Positions 1 to 64,000 of a stretch of 64,000 nt of DNA are shown here, piece after piece. The position numbers were made by a program, and so were the translations under genes. The stretch's first letter is position 1. Every line of letters starts with the position of its first letter. Source of the stretch: a virus; the IMG/VR virus record IMGVR_UViG_3300027963_003275, positions 1-64,000 of that record, one strand, 5' to 3'. The notes under the pieces are model-generated. The model was not told where the DNA came from and searched no databases. It saw only the letters and a program-made list of their open reading frames with translations.

Positions 1-2
1 TA

Positions 3-872
3 AACAAAATTCTTAAAACAAATGATGTTGATTATGTTATTGCTTCAGATACTGATTCTATTTACCTTAATATGGGTCCTTTTGTCGAGACTGTATACAA
101 AGGAAGAGAAAAAACTACTAAAGAAATTGTTGGGTTCCTTGATAAGGTCTGTGAGGTGGAATTTGAAAAATATATTGAGAGTTCTTACCAAGAACTGGCA
201 GACTATGTAAATGCATACGACCAGAAGATGCAGATGAAACGGGAGAATATTGCCGACCGTGGAATCTGGACTGCCAAAAAACGATACATTCTGAATGTTT
301 GGGATAGTGAGGGTGTTAGGTATGATGAACCTAAATTAAAAATTATGGGATTGGAAGCAGTCAAATCTTCTACTCCTGCTCCTTGTCGTCAAAAGATTAA
401 GGATGCTCTTAAAATTGTAATGACTAAAACAGAAGACGAAATGATTTCTTTTATAGATAATTTTCGTAAAGCATTTAATGAACTTCCCCCAGAAGAAATT
501 TCATTTCCACGTTCAATTAATGACGTAGATAAACATAAATCTTCATCAACTCTTTATTGTAAGGGAACTCCTATTCACGCAAGAGGAGCAATTCTTTATA
601 ATCATCTAATTAAAGAAAAGAAATTGGATAAGAAATATGCAAAGATTCAAAATGGTGAGAAGATTAAATTTTGCTATTTAAAACTTCCAAATCCAATTCG
701 TGAGAATGTTATTTCTTATATTCAAGAATTCCCAAAAGAATTTGGACTAGACAAATATATTGATTATGACTTACAATTCAGTAAAGCATTTTTGGAACCA
801 ATGAAAGTAATTTTGGATGCAATTAACTGGAAAGTAGAAAAAACAGTAAACCTTGAATCATTTTTTGGATAA
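3..872 (+). CDS. 43: DNA polymerase gp43, C-terminal part (5' end outside window)
   Basis: This is the family B replicative DNA polymerase of T4-like phages, which copies the phage genome with the sliding clamp gp45. About 289 C-terminal residues are in the window and the frame is open from the first bases. The palm motif C appears as ASDTDSIYL near the start, with the two metal-binding aspartates. It is followed by the AKKRY element and a KLKIMGLEAV stretch, as in T4 gp43, and then the thumb. The natural start lies upstream. The stop overlaps the next start (TAATG). Family assignment is firm; the exonuclease domain cannot be judged here. Confidence 0.95.
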   Translation, partial: NKILKTNDVDYVIASDTDSIYLNMGPFVETVYKGREKTTKEIVGFLDKVCEVEFEKYIESSYQELADYVNAYDQKMQMKRENIADRGIWTAKKRYILNVWDSEGVRYDEPKLKIMGLEAVKSSTPAPCRQKIKDALKIVMTKTEDEMISFIDNFRKAFNELPPEEISFPRSINDVDKHKSSSTLYCKGTPIHARGAILYNHLIKEKKLDKKYAKIQNGEKIKFCYLKLPNPIRENVISYIQEFPKEFGLDKYIDYDLQFSKAFLEPMKVILDAINWKVEKTVNLESFFG

Positions 873-994
873 TGGAACTTCCAATTACAGAAGAAGAATG
901 TAAATATATTATAGAATCTGTTAAAGGCAATAAACAGTTATATAATAAACTTTGGGCCTATTGGTTCAATTACAAATATCAAAAAGGTAAATAA
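872..994 (+). CDS. Small conserved phage protein, 40 aa
   Basis: This short reading frame begins at the ATG that overlaps the gp43 stop by one base and ends 2 nt before uvsX. The product is mixed charged and aromatic, with a C-terminal run rich in Trp, Tyr and Lys. No signal peptide, membrane helix or known motif is visible. Tight coupling between 43 and uvsX argues for real translation. The function is unknown. Confidence 0.6.
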   Translation: MELPITEEECKYIIESVKGNKQLYNKLWAYWFNYKYQKGK

Positions 995-996
995 CT

Positions 997-1998
997 ATGG
1001 ATTTTCTTAAAGACATTGTAAAAGAGATTGGTGGAGAATACACACAACTTGCAGCAGATATTGACGAGACTGAAACTTATGTGGATACGGGTTCGTACAT
1101 ATTTAATGCTCTTGTGTCTGGGAGTATCTTTGGTGGTGTATCTGGTAACAAAATTACTGCAATCGCAGGTGAAAGTTCTACAGGAAAAACTTTCTTTAGT
1201 TTGGCAGTGGTCAAAAATTTCCTTGATAATAATCCTACTGGATACTGCTTGTATTTTGATACTGAAGCTGCAATCACCAGATCCTTATTGGAAAGCAGAG
1301 GCATCGACACAACTAGAGTCGTGGTGGTCAATGTGGTCACAGTTGAAGAGTTTCGTGGTAAGGCACTGAAAGCAGTTGACCTTTATTTGAAAAAACCGGA
1401 AGCAGAACGTAACCCTTGTATGTTTGTGTTAGACTCTCTGGGAATGCTTTCCACTAGTAAGGAAATTAATGATGCCCTAAACGATAAGGAAGTTAGGGAC
1501 ATGACTAAATCCCAACTGATCAAGGGTGCATTCCGTATGATTACTTTGAAACTTGGTCAAGCAAATATTCCAATGATTGTAACAAATCATACCTACGATG
1601 TTATCGGTGCTTACGTTCCTACTAAAGAGATGGGAGGTGGTAGTGGTCTTAAGTATGCTGCTTCTACCATCATTCATCTCTCAAAGAAAAAGGAGAAAGA
1701 TGGAACAGAAGTCATTGGAAACATTATCAAGGCAAAGACTGCTAAGTCACGTTTAAGTAAAGAAAATCAAGAGGTTGAAATTCGTTTGTTCTATGATGAA
1801 CGTGGTCTTGATAGGTATTATGGTTTGCTTGAACTTGGAGAAATGGGTGGATTGTGGAAGAATGTTGCGGGTAGGTACGAAATGGACGGTAAAAAACTTT
1901 ACGCAAAAGAAATACTGAAAAATCCAGAAAAGTATTTTACTCCAGAAGTAATGCAAGCACTTGATGAAATAGCAAGAAAAGAGTTTAGTTATGGATGA
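997..1998 (+). CDS. uvsX: UvsX RecA-like recombinase
   Basis: This strand-exchange protein coats single-stranded DNA and drives homologous recombination and recombination-dependent replication. The 333-aa product has a Walker A loop, GESSTGKT, at residues 58-65. A Walker B-type strand, CMFVLDSLG, lies near residue 145, and a RecA-like MGGGSGLKYAAS region near 215-225. It is shorter than T4 UvsX (about 390 aa), as is usual for cyanophages. It starts 2 nt after a small gene, and its end overlaps the following oxygenase gene by 8 nt. Confidence 0.95.
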   Translation: MDFLKDIVKEIGGEYTQLAADIDETETYVDTGSYIFNALVSGSIFGGVSGNKITAIAGESSTGKTFFSLAVVKNFLDNNPTGYCLYFDTEAAITRSLLESRGIDTTRVVVVNVVTVEEFRGKALKAVDLYLKKPEAERNPCMFVLDSLGMLSTSKEINDALNDKEVRDMTKSQLIKGAFRMITLKLGQANIPMIVTNHTYDVIGAYVPTKEMGGGSGLKYAASTIIHLSKKKEKDGTEVIGNIIKAKTAKSRLSKENQEVEIRLFYDERGLDRYYGLLELGEMGGLWKNVAGRYEMDGKKLYAKEILKNPEKYFTPEVMQALDEIARKEFSYG

Positions 1999-2548
1999 GT
2001 TAAATGATTTTATTCACATTTATGAAAATTCAATAGAACCTAATGTTTGTGAGTTTCTTATTAGTTTATTCGAACAAGTTCCAGACAGGTATGAAGAAAT
2101 TGATAATAATGGAAAACAAAAATTCACTCAATTTAATCTTACAGAAAATTGTAAGTTAAATGAAGAAGTAGAAAACGTTCATAACTATCTAATTCATAAA
2201 ACGTTTGAATATAAGAATAAGTATTATGAATTTGCTGATGCTCGTGTCTTCCCTGAAACTCACGCATTTGAGCAGTTTAGAATTAAAAGATATAATAACG
2301 ATGGTGTAGATAAATTTGATACACACGTTGATGTAGTCAATCACGCAACAGCAAGAAGATTTTTATCTTTCTTTTGGTATTTGAATGATGTTGAAACTGG
2401 TGGAGAAACAAGATTTAAAGATGTTTCAGTTATTCCAAAACAGGGAACACTTGTAATGTTTCCTCCATTCTGGATGTTTCCACATAAAGCAGAACCACCT
2501 GTAAGTAATCCCAAATATTTGCTTCATACTTATCTACATTATAAATGA
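1991..2548 (+). CDS. Prolyl-4-hydroxylase-like 2OG-Fe(II) oxygenase
   Basis: This is a 185-aa double-stranded beta-helix dioxygenase of the prolyl 4-hydroxylase type. The iron ligands are visible as H112-x-D114 (THVDV) and H165 (FPHKAEP). The GGETRF element and the basic residue near 175 (NPKYLLH) fit the 2-oxoglutarate pocket. Such enzymes hydroxylate protein or nucleic-acid side chains; the substrate is not known. It overlaps uvsX by 8 nt, and its stop overlaps the next gene by 4 nt (ATGA), so it belongs to the replication transcript. 2OG oxygenases are common in cyanophages. Confidence 0.85.
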   Translation: MDELNDFIHIYENSIEPNVCEFLISLFEQVPDRYEEIDNNGKQKFTQFNLTENCKLNEEVENVHNYLIHKTFEYKNKYYEFADARVFPETHAFEQFRIKRYNNDGVDKFDTHVDVVNHATARRFLSFFWYLNDVETGGETRFKDVSVIPKQGTLVMFPPFWMFPHKAEPPVSNPKYLLHTYLHYK

Positions 2549-3096
2549 AAAACATTCGAGTTATAAAAACTGGAATTGATGTGTTTAAAATATTAGAACA
2601 AATAAAACAATATCCAGAGGACTGGGGTTCGCAAAAAAATATCAAAGATAAAAAGATAGAACAACTTGACCCGACAAAATATATTTTTACGGTTGATGTT
2701 CTTCAATTAATAATGGGTGGAATAGAAAAAGAAGGACAATATGTTGGTGATACTGAAATTTGTATTCAAACACCAGCATACGAAAAACACACAGAAGTTC
2801 TAAAATTCTTAAAGACATATTTTAAGAAAATACGTCGTTGTGCTTTTCTTTCTTTGCCTGTTGGTGAGATTGTTGGAACTCATATTGACGAGGGGACTTA
2901 TTATCTTACAAAGGATAGATACCACCTTTCCATTCAGGGAAAATACAAGTATACTGTTGGGGACGAAACTATGATTGTTGAACCAGGAACTTTTTTTTGG
3001 TTTAACAATAAACTTCCCCATAGTGCTGAAAATATTGGTGATGAGGTTAGAATTACTTTTGTATTCGATGCTCCTCACCACAAACGAAATCCATAG
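2545..3096 (+). CDS. Aspartyl/asparaginyl beta-hydroxylase-like oxygenase
   Basis: The 183-aa product has a second, different iron-oxygenase fold. H113-x-D115 (GTHIDEG), H159 (LPHSAEN) and R169 (VRITFVFD) match the Asp/Asn beta-hydroxylase layout. The RYHLSIQG strand is the typical 2-oxoglutarate-binding segment. The start overlaps the preceding oxygenase by 4 nt, so the two are probably translated together. The target residue or molecule is unknown. A cupin without oxygenase activity is less likely because all iron ligands are present. Confidence 0.8.
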   Translation: MKNIRVIKTGIDVFKILEQIKQYPEDWGSQKNIKDKKIEQLDPTKYIFTVDVLQLIMGGIEKEGQYVGDTEICIQTPAYEKHTEVLKFLKTYFKKIRRCAFLSLPVGEIVGTHIDEGTYYLTKDRYHLSIQGKYKYTVGDETMIVEPGTFFWFNNKLPHSAENIGDEVRITFVFDAPHHKRNP

Positions 3097-3107
3097 TTAG
3101 AGGAGTA

Positions 3108-4484
3108 ATGGAAAAAGTCGAAACTACAATTCTTCGTAATTTACTTTTCAATAATGATTATTGTAGAAAAGTATTACCTTTTATTAAAAATGAATATTTT
3201 GAAAATCTTCACGAGAAAGTAGTTTTTGAAGAGATTTGTAAATTTATTGTTGCTTATGAACAACTAGCAACAAAGGAAGTTCTTTTGATTGAAACAGAAA
3301 AAAGAACTGATATTACAGAAGATACTTACAAAATTATTTGTGATTATATTTCCAATCTTAATGATGACCCAGCAGATAAGCAATGGTTGATAGATACTAC
3401 TGAAAAGTGGTGTAAAGACCGAGCAATTTATCTTGCTCTTATGGAAAGTATTAAAATTGCTGATGGACAAGATGAAAAGAAATCTAGAGATTCTATTCCA
3501 ACAATTTTACAAGAAGCACTTGCTATTGGATTTGATAGCCACATTGGACACGATTACCTAAAAGATTACCAAGAAAGATATGACTCTTATCACAGAAAAG
3601 AAGATAAAATCCCATTTGATTTGGAATATTTTAACAAAATTACCAAAGGGGGTATTCCTAATAAGACCCTCAATATTGCCTTAGCTGGAACTGGAGTTGG
3701 GAAAAGTTTGTTTATGTGTCACGTAGCAGCATCAGTTCTTCTCCAAGGAAGGAATGTTCTCTACATTACGCTTGAAATGGCAGAAGAGAAAATTGCTGAA
3801 CGAATTGACGCAAACCTTTTGAATGTAAATATTAAAGATATCGAAACATTACCAAAAATGATGTTTGATACGAAAGTAAATAATATTGCGAAGAAGACAC
3901 AAGGAACTTTGATTATCAAAGAGTATCCAACTGCTTCCGCACACGCAGGACATTTCAGAGCACTTCTAAATGAACTCTCTCTTAAGAAATCATTTAAACC
4001 TGATATTATTTTTATTGACTACCTTAATATTTGTGGGTCCTCAAGGTATAAGAGTAATTTTTCAGTCAATTCTTACTCTTATGTTAAAGCAATTGCGGAA
4101 GAACTCCGTGGTCTCGCAGTTGAATCAAATGTTCCAATTGTTTCCGCTACCCAGACTACTCGTAGTGGTTTTTCTAGCTCTGATCCTGACCTTACTGATA
4201 CTAGTGAATCCTTTGGTCTTCCTGCTACTGCTGATCTTATGTTTGCCCTTATTAGCACAGAAGAGTTGGAAGGACTAGGACAGATTATGGTAAAACAATT
4301 GAAGAATAGATATAATGACCCAACAATGAATAAAAGATTTGTAGTTGGAATTGATAGAGCAAAAATGCGTCTTTATGATGTAGAACAAAGTGCTCAAAAA
4401 GATATACTTGACTCTGGACAAGAGGAAGAGTATACTTATGAAGAAAACAAAAAAACAGACAAATTCTCTGGATTTAAATTTTAA
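3108..4484 (+). CDS. 41: Replicative DNA helicase gp41 (DnaB-like)
   Basis: This hexameric 5'-3' helicase unwinds the fork and works with primase gp61 and loader gp59, both present in this window. The 458-aa product has an N-terminal helical domain and then a RecA-like ATPase core with Walker A GTGVGKS at residues 194-200. The Walker B strand is IIFIDYLNICG near 300, followed by a DnaB-like SATQTTRSGF sensor region. The acidic C-terminus fits T4-like helicases. It follows the oxygenase pair by 11 nt. Confidence 0.93.
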   Translation: MEKVETTILRNLLFNNDYCRKVLPFIKNEYFENLHEKVVFEEICKFIVAYEQLATKEVLLIETEKRTDITEDTYKIICDYISNLNDDPADKQWLIDTTEKWCKDRAIYLALMESIKIADGQDEKKSRDSIPTILQEALAIGFDSHIGHDYLKDYQERYDSYHRKEDKIPFDLEYFNKITKGGIPNKTLNIALAGTGVGKSLFMCHVAASVLLQGRNVLYITLEMAEEKIAERIDANLLNVNIKDIETLPKMMFDTKVNNIAKKTQGTLIIKEYPTASAHAGHFRALLNELSLKKSFKPDIIFIDYLNICGSSRYKSNFSVNSYSYVKAIAEELRGLAVESNVPIVSATQTTRSGFSSSDPDLTDTSESFGLPATADLMFALISTEELEGLGQIMVKQLKNRYNDPTMNKRFVVGIDRAKMRLYDVEQSAQKDILDSGQEEEYTYEENKKTDKFSGFKF

Positions 4485-4489
4485 CTAAT

Positions 4490-4900
4490 ATGACTCAACG
4501 AATTGATTTTGGTAAATATCAAAACTTTGTAGATGCTGTTACGAGTGACGCATCTAAAGATTTTCTTGCTCTTTCTGACCGTATGGTAGAACTTGATGAG
4601 AAAGGTGCTAATATTGAACGACTATTGACTGCTGGTGTTGGAATTAATGCCGAAGGTGGTGAGTTTTTAGAAATTGTAAAGAAGATGCTATTTCAAGGAA
4701 AACCTTGGAATGATGAGACCCGCACTCACCTGATTAAAGAACTTGGTGATACAATGTGGTATGTTGCCCAGGCTTGCATTGCCCTTGAAGTTTCTTTTGA
4801 TGAAGTCATTCAAACGAATATTAATAAACTAATGAAACGTTATCCCGAAGGATTTTTTGACGCATACTATAGTGAAAATCGTGAGGTAGGAGACATTTGA
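4490..4900 (+). CDS. mazG: MazG-like nucleotide pyrophosphohydrolase
   Basis: This 136-aa all-alpha NTP pyrophosphohydrolase has the MazG signature: an AEGGEFLEIVKK helix and then KELGDTMWYVAQ, which supply the acidic metal ligands. MazG hydrolyses nucleoside triphosphates. In cyanophages it has been proposed to alter ppGpp or the nucleotide pool, but the substrate here is not shown. The stop overlaps the next small gene (TGATG). It starts 5 nt after gp41, so it is part of the replication operon. Confidence 0.85.
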   Translation: MTQRIDFGKYQNFVDAVTSDASKDFLALSDRMVELDEKGANIERLLTAGVGINAEGGEFLEIVKKMLFQGKPWNDETRTHLIKELGDTMWYVAQACIALEVSFDEVIQTNINKLMKRYPEGFFDAYYSENREVGDI

Positions 4901-5055
4901 TGACTGAAACATCTTGGCCTTATAATCATAGACATTCTTCAGAACTATGGGATATTTCTGCTGAAATTCTTACAGAACTTTCCAGAAGAGATGAAGTTAA
5001 GTATCGTGTAAAAGCAACCCCAGAATCGGTTAAGAAAAAGATAAAAAATTTGTAA
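4900..5055 (+). CDS. Small hypothetical protein, 51 aa
   Basis: The reading frame starts at the ATG overlapping the mazG-like stop and ends just before a terminator, so it closes the replication operon. The product is hydrophilic, His-rich near the N-terminus and Lys-rich at the C-terminus. No known domain is recognised. Confidence 0.55.
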   Translation: MTETSWPYNHRHSSELWDISAEILTELSRRDEVKYRVKATPESVKKKIKNL

Positions 5056-5064
5056 AAAATATAT

Positions 5065-5100
5065 CCCCTCTTTCTAAATACAAGAAAGGGGGAATTTTTA
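5065..5100 (+). terminator. Rho-independent terminator of the replication operon
   Basis: The arms 5065-5074 and 5084-5092 pair (CCCC-T-CTTTC with GAAAG-GGGG, one bulged T). A short U-rich tail follows. The loop contains the late box listed separately. Confidence 0.7.
5074..5080 (+). promoter_or_regulatory. Late promoter box CTAAATA in the terminator loop
   Basis: CTAAATA is a variant of the T4 late box TATAAATA used by cyanophages. It lies 22 nt before the next start, exactly in the loop of the preceding terminator hairpin. Confidence 0.6.
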
Positions 5101-5101
5101 T

Positions 5102-5866
5102 ATGGCCAATCCAGCACTAGCAGGAAAACAATATGAGATTACCCTTAGGAATAAATTAAAATCAGTTTTTAAAAATATTCCAAAAAATGCTGGATTTGGA
5201 AGTGGTCCAGACCTAACTATACCTTCTGCTACTAATCCAGGGCAGGCACTTTTGGTTGAAGCAAAAACAACCACACAGTCTGACTTTGGACAGAAGGCAA
5301 TAACTTTTAATGGAACTTCTTGGGTGGCAAAATTTGATGGAACAGAACCACAATCAATAGTTAGTTTGTATAATTATCTCTATTCGCAATATGATGTAGA
5401 TAGAAAAATACAACAAGCTTGGGGATTACCAGGAAATAAGTTGTCTGCGACTGAGTTACAACAAATTGTGAATAATGAAAATCTTGCTAAAGTTTTATAT
5501 TATGAAAAACTTTTAACTGAAAAAACTGGAAGTTCAAATCCATTTCCACAAACAACGATAGCATCTGGACCAGACATCGTTTCTAAAATTATATTTTATT
5601 ATAATAGTAAGGGTATTAATTATATACAGATAAAAAATGAAGGATTTTATATTCTTGGTAGTGATAAAATGGGTTTGAATTCAAAACTTCCAATTGATAT
5701 TCCAAGATTTGCTCCATCTTCTGCTAGTTTGGTAATTAGGGGAAAGTCGAGTGTTAGTAATGGAACATTTAGACCAACATTAACATTAAAAAGTGATGGT
5801 GTTGCGAGAAGTAATTTTTCATTAGATGATGCTAATGATTTAAGATTACTTTATAGCAGTTTCTAG
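5102..5866 (+). CDS. PD-(D/E)XK nuclease-like protein, late
   Basis: The 254-aa product has, in its first 65 residues, the order expected for a restriction-endonuclease fold: E12 in a first helix, D37 in SGPDLTIP, then E53-x-K55 in LLVEAKT. The rest is mixed alpha/beta and not recognised. It has its own late box, which suggests a role in head maturation, packaging or DNA processing late in infection, but this is inference. No membrane segment is seen. A structural protein that only keeps a degenerate fold is possible. Confidence 0.6.
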   Translation: MANPALAGKQYEITLRNKLKSVFKNIPKNAGFGSGPDLTIPSATNPGQALLVEAKTTTQSDFGQKAITFNGTSWVAKFDGTEPQSIVSLYNYLYSQYDVDRKIQQAWGLPGNKLSATELQQIVNNENLAKVLYYEKLLTEKTGSSNPFPQTTIASGPDIVSKIIFYYNSKGINYIQIKNEGFYILGSDKMGLNSKLPIDIPRFAPSSASLVIRGKSSVSNGTFRPTLTLKSDGVARSNFSLDDANDLRLLYSSF

Positions 5867-5868
5867 TG

Positions 5869-5876
5869 AATAAATA
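5869..5876 (+). promoter_or_regulatory. Late promoter box AATAAATA
   Basis: A GAATAAATA sequence directly after the preceding stop and 19 nt before the next start resembles the phage late box. Confidence 0.5.
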
Positions 5877-5894
5877 ACTAAAAATACCATATAA

Positions 5895-6956
5895 ATGAAA
5901 AGTTTTGCTAGATTTATTAAAGAAGCAGTAGAAACACTTGCGTCTACTGAGGCAAAGAATCGCGGACTTAAAGGAGATGGTCACGGTGATTGGTATGATA
6001 ATCAAGGAAATCTTGTAGCAAAAACTGTAGGTGGAAAGTTAAAGTATTTCGGTCAAGGTGGTGCTGATGCTCAACAGCAACAAGGAGAAAAGAAACAAGC
6101 AGGAGCACAACAGCAACAAAAGGCAGCACCACAACAACAAGCAGCACAGCAACAGCAACCAGAAGCAGAGCAGGTTAATGGTGTTGCGATTGTGATTGGA
6201 AGATTTAATCCTCCATCTAAAAATCACGGAGCATTATTAAAGGCAGGATATTCACAAGCAACTCGAAGAAAATTTGAGTTTAGAGTTTATCCAAGTCGTA
6301 TTGAAGATGGAGCAACAAATCCACTCAATCCAGGATTAAAGATTTCTTATCTACAATCTATGTTCCCAGAGTATGCGGAATATATTGTAGATAGTGATAA
6401 AACAAAAACTATTTTTGATGTTTTGGGTTCTGTATATAATGATGGTTATACTGATGTTGTTATTGTAACGGGACAAGACAGACTTGGAGAATTCCAAAGT
6501 TTAGTTCACAAAGGAGACGGACAACAATATCAGTTTAATAATATTGAAGTAGTACCATCTGGTGTAAAAGACCCCGATAGTGATGTTGAAAGTCCTGGTT
6601 CTTCTGCGATGATGAGAACGGCAGCAGCAATGGGAGATTATGAAAGATTTGCTACTGGTCTTCCAGCAAATATGGATACAGTCGAGAAACATGAAATGTT
6701 TAATACTGTTTCTCGTTCGATGAAAGTAAGTGAAGATACTGAGATTTGGAAGATTGCTCCAGAATTGGATTATGAAGGAATGAGATGGAATTATAAGAAG
6801 AATGGATTATTTGATGTTGGTGCTTTGGTAGAAAATTTAAATAGTGGATTGGTTGGAAGAATTCTTCGTAGAGGAGCAAATCATTTAATTTGTGTAACGA
6901 AAGAAGGTGTGATGTTTAAGAGTTGGTTGAAAGACGTTCGTGAACTTTACGAATAA
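5895..6956 (+). CDS. Nucleotidyltransferase-domain protein with Gln-rich linker, probably virion-associated
   Basis: The 353-aa product has three parts. An N-terminal MKSFARFIKEA leader of a kind common in cyanophage structural proteins comes first. A linker at residues 59-93 is almost only Gln, Ala and Lys. From about 95 a cytidylyltransferase-type Rossmann domain follows: VIGRFNPPSKNHG (102-112) is the nucleotide-binding HxGH-like site, and SPGSSAMMR later is the ISSTxxR-like site. The C-terminal ~70 residues form a small domain. The enzyme would transfer a nucleotidyl group; the substrate is unknown. The late box supports late expression. Confidence 0.65.
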   Translation: MKSFARFIKEAVETLASTEAKNRGLKGDGHGDWYDNQGNLVAKTVGGKLKYFGQGGADAQQQQGEKKQAGAQQQQKAAPQQQAAQQQQPEAEQVNGVAIVIGRFNPPSKNHGALLKAGYSQATRRKFEFRVYPSRIEDGATNPLNPGLKISYLQSMFPEYAEYIVDSDKTKTIFDVLGSVYNDGYTDVVIVTGQDRLGEFQSLVHKGDGQQYQFNNIEVVPSGVKDPDSDVESPGSSAMMRTAAAMGDYERFATGLPANMDTVEKHEMFNTVSRSMKVSEDTEIWKIAPELDYEGMRWNYKKNGLFDVGALVENLNSGLVGRILRRGANHLICVTKEGVMFKSWLKDVRELYE

Positions 6957-6964
6957 GATAAATA
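6957..6964 (+). promoter_or_regulatory. Late promoter box GATAAATA
   Basis: GATAAATA begins just after the previous stop and lies 29 nt before the next start. Confidence 0.6.
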
Positions 6965-6992
6965 CAAGTAAGAAAAGAAGTATCTAAGCAAA

Positions 6993-8948
6993 ATGAGACC
7001 TTGGAACGAAATTATTGCTGAGGCAAGAGATAGAAACAAAGATTATACTTTGGATGAATTTTGTGATGTTTATGAAAGATATTATGAACCAACTGAAAAA
7101 TTACCAGGAAGTGGTAAAACTCCAAATCAAAAAAATAGAAATAAAGCCAATCAATTTAGACAATCTAATAAAACATATATTGCTCCAGGATATGATGATG
7201 ATGGAGAAGAAACAGGTCCAGAAAGGGCAGGTAGATTAGTAAGGACTTACGCCATACACAAAAAGAATCGTGAGGTTTCAGCAAAAGAACAGAAAAAAAG
7301 AAAGAGTAGATTAACTCCAGACGAGTTAAAATTAAGAGAAAGAGATGTAAAAGTAAGAGAAAGACGACAAGATACAAGAGAAAAAGAAAATGAAAGAAAA
7401 GATGCACATTCCAAGTGGGTTATAGGACAAGCTGCGAAAAATGCTGAGGAAAAGAAAAAGCAGGAATTAGAGAATATTAAAAATAAACCAAGAAAAGCTG
7501 CGAGTGCTGCTCTTTCTAGTATTAGTAAACCACAATCAATATCATATAAAGATAGTGATGCGACTGCTTATACAAAGGCAATTGGAAATGTGGGGTCTCT
7601 TTTTGGTGGAGTTGCGAAAGCAGGAATTCATTATGGTATAGCAAGACACAAGGCAAAGAAAGAAGCATCAGAAATCGAAGGAAAACGTTCTTCTCCTATA
7701 CCATTCAAGGCACCTAAACCACCCAAACCACCAACGATCAAAGAAAAATATTTTGATTGGAGAGAAGAACTACTTTCAGAAAACAACTCTATAGAAAATC
7801 TACATGAGTTCCTACCAGCACTTCTTGCTGCATTGGAAGCGGGTGGTGCTGCTGAGGCCGCATCTGTTGCCTCTGGGGCAGGAAGAGCAGCAGCTGCTGG
7901 GGAAACTGGTCTTGGGTCTAAAGTATCTAATGTAATTAAAAAAACAGTTAAGAATAAATTGGGTGATGGGGACAATAGTTCAAACTCTCAAAGTTCTTCA
8001 AGTAGTAGTGAAGAACCAATTAGTTCTAATGATTCATCAGCAACTGCTTATACTAAGGCATTATCTAATGTGGGTAAAATTTTTTCAAGGGAAGAATTTG
8101 TTGCTGAAGTTGAAGATAAAGAAGCAAAAAGGAAAAAAATTATTGATGTAATGCGTGGTAAAAATAAAGTTGAACTCAATCCAAATATGAAAGAGGAAAA
8201 GGACCAAGAAGGTGGAATGGCTCATAATGAACTTGCTACGATGGAAAGAGCAGTCAAAACTCTTCGTAAAAAAATAAAATCTCCAAATCAACAACTTCCT
8301 GCTTGGGTTCAATCTAAAATCTCAAAAGCAGCAGATCATATTGATACTGTTGCTGATTATATGTCTGGTGAAACTGAACCTGTTTCGGAAGGATATGATG
8401 ATGAATATGAAACTTTCCGTCAGCATTCTCGTGAACCTTTTTCATCTCTTTCTCCAAGTGAAAGAAGAAATAGAACTGCTGGTGTTTTGAAACTAATGAA
8501 ACAAGTGAATGCCGATGTTGAAAAACCAAAGAAAAAGAAAAAGAAAAAGAACAAAGATGTAACAGAAGAATGTGGATGTGAGGATGATAAGAAAAAAGTT
8601 CTTGCGATGATGATTATTAAAAAAGCAATAGACGCAAAAAAGAAAAAGAACTTTCAATTGAATTCGGGAATTATTGGAGAGGAAAGTGCTGCTTGGCAAC
8701 GTAAGGAGGGGAAGAACCCCGAGGGTGGTTTAAACAAAAAGGGGATTGCGTCTTATCGTAGAGAAAATCCAGGTTCAAAACTCTCTCTTGCTGTGACTAC
8801 TCCACCATCAAAACTTAAAAAAGGTAGTAAAGCAGCAAAACGCAGAAAGTCTTTCTGTGCTCGTATGGGTGGGATGCCTGGTCCTATGAAAGATGAAAAG
8901 GGAAGACCAACAAGAAAAGCACTTTCGTTAAGAAAATGGAATTGTTGA
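6993..8948 (+). CDS. Large Lys/Glu-rich virion-like protein with C-terminal DUF6321-type domain
   Basis: The 651-aa product is highly charged with long predicted coiled or disordered stretches. A short block is repeated inside it (D-S-x-A-T-A-Y-T-K-A near residues 187 and 347). Small Ala/Gly-rich segments lie around 275-310. The last ~85 residues (567-651, from AWQRKEGKNPEGG to the end) form a compact Cys- and Arg-rich domain found in many marine phage proteins, resembling DUF6321. The function is unknown. The flanking late boxes suggest a virion or assembly role. Confidence 0.6.
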   Translation: MRPWNEIIAEARDRNKDYTLDEFCDVYERYYEPTEKLPGSGKTPNQKNRNKANQFRQSNKTYIAPGYDDDGEETGPERAGRLVRTYAIHKKNREVSAKEQKKRKSRLTPDELKLRERDVKVRERRQDTREKENERKDAHSKWVIGQAAKNAEEKKKQELENIKNKPRKAASAALSSISKPQSISYKDSDATAYTKAIGNVGSLFGGVAKAGIHYGIARHKAKKEASEIEGKRSSPIPFKAPKPPKPPTIKEKYFDWREELLSENNSIENLHEFLPALLAALEAGGAAEAASVASGAGRAAAAGETGLGSKVSNVIKKTVKNKLGDGDNSSNSQSSSSSSEEPISSNDSSATAYTKALSNVGKIFSREEFVAEVEDKEAKRKKIIDVMRGKNKVELNPNMKEEKDQEGGMAHNELATMERAVKTLRKKIKSPNQQLPAWVQSKISKAADHIDTVADYMSGETEPVSEGYDDEYETFRQHSREPFSSLSPSERRNRTAGVLKLMKQVNADVEKPKKKKKKKNKDVTEECGCEDDKKKVLAMMIIKKAIDAKKKKNFQLNSGIIGEESAAWQRKEGKNPEGGLNKKGIASYRRENPGSKLSLAVTTPPSKLKKGSKAAKRRKSFCARMGGMPGPMKDEKGRPTRKALSLRKWNC

Positions 8949-8954
8949 TAAATA
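8947..8954 (+). promoter_or_regulatory. Late promoter box GATAAATA overlapping a stop codon
   Basis: The box overlaps the TGA of the preceding gene and lies 27 nt before the next start. Confidence 0.6.
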
Positions 8955-8981
8955 ATACAGGAACATTTACACGAGGTCATT

Positions 8982-9167
8982 ATGTCAATCGCAGCAATCA
9001 TCGCTTGGGCAACTGCTAATCAAGCACTTATCGCAACTGTTCTTTTTGCAGTTTCTGAAGCACTTGGAGCAAATCCAAAGGTCAAGGCAAATGGTATTCT
9101 TTCACTTATTCTTATTCAAGCACAAAATGCTTTAAAAGCAAAAGGTGCAAAGGACATTACTCCTTGA
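8982..9167 (+). CDS. Small membrane-associated protein, 61 aa
   Basis: The product is Ala/Leu/Ile-rich, with one hydrophobic helix at residues 2-25 and a second amphipathic stretch near 38-52. It is preceded by a late box and an AGGTC ribosome site and followed by a strong terminator. It could be a small virion or membrane protein. No family is recognised with confidence. Confidence 0.6.
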   Translation: MSIAAIIAWATANQALIATVLFAVSEALGANPKVKANGILSLILIQAQNALKAKGAKDITP

Positions 9168-9190
9168 GCATATAGATAGATTATAATTTT

Positions 9191-9216
9191 GGGGAGTTTG
9201 TTGCTCCCCTATTTTT
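9191..9216 (+). terminator. Terminator
   Basis: GGGGAG (9191-9196) pairs with CTCCCC (9204-9209) around a 7-nt loop, followed by a T-rich tract. Confidence 0.8.
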
Positions 9217-9223
9217 ATAAATA
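9216..9223 (+). promoter_or_regulatory. Late promoter box TATAAATA
   Basis: This exact T4-type late box begins inside the T-tract of the terminator and lies 31 nt before the next start. Confidence 0.75.
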
Positions 9224-9254
9224 ATTTTAGGAAAAAAAACTAGAGAGAAAACAC

Positions 9255-10292
9255 ATGGCACTTTGGGGTATTTCAACATCTTCGGAAACTGCGGCAAACA
9301 ATTACGCTATTCCGAAATTTCAAAATGAACTGGATCGCAACACGAGCCCTTGGAATACTTTCGCAGATGTTCGTGGTTGGATTCAAAGAAGATATAAGAC
9401 TAGAGAAAATTCTGGAATTTCTACTCGTTATTTTGATGAGGTATTGGTTACAGTTCCTGATTTAAACTCTACTAATACTGGTATTAGTAGCCAATTTGCT
9501 GGTATTGGAACTGCTGGTCCAGTTGCAGTGTTCTTTGAAGATCCAAATTTAGCATCACCAATTTCTGTTGGTGGTGGAGCAACTACTGGTATTGCTACAA
9601 ATACTACTGGTTATGTTCATGTTGTTTTTAATGAACTTGTTTTCGCAAGTGCTGGAGCAACTGTTAGTATTCGTGCCTTTGATGCAAACGGTGTATCTGG
9701 AATTGAGACAACGAGAATTGTTGCAACGGCAGCATCAATAAGTCCAAATGCTACTCAATATGCTTGGGCTGGAACTGCTGCTACTCATGGTTCACCAGGG
9801 ATATTTACTGGGTATAACGGTCAAATTACAAACAGAGTAGCATTTGCATTTACATCTCCAAGTGTTGGTCTTACTACAAATGTTTCATTCTTGAGCACTA
9901 CTATTAATACTACAGTTGCTCTTGGTTCTACTGTAATTTATGTTGGTAGTTTGACTGGTGTTTCGGCAGGAAGTTCAATTACTGTGGGAACTGCAATCAC
10001 AACAAAACCTGTAGTTTCTGTTGGTGATACCTTTGTTACAATTGGAACCGCATCTACAGTTGGATCTGTGATTGGTATTGGAACTGCTGTTACATTTAGC
10101 ACAAGAACTGTTGCTACGAAATTGTTTATTGATGCAAGTAGAGGATTTATTGGTCTTATTACCGATGGTTCTAATGGTGTTGGTGTAATTAGTTCTTTCT
10201 CACAACAATTTGTAAACATTATTCGCAACGTTGCTGGTGCCGGAACAACTTCTGGTGTTGGTCTTGGAACTACTACATTAACGGTTAGCTAA
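9255..10292 (+). CDS. Virion structural protein, beta-rich
   Basis: The 345-aa product begins MALWGIS and is rich in Thr, Val, Gly and Ile. It has several repeated strand-turn units of the VGDTFVTIGT type between about 215 and 290, typical of phage tail or head decoration proteins. It has few Lys and Glu, unlike its neighbours. An exact late box precedes it. Three small genes follow with little or no spacing. The precise virion location is unknown. Confidence 0.65.
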   Translation: MALWGISTSSETAANNYAIPKFQNELDRNTSPWNTFADVRGWIQRRYKTRENSGISTRYFDEVLVTVPDLNSTNTGISSQFAGIGTAGPVAVFFEDPNLASPISVGGGATTGIATNTTGYVHVVFNELVFASAGATVSIRAFDANGVSGIETTRIVATAASISPNATQYAWAGTAATHGSPGIFTGYNGQITNRVAFAFTSPSVGLTTNVSFLSTTINTTVALGSTVIYVGSLTGVSAGSSITVGTAITTKPVVSVGDTFVTIGTASTVGSVIGIGTAVTFSTRTVATKLFIDASRGFIGLITDGSNGVGVISSFSQQFVNIIRNVAGAGTTSGVGLGTTTLTVS

Positions 10293-10300
10293 AATATAAT

Positions 10301-10672
10301 ATGAGATTTGATGAGTTGAATGAAGATAATTATTTGATGTTTGCTATTAAACATTATGATAATCCACAGGCTGCAACCAAAGATGATTTTTATGAGGACC
10401 TAAAAAGATTCAAGTGGATAAAAAGATTATTGAAAAGACATAAAACAACGGGTGAGCTAAACGCTCACCTTTTGATTAATCATTTTATTATTCTTTATAA
10501 TGTTTTTGGTGATGCAGCAACACCTTTATTGTTTTATAAAATAGATGGTGAATTTTGGAGTATTGTAAAAACTTTTGTAGTTTATCTTGGAAGATTGCCG
10601 GAAGTTCCAAAAACCAAAATTCATAATATTCCAATTGATATAGAATGTTTAGAACAACTTAATTTAATCTAA
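10301..10672 (+). CDS. Conserved cyanophage protein (DUF7207-like), 123 aa
   Basis: The protein is alpha-helical and acidic at the N-terminus, with a KRFKWIKRLLKRH basic helix near residues 35-50 and a hydrophobic LINHFIILYNVF segment. It overlaps the next gene by one base and follows a structural gene by 8 nt. It looks like a conserved family associated with tail genes in marine myoviruses. The function is unknown. Confidence 0.55.
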   Translation: MRFDELNEDNYLMFAIKHYDNPQAATKDDFYEDLKRFKWIKRLLKRHKTTGELNAHLLINHFIILYNVFGDAATPLLFYKIDGEFWSIVKTFVVYLGRLPEVPKTKIHNIPIDIECLEQLNLI

Positions 10673-10896
10673 TGAAAGAATCTACCCTAGACAGAATTAT
10701 TTCAATTGTAAGGCATTATATTGTTGAAGATGGAATGTCAGTATCTGCTGCTCCTACGAATTCCACAAATCCACCAGGTCAAATAAATATAGCGGGTCTT
10801 CCACCAGATAATCCCCCAGTAAGAAAGAAGAATAAATACATATATGGAGCGGGATTCCGCAAAAATTGGTTACAACGAAGAAACCCACAACCATAA
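10672..10896 (+). CDS. Small Pro/Asn-rich protein, 74 aa
   Basis: A short N-terminal helix of about 20 residues is followed by a Pro-, Asn- and Gly-rich tail ending in basic and aromatic residues (YGAGFRKNWLQRR). It starts at the last base of the preceding stop, which suggests coupled translation. No domain is recognised. It may be a small structural or assembly factor. Confidence 0.5.
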   Translation: MKESTLDRIISIVRHYIVEDGMSVSAAPTNSTNPPGQINIAGLPPDNPPVRKKNKYIYGAGFRKNWLQRRNPQP

Positions 10897-10904
10897 TCAA
10901 TCCA

Positions 10905-11297
10905 ATGTATAGTCCCCCTCAAACAATAGAAACAAAGGTTGCAATCCTTGAGGAGAAAATCCATACAAGTGAGCAATTGATGCAACGTATTGAGAGTGCG
11001 ATTGAAAAGATAAGTGAAGTAAATGCAAATGTAACTAAAATGCTTATAGTTCATGAAGAAAAGATTAATAATGGGGAAAAGATGGAAGATGTACTCTTTT
11101 CTAAGATAGATCAGTTAAAGGATAAAATGGATAAAGACCATACTGCGGTATTGGCAAAGTTGCAAGGATTAGAAAAGAAAGTTTGGATAGGTATTGGAAT
11201 AGTATTTTGCTTATCATTTGTAGTTAGAAACGCAGATTTCTTTGGAAAAATCTTGACACCAGCACAAGACAACGGTAGAATAGAGAGACTGAAATAG
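10905..11297 (+). CDS. Coiled-coil protein with C-terminal membrane helix, 130 aa
   Basis: Residues 10-95 are strongly heptad-like (Glu, Lys, Ile, Leu), and a hydrophobic helix near 97-115 (VWIGIGIVFCLSFVV) follows. This indicates a membrane-anchored coiled coil. The ATG at 10905 was preferred to an upstream TTG at 10866 that would overlap the previous gene by 31 nt. The function is unknown. The layout resembles spanin- or holin-like accessory proteins, but there is no direct evidence. Confidence 0.6.
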   Translation: MYSPPQTIETKVAILEEKIHTSEQLMQRIESAIEKISEVNANVTKMLIVHEEKINNGEKMEDVLFSKIDQLKDKMDKDHTAVLAKLQGLEKKVWIGIGIVFCLSFVVRNADFFGKILTPAQDNGRIERLK

Positions 11298-11309
11298 TAT
11301 TCTTTTGCA

Positions 11310-12311
11310 ATGAGTTTTGTTGATTCCAAATACATCGGGTTGGTTTCTTCCCGACTGGATAAGTTTGCTAAGAAGAAAGAAGGTCTTTATAACTTTCGGT
11401 GTCCTTACTGTGGTGATAGTCAAAGGACAAAAAGTAAAACGAGAGGATATATTTACCAATTAAAGAATGATCACAATTTTAAATGTCATAATTGTGGGAC
11501 TTCTAGAACATTTACGAACTTTTTGAAAGATATGGATACTGTTCTTTACGACCAGTATGTAATGGAGAGATATAAAGAGGGAACTACTGGAAAAAGGTCT
11601 CAAACAAAGAACCCAGAGTTTAATTTTGAGAAACCAAACTTTTCAAAAAAGGCATTTGACCTGCCTACTATCGCAGAACTAAATAAAGAACACTCCGCAA
11701 GAAAATACCTAGAAGATAGAAAGATACCCAACAACTATCTGCGTGAATTGTATTTCTGTGAGAAGTTTAAAGAATGGACGAATACTCAAAAACACACCTT
11801 TGATAAAGTAGAAAAGGACGAACCACGAATCATTATTCCTTTAATCAATAAAGGAGAAATATTTGGATTTCAAGGTCGTAGTTTAAATAAAAATTCAAAG
11901 GTAAAATACATTACAATTATTCTTGATGATGTACCTCCAAAAATTTACAATTTGGATAAACCAGATTACGATAAAACTGTTTATGTTGTTGAAGGACCAT
12001 TTGATAGTATGTTTTTAGATAATTCAATTGCTATGGTTGGTGCAGACATTGACAAAATGTTTTTTGTTTCTAACTTTGGAACAGATTTTGTAATGGTATA
12101 TGATAATGAAAAACGGAATAAACAAATTGTTGATAGAATGGAAAAAGCAATACAAATGCGATTTCCAATTGTCATTTGGCCAAATGACTTGAAAGAAAAG
12201 GATATTAATGATATGATCCTATCAGGAATTGATGCTCCAAAAATCATCAAGGAAAATACTTATATGGGACTAGAAGCAAAAGCAAAACTTATTGGATGGA
12301 AACGAGTATGA
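11310..12311 (+). CDS. 61: DNA primase gp61
   Basis: This primase makes RNA primers for lagging-strand synthesis with helicase gp41. The 333-aa product has a zinc-binding N-terminus with CPYC at 31-34 and CHNC at 59-62. A Toprim-type catalytic core follows: the VVEGPFDS strand-Glu motif near 227 and the acidic VYDNEK element near 262. The end overlaps nrdA by 4 nt (ATGA). Confidence 0.92.
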   Translation: MSFVDSKYIGLVSSRLDKFAKKKEGLYNFRCPYCGDSQRTKSKTRGYIYQLKNDHNFKCHNCGTSRTFTNFLKDMDTVLYDQYVMERYKEGTTGKRSQTKNPEFNFEKPNFSKKAFDLPTIAELNKEHSARKYLEDRKIPNNYLRELYFCEKFKEWTNTQKHTFDKVEKDEPRIIIPLINKGEIFGFQGRSLNKNSKVKYITIILDDVPPKIYNLDKPDYDKTVYVVEGPFDSMFLDNSIAMVGADIDKMFFVSNFGTDFVMVYDNEKRNKQIVDRMEKAIQMRFPIVIWPNDLKEKDINDMILSGIDAPKIIKENTYMGLEAKAKLIGWKRV

Positions 12312-14605
12312 GCAACGGCACAAAAGTAGTTAAGAGAAGTGGTGATAATGAACCTCTTGATCTAAATAAACTTCACTTGATGGTTGAGGAGGCATGTAGA
12401 GACCTCTCTGGTGTTTCTGCATCACAGGTAGAGATGCAATCTGGTATTCAATTTTATGATGGAATCACCACAGCAGAAATTCAGGAGATTTTAATTCGTT
12501 CTGCTTCTGATTTAATTGATTTGGATAATCCAAATTATCAGTTTGTTGCAGCAAGACTACTTCTGTTTTCTGTAAGAAAATCTTTGTACGGAAGAGTTCA
12601 AGATCATCCTGATTTTGTCGAACACATTAATAGTTGTGTAGATGTTGGAGTTTATGATCCAGAAATTTTGACCAATTATACGAAAGAAGAACTTGATAGA
12701 CTTGGTAGTTATATCAAGCATAGTAGAGATTATCTTTTCACCTATGCTGGTCTTCGTCAAGTAGTTGATAAGTATTTGGTTCAAGATCGCAGTAGTGGTC
12801 AAGTATATGAAACTCCACAGTTCATGTATATGATGATTGCTGCTACTATTTTTGCTAGATATCCAAAAGAAACACGTCTCTCATATGTGAAGAGGTATTA
12901 TGACGCAATCTCAAAACACAAAATCAACATCCCAACTCCCATTATGGCAGGAGTTAGAACACCTCTCAGGCAGTTTGCTAGTTGTGTTCTTGTTGATGTT
13001 GATGACACCTTGGATAGCATCTTCAGTAGTGATATGGCTATTGGGAGGTATGTTGCTCAAAGGGCAGGCATCGGCATCAACGCAGGTCGCATCCGTGGCA
13101 TCAACGCTAAAATCAGAGGTGGAGAGGTACAACACACAGGTGTGGTCCCCTTCCTTAAAAAGTTTGAAGCAACTGTGCGATGTTGCACACAAAACGGCAT
13201 CAGAGGTGGTTCTGCTACAGTCCACTTTCCTATCTGGCATCAAGAAATCGAAGACATTCTAGTCTTAAAAAACAACAAGGGTACGGAGGATAATCGTGTT
13301 CGTAAGTTAGATTACAGTATCCAAATCTCTAAACTGTTCTATGGACGATTTATTAAAAACGAAGAAATCTCACTTTTCTCTCCACACGCAGTTCCTGGTC
13401 TTTATGCTGCTTTTGGGACTGATCGATTTGACGATCTTTATGTTGCTGCAGAACGAAATGAATCTATTCCTAGAAAGACTATCGGAGCTCAAGAACTCTT
13501 TTTGGACCTTCTAAAAGAAAGAGCAGAAACTGGTCGTATTTACATTATGAATATTGACCACTGCAACTCACACTCTTCTTTCTTGGATAAGGTGGAAATG
13601 AGTAATTTGTGCCAGGAGATAACACTTCCTACAGTTCCACTTCAACATATTGATGACCCTAATGGTGAGATTGCACTTTGCATTCTTTCTGCTATTAATG
13701 TCGGTAAAGTAAAATCAGATGAAGAGTTTGAGGATCTTTGCAATCTTTCTGTTCGTGGTTTGGAAGAATTGATTGACTATCAAAACTATCCTGTAGTTGC
13801 TGCAGAGATTGGAACTAAAGCACGTAGGTCTTTAGGTGTTGGTTACATTGGTTTAGCACATTATCTTGCCAAACTTGGGTTTAATTATGATACTCAAGAA
13901 TCTTGGGATGCAGTTCATCAATTGTCTGAATCATTCCAATATTTCCTTCTTAAAGCATCAAATGAAGTTGCTAAAGAAAAGGGTGCTTGTGAATATTTCA
14001 ATCGTACTAAATATTCACAAGGTATTCTTCCTATTGATACTTACAAGAAAGATGTAGATGAAGTGTCTTCTGTTCCTCTTCAGCACGATTGGGAAGCACT
14101 AAGACAGTCAATTAAAGAGTTTGGATTGAGACACTCTACTCTTACAGCACAAATGCCATCAGAATCAAGTTCTGTAGTTTCAAATGCAACTAATGGAATT
14201 GAACCTCCTCGTGGATTCTTATCAATTAAGAAATCTAAAAAAGGACCTCTCAAACAGATTGTTCCACAGTATCAACATCTTAAAAACAACTATACGTTGC
14301 TTTGGGATATGCCTAGCAATCGTGGGTATATTAATATTGTTGCAGTTATGCAGAAGTTCTTTGATCAAGCAATTTCTGGAAACTGGTCGTATAATCCAGA
14401 GAATTATGCCAATAATGAAGTTCCTGTTAGCGTAATGGCACAAGATATGCTTACTTGTTTTAAACTGGGACATAAGACGGCATATTATCAAAATACATAT
14501 GACAATAAGACTGATGAAGTTAAGGAAGATAAAGTAAGTATTGATGATTTAGTTAAAGAACTTTTAGAAGGTGGAGAAGAAGATTGTGAATCCTGTAAAA
14601 TTTAG
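12308..14605 (+). CDS. nrdA: Ribonucleotide reductase class Ia, alpha subunit
   Basis: NrdA reduces ribonucleoside diphosphates to deoxy forms for phage DNA synthesis. From the ATG at 12308 (overlapping the primase stop) it is 765 aa. It has an N-terminal ATP-cone-like region (VVKRSGDNEPLDL), an FASCVL motif with the first active-site Cys, the NLCQEITLP motif with the radical-site Cys and Glu, and a PSESSSVVSNATNGIEP loop. A C-terminal CESC pair transfers electrons. A slightly earlier in-frame ATG at 12296 is less likely because it overlaps more. Confidence 0.95.
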   Translation: MSNGTKVVKRSGDNEPLDLNKLHLMVEEACRDLSGVSASQVEMQSGIQFYDGITTAEIQEILIRSASDLIDLDNPNYQFVAARLLLFSVRKSLYGRVQDHPDFVEHINSCVDVGVYDPEILTNYTKEELDRLGSYIKHSRDYLFTYAGLRQVVDKYLVQDRSSGQVYETPQFMYMMIAATIFARYPKETRLSYVKRYYDAISKHKINIPTPIMAGVRTPLRQFASCVLVDVDDTLDSIFSSDMAIGRYVAQRAGIGINAGRIRGINAKIRGGEVQHTGVVPFLKKFEATVRCCTQNGIRGGSATVHFPIWHQEIEDILVLKNNKGTEDNRVRKLDYSIQISKLFYGRFIKNEEISLFSPHAVPGLYAAFGTDRFDDLYVAAERNESIPRKTIGAQELFLDLLKERAETGRIYIMNIDHCNSHSSFLDKVEMSNLCQEITLPTVPLQHIDDPNGEIALCILSAINVGKVKSDEEFEDLCNLSVRGLEELIDYQNYPVVAAEIGTKARRSLGVGYIGLAHYLAKLGFNYDTQESWDAVHQLSESFQYFLLKASNEVAKEKGACEYFNRTKYSQGILPIDTYKKDVDEVSSVPLQHDWEALRQSIKEFGLRHSTLTAQMPSESSSVVSNATNGIEPPRGFLSIKKSKKGPLKQIVPQYQHLKNNYTLLWDMPSNRGYINIVAVMQKFFDQAISGNWSYNPENYANNEVPVSVMAQDMLTCFKLGHKTAYYQNTYDNKTDEVKEDKVSIDDLVKELLEGGEEDCESCKI

Positions 14606-14627
14606 AGTTAATACAGAGAAAGAAAAA

Positions 14628-15770
14628 ATGATCGAAGGAATGACCGTATTTAATACTCAAGAGATAGATGCCAAAAAGCAACCTATGTTTTTTGGTGCTC
14701 CTCTTGGAGTTCAAAGATATGATTCATATAAGTATCCTGTCTTTGATAAACTGACTCAACAGCAGTTGGGATATTTCTGGAGACCAGAAGAAGTTTCTTT
14801 ACAGAAAGATCGTGCAGATTATCAAACTCTTCGACCAGAACAAAAGCACATCTTCACTTCTAATTTGAAGTATCAAATTCTTTTGGATTCAGTTCAGGGT
14901 CGTGGACCTGGAATGGCTTTTACACCTTATTGTTCTCTTCCAGAATTGGAAGCGTGTATGAAGGTTTGGGAATTTATGGAAATGATTCATAGTCGTTCCT
15001 ATACATACATTATTAAGAATGTTTACTCTGATCCCACAGAAGTCTTTGATTCTATTTTGAGTAATGAAAAAATTCTTGAACGGGCATCATCAGTAACTGG
15101 TGCTTATGATGACTTTATTAATTCCGCACAACATTATGGAAACTCAAATCTTTGGGTTCATGCACAAGAAGGTGCTGGAACTGCAAAGGATGAAAGATAT
15201 GAACTCAAAAGAAAACTCTATCGTGCAGTAGCAAATGTCAATATTCTCGAAGGTATCAGATTCTATGTCTCTTTCGCTTGCTCGTTTGCGTTTGGTGAAC
15301 TCAAACTTATGGAAGGATCCGCTAAAATTATCTCTCTCATCGCAAGAGACGAAAATCAGCACCTTGTTATTACTCAAAACATCCTCAATAAATGGCGTGA
15401 AGGAGATGATCCAGAAATGCAACAAATTGCTAAGGAAGAAGAGGAATGGGTAAAAGGTGCCTTTGAGAATTGTGTGAATGAGGAAAAGAGGTGGGCAGAA
15501 TATTTGTTTAAGGATGGTTCAATGATTGGATTGAACGATAAACTTCTTTGGAGTTATGTTGAATGGATTGCGAATCGTCGTATGAAGTCTATTGGTATTA
15601 AACCAATTTATGATATTGCTGCTAAAAACAATCCACTTCCTTGGACGGAGCATTGGATTAGTTCCAAAGGACTTCAAGTAGCACCACAAGAAACGGAAGT
15701 TGAGAGTTATGTGGTTGGTGGGATTAAACAAGATGTAGAAAAAGATACATTTGCTGGATTTCAACTATGA
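14628..15770 (+). CDS. nrdB: Ribonucleotide reductase class Ia, beta subunit
   Basis: NrdB holds the diiron/tyrosyl-radical cofactor needed by NrdA. The metal-binding helices are visible: PELEACMKVWEFMEMIHSRS supplies Glu and His ligands, and RDENQHL supplies the later set. The start is taken as the ATG at 14628 (MIEGMTVF, 380 aa); an ATG at 14640 (MTVFNTQ) is also plausible. An earlier GTG inside nrdA is unlikely. It ends directly before a terminator. Confidence 0.93.
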   Translation: MIEGMTVFNTQEIDAKKQPMFFGAPLGVQRYDSYKYPVFDKLTQQQLGYFWRPEEVSLQKDRADYQTLRPEQKHIFTSNLKYQILLDSVQGRGPGMAFTPYCSLPELEACMKVWEFMEMIHSRSYTYIIKNVYSDPTEVFDSILSNEKILERASSVTGAYDDFINSAQHYGNSNLWVHAQEGAGTAKDERYELKRKLYRAVANVNILEGIRFYVSFACSFAFGELKLMEGSAKIISLIARDENQHLVITQNILNKWREGDDPEMQQIAKEEEEWVKGAFENCVNEEKRWAEYLFKDGSMIGLNDKLLWSYVEWIANRRMKSIGIKPIYDIAAKNNPLPWTEHWISSKGLQVAPQETEVESYVVGGIKQDVEKDTFAGFQL

Positions 15771-15773
15771 TGT

Positions 15774-15800
15774 GAGGGGGTTTCGACCCCTCTTTTTTTT
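15774..15800 (+). terminator. Terminator of the primase-reductase operon
   Basis: GAGGGG and CCCCTC (15787-15792) pair around a short loop, followed by eight T. Confidence 0.85.
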
Positions 15801-15807
15801 ATAAATA
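15800..15807 (+). promoter_or_regulatory. Late promoter box TATAAATA
   Basis: The exact T4-type late box shares its first T with the terminator T-tract and lies 23 nt before the next start. Confidence 0.8.
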
Positions 15808-15830
15808 AAAAGAAGGTATTGCTTACTCAT

Positions 15831-17441
15831 ATGTCTGGAACTTTTAAGTTTAAAAGAATTTATAGTGAAGGTGTTGCAGCAGAGCATCCAGATGTTGCGG
15901 GACAACCAGAATTTGCGAATAAGGCAGATGCTGAAATTACTCGTAGAAGAAAAGAAAGAGCAAAGAAAGCAGGACCACAACTTCCTGGATTTTTAAAGAA
16001 AGAAGAAGTAGAACTTGGTGAAGCACATTGGGACCCCGTAACTAAAACAGTTGGTGATAAGAAGAGAACTGGAACTGACTCAGAACTTCAAAAAATGGCT
16101 GCGAAAGCAGCAGCATCTGGACCTAAGAAAAGAAAACCACTTGGTTCAGTTCGTAAGAATAGTGCGACCTTCACGCCATCTTCACCAGAGCAAGCAAAGG
16201 CAGATAAGAAGAGTTGGGATACTTATTGGGAAGGTTCTTGGAAGCACAAGAGACAGAATGAATCAATTGATGTAGGTGCTGATGCTGGTGCGACAATCAG
16301 TGATTTCTTTCATTCAAAGAGCAAAACTTTTAAGGATGATAGTAAGAAGCAAAGAATTAAGAGAGCACTTGGTGCTTATTATGCGGCACAAAAAGAAGAA
16401 ACAGAAAACATTTATGATTATGTAATTGAAACTTTGGTTGATAGTGAATTCGCAGAAGATTATGAGACTGCGGAAAATATATTTGAACATATGAGTAGTG
16501 AATTTCTGGCAGTTATCCTTGAAGAGTATATTGAAGAAGCAAGACGTTCAAGAACTGAAAGAAGAGCAGCAAATGCTGGAAGAAAGGGATATGATGCTAA
16601 AGGAAATCCAATTCCCAGAGTAAGTACAACACACGTTATACACGATGTGGATGATAATGTCGCAGACCAAAGACATCCAGATGCTGCTAAAATTGATTTA
16701 TACAAAAAGAACTCAAGTTCTTATAAACACGTTAAAGCAATGACCCCCAGTGAATTTGCCCATACCCCACTTGAACTCAAACATGAATATGGATTTAATG
16801 AATTTAGAAGTTCTAAAAAGTTTAAAGATACTACTAAAAAAACAAAAGTAGCTGGAATGGGAGATAGTCCAAGAAGACCCGCAAAAAAATCTGTTGTTAC
16901 TGCTCGTGGAGGATCTCCATTTGGAAGCAATAAACCTAGCACTCCTATGGATGACCCAGGATCATTTGTGAGAGATTTGAGAGATAGAATTGGGGTGAGA
17001 GGTTTAAAAAGAGCAGATGTTCATTTTACTGGTGGAATGAATAAAGGATCAAACAGAGGTCTTTCTGGTCCTGAAAAAAAGGGTAAATTAGTTTCAAAAA
17101 TTGTAGACCCAAGTGATAAAAAACTAATTACAACTGATGATCACCTTGGTAATACAAGAGCTATGGCTGCTGCCGCAAGTGCTGCTGCTCCACAGGCTAA
17201 AGTTATAGCATATCAATCAAGACCTTCTACAAGAAAACCAAAAGGAAAAGGAAAAGTTGGAGATATAGTTCCAAAAAGAGTTGGTAAGGAAAATAAACCA
17301 GGAGATACTAATATAGGAATAAGAGCAAACACAAATCCATCAAAATCAACTAAAGAAACACAAAGAAGAAGACAAAGAGCAAGAAGAGGTATGGGAGAAG
17401 AGATGAGTTCTTATGAGTACTGGAAACAGTTTATTGATTGA
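15831..17441 (+). CDS. Virion-like protein with a HAD-type phosphatase-like region
   Basis: From the ATG at 15831 it is 536 aa; the in-frame TTG at 15819 has poorer spacing from the AGAAGG site. The N-terminal half is charged, low-complexity and helical. The C-terminal half shows HAD motifs in order: D272-x-D274 (HDVDDNV), T357 in VVTARGG, a Lys near 417 and D436-D437 (TTDDHLGN). An FNEFRSSKKF segment fits the cap region of phage HAD phosphatases. Activity is not certain because the usual Thr after the second Asp is Asn. Late expression suggests a structural context. Confidence 0.55.
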   Translation: MSGTFKFKRIYSEGVAAEHPDVAGQPEFANKADAEITRRRKERAKKAGPQLPGFLKKEEVELGEAHWDPVTKTVGDKKRTGTDSELQKMAAKAAASGPKKRKPLGSVRKNSATFTPSSPEQAKADKKSWDTYWEGSWKHKRQNESIDVGADAGATISDFFHSKSKTFKDDSKKQRIKRALGAYYAAQKEETENIYDYVIETLVDSEFAEDYETAENIFEHMSSEFLAVILEEYIEEARRSRTERRAANAGRKGYDAKGNPIPRVSTTHVIHDVDDNVADQRHPDAAKIDLYKKNSSSYKHVKAMTPSEFAHTPLELKHEYGFNEFRSSKKFKDTTKKTKVAGMGDSPRRPAKKSVVTARGGSPFGSNKPSTPMDDPGSFVRDLRDRIGVRGLKRADVHFTGGMNKGSNRGLSGPEKKGKLVSKIVDPSDKKLITTDDHLGNTRAMAAAASAAAPQAKVIAYQSRPSTRKPKGKGKVGDIVPKRVGKENKPGDTNIGIRANTNPSKSTKETQRRRQRARRGMGEEMSSYEYWKQFID

Positions 17442-17453
17442 TATTAAAAAACA

Positions 17454-17460
17454 CTAAATA
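17454..17460 (+). promoter_or_regulatory. Late promoter box CTAAATA
   Basis: CTAAATA followed by AATATA lies 35 nt before the next start. Confidence 0.55.
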
Positions 17461-17495
17461 AATATAGAAAAGTACTTTTTACTGCTCCTAAGAAG

Positions 17496-19406
17496 ATGAA
17501 TAAAAAAGATTTAGACGCATTGAACGAGTTATATTTAAGTGTTTATGATGAAGAGCAGTTATTGAATGAAGGACCTTATAGTGCTGATAAAGTACAAATG
17601 GTTCAACAATTACAACAAGCTAGAGATGACTTTGCCTCAATGGGTGGGTATGCTGGATGGTCACGAGCACTTGCGGCTTCTGGTGACAGTGCTAGGGCAA
17701 AAAAATATATGCAAAAGTCTCAACAAATTGGTGATAAAAAAAGAGCAGAACAAACAGCTGCTTCTGCTAGACAACAAAGTCAAAGAACACAAAATAGAGC
17801 AGATGATATTGCTGCATACAGAAACGCATTTGGTACACCAACAGCAGCAGTACAAAAACCACCAGTACAAAAACCAAAACCTTTTGAATATAACAGCAAA
17901 AATCTAGGAGATAAACAAAATGCTGAGTTTAGGGCTGGTGGTGGTAACGCAGCTGTTGGTGACTCATATACCGCTGCAGATGTAGTTGCTCGTGGAAGGG
18001 CAGCACTAAAAGCAAAAGCAGAAACAGCATCTGGTGGTTCTGGTGGTTCTGGTGGTTCTAATAGACCAGCGGCACCAAAACCATCTTCACCAACTCCTGC
18101 TGCGTCGGCACCAAAACCATCTTCACCAACTCCTGCTGCGTCGGCACCAAAACCAGCAGGTTCTCCAATGGACCAATGGAGAGCAGCAAATTCAAAACTT
18201 GCTGCTGCGGCAGATGAAAAAGCAAGAATTCGTGGAACTCAACAGACTGATAATCCTTTAATGAAGGATATGAGGTCAAATCTTCCAATGAACTCTCCTT
18301 CAGTTCAGTCTCCAGCAGTTGCTAAACTTGGTGCAGGTAATCAAAGTTTAGTTAACAATCCAAACGCAATCAAAGCAGCACCTCCCAAACCAACAGAAGC
18401 ACCAAAACCAAAACCACAAATGAATTCATACGAATGGCCTTCTGCAAAAACAATTAGAGAAATTGCAGGTGCTTATGCTTCAATTTACGAAGCAAAGAAA
18501 AAAGTAGACCAAGACGAAGATGGTGATAATGATTTTGCGGATATAAGAATTGCGAGAATGATTGCTTCTGGTGTTCCCAAAGCAAAAGCAATTGCTATGG
18601 TGAAGAACAAATCTTATAATGAAGAAGTTGAACTTTGGGTAAATGAACTTATTGAAGAAGGTTATGACCTAAGTGGATATACTTGGGATGATATGTTTGA
18701 GATTTATGAAGCAACTGCGATGGCTAAGAGAGGTTATGATGAGACTGCAATTCGTAATACAATTGCTAATAAAACTGGTGATAGTGGTGCTGGTGCGTTT
18801 GCAGACAAAGCAACTGCATTAGCAGGTCGTGAAACTTATGGTGACAATAAAAAGAAAGAGGGTAGAGAAAATCTTGCAAGAAAGCAAAGAGGCGATTTCC
18901 GTAATACAACTTCTTCATCTCCTGGTCTTCGTGGATATGCTCACAAGTCCAATGACCCTGCAGTAAAAGCAAAGCAGGCAGCAAGAGGAGCACAAAGAAG
19001 TGCTCTAACCCCAAGAGAAAAAAAGCAACTCAATAGAGAGGCATATGAAGCATATGAGTTTGTAGCATCATATCTTTTAGAGAATAACTTTGCATCAACC
19101 GTTGATGACGCAAATGTGATTATCAACAATATGAGTGAGGGTTGGTTTGAAAGTATTATGGAAGAAAAGAAACCTCTTCCTGTTGCTAAAATGAAAAGAA
19201 AGGAAAGCAAGCTCCTTGATAATGAAGAGGGACAACTACAAGCACTAAGAACTGATTTTGGTTCTAAGGAAAGAAAGGCAAGAATAAAAGAACTTGAAAG
19301 GTTTGATAACATCAATGGTGTAAGAACAAGTGTTGCTAAGAGAGGTGGTAAGCAACAGCATTCAATGCCTGAAATTGGAAGATTTAAACCAAAAGATGAA
19401 GATTGA
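17496..19406 (+). CDS. Large Ala/Pro/Lys-rich virion-like protein with EF-hand-like loop
   Basis: The 636-aa product has an N-terminal helical part and a Gln/Ala-rich region. A Gly-Ser and Pro-Ala-Ser linker (about 175-225) includes an exact repeated block. A helical domain follows, with DQDEDGDNDFAD at 338-349: acidic residues at loop positions 1, 3, 5, 7, 9 and 12 with Gly at 6, as in calcium-binding EF-hand loops. The C-terminal half is helical and charged. Its style matches the proteins at 5895, 6993 and 15831, which are also late. The function is unknown. Confidence 0.6.
   Translation: MNKKDLDALNELYLSVYDEEQLLNEGPYSADKVQMVQQLQQARDDFASMGGYAGWSRALAASGDSARAKKYMQKSQQIGDKKRAEQTAASARQQSQRTQNRADDIAAYRNAFGTPTAAVQKPPVQKPKPFEYNSKNLGDKQNAEFRAGGGNAAVGDSYTAADVVARGRAALKAKAETASGGSGGSGGSNRPAAPKPSSPTPAASAPKPSSPTPAASAPKPAGSPMDQWRAANSKLAAAADEKARIRGTQQTDNPLMKDMRSNLPMNSPSVQSPAVAKLGAGNQSLVNNPNAIKAAPPKPTEAPKPKPQMNSYEWPSAKTIREIAGAYASIYEAKKKVDQDEDGDNDFADIRIARMIASGVPKAKAIAMVKNKSYNEEVELWVNELIEEGYDLSGYTWDDMFEIYEATAMAKRGYDETAIRNTIANKTGDSGAGAFADKATALAGRETYGDNKKKEGRENLARKQRGDFRNTTSSSPGLRGYAHKSNDPAVKAKQAARGAQRSALTPREKKQLNREAYEAYEFVASYLLENNFASTVDDANVIINNMSEGWFESIMEEKKPLPVAKMKRKESKLLDNEEGQLQALRTDFGSKERKARIKELERFDNINGVRTSVAKRGGKQQHSMPEIGRFKPKDED
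18072..18155 (+). repeat. Tandem 36-bp in-frame repeat
   Basis: A 36-bp unit occurs twice without change (18072-18107, 18108-18143), followed by a partial third copy. It encodes a 12-residue Pro/Ser/Ala block in the linker of the protein at 17496. Exact identity suggests recent slippage or recombination. Confidence 0.85.
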
Positions 19407-19425
19407 TACAATATTACAATTCATT

Positions 19426-19451
19426 AAAGCACCTTGACAGGTGCTTTTTTT
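19426..19451 (+). terminator. Terminator
   Basis: AAAGCACCT (19426-19434) pairs with AGGTGCTTT (19439-19447) around TGAC, with a T-tract following. Confidence 0.85.
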
Positions 19452-19462
19452 ATGACTATAAT
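19434..19462 (+). promoter_or_regulatory. Sigma-70 early promoter nested in the terminator
   Basis: TTGACA (19434-19439), a 17-bp spacer and TATAAT (19457-19462) match the consensus exactly. The -35 is formed by the hairpin loop and its right arm. It would drive the genes from 19525. Confidence 0.85.
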
Positions 19463-19493
19463 CACTCTGTTAGGGTTGAAAGATAAGTTATAT

Positions 19494-19500
19494 CTAAATA
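19494..19500 (+). promoter_or_regulatory. Late promoter box CTAAATA
   Basis: CTAAATA lies 24 nt before the start at 19525, so that gene may have both early and late transcription. Confidence 0.45.
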
Positions 19501-19524
19501 ACTTGAAGATTATTAAGGGCCCGA

Positions 19525-19971
19525 ATGAGTTATGAAAACCCTTGGTTATATCAAGGAAAAGTTTTTGAGACAGAAGATATTCAAGAGAATTTTGGATTTG
19601 TTTATTTGATAAGTTGTGAAGAAACTCAAAGAAAATATTTGGGAAGAAAATACTTTTGGTCTTTTAGAACACCAAAAGGAAAGAAAAGAAAAGTAAAACA
19701 AGAAAGTGATTGGAAAAATTATTATGGTTCTTGTCCTGAATTAAAAGAAGATATAAAGAAATATGGAAAGGATAAGTTCCAAAGAACTATAGTGTCTCTT
19801 CATAAGACATTAGGTAAGACAAACTATGAAGAGACAAGGCAATTATTTTTAAATAACGTCCTGACGGAAGCACTTGACAGTGGAGTTCCTGCGTATTATA
19901 ATTCAAATGTCATGAATCGATATTTCAGGAAGGATTACTTTAATGCGACTTCATATCAAGAAAATCTGTAA
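19525..19971 (+). CDS. GIY-YIG-like endonuclease
   Basis: The 148-aa product has GFVYLI (24-29) and YLGRKYF (38-44), which correspond to the GIY and YIG strands with the catalytic Arg. SDWKNYYGSC and LKEDIKKYGKDKF follow, as in phage-encoded free-standing GIY-YIG nucleases, and YEETRQLFLNNVL may supply the catalytic Glu. Such nucleases nick or cut DNA and may act as homing or recombination enzymes. It has a consensus early promoter and overlaps the next gene by 29 nt. Confidence 0.65.
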   Translation: MSYENPWLYQGKVFETEDIQENFGFVYLISCEETQRKYLGRKYFWSFRTPKGKKRKVKQESDWKNYYGSCPELKEDIKKYGKDKFQRTIVSLHKTLGKTNYEETRQLFLNNVLTEALDSGVPAYYNSNVMNRYFRKDYFNATSYQENL

Positions 19972-20137
19972 TGATACGATACAACAACATATTGATCGTA
20001 TGCACGATTTGTGTGAAGAGGGTAGAGCAAGAGATGCGAAATGTATCTATGATGAGATCCGTGATTGGGTAATTCAAAAAGAAAACCTTGAAGTATTATC
20101 ACTTGATTATATCAGTGGAAAATTTTTAGATTTTTAA
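19943..20137 (+). CDS. Small helical protein, 64 aa
   Basis: The product is predicted all-helical and charged, with two Cys and a C-terminal LSLDYISGKFLDF. The ATG at 19943 lies inside the preceding nuclease gene. No domain is recognised. It ends just before a CTAAATA box. Confidence 0.5.
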   Translation: MRLHIKKICNDTIQQHIDRMHDLCEEGRARDAKCIYDEIRDWVIQKENLEVLSLDYISGKFLDF

Positions 20138-20143
20138 TGATTT

Positions 20144-20150
20144 CTAAATA
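20144..20150 (+). promoter_or_regulatory. Late promoter box CTAAATA
   Basis: The box lies just after the preceding stop and well upstream of the lysozyme-like gene, giving it a 5' leader of about 140 nt. Confidence 0.55.
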
Positions 20151-20234
20151 CTCTGATATAATGCAAAAATCCATTTTTGGATTCCTATTATGAGTAGGTT
20201 TTAATATTATGAGAATTTGATTGTGAAAATTAGA

Positions 20235-20285
20235 GCCCAGGAAAGTGCCTCCCGAGAGGGTTGGTGTACCCCCTTTCTATTGGGA
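20235..20285 (+). other. Possible structured RNA leader
   Basis: In the leader of the lysozyme-like gene, CCCA (20236-20239) can pair with TGGG (20281-20284) and GAAAG (20241-20245) with CTTTC (20273-20277). They enclose a CCTC-CCGA-GAGG hairpin. An alternative pairs GGG (20258-20260) with the downstream C-run. No known RNA family was recognised. Confidence 0.35.
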
Positions 20286-20306
20286 TGTAGAGTTCAATTA
20301 ATTTAA

Positions 20307-20945
20307 ATGCAAAATTTCTTTACAGTAACCTTGCCCCTTTTGGCAGCGGTTACGACCAATACGGCAACATTGCCTGGTTTATTTCCTCCTCCCCCATTGA
20401 GTGCCCCGCCACCATTTTCTGTGATTAAGGAGTTTGAGACCAAGACAACGACCAAAGAGGTTGTTCCCGAAAAACCAAAAGAGAAAAGGTTAATTTGTAA
20501 AGGGTGTTCAAATGTAGAGCAAAATGCTCTTGATTACTTCCAAGATATTGGAATCAAAGACAGAAACGCCCTTGCTACCATCATGGGCAACATTAAACAG
20601 GAATCAACATTCCAATCTAGTGTTTGTGAAGGTGGTAGTATAACGTCATACTATAATTGCTCAGGTGGTTATGGTTTGATTCAATGGACATCTGCGAATC
20701 GTTATTATGGATTGGGTGATTTTGCTAAGAAGTATGGTGGTTCTCCATCATCACTTCAAACGCAACTTCGTTATCTAACAAATGAAGTTCAGTGGAAGAG
20801 GATTGAGGAGAAGATGAAAACTCCCGGCAAATCAATTTACTCTTACATGGACTATGCGTACAGTTGGATTGGTTGGGGGCATCATGGTGCTCGCACATCT
20901 TATGCCTATGATTATGCATCTCGACTAGTTCAAGTAGAAGTCTAA
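20307..20945 (+). CDS. Tail-lysozyme-type protein with hydrophobic N-terminus
   Basis: The 212-aa product has a hydrophobic, Pro-rich N-terminal 40 residues that may be a signal or anchor, then a short linker. A phage tail lysozyme domain (Phage_lysozyme2 type) runs from about residue 70: the ALATIMGNIKQEST helix carries the catalytic-type Glu, followed by GYGLIQWT and a GWGHHGAR region. It should cleave peptidoglycan glycan strands during entry or release. The following gene is membrane-anchored. Confidence 0.7.
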   Translation: MQNFFTVTLPLLAAVTTNTATLPGLFPPPPLSAPPPFSVIKEFETKTTTKEVVPEKPKEKRLICKGCSNVEQNALDYFQDIGIKDRNALATIMGNIKQESTFQSSVCEGGSITSYYNCSGGYGLIQWTSANRYYGLGDFAKKYGGSPSSLQTQLRYLTNEVQWKRIEEKMKTPGKSIYSYMDYAYSWIGWGHHGARTSYAYDYASRLVQVEV

Positions 20946-20978
20946 TATATAAGGGGAGTGTTACTGCTCTCCTTTCTT

Positions 20979-21389
20979 ATGTTTAAATTTGGAAAACAAA
21001 AACCAGATATAAAACAATATGCAATCATAGGAATTGTATTGAGTTCTATTATTGCAACACTTTCCCAATGTAGTGGTATTAAGCAAGATAGTATTTGGGA
21101 CTTACTTGACGAAGTTCAAAGAAGATATTTCCCACAAACTATTCTCAACGACTTTGTGATTAAAGATCCAGAGAAACTTGATAGAAGAATCAATCGTGAT
21201 GTTGATGCAGCAATCGCAGAGTATGAACGATTGACAGGAGATGATGGAAAGGTTAAAATACCTTCACCACGATACTCAGAGAAACCACAAGACGGGTCTT
21301 ATGCCCAATCAGTTCTTGGAGGTGAAATGAGATTGTGTGCTCCATGGGTTGATGACTGCCCAAAAGATGCGAAATTAATTCAGCGGTAG
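20979..21389 (+). CDS. Membrane-anchored hypothetical protein whose end overlaps tRNA-Gly
   Basis: From the ATG at 20979 it is 136 aa, with one hydrophobic segment at about residues 14-32 (YAIIGIVLSSIIATLSQCS). A Cys there only loosely resembles a lipobox. A periplasmic-type acidic domain follows. It is placed after the lysozyme-like gene, so a lysis or entry role is possible. Its last codons and TAG stop lie inside the tRNA-Gly gene (21 nt overlap), which is unusual. Confidence 0.6.
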   Translation: MFKFGKQKPDIKQYAIIGIVLSSIIATLSQCSGIKQDSIWDLLDEVQRRYFPQTILNDFVIKDPEKLDRRINRDVDAAIAEYERLTGDDGKVKIPSPRYSEKPQDGSYAQSVLGGEMRLCAPWVDDCPKDAKLIQR

Positions 21390-21440
21390 AATGTCTGCCT
21401 TCCAAGCAGAACGTCAGGAGTTCGAATCTCCTATTTCGCT
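21369..21440 (+). tRNA. tRNA-Gly (anticodon TCC)
   Basis: The cloverleaf is complete: acceptor GCGAAAT/ATTTCGC, D arm ATTC/GAAT, anticodon arm TCTGC-CTTCCAA-GCAGA and T arm AGGAG-TTCGAAT-CTCCT, with discriminator T. The CCA end is not encoded. It reads GGA, a common codon in this AT-rich genome. Confidence 0.93.
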
Positions 21441-21458
21441 TTCCCAATTTTTTGGGAA
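21441..21458 (+). terminator. Hairpin after tRNA-Gly
   Basis: TTCCCAA pairs perfectly with TTGGGAA around four T. It may act as terminator or tRNA 3' processing signal. No long T-tract follows. Confidence 0.5.
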
Positions 21459-21460
21459 TA

Positions 21461-21467
21461 CTAAATA
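21461..21467 (+). promoter_or_regulatory. Late promoter box CTAAATA
   Basis: The box lies 32 nt before the porin-like start, directly behind the hairpin. Confidence 0.6.
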
Positions 21468-21499
21468 ATCCTCGTAGTTGTAAATCTTAATACAATCTT

Positions 21500-22390
21500 A
21501 TGAATTTTAAATCATTTTTTGCTAGTGCCGTTGTTGTTTCTGCAATGACCGCTCCTGCTATGGCACAAGTCACCAGTGTTTCTCAACTGAGTGATGTGCA
21601 ACCTACTGACTGGTCTTATCAGGCAGTTTCAAATCTGGTATCGCGTTATGGATGTGTTGCTGGTTTCCCTAATGGAACTTTTCAACCAGGACAACCTGCC
21701 ACTCGTGCCCAACTTGCTGCACTGACTAGTGCTTGCCTGGATCGCATTAGTGAGTATCAGACTGCTGCTGATGCTGCTCTTGCTGCCGCGCTTCGTGCTC
21801 AATTCTCCAAAGAAATTGCTGCCACTAATACTCGTGTAACGACTCTGGAAGTTGCTTCTGCTCGTAAGGCACAAGGAGTTGGTCAGTATGTAGGTGTTGG
21901 CGTTCTGCTGAATAAGCAAGGAGTTGCTGGCGGTGGTAATGGTACTAATCAAACCATCTCCGGTGCTACTGTTCAGGCACGTCTTCCTGTTGCTACTGCT
22001 TGGGGAAATGAAGTTTCAATTCGCCCTTATGGCAACTTTGTTGGTAACCCTGCTGGACAGATTGGTGCTGCTGGTGGTGCTCTTGCTACTTATGATTATT
22101 CCGTTTCACGCAAGAATCTTGCAAATGGAACTAAAGTAAGTCGTGCAAACATCTATGGTGGTATTGGTGTTCAAACTCCTTTTGTGAATAACACCACTTC
22201 CAATTATCAATCTGCTGTTGGTTCTCAGACTCAAGTTGTTCTTGCTTTGGGTGTTGAAGGTCGTATTACTGATTCCTTGGTTGGTTTTGCAGATCTTAAG
22301 TTCCCCACTACCAATGCTGGTAACAGTTATGGTAGTTCAAACGGAACTTATAGTCCCGTGTTCACAACTGGTCTTGGTATCAAGTTCTGA
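21500..22390 (+). CDS. Outer-membrane porin with S-layer-homology domain (cyanobacterial SomA/SomB type)
   Basis: The 296-aa precursor has a clear signal peptide (residues 1-23, cleavage after AMA). An SLH-type domain follows at about 28-85 (SDVQPTDWSYQAVSNL; GFPNGTFQPGQPATRAQLA), which in cyanobacterial porins binds the cell wall. A short coiled coil (88-120) and a Gly/Thr/Asn-rich beta-barrel-like region ending in Phe (GLGIKF) complete it. The barrel is shorter than in host porins of about 500 aa. It is preceded by a late box. It probably derives from the host and would be exported to the outer membrane. Confidence 0.75.
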   Translation: MNFKSFFASAVVVSAMTAPAMAQVTSVSQLSDVQPTDWSYQAVSNLVSRYGCVAGFPNGTFQPGQPATRAQLAALTSACLDRISEYQTAADAALAAALRAQFSKEIAATNTRVTTLEVASARKAQGVGQYVGVGVLLNKQGVAGGGNGTNQTISGATVQARLPVATAWGNEVSIRPYGNFVGNPAGQIGAAGGALATYDYSVSRKNLANGTKVSRANIYGGIGVQTPFVNNTTSNYQSAVGSQTQVVLALGVEGRITDSLVGFADLKFPTTNAGNSYGSSNGTYSPVFTTGLGIKF

Positions 22391-22416
22391 TAACCTTTAA
22401 GGTGTAAGTACCATTT

Positions 22417-22438
22417 ATCCCCCACAAGGGGGATTTTG
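22417..22438 (+). terminator. Terminator after the porin gene
   Basis: ATCCCCC (22417-22423) pairs with GGGGGAT (22428-22434) around ACAA, followed by a short T-run. Confidence 0.75.
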
Positions 22439-22451
22439 GTATTTGGTCATT

Positions 22452-22459
22452 TATAAATA
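22452..22459 (+). promoter_or_regulatory. Late promoter box TATAAATA
   Basis: This exact late box lies 14 nt before the Dps-like start. Confidence 0.75.
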
Positions 22460-22473
22460 CTTCAAAAAGTATA

Positions 22474-22917
22474 ATGGAAACTTTATTCAAATCACTTAGT
22501 GATGCTCAGGCATCACTTTTTGTTTTATTTCAAAAAACTTGGATTTATCATTGGGATGTTGTTGGACCAGACTTTCATCAACTACACACTGTCTTTGGTG
22601 AACAATATAATGAAATGTTTGAAGAGATTGATACTCTCACAGAACATATGAGATATTTGGGAATGAAACCAGTCAGCACTCTCACAAGAATTACTGAAGT
22701 AACTCAAATTGAACAAGCATCAAATAGTGCCCAAGATATTGGTGCTATGGAAATGGTTAGGCAGTTGAGAGATGATAATAAAAAGATTGTAGAAATATTT
22801 ACAGAAATTTCAGAAGAAGCAGATAAACAAAAACAATATGCAACTTCAAATTTAGTTCAAACTATAATGGAAACGCACGGCAAATTCCATTGGATGTTGA
22901 GATCTTTTCTAGAATAA
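22474..22917 (+). CDS. Dps/ferritin-like protein
   Basis: The 147-aa four-helix protein has the Dps ferroxidase pattern: H26-W27, LH with H38, then D53 and E57 in EEIDTLTEH. Dps proteins form 12-mers that oxidise and store iron and protect DNA from peroxide. Here it could protect host DNA or phage DNA under photo-oxidative stress. The length is typical of compact Dps proteins. It has its own late box and is followed by small early-type genes. Confidence 0.8.
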   Translation: METLFKSLSDAQASLFVLFQKTWIYHWDVVGPDFHQLHTVFGEQYNEMFEEIDTLTEHMRYLGMKPVSTLTRITEVTQIEQASNSAQDIGAMEMVRQLRDDNKKIVEIFTEISEEADKQKQYATSNLVQTIMETHGKFHWMLRSFLE

Positions 22918-22968
22918 AAATTAATGGTATAATGTAAATACTTGACTAATTTAAAGGAATGATATAAA

Positions 22969-23223
22969 ATGTTAAAGGTCAGATGTAAAATGTGCAACAA
23001 AGAGTTGCACTCTCATCAAACACAGACTAAGTGTTGTGGATGTGATAATTTAACCACAGTAAAAGATGATAAAATTACTGCATTAGATTTAAGTTTGGTA
23101 GAGTTAATATCAAATCCAAATTTAAAAAATAATTCTTCTTCTCTTTTTACAAGAGAAGATCTTGCATATCAAGAAGCAAGAAGAAACCGTAAAGTTAGAA
23201 AAATGGAGTTTGAAATTAAATGA
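22969..23223 (+). CDS. Small zinc-ribbon protein, 84 aa
   Basis: The N-terminus carries CKMC (residues 6-9) and CCGC (about 22-25), a likely zinc knuckle. A helical, basic C-terminus (AYQEARRNRKVRK) follows. This looks like a nucleic-acid- or protein-binding adaptor. Weak TATAAT-like sequence occurs upstream, but no convincing -35. The stop overlaps the next start (ATGA). Confidence 0.6.
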   Translation: MLKVRCKMCNKELHSHQTQTKCCGCDNLTTVKDDKITALDLSLVELISNPNLKNNSSSLFTREDLAYQEARRNRKVRKMEFEIK

Positions 23224-23375
23224 GTTGGGAATCCCCAAACCTGTCTAAGGGTGATATTGAATTACTTACAATCGCATTGGATGAGTATCTTTATGCGTCA
23301 AATTTAGAAGTTCCAGATATGCCTAAAATGGAAAAACTATTACATAGATTGGAAGACCATTTGAATAAGTTTTAA
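23220..23375 (+). CDS. Small acidic helical protein, 51 aa
   Basis: It starts at the ATG overlapping the zinc-ribbon gene stop. The product is helical with several Leu and Glu and ends in HRLEDHLNKF. No domain is recognised. It is probably translated together with the zinc-ribbon gene. Confidence 0.55.
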   Translation: MSWESPNLSKGDIELLTIALDEYLYASNLEVPDMPKMEKLLHRLEDHLNKF

Positions 23376-23390
23376 TTTTTTATAATTATA

Positions 23391-23419
23391 TTGACAGACC
23401 TTTCAATAACTGATATGAT
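23391..23419 (+). promoter_or_regulatory. Sigma-70 early promoter
   Basis: TTGACA (23391-23396), a 17-bp spacer and TATGAT (23414-23419) lie 13 nt before the antitoxin-like start. Confidence 0.8.
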
Positions 23420-23431
23420 AATCTTATATTA

Positions 23432-23623
23432 ATGAAGCAAATGAAAAAGTTTACGGTAGAAGAATTCCAAGAAGACTTTGATAATCTAATAGAAAGAGTA
23501 GAAAATGGAGAGTCTTTTGTTATCACTAGCGAATACGGAGATGCTATGATGATTCCTTATGGTGAGTATAAAGAAGTTGACGACCTTATCCGAATACACA
23601 CGGATCACGAAGAGGGTTGTTGA
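23432..23623 (+). CDS. Phd/YefM-like antitoxin, no adjacent toxin
   Basis: The 63-aa product has the N-terminal DNA-binding pattern of Phd/YefM antitoxins: FTVEEFQEDFDNLIERVENGE followed by a beta strand with FVITSEYGDAMMIP. It ends in IRIHTDHEEGC. No RelE- or Doc-like gene is adjacent; a tRNA follows. It could neutralise a host toxin or act as a small repressor. The strong early promoter means it is made at once after entry. An in-frame ATG at 23441 is an alternative start. Confidence 0.6.
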   Translation: MKQMKKFTVEEFQEDFDNLIERVENGESFVITSEYGDAMMIPYGEYKEVDDLIRIHTDHEEGC

Positions 23624-23629
23624 ATTTTT

Positions 23630-23701
23630 GGGAGTATAGCTTAATGGTCAGAGCGGCCTGCTTATAACGGGTTAGTCTGGGTTCAACTCCCAGTATTCCC
23701 A
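23630..23701 (+). tRNA. tRNA-Ile (anticodon TAT)
   Basis: Acceptor GGGAGTA/TATTCCC contains one G-T pair. The D arm is GCT/AGC, the anticodon arm GCCTG-CTTATAA-CGGGT and the T arm CTGGG-TTCAACT-CCCAG, with discriminator A. The anticodon reads AUA, frequent in this phage but rare in higher-GC hosts. CCA is not encoded. Confidence 0.85.
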
Positions 23702-23773
23702 TAGTCACGGAGAGACTTTAAAAGTACTGGTGGAGTCAGTATTTAATACGACCCTATGCTTACATACATTAAA

Positions 23774-23800
23774 GGAGAGTTGCATAAACTCTCCTTTTTT
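23774..23800 (+). terminator. Terminator before the glycan operon
   Basis: GGAGAGTT (23774-23781) pairs with AACTCTCC (23787-23794), followed by six T. The stretch 23702-23773 between tRNA-Ile and this hairpin shows nothing recognisable. Confidence 0.9.
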
Positions 23801-23808
23801 GATATAAT
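23780..23808 (+). promoter_or_regulatory. Sigma-70 promoter of the glycan operon, nested in the terminator
   Basis: TTGCAT (23780-23785), a 17-bp spacer and TATAAT (23803-23808) lie 20 nt before gmd. The -35 is made from the end of the left arm and the loop of the terminator. Confidence 0.7.
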
Positions 23809-23828
23809 AGTACAAAATATTTTATTAT

Positions 23829-24830
23829 ATGAAAGTTGCTTTAATTACTGGTATTACAGGTCAAGATGGATCTTATCTTGCCGAACTGCTCCTAGAAAAA
23901 GGATATGAAGTTCATGGCATTATTCGTCGTTGTTCACTCATTAATACCCATCGTATTGATCATATTTACAATAAACTAAAGTTGCATTATGGTGATTTAA
24001 CTGATTCAACAAATCTTGTTAGAGTTATTCAGTTAGTTCAACCTGATGAGATTTATAATCTTGGTGCTCAAAGTCATGTAAAGGTTTCTTTTGATATGCC
24101 TGAATATACAGGACAAACAGATGCTCTTGGAACTCTTCGTGTTCTTGAAGCAGTTCGTTTGCTTGGAATGGAAGATAAGGTTCGTATCTATCAAGCATCT
24201 ACATCAGAGATGTTTGGTTTAGTGCAGGAAGTTCCACAAAAAGAAACTACACCATTTTACCCACGTAGTCCTTATGGATGTGCTAAGGTTTATGGGTATT
24301 GGATCACAAAGAACTATCGTGAGGCATATGGAATGTATGCTTGTACGGGTATTCTTTTCAATCACGAATCACCAAGACGAGGAGAAACTTTTGTGACCCG
24401 TAAGATTACTCAAGCATTTTCTCGTATTTCTGTTGGTATGCAAGATTGTTTACATCTTGGTAATCTTAATGCTAAAAGGGATTGGGGACATGCTAAGGAC
24501 TTTGTAGAAGCAATGTGGTTAATGCTTCAACAGGATGAACCTGATGATTTTGTAATTGCGACTGGAAAACAGTATTCAGTTAAAGAATTTGTAAATGCTG
24601 CTGGACCTTATTTTGGTCTTCATATTGAATGGGAAGGTGAAGGACTTGAAGAAGTTGGAGTTGAAAAATTTAGCAGAAAACCAGTTATTCGTGTGAATCC
24701 TAAATATTTTAGACCGACTGAAGTAGAGACTTTATTGGGTGATGCTTCTAAGGCAAAAGAAAAACTAGGTTGGGAACCTAAGATTTCTTTTGAACAATTA
24801 GTTGAGGATATGTGTATTCATGGACAGTGA
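23829..24830 (+). CDS. gmd: GDP-mannose 4,6-dehydratase
   Basis: Gmd converts GDP-D-mannose to GDP-4-keto-6-deoxymannose, the first step to GDP-fucose and related sugars. The 333-aa extended short-chain dehydrogenase has [14 protein letters not shown] at the NADP site. Family motifs [19 protein letters not shown] (the YxxxK pair) and [17 protein letters not shown] follow. It is the first gene of the glycan operon and overlaps the next by 11 nt. Confidence 0.95.
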
Positions 24831-25752
24831 TAGTAGGATTTTGGTTGCTGGTGCCAATGGGATGGTTGGTTCTGCAATTGTTAGAAACCTTGAGAGTAAA
24901 GGATATAAAAATATCATCAAAGGTACTCGTCAAGTTGTAGATTTTACAGATCGAGACGCAACTGATACTTTTTTTAGACTTAAAAAACCAGAATATGTTT
25001 TTATTGCTGCTGCCAAAGTTGGTGGCATTATGGCAAACAATAACTATAAGGCAGATTTCCTAACTGAAAATATTCGTATTCAAACAAATATTATTGAGTC
25101 TGCTAATCGTTGGAATGTAACTAAACTTCTGTTTCTTGGTTCTTCTTGCATTTATCCTAAGTTTGCAACACAACCAATTAGAGAAGATCAGTTAATGACT
25201 GGTGCTCTGGAACCAACTAATGATGCCTATGCAATTGCAAAGATTGCTGGAATTAAAATGTGTCAGGCATATCGTCAGCAGTACGGATTTAATGCCATCT
25301 CTTTGATGCCTACAAATCTTTATGGTCCTAATGACAATTTTGATTTGAAAACATCACATGTTCTTCCTGCGATGATTGCTAAGTTTCATAATGCTCTTAG
25401 TCATAGCAAACATTGGGAGGTTGAACTATGGGGAGATGGTTCTGCAATGCGGGAATTTCTTCATGTTGATGACCTTGCTGAAGCTTGCTATATTTGTATG
25501 CAAAAATATGATGAAGAAGGACATATCAATGTTGGAACTGGTGAAGATGTGACAATTAAGCAACTGGCAGAAACAATTGCCGATGTTGTTGGTTATGACC
25601 GATATATTAATTGGGATACAACAAAACCAAATGGAACTCCAAGAAAAGTTCTAAACGTGGATAAAATTAAATCTCTTGGTTGGGAACCTAAAATTGGTCT
25701 CCGTGAAGGTATTGAAAAAACTTATGAATGGTATCTCGAAAATGCCAATTAA
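24820..25752 (+). CDS. fcl: GDP-L-fucose synthase
   Basis: This epimerase-reductase turns the Gmd product into GDP-L-fucose. From the ATG at 24820 it is 310 aa. [10 protein letters not shown] binds NADP, and GSSCIYPK, the NDAYAIAK YxxxK motif and the [14 protein letters not shown] signature are all present. Together with gmd it forms a complete pathway from GDP-mannose. An upstream TTG is an unlikely start. It overlaps both neighbours. Confidence 0.93.
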
Positions 25753-26542
25753 TAAATTTCCAAACATTTATTGTGCAAGTCTAAAAGAAAGCAAAGAACG
25801 ACAAGAAAACATAAAAAAACAATTTTTAGATAATGGTATTGAATCATTTCAATTTCTTTTATCTGAAAGATTTGAAAATACAAATGATGTAATAGAAGGA
25901 TTAAAAACTCATTATCTTGATGATGGGACAAAGGGAGCAATAACCTCACACCTTAGAATGATAAATTATTGGTATAATAATACTGATGAACCTCATGGTT
26001 TCTTTTGTGAAGATGATCTAAGTTTGGAAACTGTTCAATATTGGAATTTTACTTGGAATGAATTTATTGAAAATCTACCAAAAGATTGGGATTCCATTCA
26101 ATTGATGTGTGCAAGTGAAAATTCTGATGATGTGCGATTGAGAAGAAGAACTTGGGATGATTTTTCTGTTGGTGCTTACATTGTTTCAAGAAAGTTTGCA
26201 AAAGTTTTAATTGATACTTTTATAAAGGATGGTAAATTTTTATTGGAATTTCCAGGCAACCTTGATTGGGTTCCATTGGCAGAGCATTTAATTTATTACA
26301 CACCCAAAAGTGTTATAGATAGTCAAGACTTACAATATAATGTGTTTGTGCTTCCTTTATTCGTAGAAGAAATAAAATTCACTACTACATTTTTTGATAG
26401 AAAATCAAAATATTGGGGAGAAGATACAGGAGTTTATAAAGAAACACACAAAGGACATCATATTGATTCTTATCAAAAAGTTTTAAAATGGTGGAAAACA
26501 ATTGGTAGAACTTTAACTATTGAAAAAATTATGAACCTATGA
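25742..26542 (+). CDS. Glycosyltransferase, family 25-like (LPS type)
   Basis: The 266-aa product opens with NIYCASLKESKERQENIKKQ and continues with a TKGAITSHLRMI region, then FFCEDDLSLE with an acidic metal site. This order is that of GT25-like LPS glycosyltransferases. It probably adds a hexose to a surface glycan using a nucleotide sugar. The ATG at 25742 overlaps fcl by 11 nt. Confidence 0.65.
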   Translation: MPINKFPNIYCASLKESKERQENIKKQFLDNGIESFQFLLSERFENTNDVIEGLKTHYLDDGTKGAITSHLRMINYWYNNTDEPHGFFCEDDLSLETVQYWNFTWNEFIENLPKDWDSIQLMCASENSDDVRLRRRTWDDFSVGAYIVSRKFAKVLIDTFIKDGKFLLEFPGNLDWVPLAEHLIYYTPKSVIDSQDLQYNVFVLPLFVEEIKFTTTFFDRKSKYWGEDTGVYKETHKGHHIDSYQKVLKWWKTIGRTLTIEKIMNL

Positions 26543-27204
26543 AATTTTTAACATTTTTAAATAGTGGATGTATAGACATCTGTAAAAACATGTTGATTTC
26601 TGCTGAGAAAGTGGGAATCAATATGGATGATTTTTATATTGCTTGTTTGGATGATAATTCTTATCAGCAACTTAAAGAATATAAAAATTGTTTTTTGTAT
26701 TTAAATCAATCTATTTTGGAGTATCAGGATTGGACATTTGACGAAAGTAGTGGATTTCGTCAAATTGTAAAAAATAAATGGCAAATTATTAAAAAAATAT
26801 ATCAAGAAAATAAAGAATTGTGTTGGGTTGATACTGATATTGTTTTTGTTAAAAATCCAATTGAATACTTAACAGGACATCAAGAAATTCTTTTTCAGGG
26901 AGATAGTCCTGGATCTACTTTGTGCTCAGGGTTTATGGTATTTAATCAGTCCAAAGAGTGTGAACAAATAGTAAGTGAATGTGCTTCTGCGATTGATGCC
27001 GATGATCAGTTAATTATAAATGAAATAATGATTAACAAATATCCAAATAATGCTGCAATTTTAAATCGTGATTTGTTTCCAAATGGTTATGCGTATTATA
27101 CTGAAGGTAAAAAGGAGAATGCGTTAATTGTTCATAATAATTGGATGGTAGGTGTAGAAGAAAAGACTAAAAGATTTAAGGAGGAAAAATTATGGTTCTT
27201 ATGA
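26539..27204 (+). CDS. GT-A glycosyltransferase (nucleotide-diphospho-sugar transferase type)
   Basis: The 221-aa product has a DTDIVFVKNP motif near residue 98, a DxD metal/sugar-nucleotide site as in PF03407-like transferases. LCSGFMVFNQS and DADDQLIINE follow, as seen in that group. No membrane helix is visible, so it is likely a soluble or peripheral enzyme at the inner membrane. The start overlaps the previous gene by 4 nt. Confidence 0.7.
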   Translation: MKFLTFLNSGCIDICKNMLISAEKVGINMDDFYIACLDDNSYQQLKEYKNCFLYLNQSILEYQDWTFDESSGFRQIVKNKWQIIKKIYQENKELCWVDTDIVFVKNPIEYLTGHQEILFQGDSPGSTLCSGFMVFNQSKECEQIVSECASAIDADDQLIINEIMINKYPNNAAILNRDLFPNGYAYYTEGKKENALIVHNNWMVGVEEKTKRFKEEKLWFL

Positions 27205-28058
27205 ATAATGATGCGTTAAGACCTGCATCTATTTCCCCAACATATCCTCCATACCATACTGGAAAATATCTTGAGGAATATTTTTTCAAAAGATGGAATG
27301 AAGAAAATGTTCAAACAGATAGACAGTATATTGATGTCTTTTGGACGAATAATTTTTGCAATTCTATGTTTGCAGGACAGCAATACGAAAACGTTCAAGA
27401 GCAATTAGATTCTGTCCTTTCATCTAATGGAAAGTATTTTACAGTATCTCAATTTGATGATGGACCTTTTGAGAAATTTCCAGAAGACACTTTAATTTTT
27501 TCTGCTGGTGGAAATCGTGAAGGGGATAATATTATTCCTATTCCTTTGATTTGTGGTTCTATCCCAAAAGAATTAATTCCAAATAAAGAAAAAACTATTC
27601 TTGCTTCTTTTGTTGGTTCTAGAGATACTCATCCAATTCGTATGGATATGTGTAATCATTTGTCTGGAAAGGAAGGGTATGAGATTTCTGCTGGAAATTG
27701 GTCTACGACAGTCCCTATGGACAACTTTAAGAAGTTTCTGGACATAACCTGCTCTAGTAAATTTGGACTTGCTCCAAGAGGTTATGGGAAGAGTAGTTTT
27801 AGAATGTATGAAATTCTTCAATTAGGAACTGTCCCAGTTTATATTTCAGATGTTCATTATCTTCCTTGGACTGATGAATTGGATTGGAATGACTTTTGTG
27901 TTCCTGTAAATGAAGATGAGATTGAAGATATTGATACTATACTAAAATCAATAGATGATGTAGAATATAATAAGTTATTAGAAAATGGAAGAAAGGTATA
28001 TGAAGAGTATTTTGCTCTTGAAGGCATGTTTAAAAATATTGTGAAAAGAATTAAATGA
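27192..28058 (+). CDS. Exostosin-family (GT47-like) glycosyltransferase
   Basis: The 288-aa protein has the exostosin signature in its C-terminal half: FGLAPRGYGKSSFRMYE, then LGTVPVYISD, which forms the nucleotide-sugar site of this GT-B fold. LASFVGSRDTHPIR lies at the start of that domain. The acceptor is unknown. It overlaps its neighbours by 13 and 4 nt. Confidence 0.75.
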   Translation: MVLMNNDALRPASISPTYPPYHTGKYLEEYFFKRWNEENVQTDRQYIDVFWTNNFCNSMFAGQQYENVQEQLDSVLSSNGKYFTVSQFDDGPFEKFPEDTLIFSAGGNREGDNIIPIPLICGSIPKELIPNKEKTILASFVGSRDTHPIRMDMCNHLSGKEGYEISAGNWSTTVPMDNFKKFLDITCSSKFGLAPRGYGKSSFRMYEILQLGTVPVYISDVHYLPWTDELDWNDFCVPVNEDEIEDIDTILKSIDDVEYNKLLENGRKVYEEYFALEGMFKNIVKRIK

Positions 28059-28810
28059 AAAAAATATTACTAGTTTTTGCTGATTATAAAGATCAAAGGC
28101 AAAATTTCTTTGATACTTACATGTCTCCAAGAAATCAAGAATATGCAGAAAAGCATGGATTTGAATATCTTGAATTGAAAGAAAATCTTTATAAGTATCG
28201 TGGAAGTTATACTTGGTTAAAATTTACTATTCTTGAGCAAATGCTTGAAGAGGGATACATTGAAGATGGAGATATAGTAACCCATATTGATGCTGATATG
28301 TGCGTTGCAAAAACAAATATTCCATACGAGACAACAAAATCTTTTTCATATTCTATTGATTCTGGAAATACTCATTGTATGGGATCTTTTTCTATTAAAA
28401 TTAATGAATGGTCTAGACAATTAATTTTAAATATTCTTTCAGAAGATAGATATAAAGCACTCAATGATGCTGTATCTAAACATGAAAGATTTGGATATGT
28501 GAATAGTTTTTGGCATGAATTTCGTGAACAAGCATCTTGGTATTCTCTTGCAGGAATTAAAAGACATTCTGATGAACCATTTTGGAATTTATCTGATTTT
28601 GGGTGGCATTCATCAAAAGATGAATGGACAATTTATTCTTTGGAAGAACTTTATGAACATGTTGAAGTTCTTCCGACTGCTTGGAATGTTACTGAACTTG
28701 AGGGAGAATCCTCTTGTGAGTTTTTAATAAATAAAATACCAAGAGATGATGTAATTATTCGTCATTTTGCTGGTGGTCAACAATGGAGAAAGGAGTGGTT
28801 TGAACAATGA
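28055..28810 (+). CDS. GT-A glycosyltransferase (GT34/GMA12-like)
   Basis: The 251-aa product opens KKILLVFADYKDQRQNFF, has HIDADMCVAK (a DxD-type site) near residue 77 and a late VIIRHFAGGQQWRKE with a conserved His. This resembles galactosyl/mannosyl transferases of the GMA12 type. It is expressed from the same operon with 4-nt overlaps on both sides. Confidence 0.6.
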   Translation: MKKILLVFADYKDQRQNFFDTYMSPRNQEYAEKHGFEYLELKENLYKYRGSYTWLKFTILEQMLEEGYIEDGDIVTHIDADMCVAKTNIPYETTKSFSYSIDSGNTHCMGSFSIKINEWSRQLILNILSEDRYKALNDAVSKHERFGYVNSFWHEFREQASWYSLAGIKRHSDEPFWNLSDFGWHSSKDEWTIYSLEELYEHVEVLPTAWNVTELEGESSCEFLINKIPRDDVIIRHFAGGQQWRKEWFEQ

Positions 28811-29463
28811 AAGTTGCATTGTGTCTTAGTGGTCAAATAAGAAGTCATGAATTAGTTAAAGGTAGTATAAAAAAACATTTGCTTGATTTGTATAATTGTG
28901 ATGTTTTTTGCCATTTCTGGCATAAGTATGATAATGAAAAATATAAAAATTTTTATAATCCTCAGTGTGCAAGTGATTATGGAATTTTTGATGATAAAAA
29001 AATAAAAGATGTTATTGATTTTTATAAACCAAAATCATTAAAATATAGTTTTCCTTTTTTTGATCAGAATACCAAGAGTATGTTATATTCAATCTGTGAA
29101 TCAAATAAGTTAAAATCTGAATATGAAAAACACAATAATGTAAAATATGATTTGGTTATAAAATGTAGATATGATATGATGTTTAAAGGTGATTTAAACA
29201 TACCAAAAATTCAAGAAAATTTAATATATTTGCTTAATAGACCTGGTGGTTGTGGTGGATATGGGGATTGGGTTGTATATGGAAATACAAAGATAATGGA
29301 TATTTATATGAATGCATATGAAATTTATAAAAATACTGAAAGAATTTTGCAACCATGTCCAGAAGGAATTTATTATGAATATCTGAATAATATGGGGGTT
29401 GCGGTTAATTACATAGATAGAGTTTTTTCTGTAGTTAGGGAAGATGGACTTGAAGTTATATGA
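28807..29463 (+). CDS. Putative glycosyltransferase, ALCLSGQIR family
   Basis: The 218-aa product starts VALCLSGQIRSHE, a hallmark of a poorly described family in LPS clusters. It later has YDLVIKCRYDMMFKGD, an Arg-x-Asp element likely to bind metal and nucleotide sugar. A GGYGDWVVYG segment follows. The sugar and linkage are unknown. It overlaps its neighbours by 4 nt on both sides. Confidence 0.6.
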   Translation: MKVALCLSGQIRSHELVKGSIKKHLLDLYNCDVFCHFWHKYDNEKYKNFYNPQCASDYGIFDDKKIKDVIDFYKPKSLKYSFPFFDQNTKSMLYSICESNKLKSEYEKHNNVKYDLVIKCRYDMMFKGDLNIPKIQENLIYLLNRPGGCGGYGDWVVYGNTKIMDIYMNAYEIYKNTERILQPCPEGIYYEYLNNMGVAVNYIDRVFSVVREDGLEVI

Positions 29464-30221
29464 AATATGCTATTTGTTATAGAGGAATAAGTTATAAAGA
29501 AAATTATTTTAATGAACCAGGACTTAATTCTTACAATGTAGATTTTTGTGAATGTCTTCCTTCTAATAAAAAATATCTTATTGATCCTTTAGTTGAAAAG
29601 AAAAATAATGTTGATGTGTTTTTTAATACATATGATTCACTTAGATTGAGTGAATATATAAATGAATTAAAACCAGTAGATATAAATTTAAAACAATTTA
29701 ATTCATCTATACAAAAATATAATTTTTCACATGTAACTCAAATTATAATTGATTCTCTTGAACAGATTAAGAAGTATCAAAATGATAATAATATTGAGTA
29801 TGATTATATAATTTTAACAAGATTCGATATTGTTTTATTGAATGATTTTTCTGAAATATATTTGCCAGAAAATGCTATTTCAGTTCCTACAAGAAATGAT
29901 GATTGTTTTATTGTAATATCAGGAAATCTTTTAAATGATGCTATTGAAATTTATAAAAATAATCAACATAAATGTATTACACATCATATGGTTTATAAAT
30001 TTTTGGAAAATGGCATAAGATACCATGCAATGTATCCAAATAAACCTGGTGATGAATGTGGATATAAAGCACCTTTTTGGAGACTTGCGAGAGTTGTGCT
30101 TACTCCAGATGGACATAATGTTAAAGAATACAATTTAGAAGATGTTTATGATAAAAATTCTAAATATTATGGATTTTTATATCCTCCACATGAAAAATAT
30201 ATTAAAGTTGCTTTAGAATAA
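29460..30221 (+). CDS. Putative glycosyltransferase related to the preceding gene
   Basis: The 253-aa product has the same overall plan as the gene before it: an ICYRGISYKENY opening, a VDVFFNTYDS block and YDYIILTRFDIVLLND with an R-x-D core. The two may be diverged duplicates acting in sequence on one glycan. It is very AT-rich, and its stop shares a base with the next start. Confidence 0.55.
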   Translation: MKYAICYRGISYKENYFNEPGLNSYNVDFCECLPSNKKYLIDPLVEKKNNVDVFFNTYDSLRLSEYINELKPVDINLKQFNSSIQKYNFSHVTQIIIDSLEQIKKYQNDNNIEYDYIILTRFDIVLLNDFSEIYLPENAISVPTRNDDCFIVISGNLLNDAIEIYKNNQHKCITHHMVYKFLENGIRYHAMYPNKPGDECGYKAPFWRLARVVLTPDGHNVKEYNLEDVYDKNSKYYGFLYPPHEKYIKVALE

Positions 30222-30565
30222 TGAATAATACAATAAAAAAACCTTGGGGTTCTTATATAAATCTCCTTGATGAGGATTATACAAAAGTTAAAAAAATTAT
30301 TATCAATCCAGAAGAAGCACCTAGTTATCAATATCATTTTAAAAGAAGTGAAGTTTGGATAATTGTGAAGGGTCAAGCAGAAGTTAAAATAAATGATGTT
30401 GTAATACAACATTTTGTTGGTGATGTTATTCGTATCCCAAAAGAAGCAGCACATCAAGTAAAAAATACTGGTGAAGATGAATTAATTTTTATTGAAGTTC
30501 AACTTGGTGAGTATTTTGGTGAAGATGATATTGTAAGATTGGAGGATAAGTATGGTAGAGTATAA
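30221..30565 (+). CDS. Mannose-6-phosphate isomerase type II, stand-alone cupin
   Basis: The 114-aa protein equals the C-terminal cupin of bifunctional ManC/AlgA enzymes: KPWGSY at the start, YQYHFKRSEVW with metal-binding His and Glu, IPKEAAHQVKN, and the ending EVQLGEYFGEDDIVRLEDKYGR. It would convert fructose-6-phosphate to mannose-6-phosphate, feeding GDP-mannose for Gmd. No separate phosphomannomutase is seen. It overlaps the next gene by 14 nt. Confidence 0.85.
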   Translation: MNNTIKKPWGSYINLLDEDYTKVKKIIINPEEAPSYQYHFKRSEVWIIVKGQAEVKINDVVIQHFVGDVIRIPKEAAHQVKNTGEDELIFIEVQLGEYFGEDDIVRLEDKYGRV

Positions 30566-32099
30566 GGTTCTATTAACAACAAGTGGACTTGGATCTAGAC
30601 TTGGAAACATAACTAAGTTTACTAACAAGAGTTTGGTGCGAGTAGGTGATAAAGCAGTGATTTCTCATATTATTGAGACATATCCTAAAGATGTTGAGTT
30701 TATTGTAACACTGGGGCATTATGGATCTCATGTGAAACAGTATCTGTCTTTAGCACACCCAGATCGTAATATTACTTTTGTTGAAGTTGGTAACTATATG
30801 GGAGAGGGTAGTAGTTTGCTCTATTCCATTTCCTTATGTGAAGAATATTTGCAGTGTCCTTTTGTCTTTCATGCTTGCGATACAATTCTTCCAAAAAATT
30901 ATATTGCTGATGTTGATTTTTCATCTAACTGGTCTGTTGGTGGAATTGGAAACAATAGTCAGTCATATAGAACTCTTAACTGTTTGAATGGAAAAATTTT
31001 ATCCATCAATGAAAAGGGTGAGCAAAACTTTGACTATGTTTATATTGGAGTTTCTGGTTTTTATGATTATGAAATTTTCTGGAACACATGTAAAAATATT
31101 CTTAAAACAGTTAATACTAATGATTTAAGTGATTGTCATGTTATTCGCAAGATGAATGATTTTTCAGTTGTATCTATTGGTGATTGGCATGATATTGGAA
31201 ATATTGACGCACTCAAAAGAACTCGTTCAAAAATGAAAGAAACAATACAAGTTCTTGATAAGGAAGATGAAAATATTTTTATCTTTGATGATTTTGTGAT
31301 TAAGTTTTTTCATAATAAAAAGATTTGTTATGATAGGGTGCTAAGAAGTGCCAGTTTAAGTGGTTTAACTCCTAAACTTTTAGATAGCACTGAAAACTTT
31401 TATAAGTATGAATATGTTGTAGCAGACTTGTTATCTGATGTTGTAAACCGTATTAAGTTTTCTGAATTGTTGCACTGGGCAAAAGAAAACCTCTGGGTTT
31501 CTAAAGAACAAGAAAACTTTTTTGATAATGCACTATCTTTTTACAAAGATAAAACTTTAATGAGAATTGAAAAGTTTTTAGATAAACATAATTTATTAGA
31601 TAAAGTGGATTATATCAATGGTATTGAAGTTCCTAAAATTAAAGATCTCATCTCGCAAATAAAATTTGAAGATATTGTAGGTAAAAGACCTACAGGATTT
31701 CATGGTGATTTTATTCTTGATAACATCTTAACTTCAGAGTCATTTACATTAATTGATTGGAGACAAGATTTTAATGGCATAATTGAGTCTGGTGATATGA
31801 ATTATGATCTTGCTAAGTTAAATCATAATTTAGTGTTAAATCATGACATGTTATATCATAATTATTTTGAGATTTATTTTTCTGAAAGTATTACTTGTGA
31901 TGTTCATGTAAAAAAATCTTTAATTGACTGTAAGAGTATTCTTAAAGAATTTTGTGAAGAGAATGATATAAACTTTAATAGTATTGAAATACTTACTTCT
32001 TTAATATGGATTAATATGTCTCCCCTACATGAGCATCCACTTGATATGTTTTTATATTATTTTGGAAAGTATAATTTGTTTCTATCGTTATCTAAATGA
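30552..32099 (+). CDS. Sugar-phosphate nucleotidyltransferase fused to an APH/choline-kinase-like kinase
   Basis: The 515-aa protein has two enzymes in one chain. Residues 1-220 form a nucleotidyltransferase with TSGLGSRLG (the G-x-G-x-R nucleotide loop) and a Lys in TNKSLVRV. From about 230 a protein-kinase-like fold follows, with GFHGDFILDNILT as the H-G-D-x4-N catalytic loop and LIDWRQDF as the metal-binding Asp. It probably phosphorylates a small alcohol or sugar and then activates it with a nucleotide. The layout recalls LicA plus LicC, but the substrate is unknown. Confidence 0.7.
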   Translation: MVEYKVLLTTSGLGSRLGNITKFTNKSLVRVGDKAVISHIIETYPKDVEFIVTLGHYGSHVKQYLSLAHPDRNITFVEVGNYMGEGSSLLYSISLCEEYLQCPFVFHACDTILPKNYIADVDFSSNWSVGGIGNNSQSYRTLNCLNGKILSINEKGEQNFDYVYIGVSGFYDYEIFWNTCKNILKTVNTNDLSDCHVIRKMNDFSVVSIGDWHDIGNIDALKRTRSKMKETIQVLDKEDENIFIFDDFVIKFFHNKKICYDRVLRSASLSGLTPKLLDSTENFYKYEYVVADLLSDVVNRIKFSELLHWAKENLWVSKEQENFFDNALSFYKDKTLMRIEKFLDKHNLLDKVDYINGIEVPKIKDLISQIKFEDIVGKRPTGFHGDFILDNILTSESFTLIDWRQDFNGIIESGDMNYDLAKLNHNLVLNHDMLYHNYFEIYFSESITCDVHVKKSLIDCKSILKEFCEENDINFNSIEILTSLIWINMSPLHEHPLDMFLYYFGKYNLFLSLSK

Positions 32100-33085
32100 A
32101 ATTCCCAAAATATTACATAGGACCGATGAGTAAAAATGTTGTTGACTGTGTTATTGAACACAGTCAAAAATATCCTATTGGTCTTATTCCATCAAGAAGG
32201 CAGGTGGATTATTGTGGTGGTTATGTGAATAAATGGGATACTGGAAGTTTTTCAAACTACCTCAAAAGCAAAAAAGTTTTACTATGTAGAGATCATGGTG
32301 GACCAAAACAAGGTTTAAATGAAGATGATGGTATTGAATCTTTTTTAAATGACTGTGAAAACTTACAATTAATTCACATTGATCCATTTAAAGACTCTAC
32401 TTCTGTGTATGAAGCAGCAGAAAAAACCGTATCTTACATAAAACTTTGTTTTTCAAAAAATCCAAAAGTTTTTTATGAAGTGGGAACAGAAGAAGCAATT
32501 TTTAAATATGAACCAGAACATTTGAATCGGTTTCTTTCATATTTAAAACTATATCTTACTGAGGAAGAATTTTTACAAATTAAATATGCTGTTGTTCAAT
32601 CTGGAACAAGACTTGATTTATCAACTAGAACTAATACTGGAAACTTTAATAATAACAGACTTCTTAACTTTATTGAAGTTGTAAAAGAATTTAATTTGAT
32701 GAGTAAAGAGCATAATGGAGATTACTTAATTGATTCATTTGATGTTGGGACTCGTTATGCCTCTGGACTTGATGCAATTAATATTGCACCAGAATTTGGA
32801 CAAATAGAGTCTGAGTTTTATTTGGAACAGTGTAAAGGAAGTTCTTTATTTGATGATCTATATGAAATATGCTATACTTCTGGTAAATGGAAAAAATGGA
32901 TTTTTAACTTAAATAGAGTCTCAAAAGAACAAATCATCATCACCTGTTGTCATTATGTTTTATCAGATCAACAGTTTGAAGATAAAATAAAAAAACATTT
33001 TGAAAATGCTGATAAATTAATACAGAAAAAAATTAATTCTAAATTAAAATTATTAAATGAACAAACAAAAAATTATTGCATTTGA
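32096..33085 (+). CDS. GatZ/KbaZ-like TIM-barrel protein (sugar aldolase type)
   Basis: The 329-aa protein shows PIGLIPSRRQVDYCGGYVN, CRDHGGPKQG, IHIDPFKD, YEVGTEEAI and a late LDAINIAPEFGQIES. These fit the barrel of tagatose-bisphosphate aldolase subunit GatZ/KbaZ-like proteins. It may cleave or form a sugar phosphate for an unusual sugar. It is flanked by the nucleotidyltransferase-kinase fusion and a HAD phosphatase, suggesting one pathway. It overlaps both neighbours. Confidence 0.55.
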   Translation: MKFPKYYIGPMSKNVVDCVIEHSQKYPIGLIPSRRQVDYCGGYVNKWDTGSFSNYLKSKKVLLCRDHGGPKQGLNEDDGIESFLNDCENLQLIHIDPFKDSTSVYEAAEKTVSYIKLCFSKNPKVFYEVGTEEAIFKYEPEHLNRFLSYLKLYLTEEEFLQIKYAVVQSGTRLDLSTRTNTGNFNNNRLLNFIEVVKEFNLMSKEHNGDYLIDSFDVGTRYASGLDAINIAPEFGQIESEFYLEQCKGSSLFDDLYEICYTSGKWKKWIFNLNRVSKEQIIITCCHYVLSDQQFEDKIKKHFENADKLIQKKINSKLKLLNEQTKNYCI

Positions 33086-33431
33086 TTTGGATGACGTTCT
33101 TTGTACTCGTCATTTAAAATATGATTATCTTGGTCCAAAAAAATATCTTCATTGCGAACCAATTCAAACAAATATTAAAATTGTTAATGAGTTATACGAT
33201 AAAGGAAATGTTATTGTGATTTATACTGCCAGAGGAATGACTCAGTTTTCTGGGGATGTTTCTAGAATATATTCTGAATTATATCAAATAACTTATAATT
33301 GTTTAAAAACTTGGGGAGTACAATTTCATCAACTTGTAATGGGAAAAATAAGTTATGATGTATTAATAGATGATAAATGTTTAAATTCTAATAATATAAC
33401 TCTAGATTACATTAAAAAATTTCTTGAATAA
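33057..33431 (+). CDS. HAD-family sugar-phosphate phosphatase (capsule type)
   Basis: The 124-aa protein has motif I FDLDDVLC (nucleophile Asp and acid Asp), motif II IYTARG, and a C-terminal VLIDDKC with the metal-binding Asp pair. It is a small capless HAD as found in capsule clusters and likely removes phosphate from a sugar. It overlaps the aldolase-like gene by 29 nt. Confidence 0.75.
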   Translation: MNKQKIIAFDLDDVLCTRHLKYDYLGPKKYLHCEPIQTNIKIVNELYDKGNVIVIYTARGMTQFSGDVSRIYSELYQITYNCLKTWGVQFHQLVMGKISYDVLIDDKCLNSNNITLDYIKKFLE

Positions 33432-33434
33432 AAA

Positions 33435-34184
33435 ATGAAAAAAATTAAAAAAATCACAATATGTCTTCACTGTGGTTGCAGTAGAGAAATTGTAAATTAC
33501 CAAATGGAACAATTAGATTCCTTGAATCTAAAGTATAAAGTGTCGTGGAATAATAGGATTGATAGAAATCCTGGAATGTATGAATCTTATTCAGAACTAA
33601 TAAATCATTCTGTTGCAACTTCCAATGATGAATGGATTATTTTAATTAATGATAGAACACATCCAACTGTTGATGAAGTTGAAAAAATGATTAGACTTCT
33701 TGAAAGTGGATATGCGTGTGTTCTTCTTTATAATGTTGGATTTATGGGATTTTCCAAAGAACTTATAAGAACCATTGGATGGTGGGATCAAAGATTTACT
33801 TATGGTGGATGGGAGGATCGTGATTGGGTGTGGAGAATCAAAAAGGCAAATCTAGCATTATATGAAAGTCAAGAAGGTACTTATGATATGAGTTGGAAGT
33901 CTCCATTGAATGTTCCTGGAGCAGTTTTATCTGGACAATTTTGGGATAAAAAATATGATACATCCAATTCACATGTTGTTTACCAAAAAATATCTGAAGA
34001 AGAATATCCAAAATGGGATATAAATTTGGGAGAATCCAACGAAGATATAAAAAATTCTTGGAAAACTTGGAATGAATCTAAACTAAATATAATGTATAAT
34101 CAGATTTATAGACCTGGATCTGGTCCTTCTGGTTCAGCAATTTTAAATAATAGAAACATTGTAGAGGTATTTAATGAACATTGA
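33435..34184 (+). CDS. GT-A glycosyltransferase (GT2/GT7C-like)
   Basis: The 249-aa protein has an INDRTHPT acidic strand near residue 72 and FTYGGWEDRDWVWRIKKA near 127-144. The latter is the galactosyltransferase C-terminal motif (W-x-x-E-D) that binds the acceptor and holds the catalytic acid. No membrane segment is visible. The start is an ATG 3 nt after the HAD gene; the end overlaps the methyltransferase by 11 nt. Confidence 0.7.
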   Translation: MKKIKKITICLHCGCSREIVNYQMEQLDSLNLKYKVSWNNRIDRNPGMYESYSELINHSVATSNDEWIILINDRTHPTVDEVEKMIRLLESGYACVLLYNVGFMGFSKELIRTIGWWDQRFTYGGWEDRDWVWRIKKANLALYESQEGTYDMSWKSPLNVPGAVLSGQFWDKKYDTSNSHVVYQKISEEEYPKWDINLGESNEDIKNSWKTWNESKLNIMYNQIYRPGSGPSGSAILNNRNIVEVFNEH

Positions 34185-34794
34185 TCAAATAGAAATTGAT
34201 ATTCTTAACTCAAAAGAGTATCCAAAAGATGATTTTCCAATTCCATGTGGAAGAAATACTTTTTATACAGAATGTATGGAATATGTTAAGGATAGGGAAG
34301 GTTTATTTTTAGAATTTGGTGTTTTTCAGGGTGGAACTATTAATTTTATGTCTTCAATTTTAAAAGATAAAATCTTTTATGGATTTGATTCTTTTGAAGG
34401 TCTTCCTGAAGATTGGGATGGAGGGGATCATAGCATACATCCTGCTGGATGGTTTAAAACTGAAATTCCTATTGTAAATGATAATGTGAATCTTATTGCT
34501 GGATGGTACGATCAAACATTGGAAAAGTTTTTGGAAAATTATACATCTAGTATTTCCTTTATTCATCTTGATTGTGATATCTATTCTTCCCACAGTTATG
34601 TTCTTGAAAAACTTGAAAATCGCATTGAGGATGATTGTCTAATTATATTTGATGATTTTTTGAATTTCCCTAATTATAAAAATCATAGCATTAAGGTATT
34701 TTTGGAATTTTTGGAAAGAAATAAGTTCTCATATAAACCATTTGGGCATATTAGGGAAGATTATTCTAGATGTGCTTTTATTGTAAAAAAATAA
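34174..34794 (+). CDS. TylF/MycF-like O-methyltransferase
   Basis: The 206-aa class I SAM-dependent methyltransferase has LEFGVFQGGTINF (SAM loop), FYGFDSFEGLPEDW, and an IHLDCDIYSS plus IIFDDF metal site. This is the pattern of macrocin-type sugar O-methyltransferases. It probably methylates a hydroxyl on the phage-modified glycan. It is followed by a 15-nt gap, one of the few in the operon. Confidence 0.8.
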   Translation: MNIDQIEIDILNSKEYPKDDFPIPCGRNTFYTECMEYVKDREGLFLEFGVFQGGTINFMSSILKDKIFYGFDSFEGLPEDWDGGDHSIHPAGWFKTEIPIVNDNVNLIAGWYDQTLEKFLENYTSSISFIHLDCDIYSSHSYVLEKLENRIEDDCLIIFDDFLNFPNYKNHSIKVFLEFLERNKFSYKPFGHIREDYSRCAFIVKK

Positions 34795-34809
34795 AGTATT
34801 AATTTAATA

Positions 34810-35775
34810 ATGAGAATTCTTTTTATAACAACTCAAAATCCAACAAAACAAGGAGATCTTTTGGAAGTATCCTTACTTCGTGGATTGAGAGAATTGTTAG
34901 GTGATGATTGTGTCGATTATCCAAGAAAAAAAATTATGTATCATGATTTTTCTGATACACCCAAAGAAACTCTTCATGGTAGAGGATTTTCTTTGCTGAC
35001 AACTCCAATATCTGAAATTAAAAATAGAGATATTTTTAATCAAAAATTTGATATAGTTCTTTATGGTGATGGACATATGTATGGAGAAGATCCATATATT
35101 GAGGGTATAAATGAATTAGCAGATGGAAATACTTGGATAATTGATGGTCATGATTTATATGGAAATGCCCCAAGAAAAATATTATATGATGGTGAAGAAA
35201 TTATAGGAACTCAATTTACTAATTGCTTTAAACGAGAATTAATTGAGGAAGATGATGATGATACAGTATTTCCTACAGGATTTGGTATTCCAGAAGAAAG
35301 AATAATGGAAATGGATTTTTCTATTAAGGATCAACTCTATCAAAAAACTGCTCCAGCATTTTCTTTATTTGAAAATATAAATGACATTGGTGGTGGATTT
35401 TCTCATCATAAATTTGAAATTGAGGAAGAGTATTACGATGATCTTTCTAGATCATGGTTTGGTCTTACTTGCAAAAAAGGTGGATGGGATTGTTTGAGGC
35501 ATTATGAAATTATTGCTGCAGGATCTTTGCTTCTTTTTAGAGATTATGATAAAAAACCAAAATTATGCTCACCACAGGAACTACCTTGCTTTTCTTACAG
35601 AACTAAAAATGAACTATATAATTTGATGTCCAAATTAGTAGTGGATAATAAACCAACACAAGAATATTTGGATATGATTGACACACAAAGACAATGGTTG
35701 TATAATGTTGGAACAACTTTAGCTCGTGCTAAAAATATGATTCAAAATTTAAAAAAATACTTAGAGATAAAATGA
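34810..35775 (+). CDS. Glycosyltransferase-like protein (CgeB/GT1-like)
   Basis: The 321-aa protein opens MRILFITTQNPTKQGD and has WIIDGHDLYG in the middle. A C-terminal SRSWFGLTCKKGGWDCLRHYEIIAAGSLLLF is typical of GT-B enzymes that end in a Glu-containing nucleotide-sugar site. It is likely a transferase of the same glycan. It overlaps the next gene by 4 nt. Confidence 0.6.
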   Translation: MRILFITTQNPTKQGDLLEVSLLRGLRELLGDDCVDYPRKKIMYHDFSDTPKETLHGRGFSLLTTPISEIKNRDIFNQKFDIVLYGDGHMYGEDPYIEGINELADGNTWIIDGHDLYGNAPRKILYDGEEIIGTQFTNCFKRELIEEDDDDTVFPTGFGIPEERIMEMDFSIKDQLYQKTAPAFSLFENINDIGGGFSHHKFEIEEEYYDDLSRSWFGLTCKKGGWDCLRHYEIIAAGSLLLFRDYDKKPKLCSPQELPCFSYRTKNELYNLMSKLVVDNKPTQEYLDMIDTQRQWLYNVGTTLARAKNMIQNLKKYLEIK

Positions 35776-36422
35776 GTTACTCTTTACACAATTTGGATAC
35801 ATTGATGTTGGAATATATCAATTATACTGATGGATTTTTTGTAGAAGCCGGTGCCAATGATGGACTTTCTCAATCTAATACTGCTCTGTATGAATTTGAT
35901 TACGGTTGGAACGGGTTATTAGTAGAACCAAACTTTAAAAAATATCTTGATTGTAAAAAAATTAGAAAAAATTCTATAGTTGAAAATTATGCTTTAGTTA
36001 GTTCAAATTACACACATAAAACAATAAAAGGTGATTTTGACAATCAAGATTGTCAAAATAGTCTTATGTCTATGGTAATTGATGATGGTGATTATCAAGA
36101 TGATAATCTTTTATACTACAGAAATGAAAAAGTAAAAAATAATAAGATAATAGAAGTTCCCGTAATAACGATAGATGAACTTTTGACTGTACATAAAATA
36201 TCTAAAATTGATTTTTTTTCTTTGGATGTTGAAGGATATGAAATATCAGTTTTAAATGGAATGGATTTTTCCAACATAAGACCTAAATATTTTTTAATAG
36301 AAACCGCAAATAAAGAAAACTATCAAAAAACTGTTAGGAACTATATGAAAGATAAAGATTATTGTTTTATTACAAGATTAAGTGGAAATGATGATTTATT
36401 TGTAGATAATACTATAGGATGA
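35772..36422 (+). CDS. FkbM-family methyltransferase
   Basis: The 216-aa protein has FFVEAGANDGLSQSN as the SAM loop, GLLVEPNF as the acidic strand 2, and IDFFSLDVEGYEISVLNG, the family signature. FkbM enzymes O-methylate sugars and other small molecules. It is one of three methyltransferases in the cluster. It sits 7 nt before an epimerase-like gene. Confidence 0.8.
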   Translation: MSYSLHNLDTLMLEYINYTDGFFVEAGANDGLSQSNTALYEFDYGWNGLLVEPNFKKYLDCKKIRKNSIVENYALVSSNYTHKTIKGDFDNQDCQNSLMSMVIDDGDYQDDNLLYYRNEKVKNNKIIEVPVITIDELLTVHKISKIDFFSLDVEGYEISVLNGMDFSNIRPKYFLIETANKENYQKTVRNYMKDKDYCFITRLSGNDDLFVDNTIG

Positions 36423-36429
36423 TATCAAT

Positions 36430-37356
36430 ATGGAAAAAATATTTTTAACTGGTGGAACTGGATTTCTTGGAAAAGAAATAATAAAAAAATACTATGGTAC
36501 TCATGAAATATCTGTTTATTCTAGGGATGAAGCTAAACAGTATTATTTGAAAAAGCAATATCCTAATTTGAACTGTATTTGTGGTGATGTTAGAAATTTT
36601 GATTTATTAAAAAGAGTATCTAAAGGTCACGATATTGGAATTTTTGCTGCATCATTTAAACAAATACAAGCCTGCCATGATAACTATGAAGAGGCAAATC
36701 AAGTCATAGTTCAAGGAGCTTTTAATAGTAGAAAATGTTCGGAGGATAATGGATTTAAATCTGCTTGTTTCATTTCAAGTGATAAGAGTAGGTCTGCAAC
36801 AACAATTTATGGGGCAATGAAGTATGTTGCTGGAGAATCTTTTATTTCAAATTATGAAAAATCAAACGTAAATTTAAGCACAGTAGTTTATGGTAATGTC
36901 TTGAATAGCACTGGAAGTATTCTACCACTTATTTGGAAAAGTATTTTGGAGGGATTTAGTTTATCTCTTTATGGTGAAGATATGACTAGATTTTTTATAG
37001 AAGTTAAGGATGCTGTTGAATTAATTGAGACAGCTTTGAATTATACAGGATATAATGTTATTCCCATAATTCACAGTATTAAAATTAAAGATTTATTTGA
37101 TATTTTTAAAGAAGAATTTGGATTAAAATATTCTGTTTCAACTTTAAGAAGTTGTGAAAAGAATCATGAAATAATGGCATCTTCAGATGAACTACCTAGA
37201 ATGAAAAAGAAGAATAACGTATACTTAATGCACCAAACTGAAATTTATAATAAACTTCAGTTTCAAAATAATCAATATTCCTCACAAGATTTTGTCATTA
37301 GTCGAGAAGTATTGTATAATATTTTGAAAGCTAATAATTTTTATAAACCGTTATGA
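36430..37356 (+). CDS. NAD-dependent sugar-nucleotide dehydratase (CapD/PseB-like)
   Basis: The 308-aa extended SDR has TGGTGFLGKEII at the cofactor site, YSRDEAKQ, GDVRNFDLL, FKQIQACHDN, ISSDKSRSAT and the YGAMK catalytic Tyr/Lys. The order matches UDP-HexNAc 4,6-dehydratases such as CapE or PseB. It pairs with the RmlD-like reductase that follows, so a 6-deoxy amino sugar is a reasonable product. The exact substrate is not proven. Confidence 0.75.
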   Translation: MEKIFLTGGTGFLGKEIIKKYYGTHEISVYSRDEAKQYYLKKQYPNLNCICGDVRNFDLLKRVSKGHDIGIFAASFKQIQACHDNYEEANQVIVQGAFNSRKCSEDNGFKSACFISSDKSRSATTIYGAMKYVAGESFISNYEKSNVNLSTVVYGNVLNSTGSILPLIWKSILEGFSLSLYGEDMTRFFIEVKDAVELIETALNYTGYNVIPIIHSIKIKDLFDIFKEEFGLKYSVSTLRSCEKNHEIMASSDELPRMKKKNNVYLMHQTEIYNKLQFQNNQYSSQDFVISREVLYNILKANNFYKPL

Positions 37357-38144
37357 GAATTTTTATTTTTGGCTCCAGTGGAATGTTGGGAACCTATTTG
37401 GTTAAATATTTAAAAAATAATTTCAATGTAGTTCCAATCACAAGAAATGAATTTGATTTATTATCCGATTTTAAATTATTAAAAGAAAAATATGATTTCA
37501 ATTCTTCTGATATTATTATCAATGCTGCAGGTATAATAAAACAAAGGAATTTTCATTATGAAGAATTGATTGTAGTTAATAGTTTATTTCCACATTTTTT
37601 ATCTCAGTTGAAAAATGAATATAATTGTAAAGTTATTCATATATCAACTGATTGTGTTTTTAGTGGAAAAGATGGGGGATATAATGAAGATTCACCTCAT
37701 GATTGTGTAGATGAATATGGGAAAAGTAAATCTTTAGGTGAAAATGAGAATCTAACTATTATTAGGACCTCAATTATAGGAGAAGAAATAAGAAATAAAA
37801 AATCTCTTCTTGAGTGGATTTGCTCTAAATCAAATTCAGATGTAAATGGATATATTAATCATTTTTGGAATGGAGTTACTTGTTTAGAATTGAGCAAACA
37901 GATTGAAACTATTATCATTGAACATAAATACTGGGAAGGGATTAAACATTATTATTCATATGATAATGTTAGTAAATATCAGTTGATTTCATTTATAAAT
38001 GAAATCTATAAACTGAATAATAATATAATTCCAATAATAGAAAAATATTGTGATAGGACGTTAACATCAAAATTTAGTTGCCCTGTTAAAAAAACAATAA
38101 AAGAGCAGATTGTAGAAATGAAAAATTTTACTATACATCATTAA
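37353..38144 (+). CDS. RmlD-like sugar-nucleotide reductase
   Basis: The 263-aa protein has FGSSGMLGTYL for NAD(P), IINAAGIIKQ, HISTDCVFSGKDGGY and YGKSKSLGE with the Tyr/Lys pair. This is the dTDP-4-dehydrorhamnose reductase or CapF family. It overlaps the dehydratase by 4 nt, suggesting it reduces that product. A 32-nt gap without a recognised promoter follows. Confidence 0.75.
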   Translation: MRIFIFGSSGMLGTYLVKYLKNNFNVVPITRNEFDLLSDFKLLKEKYDFNSSDIIINAAGIIKQRNFHYEELIVVNSLFPHFLSQLKNEYNCKVIHISTDCVFSGKDGGYNEDSPHDCVDEYGKSKSLGENENLTIIRTSIIGEEIRNKKSLLEWICSKSNSDVNGYINHFWNGVTCLELSKQIETIIIEHKYWEGIKHYYSYDNVSKYQLISFINEIYKLNNNIIPIIEKYCDRTLTSKFSCPVKKTIKEQIVEMKNFTIHH

Positions 38145-38176
38145 TTATTAAAAAATTTACATAAATTGAGATTTAA

Positions 38177-39166
38177 ATGAAAATAGCATTCCATAGTTAT
38201 CAACTGGGCGATCGGGGAACTGAAATTTGTTTGTATAAGTATGCAAAATACAATAGAGAAATTCTAGGTAATGAATCTATTATTATTTCTACTAGTTCTA
38301 GACCTACTCCATCTTTGGATAGATTTAAAGATTTTGAAACTATTCTCTACCCAGATGTGTGGATCAATGATGGTAAAAATGATTCTCTTCGTAATACTTT
38401 AGAAAATATTTGCGAAAAAAATAATGTAGATGTTTTTTATGCTATTAAAGGTGGAGAAGATGATGGATTTATGCCAACTAATACTAAAAGATTAGCACAC
38501 TGTATTTTTAGAATGGATCAACCTCATGGAGATGTGTATTCTGGGGTGTGTAAGTATATTTCAGAGAAACATGGTGGAATACATCCATATGTTCATCACA
38601 TTTTAGAAAAGGAAGCACCAGAAGTTGAAGATGATTTTAGAGAAGAATTTGGCATTCCTAAAGATGCTTTAGTTCTTGGTAGACATGGTGGATATGATAC
38701 TTTTAATTTGTCATTTGCACATTCTTCTATTCGATCTGCTTTGGAGAAAAGAAAAGATCTTTGGTTTGTTTTTTTAAACACAAATCCTTTTATCTATCAC
38801 GAAAGGGTAATTTATTTGCCTTGGACTATGGATGAAAAATACAAAGCAAAATTCGTAAATACATGCGATGCAATGATTCATGCTAGATATGATGGTGAAA
38901 TTTTTAGTTTGTCTACTGCTGAATTTTCAATTAGAAATAAACCAGTTATAACTTGGAATCCACCAAATCCTCCAAGTCATTATGATACTGGGCATATTTA
39001 TCTTATGAAAGATGATGCTATTTACTATAATGATGAAAATGAATTACTTTTTATTTTAATAAATTTGGATAAAAATGAAATAAAAAATTTAGAATGGGGT
39101 AAATATTGTAGTGATTATACTGCAGAAAAAGTAATGAATGAATTTGAAGAGGTTTATTTAAAATGA
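38177..39166 (+). CDS. GT-B glycosyltransferase (GT4-like)
   Basis: The 329-aa protein begins MKIAFHSYQLGDRGTEI, with a glycine-rich donor loop. It has FGIPKDALVLGRHGG near the linker and HARYDGEIFSLSTAEFSI as the E-x7-E-like donor site. This is the retaining GT4 pattern. It is probably peripheral at the membrane. Confidence 0.7.
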   Translation: MKIAFHSYQLGDRGTEICLYKYAKYNREILGNESIIISTSSRPTPSLDRFKDFETILYPDVWINDGKNDSLRNTLENICEKNNVDVFYAIKGGEDDGFMPTNTKRLAHCIFRMDQPHGDVYSGVCKYISEKHGGIHPYVHHILEKEAPEVEDDFREEFGIPKDALVLGRHGGYDTFNLSFAHSSIRSALEKRKDLWFVFLNTNPFIYHERVIYLPWTMDEKYKAKFVNTCDAMIHARYDGEIFSLSTAEFSIRNKPVITWNPPNPPSHYDTGHIYLMKDDAIYYNDENELLFILINLDKNEIKNLEWGKYCSDYTAEKVMNEFEEVYLK

Positions 39167-39747
39167 AAAAAGTTTTTATTGATTGTGGTTCTAATGTTGG
39201 GCAAGGATTGAGGCAATTTATTAATATGTTTAATATTAATAGTGAGTGGGAAATACATTGCTATGAACCAACACCAAATTTATATTTGGAACAAGATTTA
39301 CTTAATTTGCCAAATGTGACATTACATAAATCTGCAGTGTGGAATAAAAACGGGACAATAAAATTTTCTCTTTGTATCCCAAGTGAAAAATGGGAAGAGG
39401 CATCTCAGGGATCTTCAGTTTTGGGTTTATTGGATTTAGAAGAATGTATAGATCCAAATTCCAATCAATTTAGGTTAAATGATAATATAGTAGATGTTGA
39501 ATCAATTGATATTAATGATATATTAAAAAAATATTCTAAAGATGATTATATTATTGTAAAACTTGATATTGAAGGTTCTGAATTTGAAGTTTGTAGAAGA
39601 CTTTTGGAAGGCAATGAAATAGTTAAAATAAATGAACTTTTTGTAGAATGGCATACTAGACTGATGGATTCTGAATCTATAGAATCTGAAAATAGTATTA
39701 AAGATTCTATCAGAAGATGTGGTGTAAATTTACATGATTGGCATTGA
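39163..39747 (+). CDS. FkbM-family methyltransferase
   Basis: The 194-aa protein shows VFIDCGSNVGQGLRQF, HCYEPTPN and YIIVKLDIEGSEFEVCRRLL, the FkbM set. It differs from the FkbM gene at 35772, so the two probably modify different positions. The stop overlaps the kinase start (TGATG). Confidence 0.8.
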   Translation: MKKVFIDCGSNVGQGLRQFINMFNINSEWEIHCYEPTPNLYLEQDLLNLPNVTLHKSAVWNKNGTIKFSLCIPSEKWEEASQGSSVLGLLDLEECIDPNSNQFRLNDNIVDVESIDINDILKKYSKDDYIIVKLDIEGSEFEVCRRLLEGNEIVKINELFVEWHTRLMDSESIESENSIKDSIRRCGVNLHDWH

Positions 39748-40694
39748 TGATTATTGCAAGTTGTCCTTTAAGAATATCTCTTTTTGGTGGATCTACTGAT
39801 AATCCATATTTTGTTGAAAAATATGGTAAAGGTTCTGTGATAAGTTTTACATCCAACTTAAAAACTTACATTACTTTACATGAAGATAAACTTGGGTATA
39901 ATATGCAGGGTCGTAAGTATATTGTAAATTATTCTAAAAGAGAAGAGACTGAATTTGTTGGTGATATTAAGAATGAACTTGTTCGTATTGTTTTGAATTA
40001 TTTTGGATGTAAACCATTAACAGTGAGTATGACAAGTGATGCATATTCGCAGGGTAGTGGTTTGGCATCTTCGTCATCTTATATTATTTCTCTTATTAAG
40101 TGCATTTCAATCTTTAGTGAACTACATTTGACTGATACTGAAATTTGTAAATTATCTCTTAAATTAGAACAGGAAATGAATCCCTATTGTGGGTATCAAG
40201 ATCCTTATGGTTGTGGTGTTGGTGGATTTAAAAGAATTGATTTTGAAAGAGGAGGTATTATTAAATATGACTTCTTATCAACAGATTTTTTTAAACATTA
40301 TGATGCTCATTTGATTTTTACTGGAGTGACAAGAAACTCTAAAAATGTTCTTCAAGATGTGACTGCCAATATTGATAAATCTTTACCTTTACTTAAACTT
40401 GTGGATGATGCATATGATGCTTTAACGCAAAAAGACTATCCTTCATTTTTGGAACTATTGAATCAAAGTTGGGGACATAAAAAAGCAACGAGTTCTCTGA
40501 TAACTGAAAATGAGCAAATACAAAAAATAGACAAAGTTCTTTCCAATAATAAAGACGTGATTGCTCATAAGTTGTGTGGTGCAGGTAATGGGGGGTTTTT
40601 TTTAGTTTTTTCAAAACCAAATACCTTGAAAATTCCTTACAAATCAATTAAAATAGATGTAGAATCGAGTGGTGTAGTTGGAACAAAATTATGA
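39747..40694 (+). CDS. GHMP sugar kinase (HddA-like)
   Basis: From the ATG at 39747 the protein is 315 aa. It has CPLRISLFGGSTD at the start, SQGSGLASSSSYIISLI as the ATP-binding loop, and CGAGNGGFFLVF near the end. This is the pattern of the heptose-7-phosphate or fucose kinase group. It sits beside a SIS isomerase and a nucleotidyltransferase as in GDP-heptose clusters. An upstream TTG start is not preferred. Confidence 0.8.
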   Translation: MIIASCPLRISLFGGSTDNPYFVEKYGKGSVISFTSNLKTYITLHEDKLGYNMQGRKYIVNYSKREETEFVGDIKNELVRIVLNYFGCKPLTVSMTSDAYSQGSGLASSSSYIISLIKCISIFSELHLTDTEICKLSLKLEQEMNPYCGYQDPYGCGVGGFKRIDFERGGIIKYDFLSTDFFKHYDAHLIFTGVTRNSKNVLQDVTANIDKSLPLLKLVDDAYDALTQKDYPSFLELLNQSWGHKKATSSLITENEQIQKIDKVLSNNKDVIAHKLCGAGNGGFFLVFSKPNTLKIPYKSIKIDVESSGVVGTKL

Positions 40695-41194
40695 ATCCTT
40701 TTTTAAATTATATTAAAGCACTCCAAGGTGCTCATATTGAAGAGCAATTTTCTAAGTTTAAATGTGCCTTTAACAACTATGACAATATTATAATTCTTGG
40801 TAATGGTGGAAGTAATTCAGTTGCATCACATATTTCTCAAGATTATGTGAAGTTTCACAATAAGAATTCTTTGGTTTTTTCTGATCCATCAATGCTTACG
40901 TGTTTTATTAATGATTTTGGAATGGAGAATGCATATTCTAAATTCCTTCAATATTATGCTAAGACAGATACTCTTTGTATTTTAATTAGTTCAGGTGGGG
41001 AATCTAAGAATATTATTAATTGTATCAGGTATTGTGAAAGTAATGCAATTCCTTATGGTATTTTAACTGGATTTAATTTTACAAATAAAGCAAGAAGTAT
41101 TGCTAATAATGCTCTTTGGGACTATCATATTAATAGTAAAGATTATGGAATTGTTGAATGTGTACATCAAATATTTCTTCATGGAGTTGTATGA
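40691..41194 (+). CDS. SIS-domain sugar isomerase (GmhA-like)
   Basis: The 167-aa protein has IILGNGGSNSVASHISQDYVK and LISSGGESKNI, the phosphosugar-binding loops of sedoheptulose-7-phosphate isomerase GmhA. It would make D-glycero-D-manno-heptose-7-phosphate for the adjacent kinase. It overlaps both neighbours by 4 nt. Confidence 0.8.
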   Translation: MNPFLNYIKALQGAHIEEQFSKFKCAFNNYDNIIILGNGGSNSVASHISQDYVKFHNKNSLVFSDPSMLTCFINDFGMENAYSKFLQYYAKTDTLCILISSGGESKNIINCIRYCESNAIPYGILTGFNFTNKARSIANNALWDYHINSKDYGIVECVHQIFLHGVV

Positions 41195-41622
41195 AAGGAA
41201 TACTTGCTGGTGCATTTGATGTAATTCATCCTGGATATATTCGTATGTTTAAGGATGCTAAATTATATTGTAATCATTTGACGGTTGCACTTCATGAAGA
41301 TCCATCTGTAGAAAGATCACACAAACTTCAACCAATTCAAAGTGTTGAAGAAAGAATTGAAATTCTTAGAAGTATCAAATATATTAATGATGTAGTCACT
41401 TATAAAATAGAAGAACAATATCTTGACTATTTGAACAGTGGTGAATATGATATGAGGTTTCTAGGTACTGATTACAAAACCAGACCCTATACGGGACAAG
41501 ATATTCCAATTGATATTGTTTGGTTAGATAGAGAATCCCATGAATATTCATCCACAAAATTAAAAACACAAATTTACGAATCAGTTTTATTAAAAAAAAT
41601 AGAAAATAAAAATTATGACTAA
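41191..41622 (+). CDS. Cytidylyltransferase-type nucleotidyltransferase
   Basis: From the ATG at 41191 the protein is 143 aa. GAFDVIHPGYIRMF carries the HxGY variant of the HxGH catalytic site, and ESHEYSSTKLK is the C-terminal STxxR-like site. It resembles the nucleotidyltransferase half of HldE or TagD. It likely activates the heptose or glycerol phosphate made by its neighbours. Confidence 0.75.
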   Translation: MKGILAGAFDVIHPGYIRMFKDAKLYCNHLTVALHEDPSVERSHKLQPIQSVEERIEILRSIKYINDVVTYKIEEQYLDYLNSGEYDMRFLGTDYKTRPYTGQDIPIDIVWLDRESHEYSSTKLKTQIYESVLLKKIENKNYD

Positions 41623-42511
41623 ATGTTTAGTTACAGGAGCAGCAGGATTTATTGGTTCAAATCTTGTTGATGAATTGATCAAACAGGGGCATCAAGTTAT
41701 CGGAATTGATAATGAAAGTGCAGAATCCAATGAAGAATTTTATTGGAATAATAAATCTCAAAATTATAAGTATGATATTTGTGATTATGAAAAAACTAGA
41801 CCTCTTTATGATGGGGTTGATTATGTTTTTCATCTTGCCGCAGAATCACGTATTCAACCAGCAATTTTAAATCCAATTGAGGCAGTCACTAAAAATTGTG
41901 TTGGTACTTGTACTGTTCTTCAGTGTGCTAGAGAAGCAAGAGTGAAGAAAGTAATTTATTCATCTACATCTTCTGGTTATGGATTTAATGAACCACCAAA
42001 TAACGAAAATCAACCTGATGATTGTTTAAATCCATATTCAGTATCCAAAGTTGCAGGGGAAAAACTTTGTAAAATGTATAATGACTTGTTTGGACTTAAA
42101 ACAGTTATTTTTAGGTACTTTAATGTTTATGGTGAAAGACAACCAATTAAAGGTCAATATGCTCCAGTAATTGGTATTTTCTTACGTCAACGAAAGGATG
42201 GTGAACCTCTTACAATCGTTGGTGATGGAGAACAACGTAGAGACTTCACACACGTATCTGATGTAGTTCAAGCAAATATTCTTGCGGCAACAAAAGATGT
42301 GAATGATGAATTTTATGGAGAACTTTATAATGTAGGTAATGGAGTTAATTATTCAATTAATGAAATTGCAAATAATATTTCTGATAATCAAATAAATATT
42401 CCAGCAAGAATTGGTGAGTCAAGAACTACTCTTGCAAATAATGGAAAATTGAGAACCATTTTTGGATGGAGACCTCAAGTAAATTTAATGGATTGGATTA
42501 AAACTCAATGA
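41615..42511 (+). CDS. NAD-dependent sugar-nucleotide epimerase
   Basis: The 298-aa protein has TGAAGFIGSNLVDELI, the YSSTSSGYG and PYSVSKVAGE active-site segments, RYFNVYGERQ and GDGEQRRDFTHVSDVV. This is the UDP-glucose 4-epimerase / heptose epimerase family. It could epimerise a hexose or the activated heptose. It overlaps the previous gene by 8 nt. Confidence 0.85.
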   Translation: MTKCLVTGAAGFIGSNLVDELIKQGHQVIGIDNESAESNEEFYWNNKSQNYKYDICDYEKTRPLYDGVDYVFHLAAESRIQPAILNPIEAVTKNCVGTCTVLQCAREARVKKVIYSSTSSGYGFNEPPNNENQPDDCLNPYSVSKVAGEKLCKMYNDLFGLKTVIFRYFNVYGERQPIKGQYAPVIGIFLRQRKDGEPLTIVGDGEQRRDFTHVSDVVQANILAATKDVNDEFYGELYNVGNGVNYSINEIANNISDNQINIPARIGESRTTLANNGKLRTIFGWRPQVNLMDWIKTQ

Positions 42512-43206
42512 ATTTATTAATAGAATATTTTAGATCTGATGATTATCAGAGACATAGTGAATATCTTACTTGCATTCACGAGAATTTAGAAAATGAACAT
42601 ATTGAAAAAATATATGTTTTTGTTTCCGATGATTCTAAATTAAATTTTAAATCAGATAAATTGGAAATTGTCCAAATAGATGAACGTCCTACATACAAAG
42701 ATTTATTTGAGTTTTGTAATACAAATTTAAATAATCAAATTTGTATTATTTCAAATGCAGATATTATTTTTGATGATACTATATCAAATCTAAAAGAAGT
42801 TAATCTTCTGGAGGTCTTTATTGCTCTGACTAGATGGGAAGTATTTTGTGAAAATGGTGAATGGTGTATCGCACCATTTAATAATTCATCATCTCAGGAT
42901 GTATGGGCATTCCAAACCCCAATCAAAGTTACAGACGAAATGAATTTCCATCTTGGAAAACCTAGATGTGATAATAAGATTGCAAAATTAATATCAGAAA
43001 ATTATGAAATTCGTAACCCAGGACTTCAAATTATAACTTCCCATTTTCACATGTCTGGATATAGAACTTATTCTGGTAACGAAGGAATGCCTGGACCTTA
43101 TCTTTGTCTAGCTCCAAACGATGACATTAATAAAAAAACAGAATATATTGAAATTGATGGATTTCATGAAAATGGAATGGCTTATAGGATAGAAAAAAAT
43201 CAATAA
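42508..43206 (+). CDS. Putative glycosyltransferase, last gene of the glycan operon
   Basis: The 232-aa protein has ICIISNADIIFDDTI (acidic strand) near residue 90, SQDVWAFQTP, and FHMSGYRTYSGNEG. These occur in a poorly described glycosyltransferase-like group. No membrane helix is visible. It ends just before a sigma-70 promoter for hli, so the operon stops here, although no terminator is obvious. Confidence 0.55.
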   Translation: MNLLIEYFRSDDYQRHSEYLTCIHENLENEHIEKIYVFVSDDSKLNFKSDKLEIVQIDERPTYKDLFEFCNTNLNNQICIISNADIIFDDTISNLKEVNLLEVFIALTRWEVFCENGEWCIAPFNNSSSQDVWAFQTPIKVTDEMNFHLGKPRCDNKIAKLISENYEIRNPGLQIITSHFHMSGYRTYSGNEGMPGPYLCLAPNDDINKKTEYIEIDGFHENGMAYRIEKNQ

Positions 43207-43219
43207 TATAATGTGGTGC

Positions 43220-43248
43220 TTGACACCTCTTTATATTTGCTATATACT
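43220..43248 (+). promoter_or_regulatory. Sigma-70 promoter of hli
   Basis: TTGACA (43220-43225), a 17-bp spacer and TATACT (43243-43248) lie 27 nt before the hli start. Confidence 0.85.
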
Positions 43249-43275
43249 ATTGTTGTAGAACTTTACAAAACTTAA

Positions 43276-43485
43276 ATGACTGTAACGACTAATGATCGTG
43301 GGCAACAAAACATGTTTGCCAAAGAACCAACAATGTACATTACGGAGAAAGACATGCAACAAAATGAAGTTGAAACTTATGCAGAACGGGCAGAAAAACT
43401 AAACGGAAGATTTGCGATGATGGGATTTGTCGCAGCAGTGATTTCATATGTAACCACTGGGCAACTAGTTCCTGGAGTATGGTGA
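43276..43485 (+). CDS. hli: High-light-inducible protein
   Basis: The 69-aa protein ends in a single chlorophyll-binding helix with AEKLNGRFAMMGFVAAVISY and the ending TGQLVPGVW, the signature of phage and cyanobacterial Hli proteins. These bind pigments and protect photosystems during infection, in the thylakoid membrane. The N-terminal 35 residues are variable and polar. It has a strong early promoter and a terminator, so it is a single-gene unit. Confidence 0.95.
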   Translation: MTVTTNDRGQQNMFAKEPTMYITEKDMQQNEVETYAERAEKLNGRFAMMGFVAAVISYVTTGQLVPGVW

Positions 43486-43513
43486 AATACTAATAAAATA
43501 AGTAATCATACTT

Positions 43514-43547
43514 ATCCCCGCTCTAAATACGAGTGGGGATTTTTTTT
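43514..43547 (+). terminator. Terminator of hli
   Basis: ATCCCCGCTC (43514-43523) pairs with GAGTGGGGAT (43531-43540), with one G-T pair, then a T-tract. Confidence 0.85.
43523..43529 (+). promoter_or_regulatory. Late box CTAAATA in the terminator loop
   Basis: CTAAATA fills the loop of the hli terminator, as in the unit at 5074. It is 126 nt from the next start, so its use is less sure than that of the box at 43624. Confidence 0.4.
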
Positions 43548-43623
43548 ATTTGGATGATTTATCATATTTTCCAAATTTATTTTTCAATTTTTGTTGTTGT
43601 TTTGTTAATAAAAGCAGCAATCT

Positions 43624-43630
43624 CTAAATA
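43624..43630 (+). promoter_or_regulatory. Late promoter box CTAAATA for the lysis-like cassette
   Basis: The box lies 24 nt before the C39 peptidase start. The rest of 43548-43654 is AT-rich with no gene. Confidence 0.6.
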
Positions 43631-43654
43631 GGATAGTGTTATAAATGAGGTAAA

Positions 43655-44335
43655 ATGACCTTAGATCTTCATAACTTTTTTAAGTATTATGATGATAAGA
43701 ATGCAAATCACGTAGCAGCAGTGCAATGGTTAGAGGATAATCTTCCTGCTGAATATATGGATGATTCGGAAACAGATTGGGTAAAAATTTTTAGAACCAA
43801 ACCACCAACTCCTGCAGTTCTTGCAGTTCCTTATTTCAATCAAGTAGATAACTATAGAGATGCTCACCGTACTTGTAATAGTTCTTCTTGTGCCATGTGC
43901 CTTGAGTTTTTAAAACCAGGTACGCTCAAAGGAGCAAAGGGTGATGATGCTTATGTTCAAAAAGTATTTGCAATTGGAGACTCAACAGATCATGCGGTTC
44001 AAACCCGTGTTCTTGAAGGTTATGGTGTTAAGTCACATTTCAGTTACAATCTTTCTTTTGCTGATATTGATAAGAGTTTATCTGCTGGTAAACCTGTCGT
44101 TATTGGTATTCTTCATAGGGGTTCTCTTTCTGCACCTACTGGTGGGCACATGGTTGTAGTGATTGGTACTACTCCAGATGGTAAAGGTTATTATATCAAT
44201 GACCCTTATGGTTCATTGAATGATAATTATACTGGTCCTGTAACCAATGGACAAAAGACCATTTATACCAAAGCAGTACTCAAACATCGTTGGTGCCCAG
44301 GGGGCAATGACGGTTGGGGTCGTATTTTTCATTAA
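43655..44335 (+). CDS. C39-like cysteine peptidase with shared N-terminal domain
   Basis: The 226-aa protein has an N-terminal ~47-residue domain (DLHNFFKYYDDKNANHV, then QWLEDNLP and WVKIFR) that also begins the next gene. From about residue 58 a papain-like C39 fold follows: Q63, C79 in NSSSCAM, H165 in GGHMVVVIG and D183 in INDPYG. It could cut peptide cross-links or proteins during lysis. No signal peptide is visible, so holin release is likely needed. Late expression fits. Confidence 0.75.
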   Translation: MTLDLHNFFKYYDDKNANHVAAVQWLEDNLPAEYMDDSETDWVKIFRTKPPTPAVLAVPYFNQVDNYRDAHRTCNSSSCAMCLEFLKPGTLKGAKGDDAYVQKVFAIGDSTDHAVQTRVLEGYGVKSHFSYNLSFADIDKSLSAGKPVVIGILHRGSLSAPTGGHMVVVIGTTPDGKGYYINDPYGSLNDNYTGPVTNGQKTIYTKAVLKHRWCPGGNDGWGRIFH

Positions 44336-44354
44336 TCATTAAGGAGAAAAGACA

Positions 44355-45020
44355 ATGGCAAAAGTAGATTTACATAACTTTTTTAAGTTTTATGATGAGA
44401 AGAACCCCAACCATGTGAAGGGTATTCAGTGGTTGGAAGATCATTTACCCGTCAAGTATCTTGAAGATGATGTTGAATGGGCAGAAATCTATAGAGGAAA
44501 AAAGCATAGTGCTGTAGCAGCATCTGCTCCTGCCGTTACAGCATCTGGTGGTGATGATATGCCTATGATGGGACTAAAACTCATCAAAGAGTTTGAAGGA
44601 TGTAGATTAAATGCTTATCCTGATCCTCTTTCTGGAGGACTTCCAATCACAATTGGTTGGGGTGGAACTCGTAAGAAAGATGGGTCACCATTTCACATAG
44701 GTGATAAGATTACTCAAGCAGAAGCAGATGAACTTTTAATTGAAGAATGTAAGCACAACTTTCTTCCATCACTTCGTAAAATCCCACATTGGGGTGAAAT
44801 GTCTGATGGTAAAAGAGGAGCTCTACTCAGCTTTGCCTATAATTTGGGTGCTGGTTTTTATGGTAGTGGTGATTTTAATACTATCACTAAAAGACTGAAG
44901 AATAAAGAATGGGACTTAGTTCCCGATGCGCTTTACTTATACAGAAATCCTGGATCTAATGTAGAAGCAGGATTAGCACGTAGAAGAAAAGCAGAAGGTG
45001 AATCTTGGAAAAAAGGTTAA
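44355..45020 (+). CDS. Endolysin: GH24 lysozyme with shared N-terminal domain
   Basis: The 221-aa protein starts with DLHNFFKFYDEKNPNHV, QWLEDHLP and EWAEIYR, closely like the preceding peptidase. An Ala-rich linker (50-68) follows, then a T4-type lysozyme: FEG with catalytic E81, YPD with D90, and ITIGWGG with T99. It hydrolyses peptidoglycan glycan strands at lysis. A good AAGGAG ribosome site lies just upstream. Confidence 0.88.
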   Translation: MAKVDLHNFFKFYDEKNPNHVKGIQWLEDHLPVKYLEDDVEWAEIYRGKKHSAVAASAPAVTASGGDDMPMMGLKLIKEFEGCRLNAYPDPLSGGLPITIGWGGTRKKDGSPFHIGDKITQAEADELLIEECKHNFLPSLRKIPHWGEMSDGKRGALLSFAYNLGAGFYGSGDFNTITKRLKNKEWDLVPDALYLYRNPGSNVEAGLARRRKAEGESWKKG

Positions 45021-45038
45021 CCTATTCACAAAGGAAAA

Positions 45039-45401
45039 ATGACTAACAAGAAAAACGAAAATGCTATGGGACAATTAATTCGTATATGTATCTTGGGTTG
45101 GTCTGCTGCTCTTCTTACAGCAAGTTATGCTGGTACTTTATCTAAGATGGATCCCACATTCATTGCTACAGTCTTCACTGCATCTGCTGCCACTTTTGGT
45201 ATTAATACAATGAAGAAAGGTGGTGATGAGGAGGATGAAAAGAAAGGAGAACCAAAGAGAGAAGAGTTTGTAGAAATTCCTCCAGAACCACCTGTTTCAC
45301 CAGAACCAGATGTTTCAGCAAATGCTGAAACAACAACATCCCTTGAAGAAAGAGTTGAAGCATTGGAAGAAGGTTTTGTTCAACCTCGCACAGGGGCATA
45401 A
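45039..45401 (+). CDS. Holin candidate, two membrane helices
   Basis: The 120-aa protein has two hydrophobic helices (about 13-31, IRICILGWSAALLTASYAG, and 38-56) and then a long charged, Pro- and Glu-rich tail. This is the layout of class II holins, which form the lethal membrane hole that releases the endolysin. It directly follows the lysozyme gene. Its stop overlaps the next micro-gene. Membership is inferred from topology and context only. Confidence 0.6.
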   Translation: MTNKKNENAMGQLIRICILGWSAALLTASYAGTLSKMDPTFIATVFTASAATFGINTMKKGGDEEDEKKGEPKREEFVEIPPEPPVSPEPDVSANAETTTSLEERVEALEEGFVQPRTGA

Positions 45402-45505
45402 TGGCAAAATCAGTAAACAAAGGCAAGAAAGATTCCAATGGTTCCAAACAGAATCAAGGGAATGCTACAGCAAAGAAAGCAAAGAATGGTGGCAAGAAAA
45501 AATGA
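45401..45505 (+). CDS. Very basic micro-protein, 34 aa
   Basis: The product is almost only Lys, Asn, Gly and Ala and starts at the base shared with the preceding stop (TAATG). It could bind nucleic acid or membrane phospholipid. No family is known. Coupled start and stop argue for translation. Confidence 0.45.
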   Translation: MAKSVNKGKKDSNGSKQNQGNATAKKAKNGGKKK

Positions 45506-45511
45506 GGACTT

Positions 45512-45706
45512 ATGGCAAGAGAGTGGAACACTCCCAAACGTGAGTGTTGGAATAAACCAATACATCAAATACTTAAAGCCATAGATAACCACACCCGTCT
45601 TCATTTGGAGACGGGTAATTTTTGGCATGAGGAACAGGCACAGATACTAAGAAAGTATGTTAAAGATTTAAAAGTTTTTATACACAAAGAGGAAGGAAGA
45701 GAATGA
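45512..45706 (+). CDS. Small hydrophilic protein, 64 aa
   Basis: The product is rich in His, Trp, Glu and Lys, with a helical C-terminus (HEEQAQILRKYVKDLKVF). It overlaps the next micro-gene by 4 nt (ATGA). It lies in the lysis-like cassette, but its role is unknown. Confidence 0.55.
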   Translation: MAREWNTPKRECWNKPIHQILKAIDNHTRLHLETGNFWHEEQAQILRKYVKDLKVFIHKEEGRE

Positions 45707-45813
45707 CTGATTTTCCTTGGGGAGTTTGCATAATTATCGGTTCTGGTTTAATTTTTACTTGTTATTGTATTTACTATATACTAAGAATGGCATATTTAGA
45801 GGAAAGGGAATGA
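45703..45813 (+). CDS. Micro membrane protein, 36 aa
   Basis: A short N-terminus is followed by one hydrophobic helix at residues 7-30, containing two Cys and several Tyr, and a charged C-terminus. ATGA overlaps join it to both neighbours. It may be a small holin, antiholin or membrane partner. Confidence 0.5.
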   Translation: MTDFPWGVCIIIGSGLIFTCYCIYYILRMAYLEERE

Positions 45814-46034
45814 AAGAACTATCACTAATTCTATCAGCACTCAGTTTAACTGTATCTTTAGGTTTAGCAGTTGGTGCTTATATAACCTACAAAAAAGCAG
45901 AAACGATTATCAATCACCCAGAAGACTTTGTAAGTTCCATCGTAGATAAAGTTGTGGAAGAACAAGTCGGCAAAGCATTTCAAAAATTACCCATTCCCAA
46001 CCTAAATACTTCGAAGTTTAAGTTACCATTCTGA
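45810..46034 (+). CDS. Small membrane protein, 74 aa
   Basis: One N-terminal hydrophobic helix (residues 4-26) is followed by a helical charged domain (IVDKVVEEQVGKAF) and a Pro-containing tail. The ATG at 45810 is chosen because it overlaps the preceding stop; a longer upstream frame overlaps two genes. It is possibly a spanin-like or antiholin protein, not proven. Confidence 0.55.
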   Translation: MKELSLILSALSLTVSLGLAVGAYITYKKAETIINHPEDFVSSIVDKVVEEQVGKAFQKLPIPNLNTSKFKLPF

Positions 46035-46453
46035 TGGATAATAAGGATCCTTATATTTACAGAATCAAACAGATTTTAAAAGTAGTTGATGGTGATACGA
46101 TTGACGCATCAATAGATTTGGGGTTTGATATTGCATTAGAAAAAAGAATTCGTCTTGCTGGTGTAGATACTCCCGAATCAAGAACGGCAGATGTTAATGA
46201 GAAAAAGTATGGGATTGAGTCAAAAGAATGGTTGAAGCATAAAATAGAAAATGCTAAGAACATTTTAATTAAAACTGAGCTTCCAGATAGTACTGAGAAG
46301 TATGGAAGAATTATTGGTCACCTATTCATTAATGACCAAACAAACTCACTTAATGAACAAATGATTGATGCTGGCATGGCCTGGTCTTACGATGGAGGTA
46401 CAAAGAAGAAAAACTTTGCTGAATTAGATGCCAAACGTACCAGAAATTCCTGA
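46034..46453 (+). CDS. Thermonuclease-like (SNase) nuclease
   Basis: The 139-aa protein has VVDGDTIDASIDLGF and RIRLAGVDTPES, the nucleotide- and calcium-binding site of staphylococcal-type nucleases. KYGRIIGHLFI follows with a catalytic Arg, then LNEQMIDAGMAW. It has no signal peptide and would degrade DNA or RNA in the cell. It starts at the final base of the previous stop and overlaps the next gene by 26 nt. Confidence 0.85.
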   Translation: MDNKDPYIYRIKQILKVVDGDTIDASIDLGFDIALEKRIRLAGVDTPESRTADVNEKKYGIESKEWLKHKIENAKNILIKTELPDSTEKYGRIIGHLFINDQTNSLNEQMIDAGMAWSYDGGTKKKNFAELDAKRTRNS

Positions 46454-47156
46454 TATAAAAACAAATAGTATAGAAACACCAAGGGTGGAGGTTCCAGTTA
46501 TTCGTAATTTGGAACCTCCACCTATTCTTATACCAATTAATAGAACACTTCCAAAACCTATTGTGGATGTTCCTATGGATGGTATTCCAAACTATGAACC
46601 TATTGATGCTCCTACAACTGAAGAGTTTAGGAAAATGGTAAATGCCCAACAAGAACCAAAGAAAGAAGAAGAAATACAAGATAAATCCAGAGGACTTCCA
46701 GACACTAAATCAATTACTGATACTTTAAAACAAGCACCAATTTCATTACCACCACAACAACAGAAGATTGATTCTTCAACACCAGAAATAGATGCTCCGA
46801 CTATTAATGTTCCTTATATTGGACCAATTCCAGTCCCCTCTACACAAACGGTTGTATTATCTGGCACCACTGCTACTGCTAGTGTTGCTGCGGCTCTTAT
46901 TGGCAAATCTTTGGTTGAACAGTTGGTAAAAGTTTTAAAACCACCTATTCAGCAGATCTTTGTGCGGGCAAAGCAATTGATGAACCGAGATCTGACGCCT
47001 TACGAGACTCAGTTGCTTTTTGCTTTTGAACTGGATAAGAAGACTTCAAAACTTTTGAAGAAGGAACAGAAGGCTGAGAGATTACGCCAGAGAAAGGCAT
47101 TTGCTGAATCACAACGACATCCGCACATATCTTTGCATAAGGAGAAGAAGGAATAA
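46428..47156 (+). CDS. Pro-rich protein with one membrane segment; convergent overlap
   Basis: The 242-aa protein has a Pro/Ile/Glu-rich N-terminal half with repeated short Pro motifs. A hydrophobic Ala/Thr segment near 142-165 is followed by a basic helical tail (KLLKKEQKAERLRQRK). It ends inside the opposite-strand gene at 46945-47667, giving about 210 nt of antisense overlap. The function is unknown; it may be a cell-envelope-spanning factor. Confidence 0.55.
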   Translation: MPNVPEIPDIKTNSIETPRVEVPVIRNLEPPPILIPINRTLPKPIVDVPMDGIPNYEPIDAPTTEEFRKMVNAQQEPKKEEEIQDKSRGLPDTKSITDTLKQAPISLPPQQQKIDSSTPEIDAPTINVPYIGPIPVPSTQTVVLSGTTATASVAAALIGKSLVEQLVKVLKPPIQQIFVRAKQLMNRDLTPYETQLLFAFELDKKTSKLLKKEQKAERLRQRKAFAESQRHPHISLHKEKKE

Positions 47157-47667
47157 AGAAGATACCTGCTTTCTTTGCTTCTCCACATTTTAATAATCTT
47201 ACAAGTTCAAAATCCAATCGTGCTTTATCAGTTTCTGCTTGTTGTCTAGCAGTCCAAGTATCTGCTGCTGTCTTGCATCTTGCTTGTAATCCACCATCTA
47301 ATGGAAATGATAAGGTAGCAGATAATCCATAATTATTTGCAAAACTATCTTTTTGACCAGTTCTTTCCAATCCATTTATTCCGGTAGTTGGATCATTATC
47401 AATATCGGCATATGCTTCAAAAGGTCTTGAACCACTTTTAGATGTGGTCATAAAGGGAGTAAGATTAAACGTTGGTCCCTGACAACTTACTCCACCACCG
47501 TATGAATTGGTCACGTATGGACCCTGTAAGACTTGTACTGCTTGGTTTGTTACACTTCCTGTTGATGTTGCCTGAGGATTTGCAATTGCAGTTACAGGAG
47601 TATCCCCCTCTGCATACGCAGGGAGAACAAAGACACTTAGGGCAAGGATTACTTTGAGACATTTCAT
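46945..47667 (-). CDS. Exported protein of the opposite-strand operon, 240 aa
   Basis: A clear signal peptide (MKCLKVILALSVFVLPAYA) is followed by Thr/Asn/Gly-rich sequence and a helical region (WTARQQAETDKARLDFELVRLLKC). A last basic tail overlaps the convergent + strand gene. It contains a few Cys that could pair in the periplasm. It is the third gene of the operon, 1 nt after the preceding one. No known domain is recognised. Confidence 0.65.
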   Translation of the reverse strand: MKCLKVILALSVFVLPAYAEGDTPVTAIANPQATSTGSVTNQAVQVLQGPYVTNSYGGGVSCQGPTFNLTPFMTTSKSGSRPFEAYADIDNDPTTGINGLERTGQKDSFANNYGLSATLSFPLDGGLQARCKTAADTWTARQQAETDKARLDFELVRLLKCGEAKKAGIFFIPSSPYAKICADVVVIQQMPFSGVISQPSVPSSKVLKSSYPVQKQKATESRKASDLGSSIALPAQRSAE

Positions 47668-47668
47668 C

Positions 47669-48028
47669 TTACTGGGTAAATACTGACATTGAATCTGTAA
47701 CAGATTGAATTGTCGTGGTTCTATTGACTGTTGTATCTTTAATCAATCCAGGACCCATATAAGTTTCTGAAAACTGAAATGGTTGTCCTTGGTTCACAAT
47801 AGAATATCCTGCTCCAAGAGTTGGAGTTCCTGGAATATTGATATTTGTTCCAGTAACTGTATAACTAAATCCAGTTTGGAAATCTTGTTGTCTAATTATC
47901 TCATTTACTGTTGTGGTGGATTCAGTATGAGAAGTTACAGTACCACTAGTAAAGTTTGGTGTGACTGGAGCTGCTAGGGATGGTAAAGAAAACCCTAGCA
48001 GACAAATGCCTGCTAGGATATGTTTCAC
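47669..48028 (-). CDS. Exported Thr/Ser-rich protein, 119 aa
   Basis: A signal peptide (residues 1-19, SLPSLAA) is followed by short beta-like strands rich in Thr, Gly and Asn and no Cys. Its composition resembles that of the next upstream gene (QPFQFSETYMGPG versus QAFSFTESLNVGD), so the two are probably paralogues. The start overlaps the previous gene by 4 nt. Confidence 0.65.
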   Translation of the reverse strand: MKHILAGICLLGFSLPSLAAPVTPNFTSGTVTSHTESTTTVNEIIRQQDFQTGFSYTVTGTNINIPGTPTLGAGYSIVNQGQPFQFSETYMGPGLIKDTTVNRTTTIQSVTDSMSVFTQ

Positions 48029-48519
48029 TTGAATACGCTCAGTTCTACACTACGTTGACCAATAGCAGTGGTTCCAGCACCACCACCAGTAACTGTAAGA
48101 GCACCAGTAGTTGTATCAATTGTACCTGCAAGAGTACCTTTCTCACCTGCTACTTGTGTTGTATTCTTACCATATAGAGTTGGTGATGCAATTGCACCAT
48201 TAGTAACTGTCTGTGATGAAACAGTACTGTCTCCAACGTTTAGTGATTCTGTAAATGAGAATGCCTGACCATCATTATTGATAGCATAAGTACCAGCACT
48301 CATCGTTGCTGCTGCACTTGATGTGCCACCAGTCAATCCACCAAGTGCCGAGACACCGATGTTAGTTCCACCAACTGCGTAGGAACTACCAATTCTTTCT
48401 GTTTGTACCGCTGCACCCTGTACTGTTAATTGAACGGAATCAGTGATTCTTGATGTAATTTCACCTGCAAAAACAGGAGTAGTTAAGAATAACGAAAAGG
48501 CTAATAGAAGTCTTTTCAT
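48025..48519 (-). CDS. Exported Gly/Thr-rich protein, 164 aa
   Basis: From the ATG at 48519 it has a signal peptide ending near TTPVFAG, then Gly/Thr/Ala/Ser-rich, Cys-free beta sequence with GTNIGVSALGGLTGG and TGALTVTGGGAG. It may form a fibre, a surface layer or an amyloid-like assembly. It is the first gene of the operon. An upstream in-frame ATG at 48567 is less likely because it would delay the signal peptide. Confidence 0.65.
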   Translation of the reverse strand: MKRLLLAFSLFLTTPVFAGEITSRITDSVQLTVQGAAVQTERIGSSYAVGGTNIGVSALGGLTGGTSSAAATMSAGTYAINNDGQAFSFTESLNVGDSTVSSQTVTNGAIASPTLYGKNTTQVAGEKGTLAGTIDTTTGALTVTGGGAGTTAIGQRSVELSVFK

Positions 48520-48545
48520 TTTTCTATGTTTAATAGGACTATTAG

Positions 48546-48553
48546 TATTTATC
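48546..48553 (-). promoter_or_regulatory. Late box GATAAATA, minus strand
   Basis: Read on the minus strand, GATAAATA lies 26 nt before the ATG at 48519, so the exported-protein operon is probably late. Confidence 0.55.
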
Positions 48554-48588
48554 GTCACCATTTTCATATTTGACTACTTATGGTATAG

Positions 48589-48596
48589 TATAAATA
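48589..48596 (+). promoter_or_regulatory. Late promoter box TATAAATA
   Basis: This exact late box lies 21 nt before the start at 48618. It is divergent from the minus-strand box. Confidence 0.7.
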
Positions 48597-48617
48597 AGTC
48601 GAACTTATTAAATTTTT

Positions 48618-48824
48618 ATGACTGAACAACAAGAACATCTTGCAAATCTTATAAAGCAAGCACAAGACCTATCCCTTGAATTGGAAGGACTACAAACCAA
48701 GGCTACAGTAAAAAGAGAACTATTTTTGAAAGTACAAGGTGCGATTGAGTATCTTACACAAACAGGTGTATCCCTCCCAGAACCAGAACCCGAAGAAATC
48801 CCACTACCAGAAGTAGCAGAATGA
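48618..48824 (+). CDS. Small coiled-coil protein with Pro/Glu tail, 68 aa
   Basis: Residues 1-48 are a heptad-like helix; the rest is an acidic Pro/Glu-rich tail (LPEPEPEEIPLPE). It has its own late box and a perfect terminator, so it is a single-gene unit. The function is unknown; the type is common in cyanophages. Confidence 0.6.
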   Translation: MTEQQEHLANLIKQAQDLSLELEGLQTKATVKRELFLKVQGAIEYLTQTGVSLPEPEPEEIPLPEVAE

Positions 48825-48830
48825 TGCACG

Positions 48831-48852
48831 GTCCCCGAAAGGGGACTTTTTT
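48831..48852 (+). terminator. Terminator
   Basis: GTCCCC-GAAA-GGGGAC with a stable tetraloop is followed by six T. Confidence 0.92.
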
Positions 48853-48855
48853 ATG

Positions 48856-48889
48856 CCTTGACAACATTGGCATCCAGTGGTATGATAAA
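48856..48889 (+). promoter_or_regulatory. Hybrid sigma-70 / late promoter, fibre gene leader
   Basis: TTGACA (48856-48861), a 17-bp spacer and TATGAT (48879-48884) are followed without a break by AAATA, so GATAAATA (48882-48889) is also a late box. The psbA promoter has the same arrangement. Confidence 0.75.
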
Positions 48890-49002
48890 TAGATGTTAAG
48901 GAATCAACACATTTCTTAATCTTCTGCAACCGAGACCATCAGAAGTAAAGCATCTCTCATACCTGCACTGGAGGGTGTCGTGGAGTATACTGTACTTGTT
49001 CA
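48886..49002 (+). ncRNA. Structured leader, copy 1 (PhotoRC-II-like)
   Basis: The leader begins AAATAGATGTTAAGG, has a TTAAG/CTTAA pairing and a CTTCTG...CAGAAG hairpin, and a later arm holding a GGAGGG loop. The same order of elements occurs in the psbA leader. The stem bases differ but still pair, which supports a conserved RNA structure. The PhotoRC-II name is inferred from its psbA twin, not from a search. Confidence 0.6.
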
Positions 49003-49003
49003 A

Positions 49004-49011
49004 TATAAATA
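49004..49011 (+). promoter_or_regulatory. Late promoter box TATAAATA
   Basis: This exact late box lies 22 nt before the fibre-like start, downstream of the structured leader, so late transcripts would lack the leader. Confidence 0.7.
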
Positions 49012-49033
49012 AGATACATATGAAATTTATAAA

Positions 49034-50194
49034 ATGTCCCTATCCACCAATACCGTTTATAGAGTTTTTGTAGAAAAACTTGGTGGTGCTAATCCAACTA
49101 CCTTTGTGGGGGATGAAGGTGAAGTATTTTATAATCCAAATGATGGTGTTCTAAAAATATCAGATGGTTCTACTCCAACTGGAATAGTTATGAACCCAAT
49201 AATGCCAGTTGGTTTTTTTACACCACCAGATAATCACTGGTATGTAAATCCAAATAGAACTGATACATACACTTCAACTGGTTCTGTTGCTGCTCCTTAT
49301 AAAACTGTTGGTGCAGCATTAAGTGCAATTCAAAATGCTCTACAAACTGGAATTGTATCTTTTACTGATAATGGAGATAGTATTGCAAATCCACAATTTG
49401 TTATTCTTCAAAGTTCTACAACAGAGAATATAGGACTTACAACAGGACACATTTATATTCAAGGAGATACTACAAGTGGTTCTCAAATGCCCATATGGAT
49501 TTATGGAACAGTCACCATCAATCCAACAGGAGGAACTTTATATCAAAACCGATTTGGACTTTCTAATCTTGGTATTGTAAATACTGGAAGTATTCCAGGT
49601 ATTGCAGCAACGCACTCATTAATAGTTACTGGTTCAGCACCTCTTCGTTGTTATCTAAATGATTGTAATATCATTGCAGGTTCTACAGGAAATCAGGCAA
49701 TTTTTATGGATAATAGTGGAACTGGAACTCAATTATATGCAGAAGTTCAACAATTATCCAGAGCAGGTACAGCAGGAACTGATTATATTGCAAAAGTCAG
49801 TAAAGGATATGCATTTTTTAGTAACTGCTCAACTGGTGGTTCAACTGCTACATTTAATGTAAGTGGAACAGGAACTCTACAAATCCAGTATAGTAAAATT
49901 GAAAGTGCTGGAGAAGCCTGTGTAAAAGTTGATGGTGGAACTGCTATAGTTACTAGCACATCTCTAACAAATACTGTAGGACATGGAGTATCAATGACTG
50001 CTGGTACTCTTGTAACAATCAATAATTACTTTGATATACCTACATCTCCTGCTACTAACAGAGCAATTGCTGGTGTCTCTGGAGTTTTCGTTTTTCATTC
50101 CAATACAGTAGTTGCTTATTTAAAAAATTCAAAGTATAGCACTGCAATTGGTGCTGGATATATTGGATTAGTAACTGCATTAACTGCATTATAA
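49034..50194 (+). CDS. Tail-fibre-like beta-helix protein
   Basis: The 386-aa protein has an N-terminal block with FVGDEGEVFYNPNDGVLKIS, seen at the start of several phage fibre and tropism proteins. A long Thr/Gly/Asn-rich region of short strands (about 80-370), typical of a right-handed beta-helix, follows. It probably forms or decorates a tail fibre that contacts the host surface. It sits between two copies of the structured leader, next to psbA. Confidence 0.65.
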   Translation: MSLSTNTVYRVFVEKLGGANPTTFVGDEGEVFYNPNDGVLKISDGSTPTGIVMNPIMPVGFFTPPDNHWYVNPNRTDTYTSTGSVAAPYKTVGAALSAIQNALQTGIVSFTDNGDSIANPQFVILQSSTTENIGLTTGHIYIQGDTTSGSQMPIWIYGTVTINPTGGTLYQNRFGLSNLGIVNTGSIPGIAATHSLIVTGSAPLRCYLNDCNIIAGSTGNQAIFMDNSGTGTQLYAEVQQLSRAGTAGTDYIAKVSKGYAFFSNCSTGGSTATFNVSGTGTLQIQYSKIESAGEACVKVDGGTAIVTSTSLTNTVGHGVSMTAGTLVTINNYFDIPTSPATNRAIAGVSGVFVFHSNTVVAYLKNSKYSTAIGAGYIGLVTALTAL

Positions 50195-50212
50195 TTTATT
50201 TGAGGAAGGGGG

Positions 50213-50246
50213 TTGACAGGATTTGCTGACAATGCTATGATAAATA
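50213..50246 (+). promoter_or_regulatory. Hybrid sigma-70 / late promoter of psbA
   Basis: TTGACA (50213-50218), a 17-bp spacer and TATGAT (50236-50241) continue as GATAAATA (50239-50246), combining early and late signals as upstream of the fibre gene. Confidence 0.8.
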
Positions 50247-50360
50247 GATGTTAAGGGATGTAACGTTTCTTAATCTTGCCGCACCAGGAATAGGCAAGTA
50301 AAATCCGTCCTTATACCTACGCAGGAGGGTTGCGTAGGAATACTTTTACCGTTCAGCACC
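50243..50360 (+). ncRNA. psbA structured leader, PhotoRC-II-like
   Basis: The 5' leader starts AAATAGATGTTAAGG. It has TTAAG/CTTAA and CTTGCC...GGCAAG pairings and then an 8-bp stem CCTACGCA/TGCGTAGG whose loop holds GGAGGG. Cyanophage psbA genes are known to carry a conserved leader RNA called PhotoRC-II. This element fits by position and structure; the match was not checked against the published model. Confidence 0.65.
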
Positions 50361-50393
50361 TCCTGAACTATTACCTACCCCTTTAACGAAAAA

Positions 50394-51473
50394 ATGACTG
50401 CTACAATTGCTACACGCAAAACTTTTAATGTCTGGGACGAATTCTGCTCCTGGGTGACTTCTACCGATAACCGTCTTTATGTTGGTTGGTTCGGTGTTCT
50501 GATGATTCCAACGTTGCTTGCTGCAACCACTTGTTTTATCATCGCATTCATCGGTGCTCCCCCTGTGGACATTGATGGCATTCGTGAACCTGTTTCTGGT
50601 TCATTAATGTATGGAAACAACATTATCTCTGGTGCTGTTGTTCCTTCCTCTAATGCTATTGGACTTCACTTGTATCCTATCTGGGAAGCTGCTTCTCTGG
50701 ATGAATGGTTATACAATGGTGGACCTTTTCAACTTGTTATATTTCACTTTCTCATTGGTATCTTTTGCTATATGGGTCGTGAATGGGAACTCTCTTACCG
50801 TCTAGGTATGCGTCCTTGGATTATGGTTGCTTACTCTGCACCTGTTGCTGCTGCGACTGCCGTATTCCTGGTGTATCCTTTCGGTCAAGGTTCTTTCTCT
50901 GATGCTATGCCTTTGGGCATTTCCGGTACTTTTAACTATATGCTTGTCTTCCAGGCAGAACATAACATCCTTATGCACCCATTCCACATGCTTGGAGTTG
51001 CTGGTGTCTTCGGTGGTTCACTTTTTAGCGCAATGCACGGTTCGCTAGTGACTTCTTCACTGGTTCGTGAAACTACTGAAACTGAATCGCAGAATTATGG
51101 TTATAAGTTCGGACAAGAAGAAGAGACATACAACATCGTTGCTGCTCATGGTTATTTTGGTCGTCTTATCTTCCAATATGCGTCCTTTAATAACTCGCGT
51201 TCATTGCACTTCTTCCTGGCTGCTTGGCCTGTTGTAGGCATCTGGTTCACTGCTCTTGGTGTATCCACGATGGCTTTCAATTTGAATGGACTGAATTTTA
51301 ACCAATCGATCCTTGATAGTCAGGGTCGTGTTGTAAACACCTGGGCTGATATCCTAAATCGTGCCAATCTTGGGTTTGAGGTGGTTCACGAGAGAAATGC
51401 ACATAACTATCCTTTGGATCTTGCTGCAGTATCTACTACTGAAGTTGCTTTGACTGCTCCAAGTATTGGATAA
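50394..51473 (+). CDS. psbA: Photosystem II D1 protein
   Basis: D1 is the reaction-centre subunit of photosystem II and is replaced constantly under light. The phage copy keeps photosynthesis running after host shut-off. The 359-aa frame is complete, with no intron, and includes [18 protein letters not shown] with a chlorophyll/iron His and the ending NYPLDLAA before the cleaved tail. Residue 130 is Glu ([14 protein letters not shown]), the high-light form. It overlaps the opposite-strand nuclease gene by 38 nt. Its codon use is more GC-rich than its neighbours. Confidence 0.98.
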
Positions 51474-51822
51474 GTTTAGATAAAATCTGAATATTATCCC
51501 CAACTAATCCGAGTGCAGTGTTGCAGTTATTGCATAACACTCCTCGGATTTTTTCTTTATTGTGGCAGTGGTCAATACATTTTTTATTTGTTATATCTCT
51601 ACTACATACTTGGCAGTTATCGTGCTTCATAAGTTCATTATATTCTGCTTCCGATAATTTGAATTTTCTCCTCATATATTCGTGAGGTTTATAATATTGC
51701 TTTCTATTTTTAGTAGAACATTCTTTACATTTTGGTTGAAGTCCTATTTTGCCAGAACTATAAGTTCTTTTATGGAACAAATCTTCTGATAGTTCCATCT
51801 CACAAGAAGTGCAAGTTTTCAT
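51436..51822 (-). CDS. Endonuclease VII-like HNH nuclease antisense to the psbA end
   Basis: The 128-aa protein has CTSC and CKEC zinc pairs, then CQVC...[20 protein letters not shown], the recombination endonuclease VII / HNH core with catalytic His. It resembles the free-standing homing nuclease found just downstream of psbA in the cyanophage S-PM2 (F-CphI). It lies tail-to-tail with psbA and overlaps it by 38 nt. Here psbA has no intron, so it may spread itself and flanking DNA by gene conversion. Confidence 0.8.
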
Positions 51823-51847
51823 TATTGTAATGCGTATTTTCTATACT

Positions 51848-51855
51848 TATTTATA
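51848..51855 (-). promoter_or_regulatory. Late box TATAAATA, minus strand
   Basis: Read on the minus strand, the exact box lies 25 nt before the HNH gene. Its transcript would run antisense into the psbA 3' end. Confidence 0.65.
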
Positions 51856-51873
51856 ATAAATAATCAATAAAAA

Positions 51874-51939
51874 ATGCTCCTCATCCTCATACTCTTCCAA
51901 CTCTTCGGAGTGTTCCTCTTTCTAATGTCCCTACTATGA
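51874..51939 (+). CDS. Micro membrane peptide, 21 aa
   Basis: The peptide is nearly all Leu, Ile and Phe and would form one membrane helix. Its TGA overlaps the ATG of the next small gene. Coupling supports translation, but the length makes it uncertain. It could be a photosystem-type small subunit or a membrane toxin; nothing proves either. Confidence 0.4.
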   Translation: MLLILILFQLFGVFLFLMSLL

Positions 51940-52064
51940 TTTCCTCACACACCCCATATAAACTCGCAGAGATTATCAGAGATACGTGGTATAATCTATA
52001 TACACCAACCAAGTACAATCAAATTCACAAACAACTTAAATTGAGAGAGAAACCAAAAAAATGA
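51936..52064 (+). CDS. Small protein, 42 aa
   Basis: The frame overlaps both neighbours by 4 nt (ATGA). The product has a helical, Tyr-rich middle (KLAEIIRDTWYNLYTP) and a basic C-terminus. No domain is recognised. Confidence 0.5.
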   Translation: MISSHTPYKLAEIIRDTWYNLYTPTKYNQIHKQLKLREKPKK

Positions 52065-52378
52065 ACAAGTATAATACCGAAGATTACTTTTCCGTCATTG
52101 AGACTAAGACTGGTAGAAAAATTGTAGATTGTGGTGACGAACAAGATGCTCATGCAATGGTTGCATTTGATCCTGCCAATCGCACTTATACCAGGAATAA
52201 GTTTCTGATGGGTCAAGTGATTGATATAGTGATGCCCAAAGCACTTCCTACCAATGAGATAGTCCAAGGTGCTACTGGTAGTTCTTCGGAAATTCCAACT
52301 GCAACTGGTGTCAATGGACCTGGACCACTACCTCAAATCAAACTACCAGAAGGACAACAAGAACCCTTTGTGGTATGA
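52061..52378 (+). CDS. Conserved cyanophage protein, 105 aa
   Basis: The N-terminal half is a small mixed alpha/beta domain with FSVIETKTGRKIVDCG and MVAFDPANRTYTRN. The C-terminal half is Pro-, Gly- and Ser-rich and probably unfolded. It lies between two coupled small genes with ATGA overlaps. The function is unknown. Confidence 0.6.
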   Translation: MNKYNTEDYFSVIETKTGRKIVDCGDEQDAHAMVAFDPANRTYTRNKFLMGQVIDIVMPKALPTNEIVQGATGSSSEIPTATGVNGPGPLPQIKLPEGQQEPFVV

Positions 52379-52572
52379 ATCACCGAAAGCATAAACAATC
52401 TGATAATCTTAAAAAGAAGAGGATGTACACACCTGAGGGTTACCTAAAAGATCCCCCAGATACTAAATGTCCATACTGTGGGGAAACTAAAAAAGCATGT
52501 TCTTATGTAAATAGTTTATCAAGAGCATGGGCACGAGATGCCTGTGCTCATAAATACAAAAAAAAACTATAG
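52375..52572 (+). CDS. Small zinc-ribbon protein, 65 aa
   Basis: A basic N-terminus precedes CPYCG (33-37) and a later Cys pair member in DACAHKYKK, giving a possible zinc site with nearby His. It is Lys-rich and could bind nucleic acid. It overlaps the previous gene by 4 nt and ends 7 nt before the adhesin-like gene. Confidence 0.5.
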   Translation: MNHRKHKQSDNLKKKRMYTPEGYLKDPPDTKCPYCGETKKACSYVNSLSRAWARDACAHKYKKKL

Positions 52573-52579
52573 CAATTAA

Positions 52580-54163
52580 ATGGGAAGATACATTAAGACA
52601 AGAATTGTTACTAGTGGATTGATTTATGTGAATGATGCAGGAAATACTAAGTCATATTCTGGTGTTGGAACAGCAGTTAAAAACTTAGTCGGTTATGGTG
52701 CGACTAATACAACATTTAATCAAACATTTGTATCTTCAGGGACAACAAGTTATTTTGTATCAACAGGTTCAACTTCTTATATAAGCAATACAAATGTTTC
52801 TGTATCTGCTTCAACAGGTCGTGGATTTACTATTTGTATGATGATTAAACCACAAACTTTAACGAATAGTGAATGGAATTATTGGTTTCAACAGGATAGC
52901 TCTAGGTCTTCCGTACAATTTGGAAGATATGGAACTTCTGGTGGATGGGAGATGAAAGATAATGCAAAACAAGAAGGAGAAAAAACATTCACTTCAGTTG
53001 GCACTACAACTTGGACGGTTCCAGTTGGTGTAACTACTATCACTGCTATTTGTATTGGTGCTGGAGGAGGTGGTGGAGGTCATAATTTTGATGAAGGAGG
53101 AGGTGGAGGTGGAGGTGGAGGACTGTCATTTGGTTCTACTATATCTGTAACTCCTGGTGATATTTTGTATATAAGAGTTGGTTCTGGTGGAACTGGAGGA
53201 ATTTCAACAACTTCAAGTAGTTCCAATGTTGCTGGAGCAGGTTCAACTGGAGGATCAAGTTATATAAAAACAGGATCACATTCTGGAACTTCACTTCTTG
53301 AGGCTTTTGGTGGAACTGGAGGACAAGGAGGTGATGGTCCAGGATCTCCAAATCCTGGAGTTGGTGGAACATCTGGTGGAACTGCTAGAACTAATGGTGG
53401 TTCTGGTGGAATTGGAGGAAGAGGGGGAAGTTTTTATTCTGGTGGAGGTGGTGGTGCTGGTGGATATACTGGAGTTGGGGGAACTGGTGCTATGTCTTCT
53501 GGGACTACTGCTTCAGATAGAGCTACCTCTGGTCTTGGAGGTGGTGGTGGAGGGGGAGGAAATAGCCAACCCAGCACACTTATCAATTCATATACAGAAA
53601 TTTTAAATTCTGGTGGTGGAGTTGGGATATATGGATCTGGATCTAACGGATCTGGAGGAAACTACACATCAGGATATTCTAATAGGGGTGGAGGTGGAGG
53701 AAGTTCAGGAACAACTGGAGATTCTGCTGGGGGACTTTATGGTGGAGGTGGAGGAACAAGACCAGAGAGTACTCTGGGAATTAATTTTGTAAGAAATGGT
53801 GGAACTGGTGGACAAGGTGCTGTAAGAATTGTCTGGGGAAGTGGCAGATCGTATCCAACCACTAGTATTTCTAATACTCCCATACCACCAAAACAATCTA
53901 CATCTTTTTCTGATTGGACTTTTGTTGTTTGTGGAGTAACAACAAACTATTATACTTTTATATCAACTAATGGAAGCACTAAGACCTTGGGATCTTCTAA
54001 TGATTGGAACAACTCTGATGAAATTAATTTGGATAAAATATTTGGAACAGGAACAAACAATTATAGTTGCTTATGGAATAATGTGATGATTTATAATCGT
54101 GAATTAACAAATGATGAAATTCAAATAAACTTTGAAGCATATAGACGTAAGTTTAATCTTTAA
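52580..54163 (+). CDS. Glycine-rich adhesin-like fibre protein, copy 1
   Basis: The 527-aa protein has a lectin/LamG-like N-terminal part (about 10-130). A long glycine-rich region (about 135-435, beginning TWTVPVGVTT, then runs of Gly with Ser, Thr and Tyr) follows. The C-terminal part (435-527) ends WNNVMIYNRELTNDEIQ, the closing strand of the same lectin fold. So a lectin-type domain is split by the glycine-rich insert. This recalls phage adhesins with glycine-rich host-binding tips. It is followed 44 nt later by a paralogue. Confidence 0.7.
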   Translation: MGRYIKTRIVTSGLIYVNDAGNTKSYSGVGTAVKNLVGYGATNTTFNQTFVSSGTTSYFVSTGSTSYISNTNVSVSASTGRGFTICMMIKPQTLTNSEWNYWFQQDSSRSSVQFGRYGTSGGWEMKDNAKQEGEKTFTSVGTTTWTVPVGVTTITAICIGAGGGGGGHNFDEGGGGGGGGGLSFGSTISVTPGDILYIRVGSGGTGGISTTSSSSNVAGAGSTGGSSYIKTGSHSGTSLLEAFGGTGGQGGDGPGSPNPGVGGTSGGTARTNGGSGGIGGRGGSFYSGGGGGAGGYTGVGGTGAMSSGTTASDRATSGLGGGGGGGGNSQPSTLINSYTEILNSGGGVGIYGSGSNGSGGNYTSGYSNRGGGGGSSGTTGDSAGGLYGGGGGTRPESTLGINFVRNGGTGGQGAVRIVWGSGRSYPTTSISNTPIPPKQSTSFSDWTFVVCGVTTNYYTFISTNGSTKTLGSSNDWNNSDEINLDKIFGTGTNNYSCLWNNVMIYNRELTNDEIQINFEAYRRKFNL

Positions 54164-54207
54164 AAATTAAATTTTTAAAATAAATAAAAATAAAAATAAA
54201 AAGTATA

Positions 54208-55821
54208 ATGACAATAGCACATAGTCCTCGTATTGTTATTAATGGATTGATTTATGCGAATGATGCGGGAAATACTAAGTCATATTCTGGTGTTGGAACA
54301 GCAATCAAGAATCTAGTTGGTTATGGTGCGACTAATACAGCATTTAATCAAACATTTGTATCTTCAGGGACAACAAGTTATTTTGAATCAACAGGATCTT
54401 CATCTTATATAAGCAATACAAATGTAAGTGTAAGTGCCTCTACGGGAAGAGGATTTACGATTTGTATGATGGTAAAACCACAAACTTTAACGAGTAGTGG
54501 ATGGAATTATTGGTTTCAACAGGAAAGTTCTATAACTTCAGTACAATTTGGAAGATATGGAACTTCTAATGGATGGCAGATGAAAGATAGTGCTGCTCTT
54601 GATGGAGAGCAGGTATTAACTACAGTTGGTACTACAACTTGGACTGTTCCTGTTGGTGTAACTTCTGTCACTGCTGTTTGTGTTGGTGGTGGTGGAGGTG
54701 GAGGTGGATTTAGTCCATCATCATCAGGTGGTGGTGGTGCTGGAGGAGGTGGTGGAGGTGGAGTTGCTTATGGTTCTTTTTCTGTAACTCCTGGAGATAC
54801 TCTTTATATTAGAGTTGGTTCTGGAGGTACTGGAGGTATTTCTCAGTTTTCTCCTACTAATGGAACTTCAGGTCAATCAAGTTATATAAAAACAGGATCA
54901 CATTCTGGAACTTCACTTCTTGAAGGTGGAGGTGGAGGTGGTGGAGTAGCAGGTTCAATTGGTGATTTTGGTACTAGTGGAAGTGGAGGTTCTTCTACAG
55001 GAACTGCAAGAAGTGGTGGAACATCGGGTGGAACTGGTGGAGCTGGATCTTCTGCTTTTCGTGGTGGTAGAGGTGGTGGAGGAGGTGGAGCAGGTGGATA
55101 TGGAACATCAGGATTTGGTGGTGGAAATGGAGGAAGCAATGTGACCGATCTCACAGATAATACAGGTGGATATGGAACCAATGGTGCAGGAGGTGGCGGT
55201 GGTGTTTCTAGTAGCTTAAGTAGTGATGTGAATAATTATGGTGGTGGAGTCGGTATATATGATGGGACTAGATTTACTGGTGCAGTTGGTGCCCCAGGGG
55301 GTGAGACTGCTCTTCCTGGGTCTAATAATTCTGGTGGTTTTGGTGGAAATTCTAGTGGGGGTACTAGTTTGAGTGAAACTACAAAATCAGTTGCTGGAAG
55401 TTATGGAGGAGGAGGAGGTACGATGAGGGCCAACACTACTACTTTTGTAAGAAGTGGTGGAACTGGTGGTCAAGGTGCTGTGAGAATTGTTTGGGGTTAT
55501 GGTAGAAATTTTGCTAATAATACTTCAATTGGATCAAGCATACCATCAACACAAACAGTATCATTTAGTGATTGGACTTTTGTTGTTTGCGGAGTAACAA
55601 CAAACTACTATACTTTTATATCCACAAATGCATCTACTAAAACTTTAGGTTCTTTGAATGATTGGAACAACTCTGATGAAATTAATTTGGATAAAATATT
55701 TGGAACAGGGACAAGTAATTATGATTGCTTATGGAACAATGTGATGATTTATAATCGTGAATTAACAAATGAAGAAATTCAAATAAACTTTGAAGCATAC
55801 AGACGTAAGTTTAATCTCTAA
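54208..55821 (+). CDS. Glycine-rich adhesin-like fibre protein, copy 2
   Basis: The 537-aa protein matches the preceding gene closely in its N-terminal ~125 and C-terminal ~85 residues. The glycine-rich middle differs in length and order, with segments such as SPSSSGGGGAGG and TNGAGGGGGVSSS. The N-terminal change MTIAHSPRIVINGLIYAND starts the shared fold. This is a recent tandem duplication with a fast-changing tip. It probably carries the receptor-binding part of a tail fibre. The stop is overlapped by a late box. Confidence 0.7.
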   Translation: MTIAHSPRIVINGLIYANDAGNTKSYSGVGTAIKNLVGYGATNTAFNQTFVSSGTTSYFESTGSSSYISNTNVSVSASTGRGFTICMMVKPQTLTSSGWNYWFQQESSITSVQFGRYGTSNGWQMKDSAALDGEQVLTTVGTTTWTVPVGVTSVTAVCVGGGGGGGGFSPSSSGGGGAGGGGGGGVAYGSFSVTPGDTLYIRVGSGGTGGISQFSPTNGTSGQSSYIKTGSHSGTSLLEGGGGGGGVAGSIGDFGTSGSGGSSTGTARSGGTSGGTGGAGSSAFRGGRGGGGGGAGGYGTSGFGGGNGGSNVTDLTDNTGGYGTNGAGGGGGVSSSLSSDVNNYGGGVGIYDGTRFTGAVGAPGGETALPGSNNSGGFGGNSSGGTSLSETTKSVAGSYGGGGGTMRANTTTFVRSGGTGGQGAVRIVWGYGRNFANNTSIGSSIPSTQTVSFSDWTFVVCGVTTNYYTFISTNASTKTLGSLNDWNNSDEINLDKIFGTGTSNYDCLWNNVMIYNRELTNEEIQINFEAYRRKFNL

Positions 55822-55824
55822 ATA
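55818..55824 (+). promoter_or_regulatory. Late box CTAAATA overlapping a stop codon
   Basis: The box includes the TAA of the adhesin gene and lies 20 nt before the HNH gene start. Confidence 0.5.
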
Positions 55825-55844
55825 ATCATAAGTTGCAAATACTT

Positions 55845-56216
55845 ATGGTTCCTCTACATTCGTTCAAGGACTATCTGTTTAATCTAGAGACAACAAGTAA
55901 AGCAGAAGCAAAACGAATGTGGAGGAGGATTATAAAAGAACAATGGGAACATAAGTGTGCCTATTGTAATTCAGAAGACAATATCACACTAGACCACATC
56001 ACTCCACAGTGTAAGGGTGGTCTGGACATTAAGACTAATGTAGTTGCTTGCTGTCATTCGTGCAATCAATCTAAGGGACATACTCCTTGGGAGCAGTGGT
56101 ATTATAATCAAGACTTCTTTACAGAAGCAAAAAGAGATGCTATAGTAAAATGGATGAAACCAGAAGAAAATTCAAATCTATATAAGTATAGACCAAGAAG
56201 AAATAATGCGTCTTAA
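55845..56216 (+). CDS. HNH endonuclease
   Basis: From the ATG at 55845 the protein is 123 aa. CAYC and CCHSC zinc pairs flank ITLDHITPQCKGG with the catalytic His and N-x-x-CC, the HNH core. It is similar in length to phage-encoded HNH nucleases used in packaging or homing. An upstream TTG start is less likely. Confidence 0.8.
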   Translation: MVPLHSFKDYLFNLETTSKAEAKRMWRRIIKEQWEHKCAYCNSEDNITLDHITPQCKGGLDIKTNVVACCHSCNQSKGHTPWEQWYYNQDFFTEAKRDAIVKWMKPEENSNLYKYRPRRNNAS

Positions 56217-56221
56217 CATTC

Positions 56222-56317
56222 ATGGATGATGGTAGTATCTACCCCATTGCAGCAAATGTAATGGGGACCTTAATTTCAATTTTAATAATTCTTATACCCT
56301 TATTAATAATTTTATGA
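56222..56317 (+). CDS. Micro membrane protein, 31 aa
   Basis: A short polar N-terminus (MDDGSIYPIAAN) is followed by a single Leu/Ile membrane helix to the C-terminus. Its TGA overlaps the glutaredoxin start. The shape resembles small photosystem or cytochrome subunits, but no family is proven. Confidence 0.5.
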   Translation: MDDGSIYPIAANVMGTLISILIILIPLLIIL

Positions 56318-56562
56318 ATTTTACAGTTTATTCAAAAAAAGGTTGTCCTTATTGTGACAAAATTAAAATGGTTTTGGGTGATTTGAGTGTCAAAAAAGGA
56401 TACCCAGTTATTTGTTATGAACTTGGAACTGAATTTACAAGAGAGCAATTCTATGCTGAATTTGGAGAAGGTTCTACATTTCCACAAGTTGTTTTTGAAC
56501 AAAAACATATTGGTGGATGTAGTGATACCGTGAAGTACTTACAAGAGAATAATATGTTTTAA
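56314..56562 (+). CDS. Glutaredoxin
   Basis: The 82-aa thioredoxin-fold protein has the CPYC active site at residues 11-14, FPQVVFEQ (cis-Pro strand) and GGCSD near the C-terminus for glutathione. It can supply electrons to the phage ribonucleotide reductase. The start overlaps the micro membrane gene by 4 nt, and its stop overlaps the next start by one base. Confidence 0.9.
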   Translation: MNFTVYSKKGCPYCDKIKMVLGDLSVKKGYPVICYELGTEFTREQFYAEFGEGSTFPQVVFEQKHIGGCSDTVKYLQENNMF

Positions 56563-56747
56563 TGAGTACTATAAATAATTCTGGAAGAACAGACATCAAT
56601 CGTGGTGTTGAGTTATTACTTCGCAAAAAAGGAGGGACAAATCAACCAGAATTGGATTCCAGACAGTTCAGTTTTGGGAAAATGTTTTCTCTTTTTAAAC
56701 GAGAGATACATTTTAAAATTGAACTAAGAGTGGCAAAGAAAACGTAA
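56562..56747 (+). CDS. Small basic protein, 61 aa
   Basis: The product is hydrophilic, with RGVELLLRKKGG in the middle and a basic, aromatic C-terminus. It starts at the last base of the glutaredoxin stop, so it is coupled. A TATAAATA within its first codons may be chance. The function is unknown. Confidence 0.5.
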   Translation: MSTINNSGRTDINRGVELLLRKKGGTNQPELDSRQFSFGKMFSLFKREIHFKIELRVAKKT

Positions 56748-56764
56748 TCTCTTGGAGAAAAAAA

Positions 56765-56995
56765 ATGTTAGCATCAGAACTCACCATTTTCACTATATTA
56801 ACTTTTTTATTTTTACTTGTGGGTGGAGTAATAGGTTGGCTAACGAAGTCTCACTTGTATGAAAATCAAGTTAGACAATTTTACACTCATCCAGAAATGT
56901 TTGATGAGAACGGTAATCTTATACCAGACGAAATTTTAGCAGTACGATTTGAAAATTATGACGACGACAACGACGACGAAGAAGACAGAGACTGA
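56765..56995 (+). CDS. Small membrane protein with acidic tail, 76 aa
   Basis: One N-terminal hydrophobic helix (about 6-28) precedes a cytoplasmic-type domain that ends in a long Asp/Glu run. A GGAGAAAAAA ribosome site precedes the ATG. It overlaps the next gene by 38 nt in another frame. The function is unknown. Confidence 0.55.
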   Translation: MLASELTIFTILTFLFLLVGGVIGWLTKSHLYENQVRQFYTHPEMFDENGNLIPDEILAVRFENYDDDNDDEEDRD

Positions 56996-57515
56996 ACTCG
57001 AAATTCTTCCTCCAAATCCATTTATATTTGAAATCCTTGCTCTTGCTTCAAAACAAAGATCAAAGGCAAAGAAAGTAGAAGTTCTTAAAACCTACGAACA
57101 CGATTCATTAAAAGCAATTTTTATTTGGAATTTTGATGAATCAATAATATCTGTTTTACCAGAAGGTGATGTTCCATTTTTTGGTGAGAATGATATGAAG
57201 ATATCAACAATGTCTGAAAGAATTGAAGATGCAATCAAGCAAATGAATGGTTCATCAATAGGAGCACTTGATCAAAGATATTCTACAATTCGTAAAGAAT
57301 ATACTAAGTTTTATAATTTTATTAAAGGTGGAAACGATACATTGAATGGAATTCGTAGAGAAAATATTTTTGTAAATCTTTTGGAAGGTTTGCATCCTTT
57401 GGAAGCAGAAATTCTTTGTTTGTGTAAAGATAAGAAACTTGAAAGTAGATATAAAGTCAATAAAGAGATTATTTCGGAAGCATACCCTGATATTGTTTGG
57501 GGAAATAGAGGTTGA
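56958..57515 (+). CDS. DUF6433-like conserved phage protein, 185 aa
   Basis: The ATG at 56958 gives a Thr-rich start and then a helical protein with KKVEVLKTYEHDSLKAI, FIWNFDE, VLPEGDVPF and NLLEGLHPLEAEILCLCKDKK. These are features of a conserved T4-like family (DUF6433-like). It is found near replication genes in cyanophages, but the role is unknown. It overlaps both neighbours' reading region at the start. Confidence 0.6.
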   Translation: MTTTTTTKKTETELEILPPNPFIFEILALASKQRSKAKKVEVLKTYEHDSLKAIFIWNFDESIISVLPEGDVPFFGENDMKISTMSERIEDAIKQMNGSSIGALDQRYSTIRKEYTKFYNFIKGGNDTLNGIRRENIFVNLLEGLHPLEAEILCLCKDKKLESRYKVNKEIISEAYPDIVWGNRG

Positions 57516-57532
57516 AAACTGGAGGAAAAATA

Positions 57533-57790
57533 TTGAATATTATACATAAAGACTGCGATAAATCATTATCAAAAGATACAAGTCTTCCTATTAATTCTTA
57601 TCTTGTGACGTATCTTGTAAAAGATACAGAAAAATATGATATAGTACAAGCAGGTGGTAAGGTTGAAGTGTTTGATACTTATTATGATGAGTATGGAAAG
57701 GGAGCACTGAAAGAAATTAAATGGACTGATGGAAAAATAAATCCAAAGATGTATGGGTATGTTCCCAAAGAAACGAAAAAACGCAGATAA
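57533..57790 (+). CDS. Conserved small protein with TTG start, 85 aa
   Basis: The start is taken as the TTG at 57533 because a strong GGAGG site (57521-57525) lies 7 nt before it. An earlier in-frame TTG at 57512 lacks this and overlaps the previous gene. The product is mixed beta, with YLVTYLVKDTEKYDIVQAGG, KVEVFDTYYD and a basic KETKKRR end. The function is unknown. Confidence 0.6.
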   Translation: MNIIHKDCDKSLSKDTSLPINSYLVTYLVKDTEKYDIVQAGGKVEVFDTYYDEYGKGALKEIKWTDGKINPKMYGYVPKETKKRR

Positions 57791-57835
57791 AAGTAGCAGC
57801 ACGATACAAAAAAAATATCTGTTGCTACTTTTTCA
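57789..57835 (+). terminator. Terminator
   Basis: AAAAGTAGCA (57789-57798) pairs with TGCTACTTTT (57823-57832) around an A-rich loop. It overlaps the end of the preceding gene by one or two bases. Confidence 0.75.
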
Positions 57836-57850
57836 TGTTTATGCTAATAT
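57822..57850 (+). promoter_or_regulatory. Sigma-70-like promoter nested in the terminator
   Basis: TTGCTA (57822-57827), a 17-bp spacer and TAATAT (57845-57850). The -35 is part of the right arm of the terminator. Transcription would begin just before the riboswitch-like element. Confidence 0.6.
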
Positions 57851-57856
57851 ATACAG

Positions 57857-57908
57857 TACGTTCAACCCATTTTGGGTCGGAAGTAAGCCGACGCGGAACG
57901 GATCGTTC
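57857..57908 (+). other. Glutamine-riboswitch-like element (downstream-peptide / glutamine-II type)
   Basis: CGTTC (57859-57863) pairs with GAACG (57896-57900), ACCC (57865-57868) with GGGT (57874-57877), and CGGAAGTAAG follows as in glutamine-binding glnA/downstream-peptide RNAs. A short peptide gene starts a few bases later, as is typical for this family in marine phages. A second CGTTC (57904-57908) could pair with the same GAACG and compete. The family was recognised by eye only. Confidence 0.6.
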
Positions 57909-57912
57909 ATCT

Positions 57913-58065
57913 ATGGAAACACTCTTACTCAGTTGTCTTCAGGCACAATTGATTATTGGAAGAGTTATGAAGGCAAATATGCCTCCACAAACTCGTAATG
58001 ATTTAATTTGGGAAATCAAAAAGGTTACTCCCAAAAGGTGTAAAATAGACGCAAACGCCGACTGA
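57913..58065 (+). CDS. Downstream peptide 1, 50 aa
   Basis: The peptide METLLLSCLQAQLIIGR... starts 12 nt after the proximal GAACG arm of the riboswitch-like element. It has a hydrophobic helix and then a Pro/Lys-rich tail. It is probably regulated by the element. Similar peptides occur in other cyanophages behind such RNAs. The function is unknown. Confidence 0.65.
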   Translation: METLLLSCLQAQLIIGRVMKANMPPQTRNDLIWEIKKVTPKRCKIDANAD

Positions 58066-58075
58066 AGGAACGCTC
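58052..58075 (+). other. Second half-element GAAGGAACGC
   Basis: GCCGACTGAAGGAACGC matches the 3' half of the glutamine-II consensus better than the proximal arm does, but no 5' half is adjacent. It could pair with either CGTTC at 57859 or 57904 across the peptide gene, or be a remnant of a second element. Confidence 0.4.
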
Positions 58076-58105
58076 TTTAATCTAAACAACTAAGGAGAAA
58101 ACCTA

Positions 58106-58213
58106 ATGTCACAAGTAAAAACTAAAAACAACTGGCAGCTTGTTTTAATCAAGCAACAAAAAGAAAAAGAACAACGCAAACACCAAGCAAAACTTGCAAT
58201 GGCAATGCGTTAA
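58106..58213 (+). CDS. Downstream peptide 2, 35 aa
   Basis: The peptide is Lys-, Gln- and Ala-rich and probably helical. It starts 8 nt after a strong AAGGAG site (58092-58097) and ends before a terminator. It lies behind the second half-element. Small basic peptides of this kind are linked to glutamine RNAs in marine cyanobacteria and phages. The function is unknown. Confidence 0.6.
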   Translation: MSQVKTKNNWQLVLIKQQKEKEQRKHQAKLAMAMR

Positions 58214-58220
58214 TAATCTA

Positions 58221-58246
58221 GGAGGGATTGATTCCCTCCTTTTTTT
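58221..58246 (+). terminator. Terminator
   Basis: GGAGGG (58221-58226) pairs with CCCTCC (58234-58239) around ATTGATT, followed by a T-run. Confidence 0.9.
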
Positions 58247-58256
58247 ATGCTAGAAT
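58228..58256 (+). promoter_or_regulatory. Sigma-70-like promoter nested in the terminator
   Basis: TTGATT (58228-58233) in the hairpin loop, a 17-bp spacer and TAGAAT (58251-58256). It would drive the genes from 58278. Confidence 0.6.
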
Positions 58257-58277
58257 GAGATGAGATAACTTTATTAT

Positions 58278-58433
58278 ATGGATAGAGAAAAAGTTAAATT
58301 GATTATAAGAAATATGGAACTGCTTTTAGATTCTTTGAAAGCAGAAATCTATACAGACGTTCAAGCACATAAAGTAAAAAGTAATCAACGAATTATTGAT
58401 TACGATGAAGTATTTGAGGATAATGATGACTAG
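58278..58433 (+). CDS. Small acidic helical protein, 51 aa
   Basis: The product is helical with a Leu-rich core (RNMELLLDSLKAEIY) and an Asp-rich end. It overlaps the next small gene by about 8 nt. No domain is recognised. It is the first gene behind the early-type promoter. Confidence 0.55.
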   Translation: MDREKVKLIIRNMELLLDSLKAEIYTDVQAHKVKSNQRIIDYDEVFEDNDD

Positions 58434-58590
58434 CAGATCAAAACAGTTGGTTAAACTACTTAAAAAATTAATCAAACAGGAACATTTGTATTCAGATAAA
58501 CAACTGAAAGAAATGAAATCACAATTGAGAGTTGTGGAAACCGAACTTGTTCAATTGGAAAAACTTACATCAAAAGGATTTGGAAAATGA
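58426..58590 (+). CDS. Small Lys-rich coiled-coil protein, 54 aa
   Basis: The ATG at 58426 (or 58423) starts a charged helix with heptads (KQLVKLLKKLIKQ, then LKEMKSQLRVVETELVQLEKL). It overlaps the thyX start by 4 nt (ATGA). The function is unknown. Confidence 0.55.
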   Translation: MTSRSKQLVKLLKKLIKQEHLYSDKQLKEMKSQLRVVETELVQLEKLTSKGFGK

Positions 58591-59276
58591 AACCAGAAGT
58601 TAAACTCATTTCTGCCACACCAAACGCAGAACAACATATTGCTTATTGTGCCCGTGTAAGTAATCCAAAAAATCAAGAGAACTCAAACTTTGAAGGATTG
58701 CTTAAATATTGTATTAAGAATCAACACTGGAGCATCTTTGAACATGCATTCCTCACAGTTGAAATTAATACCTCGTTGGCGATTGCTACGCAAATCTTGC
58801 GTCATAGGTCTTTCACATTCCAACAATTCAGTCAAAGATATGCCGATAGTACGGAACTTCAAGTTGAACTTCCTGTACCTGATCTGCGGAGACAAGATAC
58901 AAAAAATAGACAAAATAGTACGGACGATCTTGGAAGTGATCTAACAGAAACTATGAGTTTGTTGATTAAAAATCATTTTGAAGAGAGTTTGAATATCTAC
59001 AATCTTCTTCTTGCTCAAGGAGTAGCAAAAGAATGTGCCCGTTTCGTGCTCCCACAGGCAACACAGACCCGTTTGTATATGTCGGGTTCTCTAAGGTCAT
59101 GGATGCACTATATCGACCTTCGTAGTGCTCACGGCACCCAGAAGGAGCATATGGAGGTTGCTGAAGCAATCCGTTGTATCTTTACCTGTCAGTTTCCTAC
59201 AATCTCTTCTTCTCTTGGTTGGGGTAGAGAAAACTGCCCTGAATGTATGGATGCACCTTCTATTACATTGGAATAA
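58587..59276 (+). CDS. thyX: FAD-dependent thymidylate synthase
   Basis: ThyX makes dTMP from dUMP using FAD and methylenetetrahydrofolate, feeding phage DNA synthesis. The 229-aa protein carries the signature RHRSFTFQQFSQR at residues 72-84. A C-terminal RLYMSGSLRSWMHYIDLR region provides nucleotide-binding Ser and Arg. Its start overlaps the preceding small gene by 4 nt. Confidence 0.95.
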   Translation: MKPEVKLISATPNAEQHIAYCARVSNPKNQENSNFEGLLKYCIKNQHWSIFEHAFLTVEINTSLAIATQILRHRSFTFQQFSQRYADSTELQVELPVPDLRRQDTKNRQNSTDDLGSDLTETMSLLIKNHFEESLNIYNLLLAQGVAKECARFVLPQATQTRLYMSGSLRSWMHYIDLRSAHGTQKEHMEVAEAIRCIFTCQFPTISSSLGWGRENCPECMDAPSITLE

Positions 59277-59300
59277 ATATCTTTACATATTATTAAAATA

Positions 59301-59540
59301 ATGCCAACTTATCGATTCGAAAATACAGAAACTGGTGAAATCTTTGAAAAATGGATGTATATGGCGGAAAAGGAACCTTTTCTCCAAGAAAATCCAAATA
59401 TCAAACCACTCATTCCCACACAAATGAATGTTGGGGAGGTGGGTGATTTATTGAGTAGACATGTTAGAAGAAACCCTGGATGGAATGATGTTCTACACAA
59501 GGTTTCAAAAGTTCCAGGCGCAAACGTAAAACCTATTTAA
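59301..59540 (+). CDS. FmdB-like small protein without zinc Cys, 79 aa
   Basis: The product begins MPTYRFENTETGEIFE, which follows the N-terminal strand pattern of FmdB/zinc-ribbon proteins but has lost all the Cys. The rest is helical with RRNPGWNDVLHK. It lies 2 nt before phoH. The function is unknown. Confidence 0.6.
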   Translation: MPTYRFENTETGEIFEKWMYMAEKEPFLQENPNIKPLIPTQMNVGEVGDLLSRHVRRNPGWNDVLHKVSKVPGANVKPI

Positions 59541-59542
59541 CT

Positions 59543-60301
59543 ATGGCAAGAAAAAGAAGGAGCAATGATAACCACCCAATTGGAGTTGGTTTGACGACTA
59601 GGCAAACAAAGAGAAAGAAACCAATTAGTGCTGAATATTTGGTTGATGTTGAACCTCTTACAGAAAATCAAAGAAAACTTTTTGAAGCATATAAAGAAGG
59701 TAAGCATTTAGTTGCTTATGGTGCTGCTGGTACAGGTAAGACCTTTATTACTCTTTACAACGCACTCAAAGATGTATTTGATGAAACAACACCATACGAA
59801 CAAATCTATGTGGTTCGTTCTCTTGTAGCAACTCGTGAGATTGGTTTTCTTCCAGGCGACCACGATGATAAGTCTGCTCTTTATCAAATTCCTTATAAGA
59901 ATATGGTAAAGTATATGTTCCAGATGCCAAGTGATGCTGACTTTGAGATGCTTTATGGTAATCTCAAATCACAAGAAACCATTAAGTTTTGGAGCACATC
60001 TTTCATTCGTGGTACAACACTTGATAATTCAATCATCATTATTGATGAAATGCAAAATCTTAATTTTCACGAATTGGATTCTATCATCACTCGTGTGGGT
60101 GAGAATAGTAGAATTTGTTTCTGTGGTGATGCAACTCAATCTGATTTGGTAAAAGGAAATGAAAGGAATGGTATTGTTGACTTTATGAATATTTTGAGAA
60201 AAATGGATTCATTTGAGTTGGTAGAATTTGGTGTTGATGATATTGTTCGTTCTGGACTTGTGAAAGAATATATTACTGCAAAACTTGAACTCGGGTTGTG
60301 A
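59543..60301 (+). CDS. phoH: PhoH-like ATPase
   Basis: The 252-aa P-loop ATPase has Walker A GAAGTGKT (60-67), a Walker B in IIIIDEMQN and the FCGDATQSDL motif, all standard for PhoH. The family is widespread in marine phages and linked to phosphate stress, although its biochemical role is unsettled. The N-terminus is basic and variable. It overlaps the next gene by one base. Confidence 0.93.
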   Translation: MARKRRSNDNHPIGVGLTTRQTKRKKPISAEYLVDVEPLTENQRKLFEAYKEGKHLVAYGAAGTGKTFITLYNALKDVFDETTPYEQIYVVRSLVATREIGFLPGDHDDKSALYQIPYKNMVKYMFQMPSDADFEMLYGNLKSQETIKFWSTSFIRGTTLDNSIIIIDEMQNLNFHELDSIITRVGENSRICFCGDATQSDLVKGNERNGIVDFMNILRKMDSFELVEFGVDDIVRSGLVKEYITAKLELGL

Positions 60302-60978
60302 TGTTTAACTATGTGGATTTGGATCTCCCTCAATTAGAGAGGGAGACTATTGATGGGGTTCGTTATTATAAGGTTCCCAATGAGGATGAGTTATTAAGAC
60401 TTGTCTCTATTACTTCTGTAACCAGTCATAAGAACCGTCAGTTCTTTGCTGATTGGAGAAAGAAAGTAGGAGAAGAACAAGCAAATAAAATCACAAAGCA
60501 AGCAACCAGTCGTGGGACTGATATGCATACACTTGCTGAAATGTATTTGAAGAATGAAGAATTTAATTCTGAAGTTCTTCCAATTTCGCAAATGTTATTT
60601 GGGATTGCGAAACCTTATTTGAATAAGATAAATAATATTCATGCACTTGAAAACTCTTTGTATAGCAAAGTTTTAGGTATTGCGGGAACTGTTGATTGTA
60701 TTGCAGAATATAATGGTGAATTGGCAGTTATTGACTTTAAGACTTCTAAGAAACCAAAACCAAGAGATTGGATTGAGCATTATTTCGTACAGTGTGCTGC
60801 CTATGCTTGCATGTTATACGAGATGACTGGTATAATGGTAAAGAAGTTTGTAATTATAATGGCTTGTGAAAACGGAGAATGTGAAATTTATGAAGAATAC
60901 GACAAAGGAAAGTACATCAAGTTACTCACCGAATATATTAGAGAATTTGTTAGAGATAAACTTCAGCAATATGAATGA
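60301..60978 (+). CDS. RecB/Cas4-like PD-(D/E)XK exonuclease
   Basis: The 225-aa protein has H76 in RGTDMH, D132 in GTVDCIAE, D145-x-K147 in AVIDFKTSKK and Q164/Y168 in QCAAYA. This is the RecB-type nuclease set. It probably trims or degrades DNA ends during recombination or host-DNA breakdown. It starts at the last base of phoH and overlaps gp33 by 8 nt. Confidence 0.8.
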   Translation: MFNYVDLDLPQLERETIDGVRYYKVPNEDELLRLVSITSVTSHKNRQFFADWRKKVGEEQANKITKQATSRGTDMHTLAEMYLKNEEFNSEVLPISQMLFGIAKPYLNKINNIHALENSLYSKVLGIAGTVDCIAEYNGELAVIDFKTSKKPKPRDWIEHYFVQCAAYACMLYEMTGIMVKKFVIIMACENGECEIYEEYDKGKYIKLLTEYIREFVRDKLQQYE

Positions 60979-61228
60979 TAAAATCAAGGAAGAAATAGAC
61001 AGCAAATTTTTGTGTCCTCAAAAGTTTGCTCAGGATATAGAGAATATTGTCAAAGAATCTAAAATCAATTATATTGATGCAATCGTCACGTATTGTGAAG
61101 AAAATAGTATTGAAATTGATACTATATCTAAATTAGTTTCTAAACCTTTGAAGGAGAAACTTAAAAATGATGCAACGGAATTAAATTTTTTGAAAAAAAC
61201 TACTCGTGCTGCTAAATTGCCGTTGTGA
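60971..61228 (+). CDS. 33: Late transcription coactivator gp33
   Basis: T4 gp33 bridges RNA polymerase, the late sigma gp55 and the sliding clamp to activate late promoters. The 85-aa product has YIDAIVTYCEENSIEID and LKNDATELNFLKK, and a C-terminal AAKLPL, as in cyanophage gp33 homologues. Its place between the nuclease and gp59 is the usual one. It is short and the match is by pattern only, so confidence is moderate. Confidence 0.7.
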   Translation: MNDKIKEEIDSKFLCPQKFAQDIENIVKESKINYIDAIVTYCEENSIEIDTISKLVSKPLKEKLKNDATELNFLKKTTRAAKLPL

Positions 61229-61815
61229 CACCCTTTGATGTATATAAAACTTACTTAGCATTCAAAAATCATTTTACAAAAGAAAATTACGACTACTTTA
61301 AGTATTGTGGAAAGTCCAGAGCATCTCTGGACTCTTTTCATAAGAGAAAGGATAGATATTTCTTTGAACGAACTTCTAGGCAGAAGAATGATGATGAAAT
61401 CAAAGCATATTTTGTAGCAAACTTTGCTGAATGTAATGATACTCAATCTTTATGGATTGGTGAAATCATTGAAAATGGAGAGCAAGTTTATACAAATTGG
61501 TTAAAGAAATCTCAAAGTCTTTTTTACTTATTTAAAACAGAAGCAGAAGTTTTTATAAACAAAGATAGTTTTGTAGAATTATTTGAAATCAAAAATAATC
61601 AGCACCCAGAGATTCTCAAAAAATATTTTCAAAAAGCAATCAGTTTAGAGACAATGGTGATATTGGATATGATATTGGGTTATGTTAATAAGTTTGATAA
61701 AAAATTAACAGACCCAGTGTGGGAAACCGTCAGTTTAAGAATTCGAAAGTATCAACCATTCCTAAATATTGACGTAGCAAAGTATAAAGAAATTCTCAAG
61801 GAGATTGTTTTATGA
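61225..61815 (+). CDS. 59: Helicase loader gp59
   Basis: gp59 loads helicase gp41 onto gp32-coated single strands at forks. The 196-aa protein opens with a GTG start overlapping gp33. It has YKTYLAFKNHFTKENYDYFKY and KSRASLDSFHKRKDRYFFER, the conserved N-terminal DNA-binding half. IKAYFVANF and a helical C-terminus follow. gp32 and gp33 lie beside it, as in T4. Confidence 0.88.
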   Translation: MTPFDVYKTYLAFKNHFTKENYDYFKYCGKSRASLDSFHKRKDRYFFERTSRQKNDDEIKAYFVANFAECNDTQSLWIGEIIENGEQVYTNWLKKSQSLFYLFKTEAEVFINKDSFVELFEIKNNQHPEILKKYFQKAISLETMVILDMILGYVNKFDKKLTDPVWETVSLRIRKYQPFLNIDVAKYKEILKEIVL

Positions 61816-62144
61816 GTAGATTTTTTGATTCAGAACAAGTCAGAGAATCTTTGTTTGAACTTGATAAACTACAACATAAACTTTTTAGTGAATTGATGGA
61901 AATTCCTTTTTCTGATACAGATAAAAAAAGGGAACATCTAGAAACGATGAAACAATTTTTGGAAAAACAAAAAGTTTTTATTTTTAGAATGTCTCTATCT
62001 GATGACCCAGACGCAGTAGAAATGAGAAATCGAATTCTTGATTCTGCTTTACTGTTTGGGTTAGAACCAGGAGATGATATCAATACGTTTTTTGCGAAGA
62101 TGGAAGAGTCAATTGAAAAACTTGAAAAGACCCTTGACGACTGA
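61812..62144 (+). CDS. DUF1825-like protein, 110 aa
   Basis: The protein is all-helical, starts MSRFFDSEQVRESLFELDKL and has METMKQFLEKQKVFIFRMSLSD-like composition and an acidic C-terminal helix. This matches DUF1825, a small family of cyanobacteria and their phages. Its position in the gp33-gp59-gp32 block suggests a replication or recombination role, but this is inference. It overlaps gp59 by 4 nt. Confidence 0.6.
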   Translation: MSRFFDSEQVRESLFELDKLQHKLFSELMEIPFSDTDKKREHLETMKQFLEKQKVFIFRMSLSDDPDAVEMRNRILDSALLFGLEPGDDINTFFAKMEESIEKLEKTLDD

Positions 62145-62162
62145 CCTTATATCTGCTATACT
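62134..62162 (+). promoter_or_regulatory. Sigma-70 promoter of gene 32
   Basis: TTGACG (62134-62139), a 17-bp spacer and TATACT (62157-62162) lie about 45 nt before gene 32 and overlap the end of the DUF1825-like gene. Confidence 0.8.
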
Positions 62163-62206
62163 TAATATGTACAATACTCTCAATACTACTAATACGGAGA
62201 ATACAA

Positions 62207-63106
62207 ATGTCTTTTGCTGATCTTAAAAAACAATCCAAGATGGGTTCTTTGACTGAAAAACTCATTAAACAAGTTGAGAAACTCAACGATGGTGGTTCCA
62301 AAGATGATGATCGTTTTTGGAAACCTGTAATGGATAAAGGTGGAACTGGTTCTGCTGTAATCCGTTTTCTTCCTGCTCCCGAAGGTTGTGAACTTCCTTG
62401 GGCACAGGTTTGGTCTCACGCATTTCAAGGAACTGGTGGTTGGTTGATTGATAATTGCCTCACTACTTTGGGACAAAACTGTCCTGTATGTGAAGCAAAC
62501 CGTGAACTTTGGAATACTGGTAGTAAGGATAACCAAAACATTGTTCGTGATCGTAAGCGTAAGCTTTCTTATTTCGCAAACATTTATGTTGTAAAAGACC
62601 CTGTGAACCCTGCGAATGAAGGACGAGTGTTCCTTTATAAGTTTGGTAAGAAAATCTTTGATAAGATTATGGCTTCTATGCAACCAGAGTTTGATGATGA
62701 AGAACCAATCAATCCTTTTGATTTCTGGAAGGGTGCTAACTTCAAACTGAAGTTGGTGAAAAAAGATGGTTATTGGAACTACGATAAGTCAGAGTTCGCA
62801 CCATCTTCTGCTCTTCTTGAAGATGATGATGAACTGGAAACAATCTATAAATCACTCAACAACTTGAATGATTTTGTTTCTCCAAGTGAGTTCAAGTCTT
62901 ATGAAGATTTGAAGAAACGTCTTGATTATACACTTGGTCTCAAAGGAACTCCTAAGTATCAAGACCCCGAGACGATTGGTGAAGAGGAAGAAGATGAAGT
63001 TTCACGTCCTGCGAAGGAAACTACTTCAGTTCGTCCTTCTGCTTCTAGTGATGACGAGGACGAGGATGATGCGATGTCTTACTTCCAGAAGTTGGCAGAG
63101 TCCTGA
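62207..63106 (+). CDS. 32: Single-stranded DNA-binding protein gp32
   Basis: gp32 coats single-stranded DNA and organises replication and recombination proteins. The 299-aa product has a basic N-terminus and an OB-fold core with GSAVIRFLPAPEG. A zinc site of His and Cys (WSHAFQG, DNCLTTLGQNCPVCE) follows, and a strongly acidic C-terminal tail (DDEDEDDAMSYF) recruits partners. It has its own early promoter and terminator. Confidence 0.93.
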   Translation: MSFADLKKQSKMGSLTEKLIKQVEKLNDGGSKDDDRFWKPVMDKGGTGSAVIRFLPAPEGCELPWAQVWSHAFQGTGGWLIDNCLTTLGQNCPVCEANRELWNTGSKDNQNIVRDRKRKLSYFANIYVVKDPVNPANEGRVFLYKFGKKIFDKIMASMQPEFDDEEPINPFDFWKGANFKLKLVKKDGYWNYDKSEFAPSSALLEDDDELETIYKSLNNLNDFVSPSEFKSYEDLKKRLDYTLGLKGTPKYQDPETIGEEEEDEVSRPAKETTSVRPSASSDDEDEDDAMSYFQKLAES

Positions 63107-63133
63107 TTTCAAAATCGACTTTTAAATCCATTT

Positions 63134-63164
63134 TACCCCCGAAAAAAATCGGGGGTATTTTTTT
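63134..63164 (+). terminator. Terminator of gene 32
   Basis: TACCCCCGA (63134-63142) pairs with TCGGGGGTA (63149-63157) around A6, followed by a T-run. It can also work for the convergent minus-strand gene. Confidence 0.92.
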
Positions 63165-63175
63165 GTCTGTAGGGT

Positions 63176-63472
63176 TCACACACCCATTACTTTTGGATTA
63201 TAACCACGTTTAGTATTTTGATCTACGTATTGTGAAGATTCCGCATATTTCATAATATTCTTCATATCACTTATAAAGACTGCTAAGTATTCTGGTTTTA
63301 GTATTAATAGTTTTCTTTTCTTTTCATTTTCCAAAACTTCATATTCATAATTACTGACTTCTTTGATGGATGTAGTTGTAATTTTAGACGCACTTGTATT
63401 TGTAATGGAAATTGGTTGAACGTCCGTTGATATTTTTACTTTTACACCACTTATAGGAGTTGGGGTAGACAT
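63176..63472 (-). CDS. Small protein on the opposite strand, 98 aa
   Basis: The product has a Thr/Ser/Pro-rich start and VKVKISTDV strand. An EYEVLENEKKRKLLILKPEYLAVF region follows, then a polar tail. It is convergent to gene 32 and follows the partial gene upstream by 16 nt, so it belongs to a minus-strand late or structural operon. The family was not recognised. Confidence 0.55.
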   Translation of the reverse strand: MSTPTPISGVKVKISTDVQPISITNTSASKITTTSIKEVSNYEYEVLENEKKRKLLILKPEYLAVFISDMKNIMKYAESSQYVDQNTKRGYNPKVMGV

Positions 63473-63488
63473 ATGGTTTTTATTTTAT

Positions 63489-64000
63489 TTAGATTTGTGG
63501 TTTGAGTTTAAATACAGGAACAATTACACCATTAACTTCTTCACCGACAATTTCGTATAATAATGGGGAAAGGACTACATCATTTTCAAATACAATATCA
63601 AGAACTTGAACTGTAGTATTTCCAGTTCTTCTTTTTACTATTGTGTTTCCACCCCAACTTGTGGGCCAATTAGTTAAAATATTTGTGATCTTGATATCAA
63701 TTTTATTTTCTCTTCCAGCAACTTTTAATTTAGAAAAGTTAGTAGTAATATCAGTTACAATTGCTTGTGTAGTTTCTGTATTGTTTTTATAAACAGGAAG
63801 ATATTGATTTAAATTAATTGTAATACTATAATTTGTATTTTCATTTGGAAATTCACTTAAAATATAGTCATTTTGACCTTCAGTAGTGGTGACTGATAGT
63901 GCTTTTGCTGGATCAACTTGATAACCACCAGGAATTACAACACGTCCATATTCGTCTCTAAACTCTACGGTTTCGTAATGATGAACTTTTCCAAGTTCTT
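63489..64000 (-). CDS. Opposite-strand protein, C-terminal 169 aa (start outside window)
   Basis: The minus-strand frame is open from the window end to a TAA at 63489. The visible part is beta-rich, with VEFRDEYGRVVIPGGYQVD, YSITINLNQYLPVYKNN, ITNILTNWPTSWGGNTIVKRR and the end VNGVIVPVFKLKPQI. Its composition fits a phage virion or baseplate protein, but no family is certain. It is likely co-transcribed with the gene at 63176. Confidence 0.6.
   Translation of the reverse strand, partial: ELGKVHHYETVEFRDEYGRVVIPGGYQVDPAKALSVTTTEGQNDYILSEFPNENTNYSITINLNQYLPVYKNNTETTQAIVTDITTNFSKLKVAGRENKIDIKITNILTNWPTSWGGNTIVKRRTGNTTVQVLDIVFENDVVLSPLLYEIVGEEVNGVIVPVFKLKPQI

Follow-up and report, generated by a model that had tools for sequence, protein, structure and literature searches.

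A predicted three-helix module shared by wall enzymes of cyanobacteria and their phages

Introduction

Cyanophage lysis is poorly understood, and its enzymes are usually annotated by their catalytic part alone. The DNA analysed here (the window, 64,000 nucleotides from the start of IMG/VR record IMGVR_UViG_3300027963_003275) is part of a T4-like cyanophage contig, with psbA at position 50394, nrdA/nrdB-type genes at 12296 and 14571 and a high-light-inducible gene at 43276. Two neighbouring genes encode a C39-like cysteine peptidase and a GH24 lysozyme whose N-terminal parts are closely alike (Table 1). What is this common part, how did it come to stand on both enzymes, and what might it do there?

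Table 1 Lysis genes of the window and their parts
Feature	Position	Strand	Evidence
Gene 1, module and C39-like cysteine peptidase, 226 aa	43655..44335	+	ORF and Pfam
Module copy 1, gene 1 residues 1-49	43655..43801	+	BLASTP, profiles
Peptidase_C39_2 catalytic domain, gene 1 residues 56-185	43820..44209	+	Pfam
Gene 2, module and GH24 lysozyme, 221 aa	44355..45020	+	ORF and Pfam
Module copy 2, gene 2 residues 1-49	44355..44501	+	BLASTP, AlphaFold
Alanine-rich linker, module to lysozyme	44502..44573	+	sequence reading
GH24 Phage_lysozyme domain, gene 2 residues 78-214	44586..44996	+	Pfam
Candidate holin, 120 aa, hydrophobic N-terminus, charged C-terminus	45039..45401	+	inferred

Results and discussion

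Gene 1 belongs to Peptidase_C39_2 (PF13529; Pfam E=1e-14, 55.7 bits against a cut-off of 24), with catalytic residues C74, H165 and D183 invariant among its relatives, and the fold matches of its full model in the PDB are C39-like and double-glycine peptidases as well as the pseudomurein endoisopeptidase PeiR. Gene 2 is a GH24 Phage_lysozyme (PF00959; 3.9e-21, 76.1 bits, cut-off 22.3) whose Glu/Asp/Thr motifs (EFEG, YPDP and TIG) are kept in 219 of 221 relatives. Neither Pfam match reaches into the shared N-terminal part. There, peptidase residues 3–49 align with lysozyme residues 4–49 with 27 of 47 identical (57%, 83% positives, BLASTP E=1e-18), and both proteins contain DLHNFFK, YD-K-N-NHV and QWLED-LP, while past the module BLASTP of the two full proteins gives no significant alignment. 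The likeness of the first ~47 residues, and its coupling to unrelated catalytic domains of different Pfam families, are thus as originally described. A profile of the module matches exactly two ORFs of the window, the two lysis enzymes, and nothing in a copy of 18,957 ORFs with shuffled letters; the E-value, these shuffle controls and the leave-out profiles described below rule out chance similarity.

The tandem pair of module-C39 and module-GH24 genes occurs at 205 of the IMG/VR loci examined, in 127 distinct DNA versions that differ mostly at third codon positions. Nearly all of these loci retain the motifs that surround C, H and D in the peptidase, together with the E/D/T motifs of GH24. 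The candidate holin gene starts 18 bp past the lysozyme gene; a homologue lies downstream of GH24 in 189 of 218 related loci, at most 50 bp away in 114, and although its PHROG family is annotated as of unknown function, a holin of this cassette is a plausible identity for such a membrane-type protein, judged from its sequence. An export signal or SAR helix in either enzyme can be dismissed, as the first 60 residues of each hold no hydrophobic stretch.

The module, 40–50 residues long with a consensus core of 40, is predicted to form a compact three-helix domain (helices at residues 6–11, 18–30 and 41–47 of copy 2; AlphaFold, mean pLDDT 91). Forty diverse modules matched no family in Pfam-A at E<=1 or in NCBIfam, there was no match to PDB sequences, and a Foldseek search of the model against the PDB returned nothing significant, so the fold offers no functional hint. 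The best BFVD match of the model is the lysozyme module of ACG-2014f (TM 0.85, E 0.006); the second, C7F4E4 (408 aa, TM 0.67, E 0.89), is likely the module protein of PSS2, which has the same length. PHROGs yielded endolysin-type families and one weak match. A known domain is therefore ruled out across Pfam, NCBIfam, PHROGs and the PDB, and the pattern, unrecognised in the original prediction, has neither a Pfam or NCBIfam model nor a description that we could find in the open-licence literature. It is best read as an undescribed, so far unnamed building block of cyanobacterial and cyanophage wall enzymes.

Among cyanophages, profiles built with one group left out recovered the omitted group for myo-, sipho- and podoviruses of Synechococcus and Prochlorococcus, at scores that none of 1000 shuffles per sequence reached; even the weakest recoveries (S-CRM01, S-CBS2 and S-CRES3) scored 16.6–17.8 bits, whereas their shuffles did not exceed 8.1. 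The module is found with C39 and GH24 in the orders module-C39, module-GH24, module-C39-GH24 (fused, PHROG 3617), GH24-module-C39 (PHROG 10051; the two fused arrangements are seen in ACG-2014f and S-CREM1) and, with a further M15 domain, module-GH24-M15 (S-CBS3 and S-LBS1). With GH73 it forms module-GH73, module-GH73-C39 and GH73-module-C39 (S-SRP01, S-CBS1, S-EIVl and PSS2), and with GH19 the orders module-GH19, module-C39-GH19, C39-module-GH19 and YkuD-module-GH19 (S-B28, S-CREM2, ME01, S-B68, B23 and KBS-S-2A), the YkuD L,D-transpeptidase being that of B23. These phage GH19 labels are provisional since the scores lie below the curated Pfam cut-off, which one host protein exceeds; for ME01 and KBS-S-2A, which have no Pfam call for GH19, it was assigned from similarity judged visually. 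The module is not essential, since many cyanophage C39 or GH24 proteins are without it. That C39 proteins can lack it (S-CBP3 and S-CREM2) and that it stands on GH24, GH19 and GH25 in proteins without C39 excludes its being part of the C39 fold.

A search with the module alone had been proposed as a check. When four variants were compared by tblastn with 50,697 phage records, essentially only cyanophages were returned, together with one uncultured phage and a group of Pectobacterium phages; the latter we regard as chance matches, being weak (E 0.1–0.6) and, in the one inspected, antisense to a gene.

How the pair in the window arose is suggested by a tree of 116 modules which, built on few columns, allows broad statements only. 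The copies carried by GH24 enzymes group in one supported clade, whose sister is the C39-borne copy of S-SZBM1 and which nests with the copies on C39 proteins of the phage group studied here. The simplest reading is that the lysozyme module stems from one duplication of the peptidase's module in the window lineage and has been kept since. The pair in this lineage looks more like a single local duplication than a module exchange particular to these two genes. One might go further and propose that the likeness is nothing but gene duplication, the lysozyme having taken over the start of the adjoining peptidase gene and the module having no function. The single clade within the C39-borne copies would agree with this, as would other myoviruses such as S-PM2 and S-SRM01 (and likewise S-CAM7), where a module-less GH24 comes after module-C39. 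Duplication accounts for the origin of the module in the pair but not for its retention, however: both copies persist across the 127 distinct versions, where most changes fall on the third base of a codon, and the module turns up again on numerous unrelated enzymes and, in hosts, as tandem copies, which makes a functionless module highly improbable.

In cyanobacteria, a genome scan seeded with module-C39 and then a 40-sequence module alignment detected the module in at least 35 of 339 sampled genomes (E<=1e-4), a lower bound because scoring was confined to 20 candidates in most large genomes. Controls from three other groups gave none in 347 genomes, the seed MAGs aside. Those three MAGs, labelled Phycisphaerales, proteobacterium and Microbacteriaceae (L283, L302 and L307), bear the module on cyanophage-like lysin genes; as no other sampled genome of their groups has it, they are likelier mis-binned cyanobacterial or phage contigs than real occurrences elsewhere. 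The module is thus best read, from the sequences sampled, as restricted to cyanobacteria and their phages.

Host proteins confirmed by Pfam include GH25-PG_binding_1 followed by five or four modules, amidase_3-module, module-M15, GH24-module-C39, module-C39-PG_binding_1-GH19, and PG_binding_1 repeats that precede modules or alternate with them. In the GH25 muramidases the module is C-terminal, behind PG_binding_1, in one to five tandem copies, the five-copy tail being that of a Zarconia protein. One or two modules may also precede C39, two being common in Leptolyngbya-like genomes. Inspection of sequences added YkuD-like proteins (L480-L482 and L485) and an exported trypsin-like serine protease with two C-terminal copies (L488, 278-1915), which indicates that peptidoglycan is not necessarily the substrate of an enzyme carrying the module. 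Some large host chains (L439, L440, L443 and L444) unite the module with C39, PG_binding_1 and GH19 and have no obvious signal peptide.

As is general for wall-binding domains of lysins, the module is shuffled, here among C39, GH24, GH73, GH19, M15, YkuD, GH25 and amidase_3. We consider it likely that it is an independently folding, non-catalytic three-helix domain which tethers peptidoglycan-cutting enzymes to the cyanobacterial wall. Of the original proposal of a small targeting domain on wall enzymes, the context stands (at least eight unrelated catalytic domains, PG_binding_1 and tandem arrays); binding to the wall itself we infer from that context. Phages and hosts would then use one module family, single or tandem. 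The peptidase and lysozyme of the window would form a two-gene lysis cassette in which C39 cleaves peptide bonds and GH24 glycan strands; they would cross the inner membrane presumably by means of the holin, and both would afterwards be held on the sacculus through the same receptor and so act at the same sites. The alanine-rich linker behind the lysozyme module is as expected for a tethered domain.

The module could alternatively be a protein docking domain that gathers the peptidase and the lysozyme, perhaps along with the holin or some other protein of the envelope, into one complex, as a single cassette for both enzymes and a small, conserved membrane protein, and the existence of a leaderless stand-alone module (below), might suggest. 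Many proteins nevertheless have a single module with no second module-bearing gene nearby, and up to five copies on one GH25 beside PG_binding_1 are what one expects of substrate-binding repeats and not of heteromeric docking, so we think such a role unlikely. A regulatory or inhibitory segment, active until release and with the stand-alone host protein as a related inhibitor, would suit the N-terminal position in many phage enzymes and the conservation of that host protein. Yet the module may be N-terminal, internal or C-terminal, on mechanistically unrelated enzymes, which makes one inhibitory contact hard to envisage and this role very unlikely.

The tethering role has a close parallel in the CW_7 repeats of the Cpl-7 endolysin, which are three-helix bundles of ~42 residues, arranged in tandem at the C-terminus of GH25 muramidases, found also on amidases, and common to phage lysins and host enzymes (PMC5705596, PMC3466307). 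The module shares their size and three-helix architecture, although its fold is predicted and has no PDB match, and it likewise forms tandem copies on GH25 or accompanies an amidase (GH25-PG_binding_1 with five or four modules; amidase_3-module). It differs in being limited to cyanobacteria and their phages and in being often N-terminal or internal, and the CW_7 profile matches none of the 40 modules (Pfam-A, E<=1), so that by sequence it is not a member. CW_7 repeats bind GlcNAc-MurNAc-dipeptide, and the best reading of the analogy is that the module works like them, presumably by binding the wall, while being unrelated in sequence. PG_binding_1 (PF01471), too, is a small helical accessory domain of wall hydrolases and adjoins the module in host proteins, but it differs in length and sequence and is not matched by the 40 modules in Pfam. 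PHROGs 3617 and 10051 hold the module within module-C39-GH24 and GH24-module-C39 lysins akin to the window pair; being whole-protein clusters, they neither separate nor name it, and 3617 is annotated as of unknown function. Finally, ORF123 of PaV-LD is an experimentally studied cyanophage wall endopeptidase which, like gene 1, stands in a two-gene lysis cassette; in contrast to the window enzymes it is an M23 peptidase with a transmembrane segment, and the part of the published account drawn on here reports no such module (PMC9096620).

A module confined to one lineage and common to phage and host enzymes offers a handle for annotating hundreds of genes now called 'hypothetical' or 'endolysin'. 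If it binds as proposed, it would also predict the receptor that lysins use on cyanobacterial sacculi and be usable directly as a binding tag to stain or engineer the walls of cyanobacteria.

The main fact at odds with a simple anchoring role is a leaderless stand-alone copy. A protein of ~55–67 residues consisting of the module, with no evident signal peptide, is encoded in 11 of 14 genomes (0.9–1.8 Mb) of one picocyanobacterial genus (loci L456, L461, L463, L470-L472 and L477-L479). Its gene is coding by the codon-position pattern (127/53/359), substitutions falling mostly at third positions, and in the six loci compared it is syntenic with a conserved gene for a ~395-aa protein that looks like a glucosylglycerate-type synthase. 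Wide spread in unrelated cytoplasmic proteins, which would speak against a targeting domain, was not seen beyond this one conserved protein. Its presence raises the question of lysin resistance or envelope control. In one speculative scheme, which we rate as unlikely, the module recognises a wall feature particular to cyanobacteria, such as their peptidoglycan-linked polysaccharide, and the stand-alone copy serves not as an anchor but as a decoy or competitor protecting the wall against the lysins of phages, or as a dedicated envelope regulator.

The window also encodes a second lysozyme-like protein (20307-20945; phrog_512, unknown function), directly followed by a membrane-type protein (20958-21389; phrog_3316). 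The ~19 kb directly upstream of the lysis genes (23829-43206) hold what by appearance are sugar and envelope-polysaccharide genes, among them those for a GDP-mannose dehydratase, a fucose synthase, epimerases, glycosyltransferases, methyltransferases and a sugar kinase.
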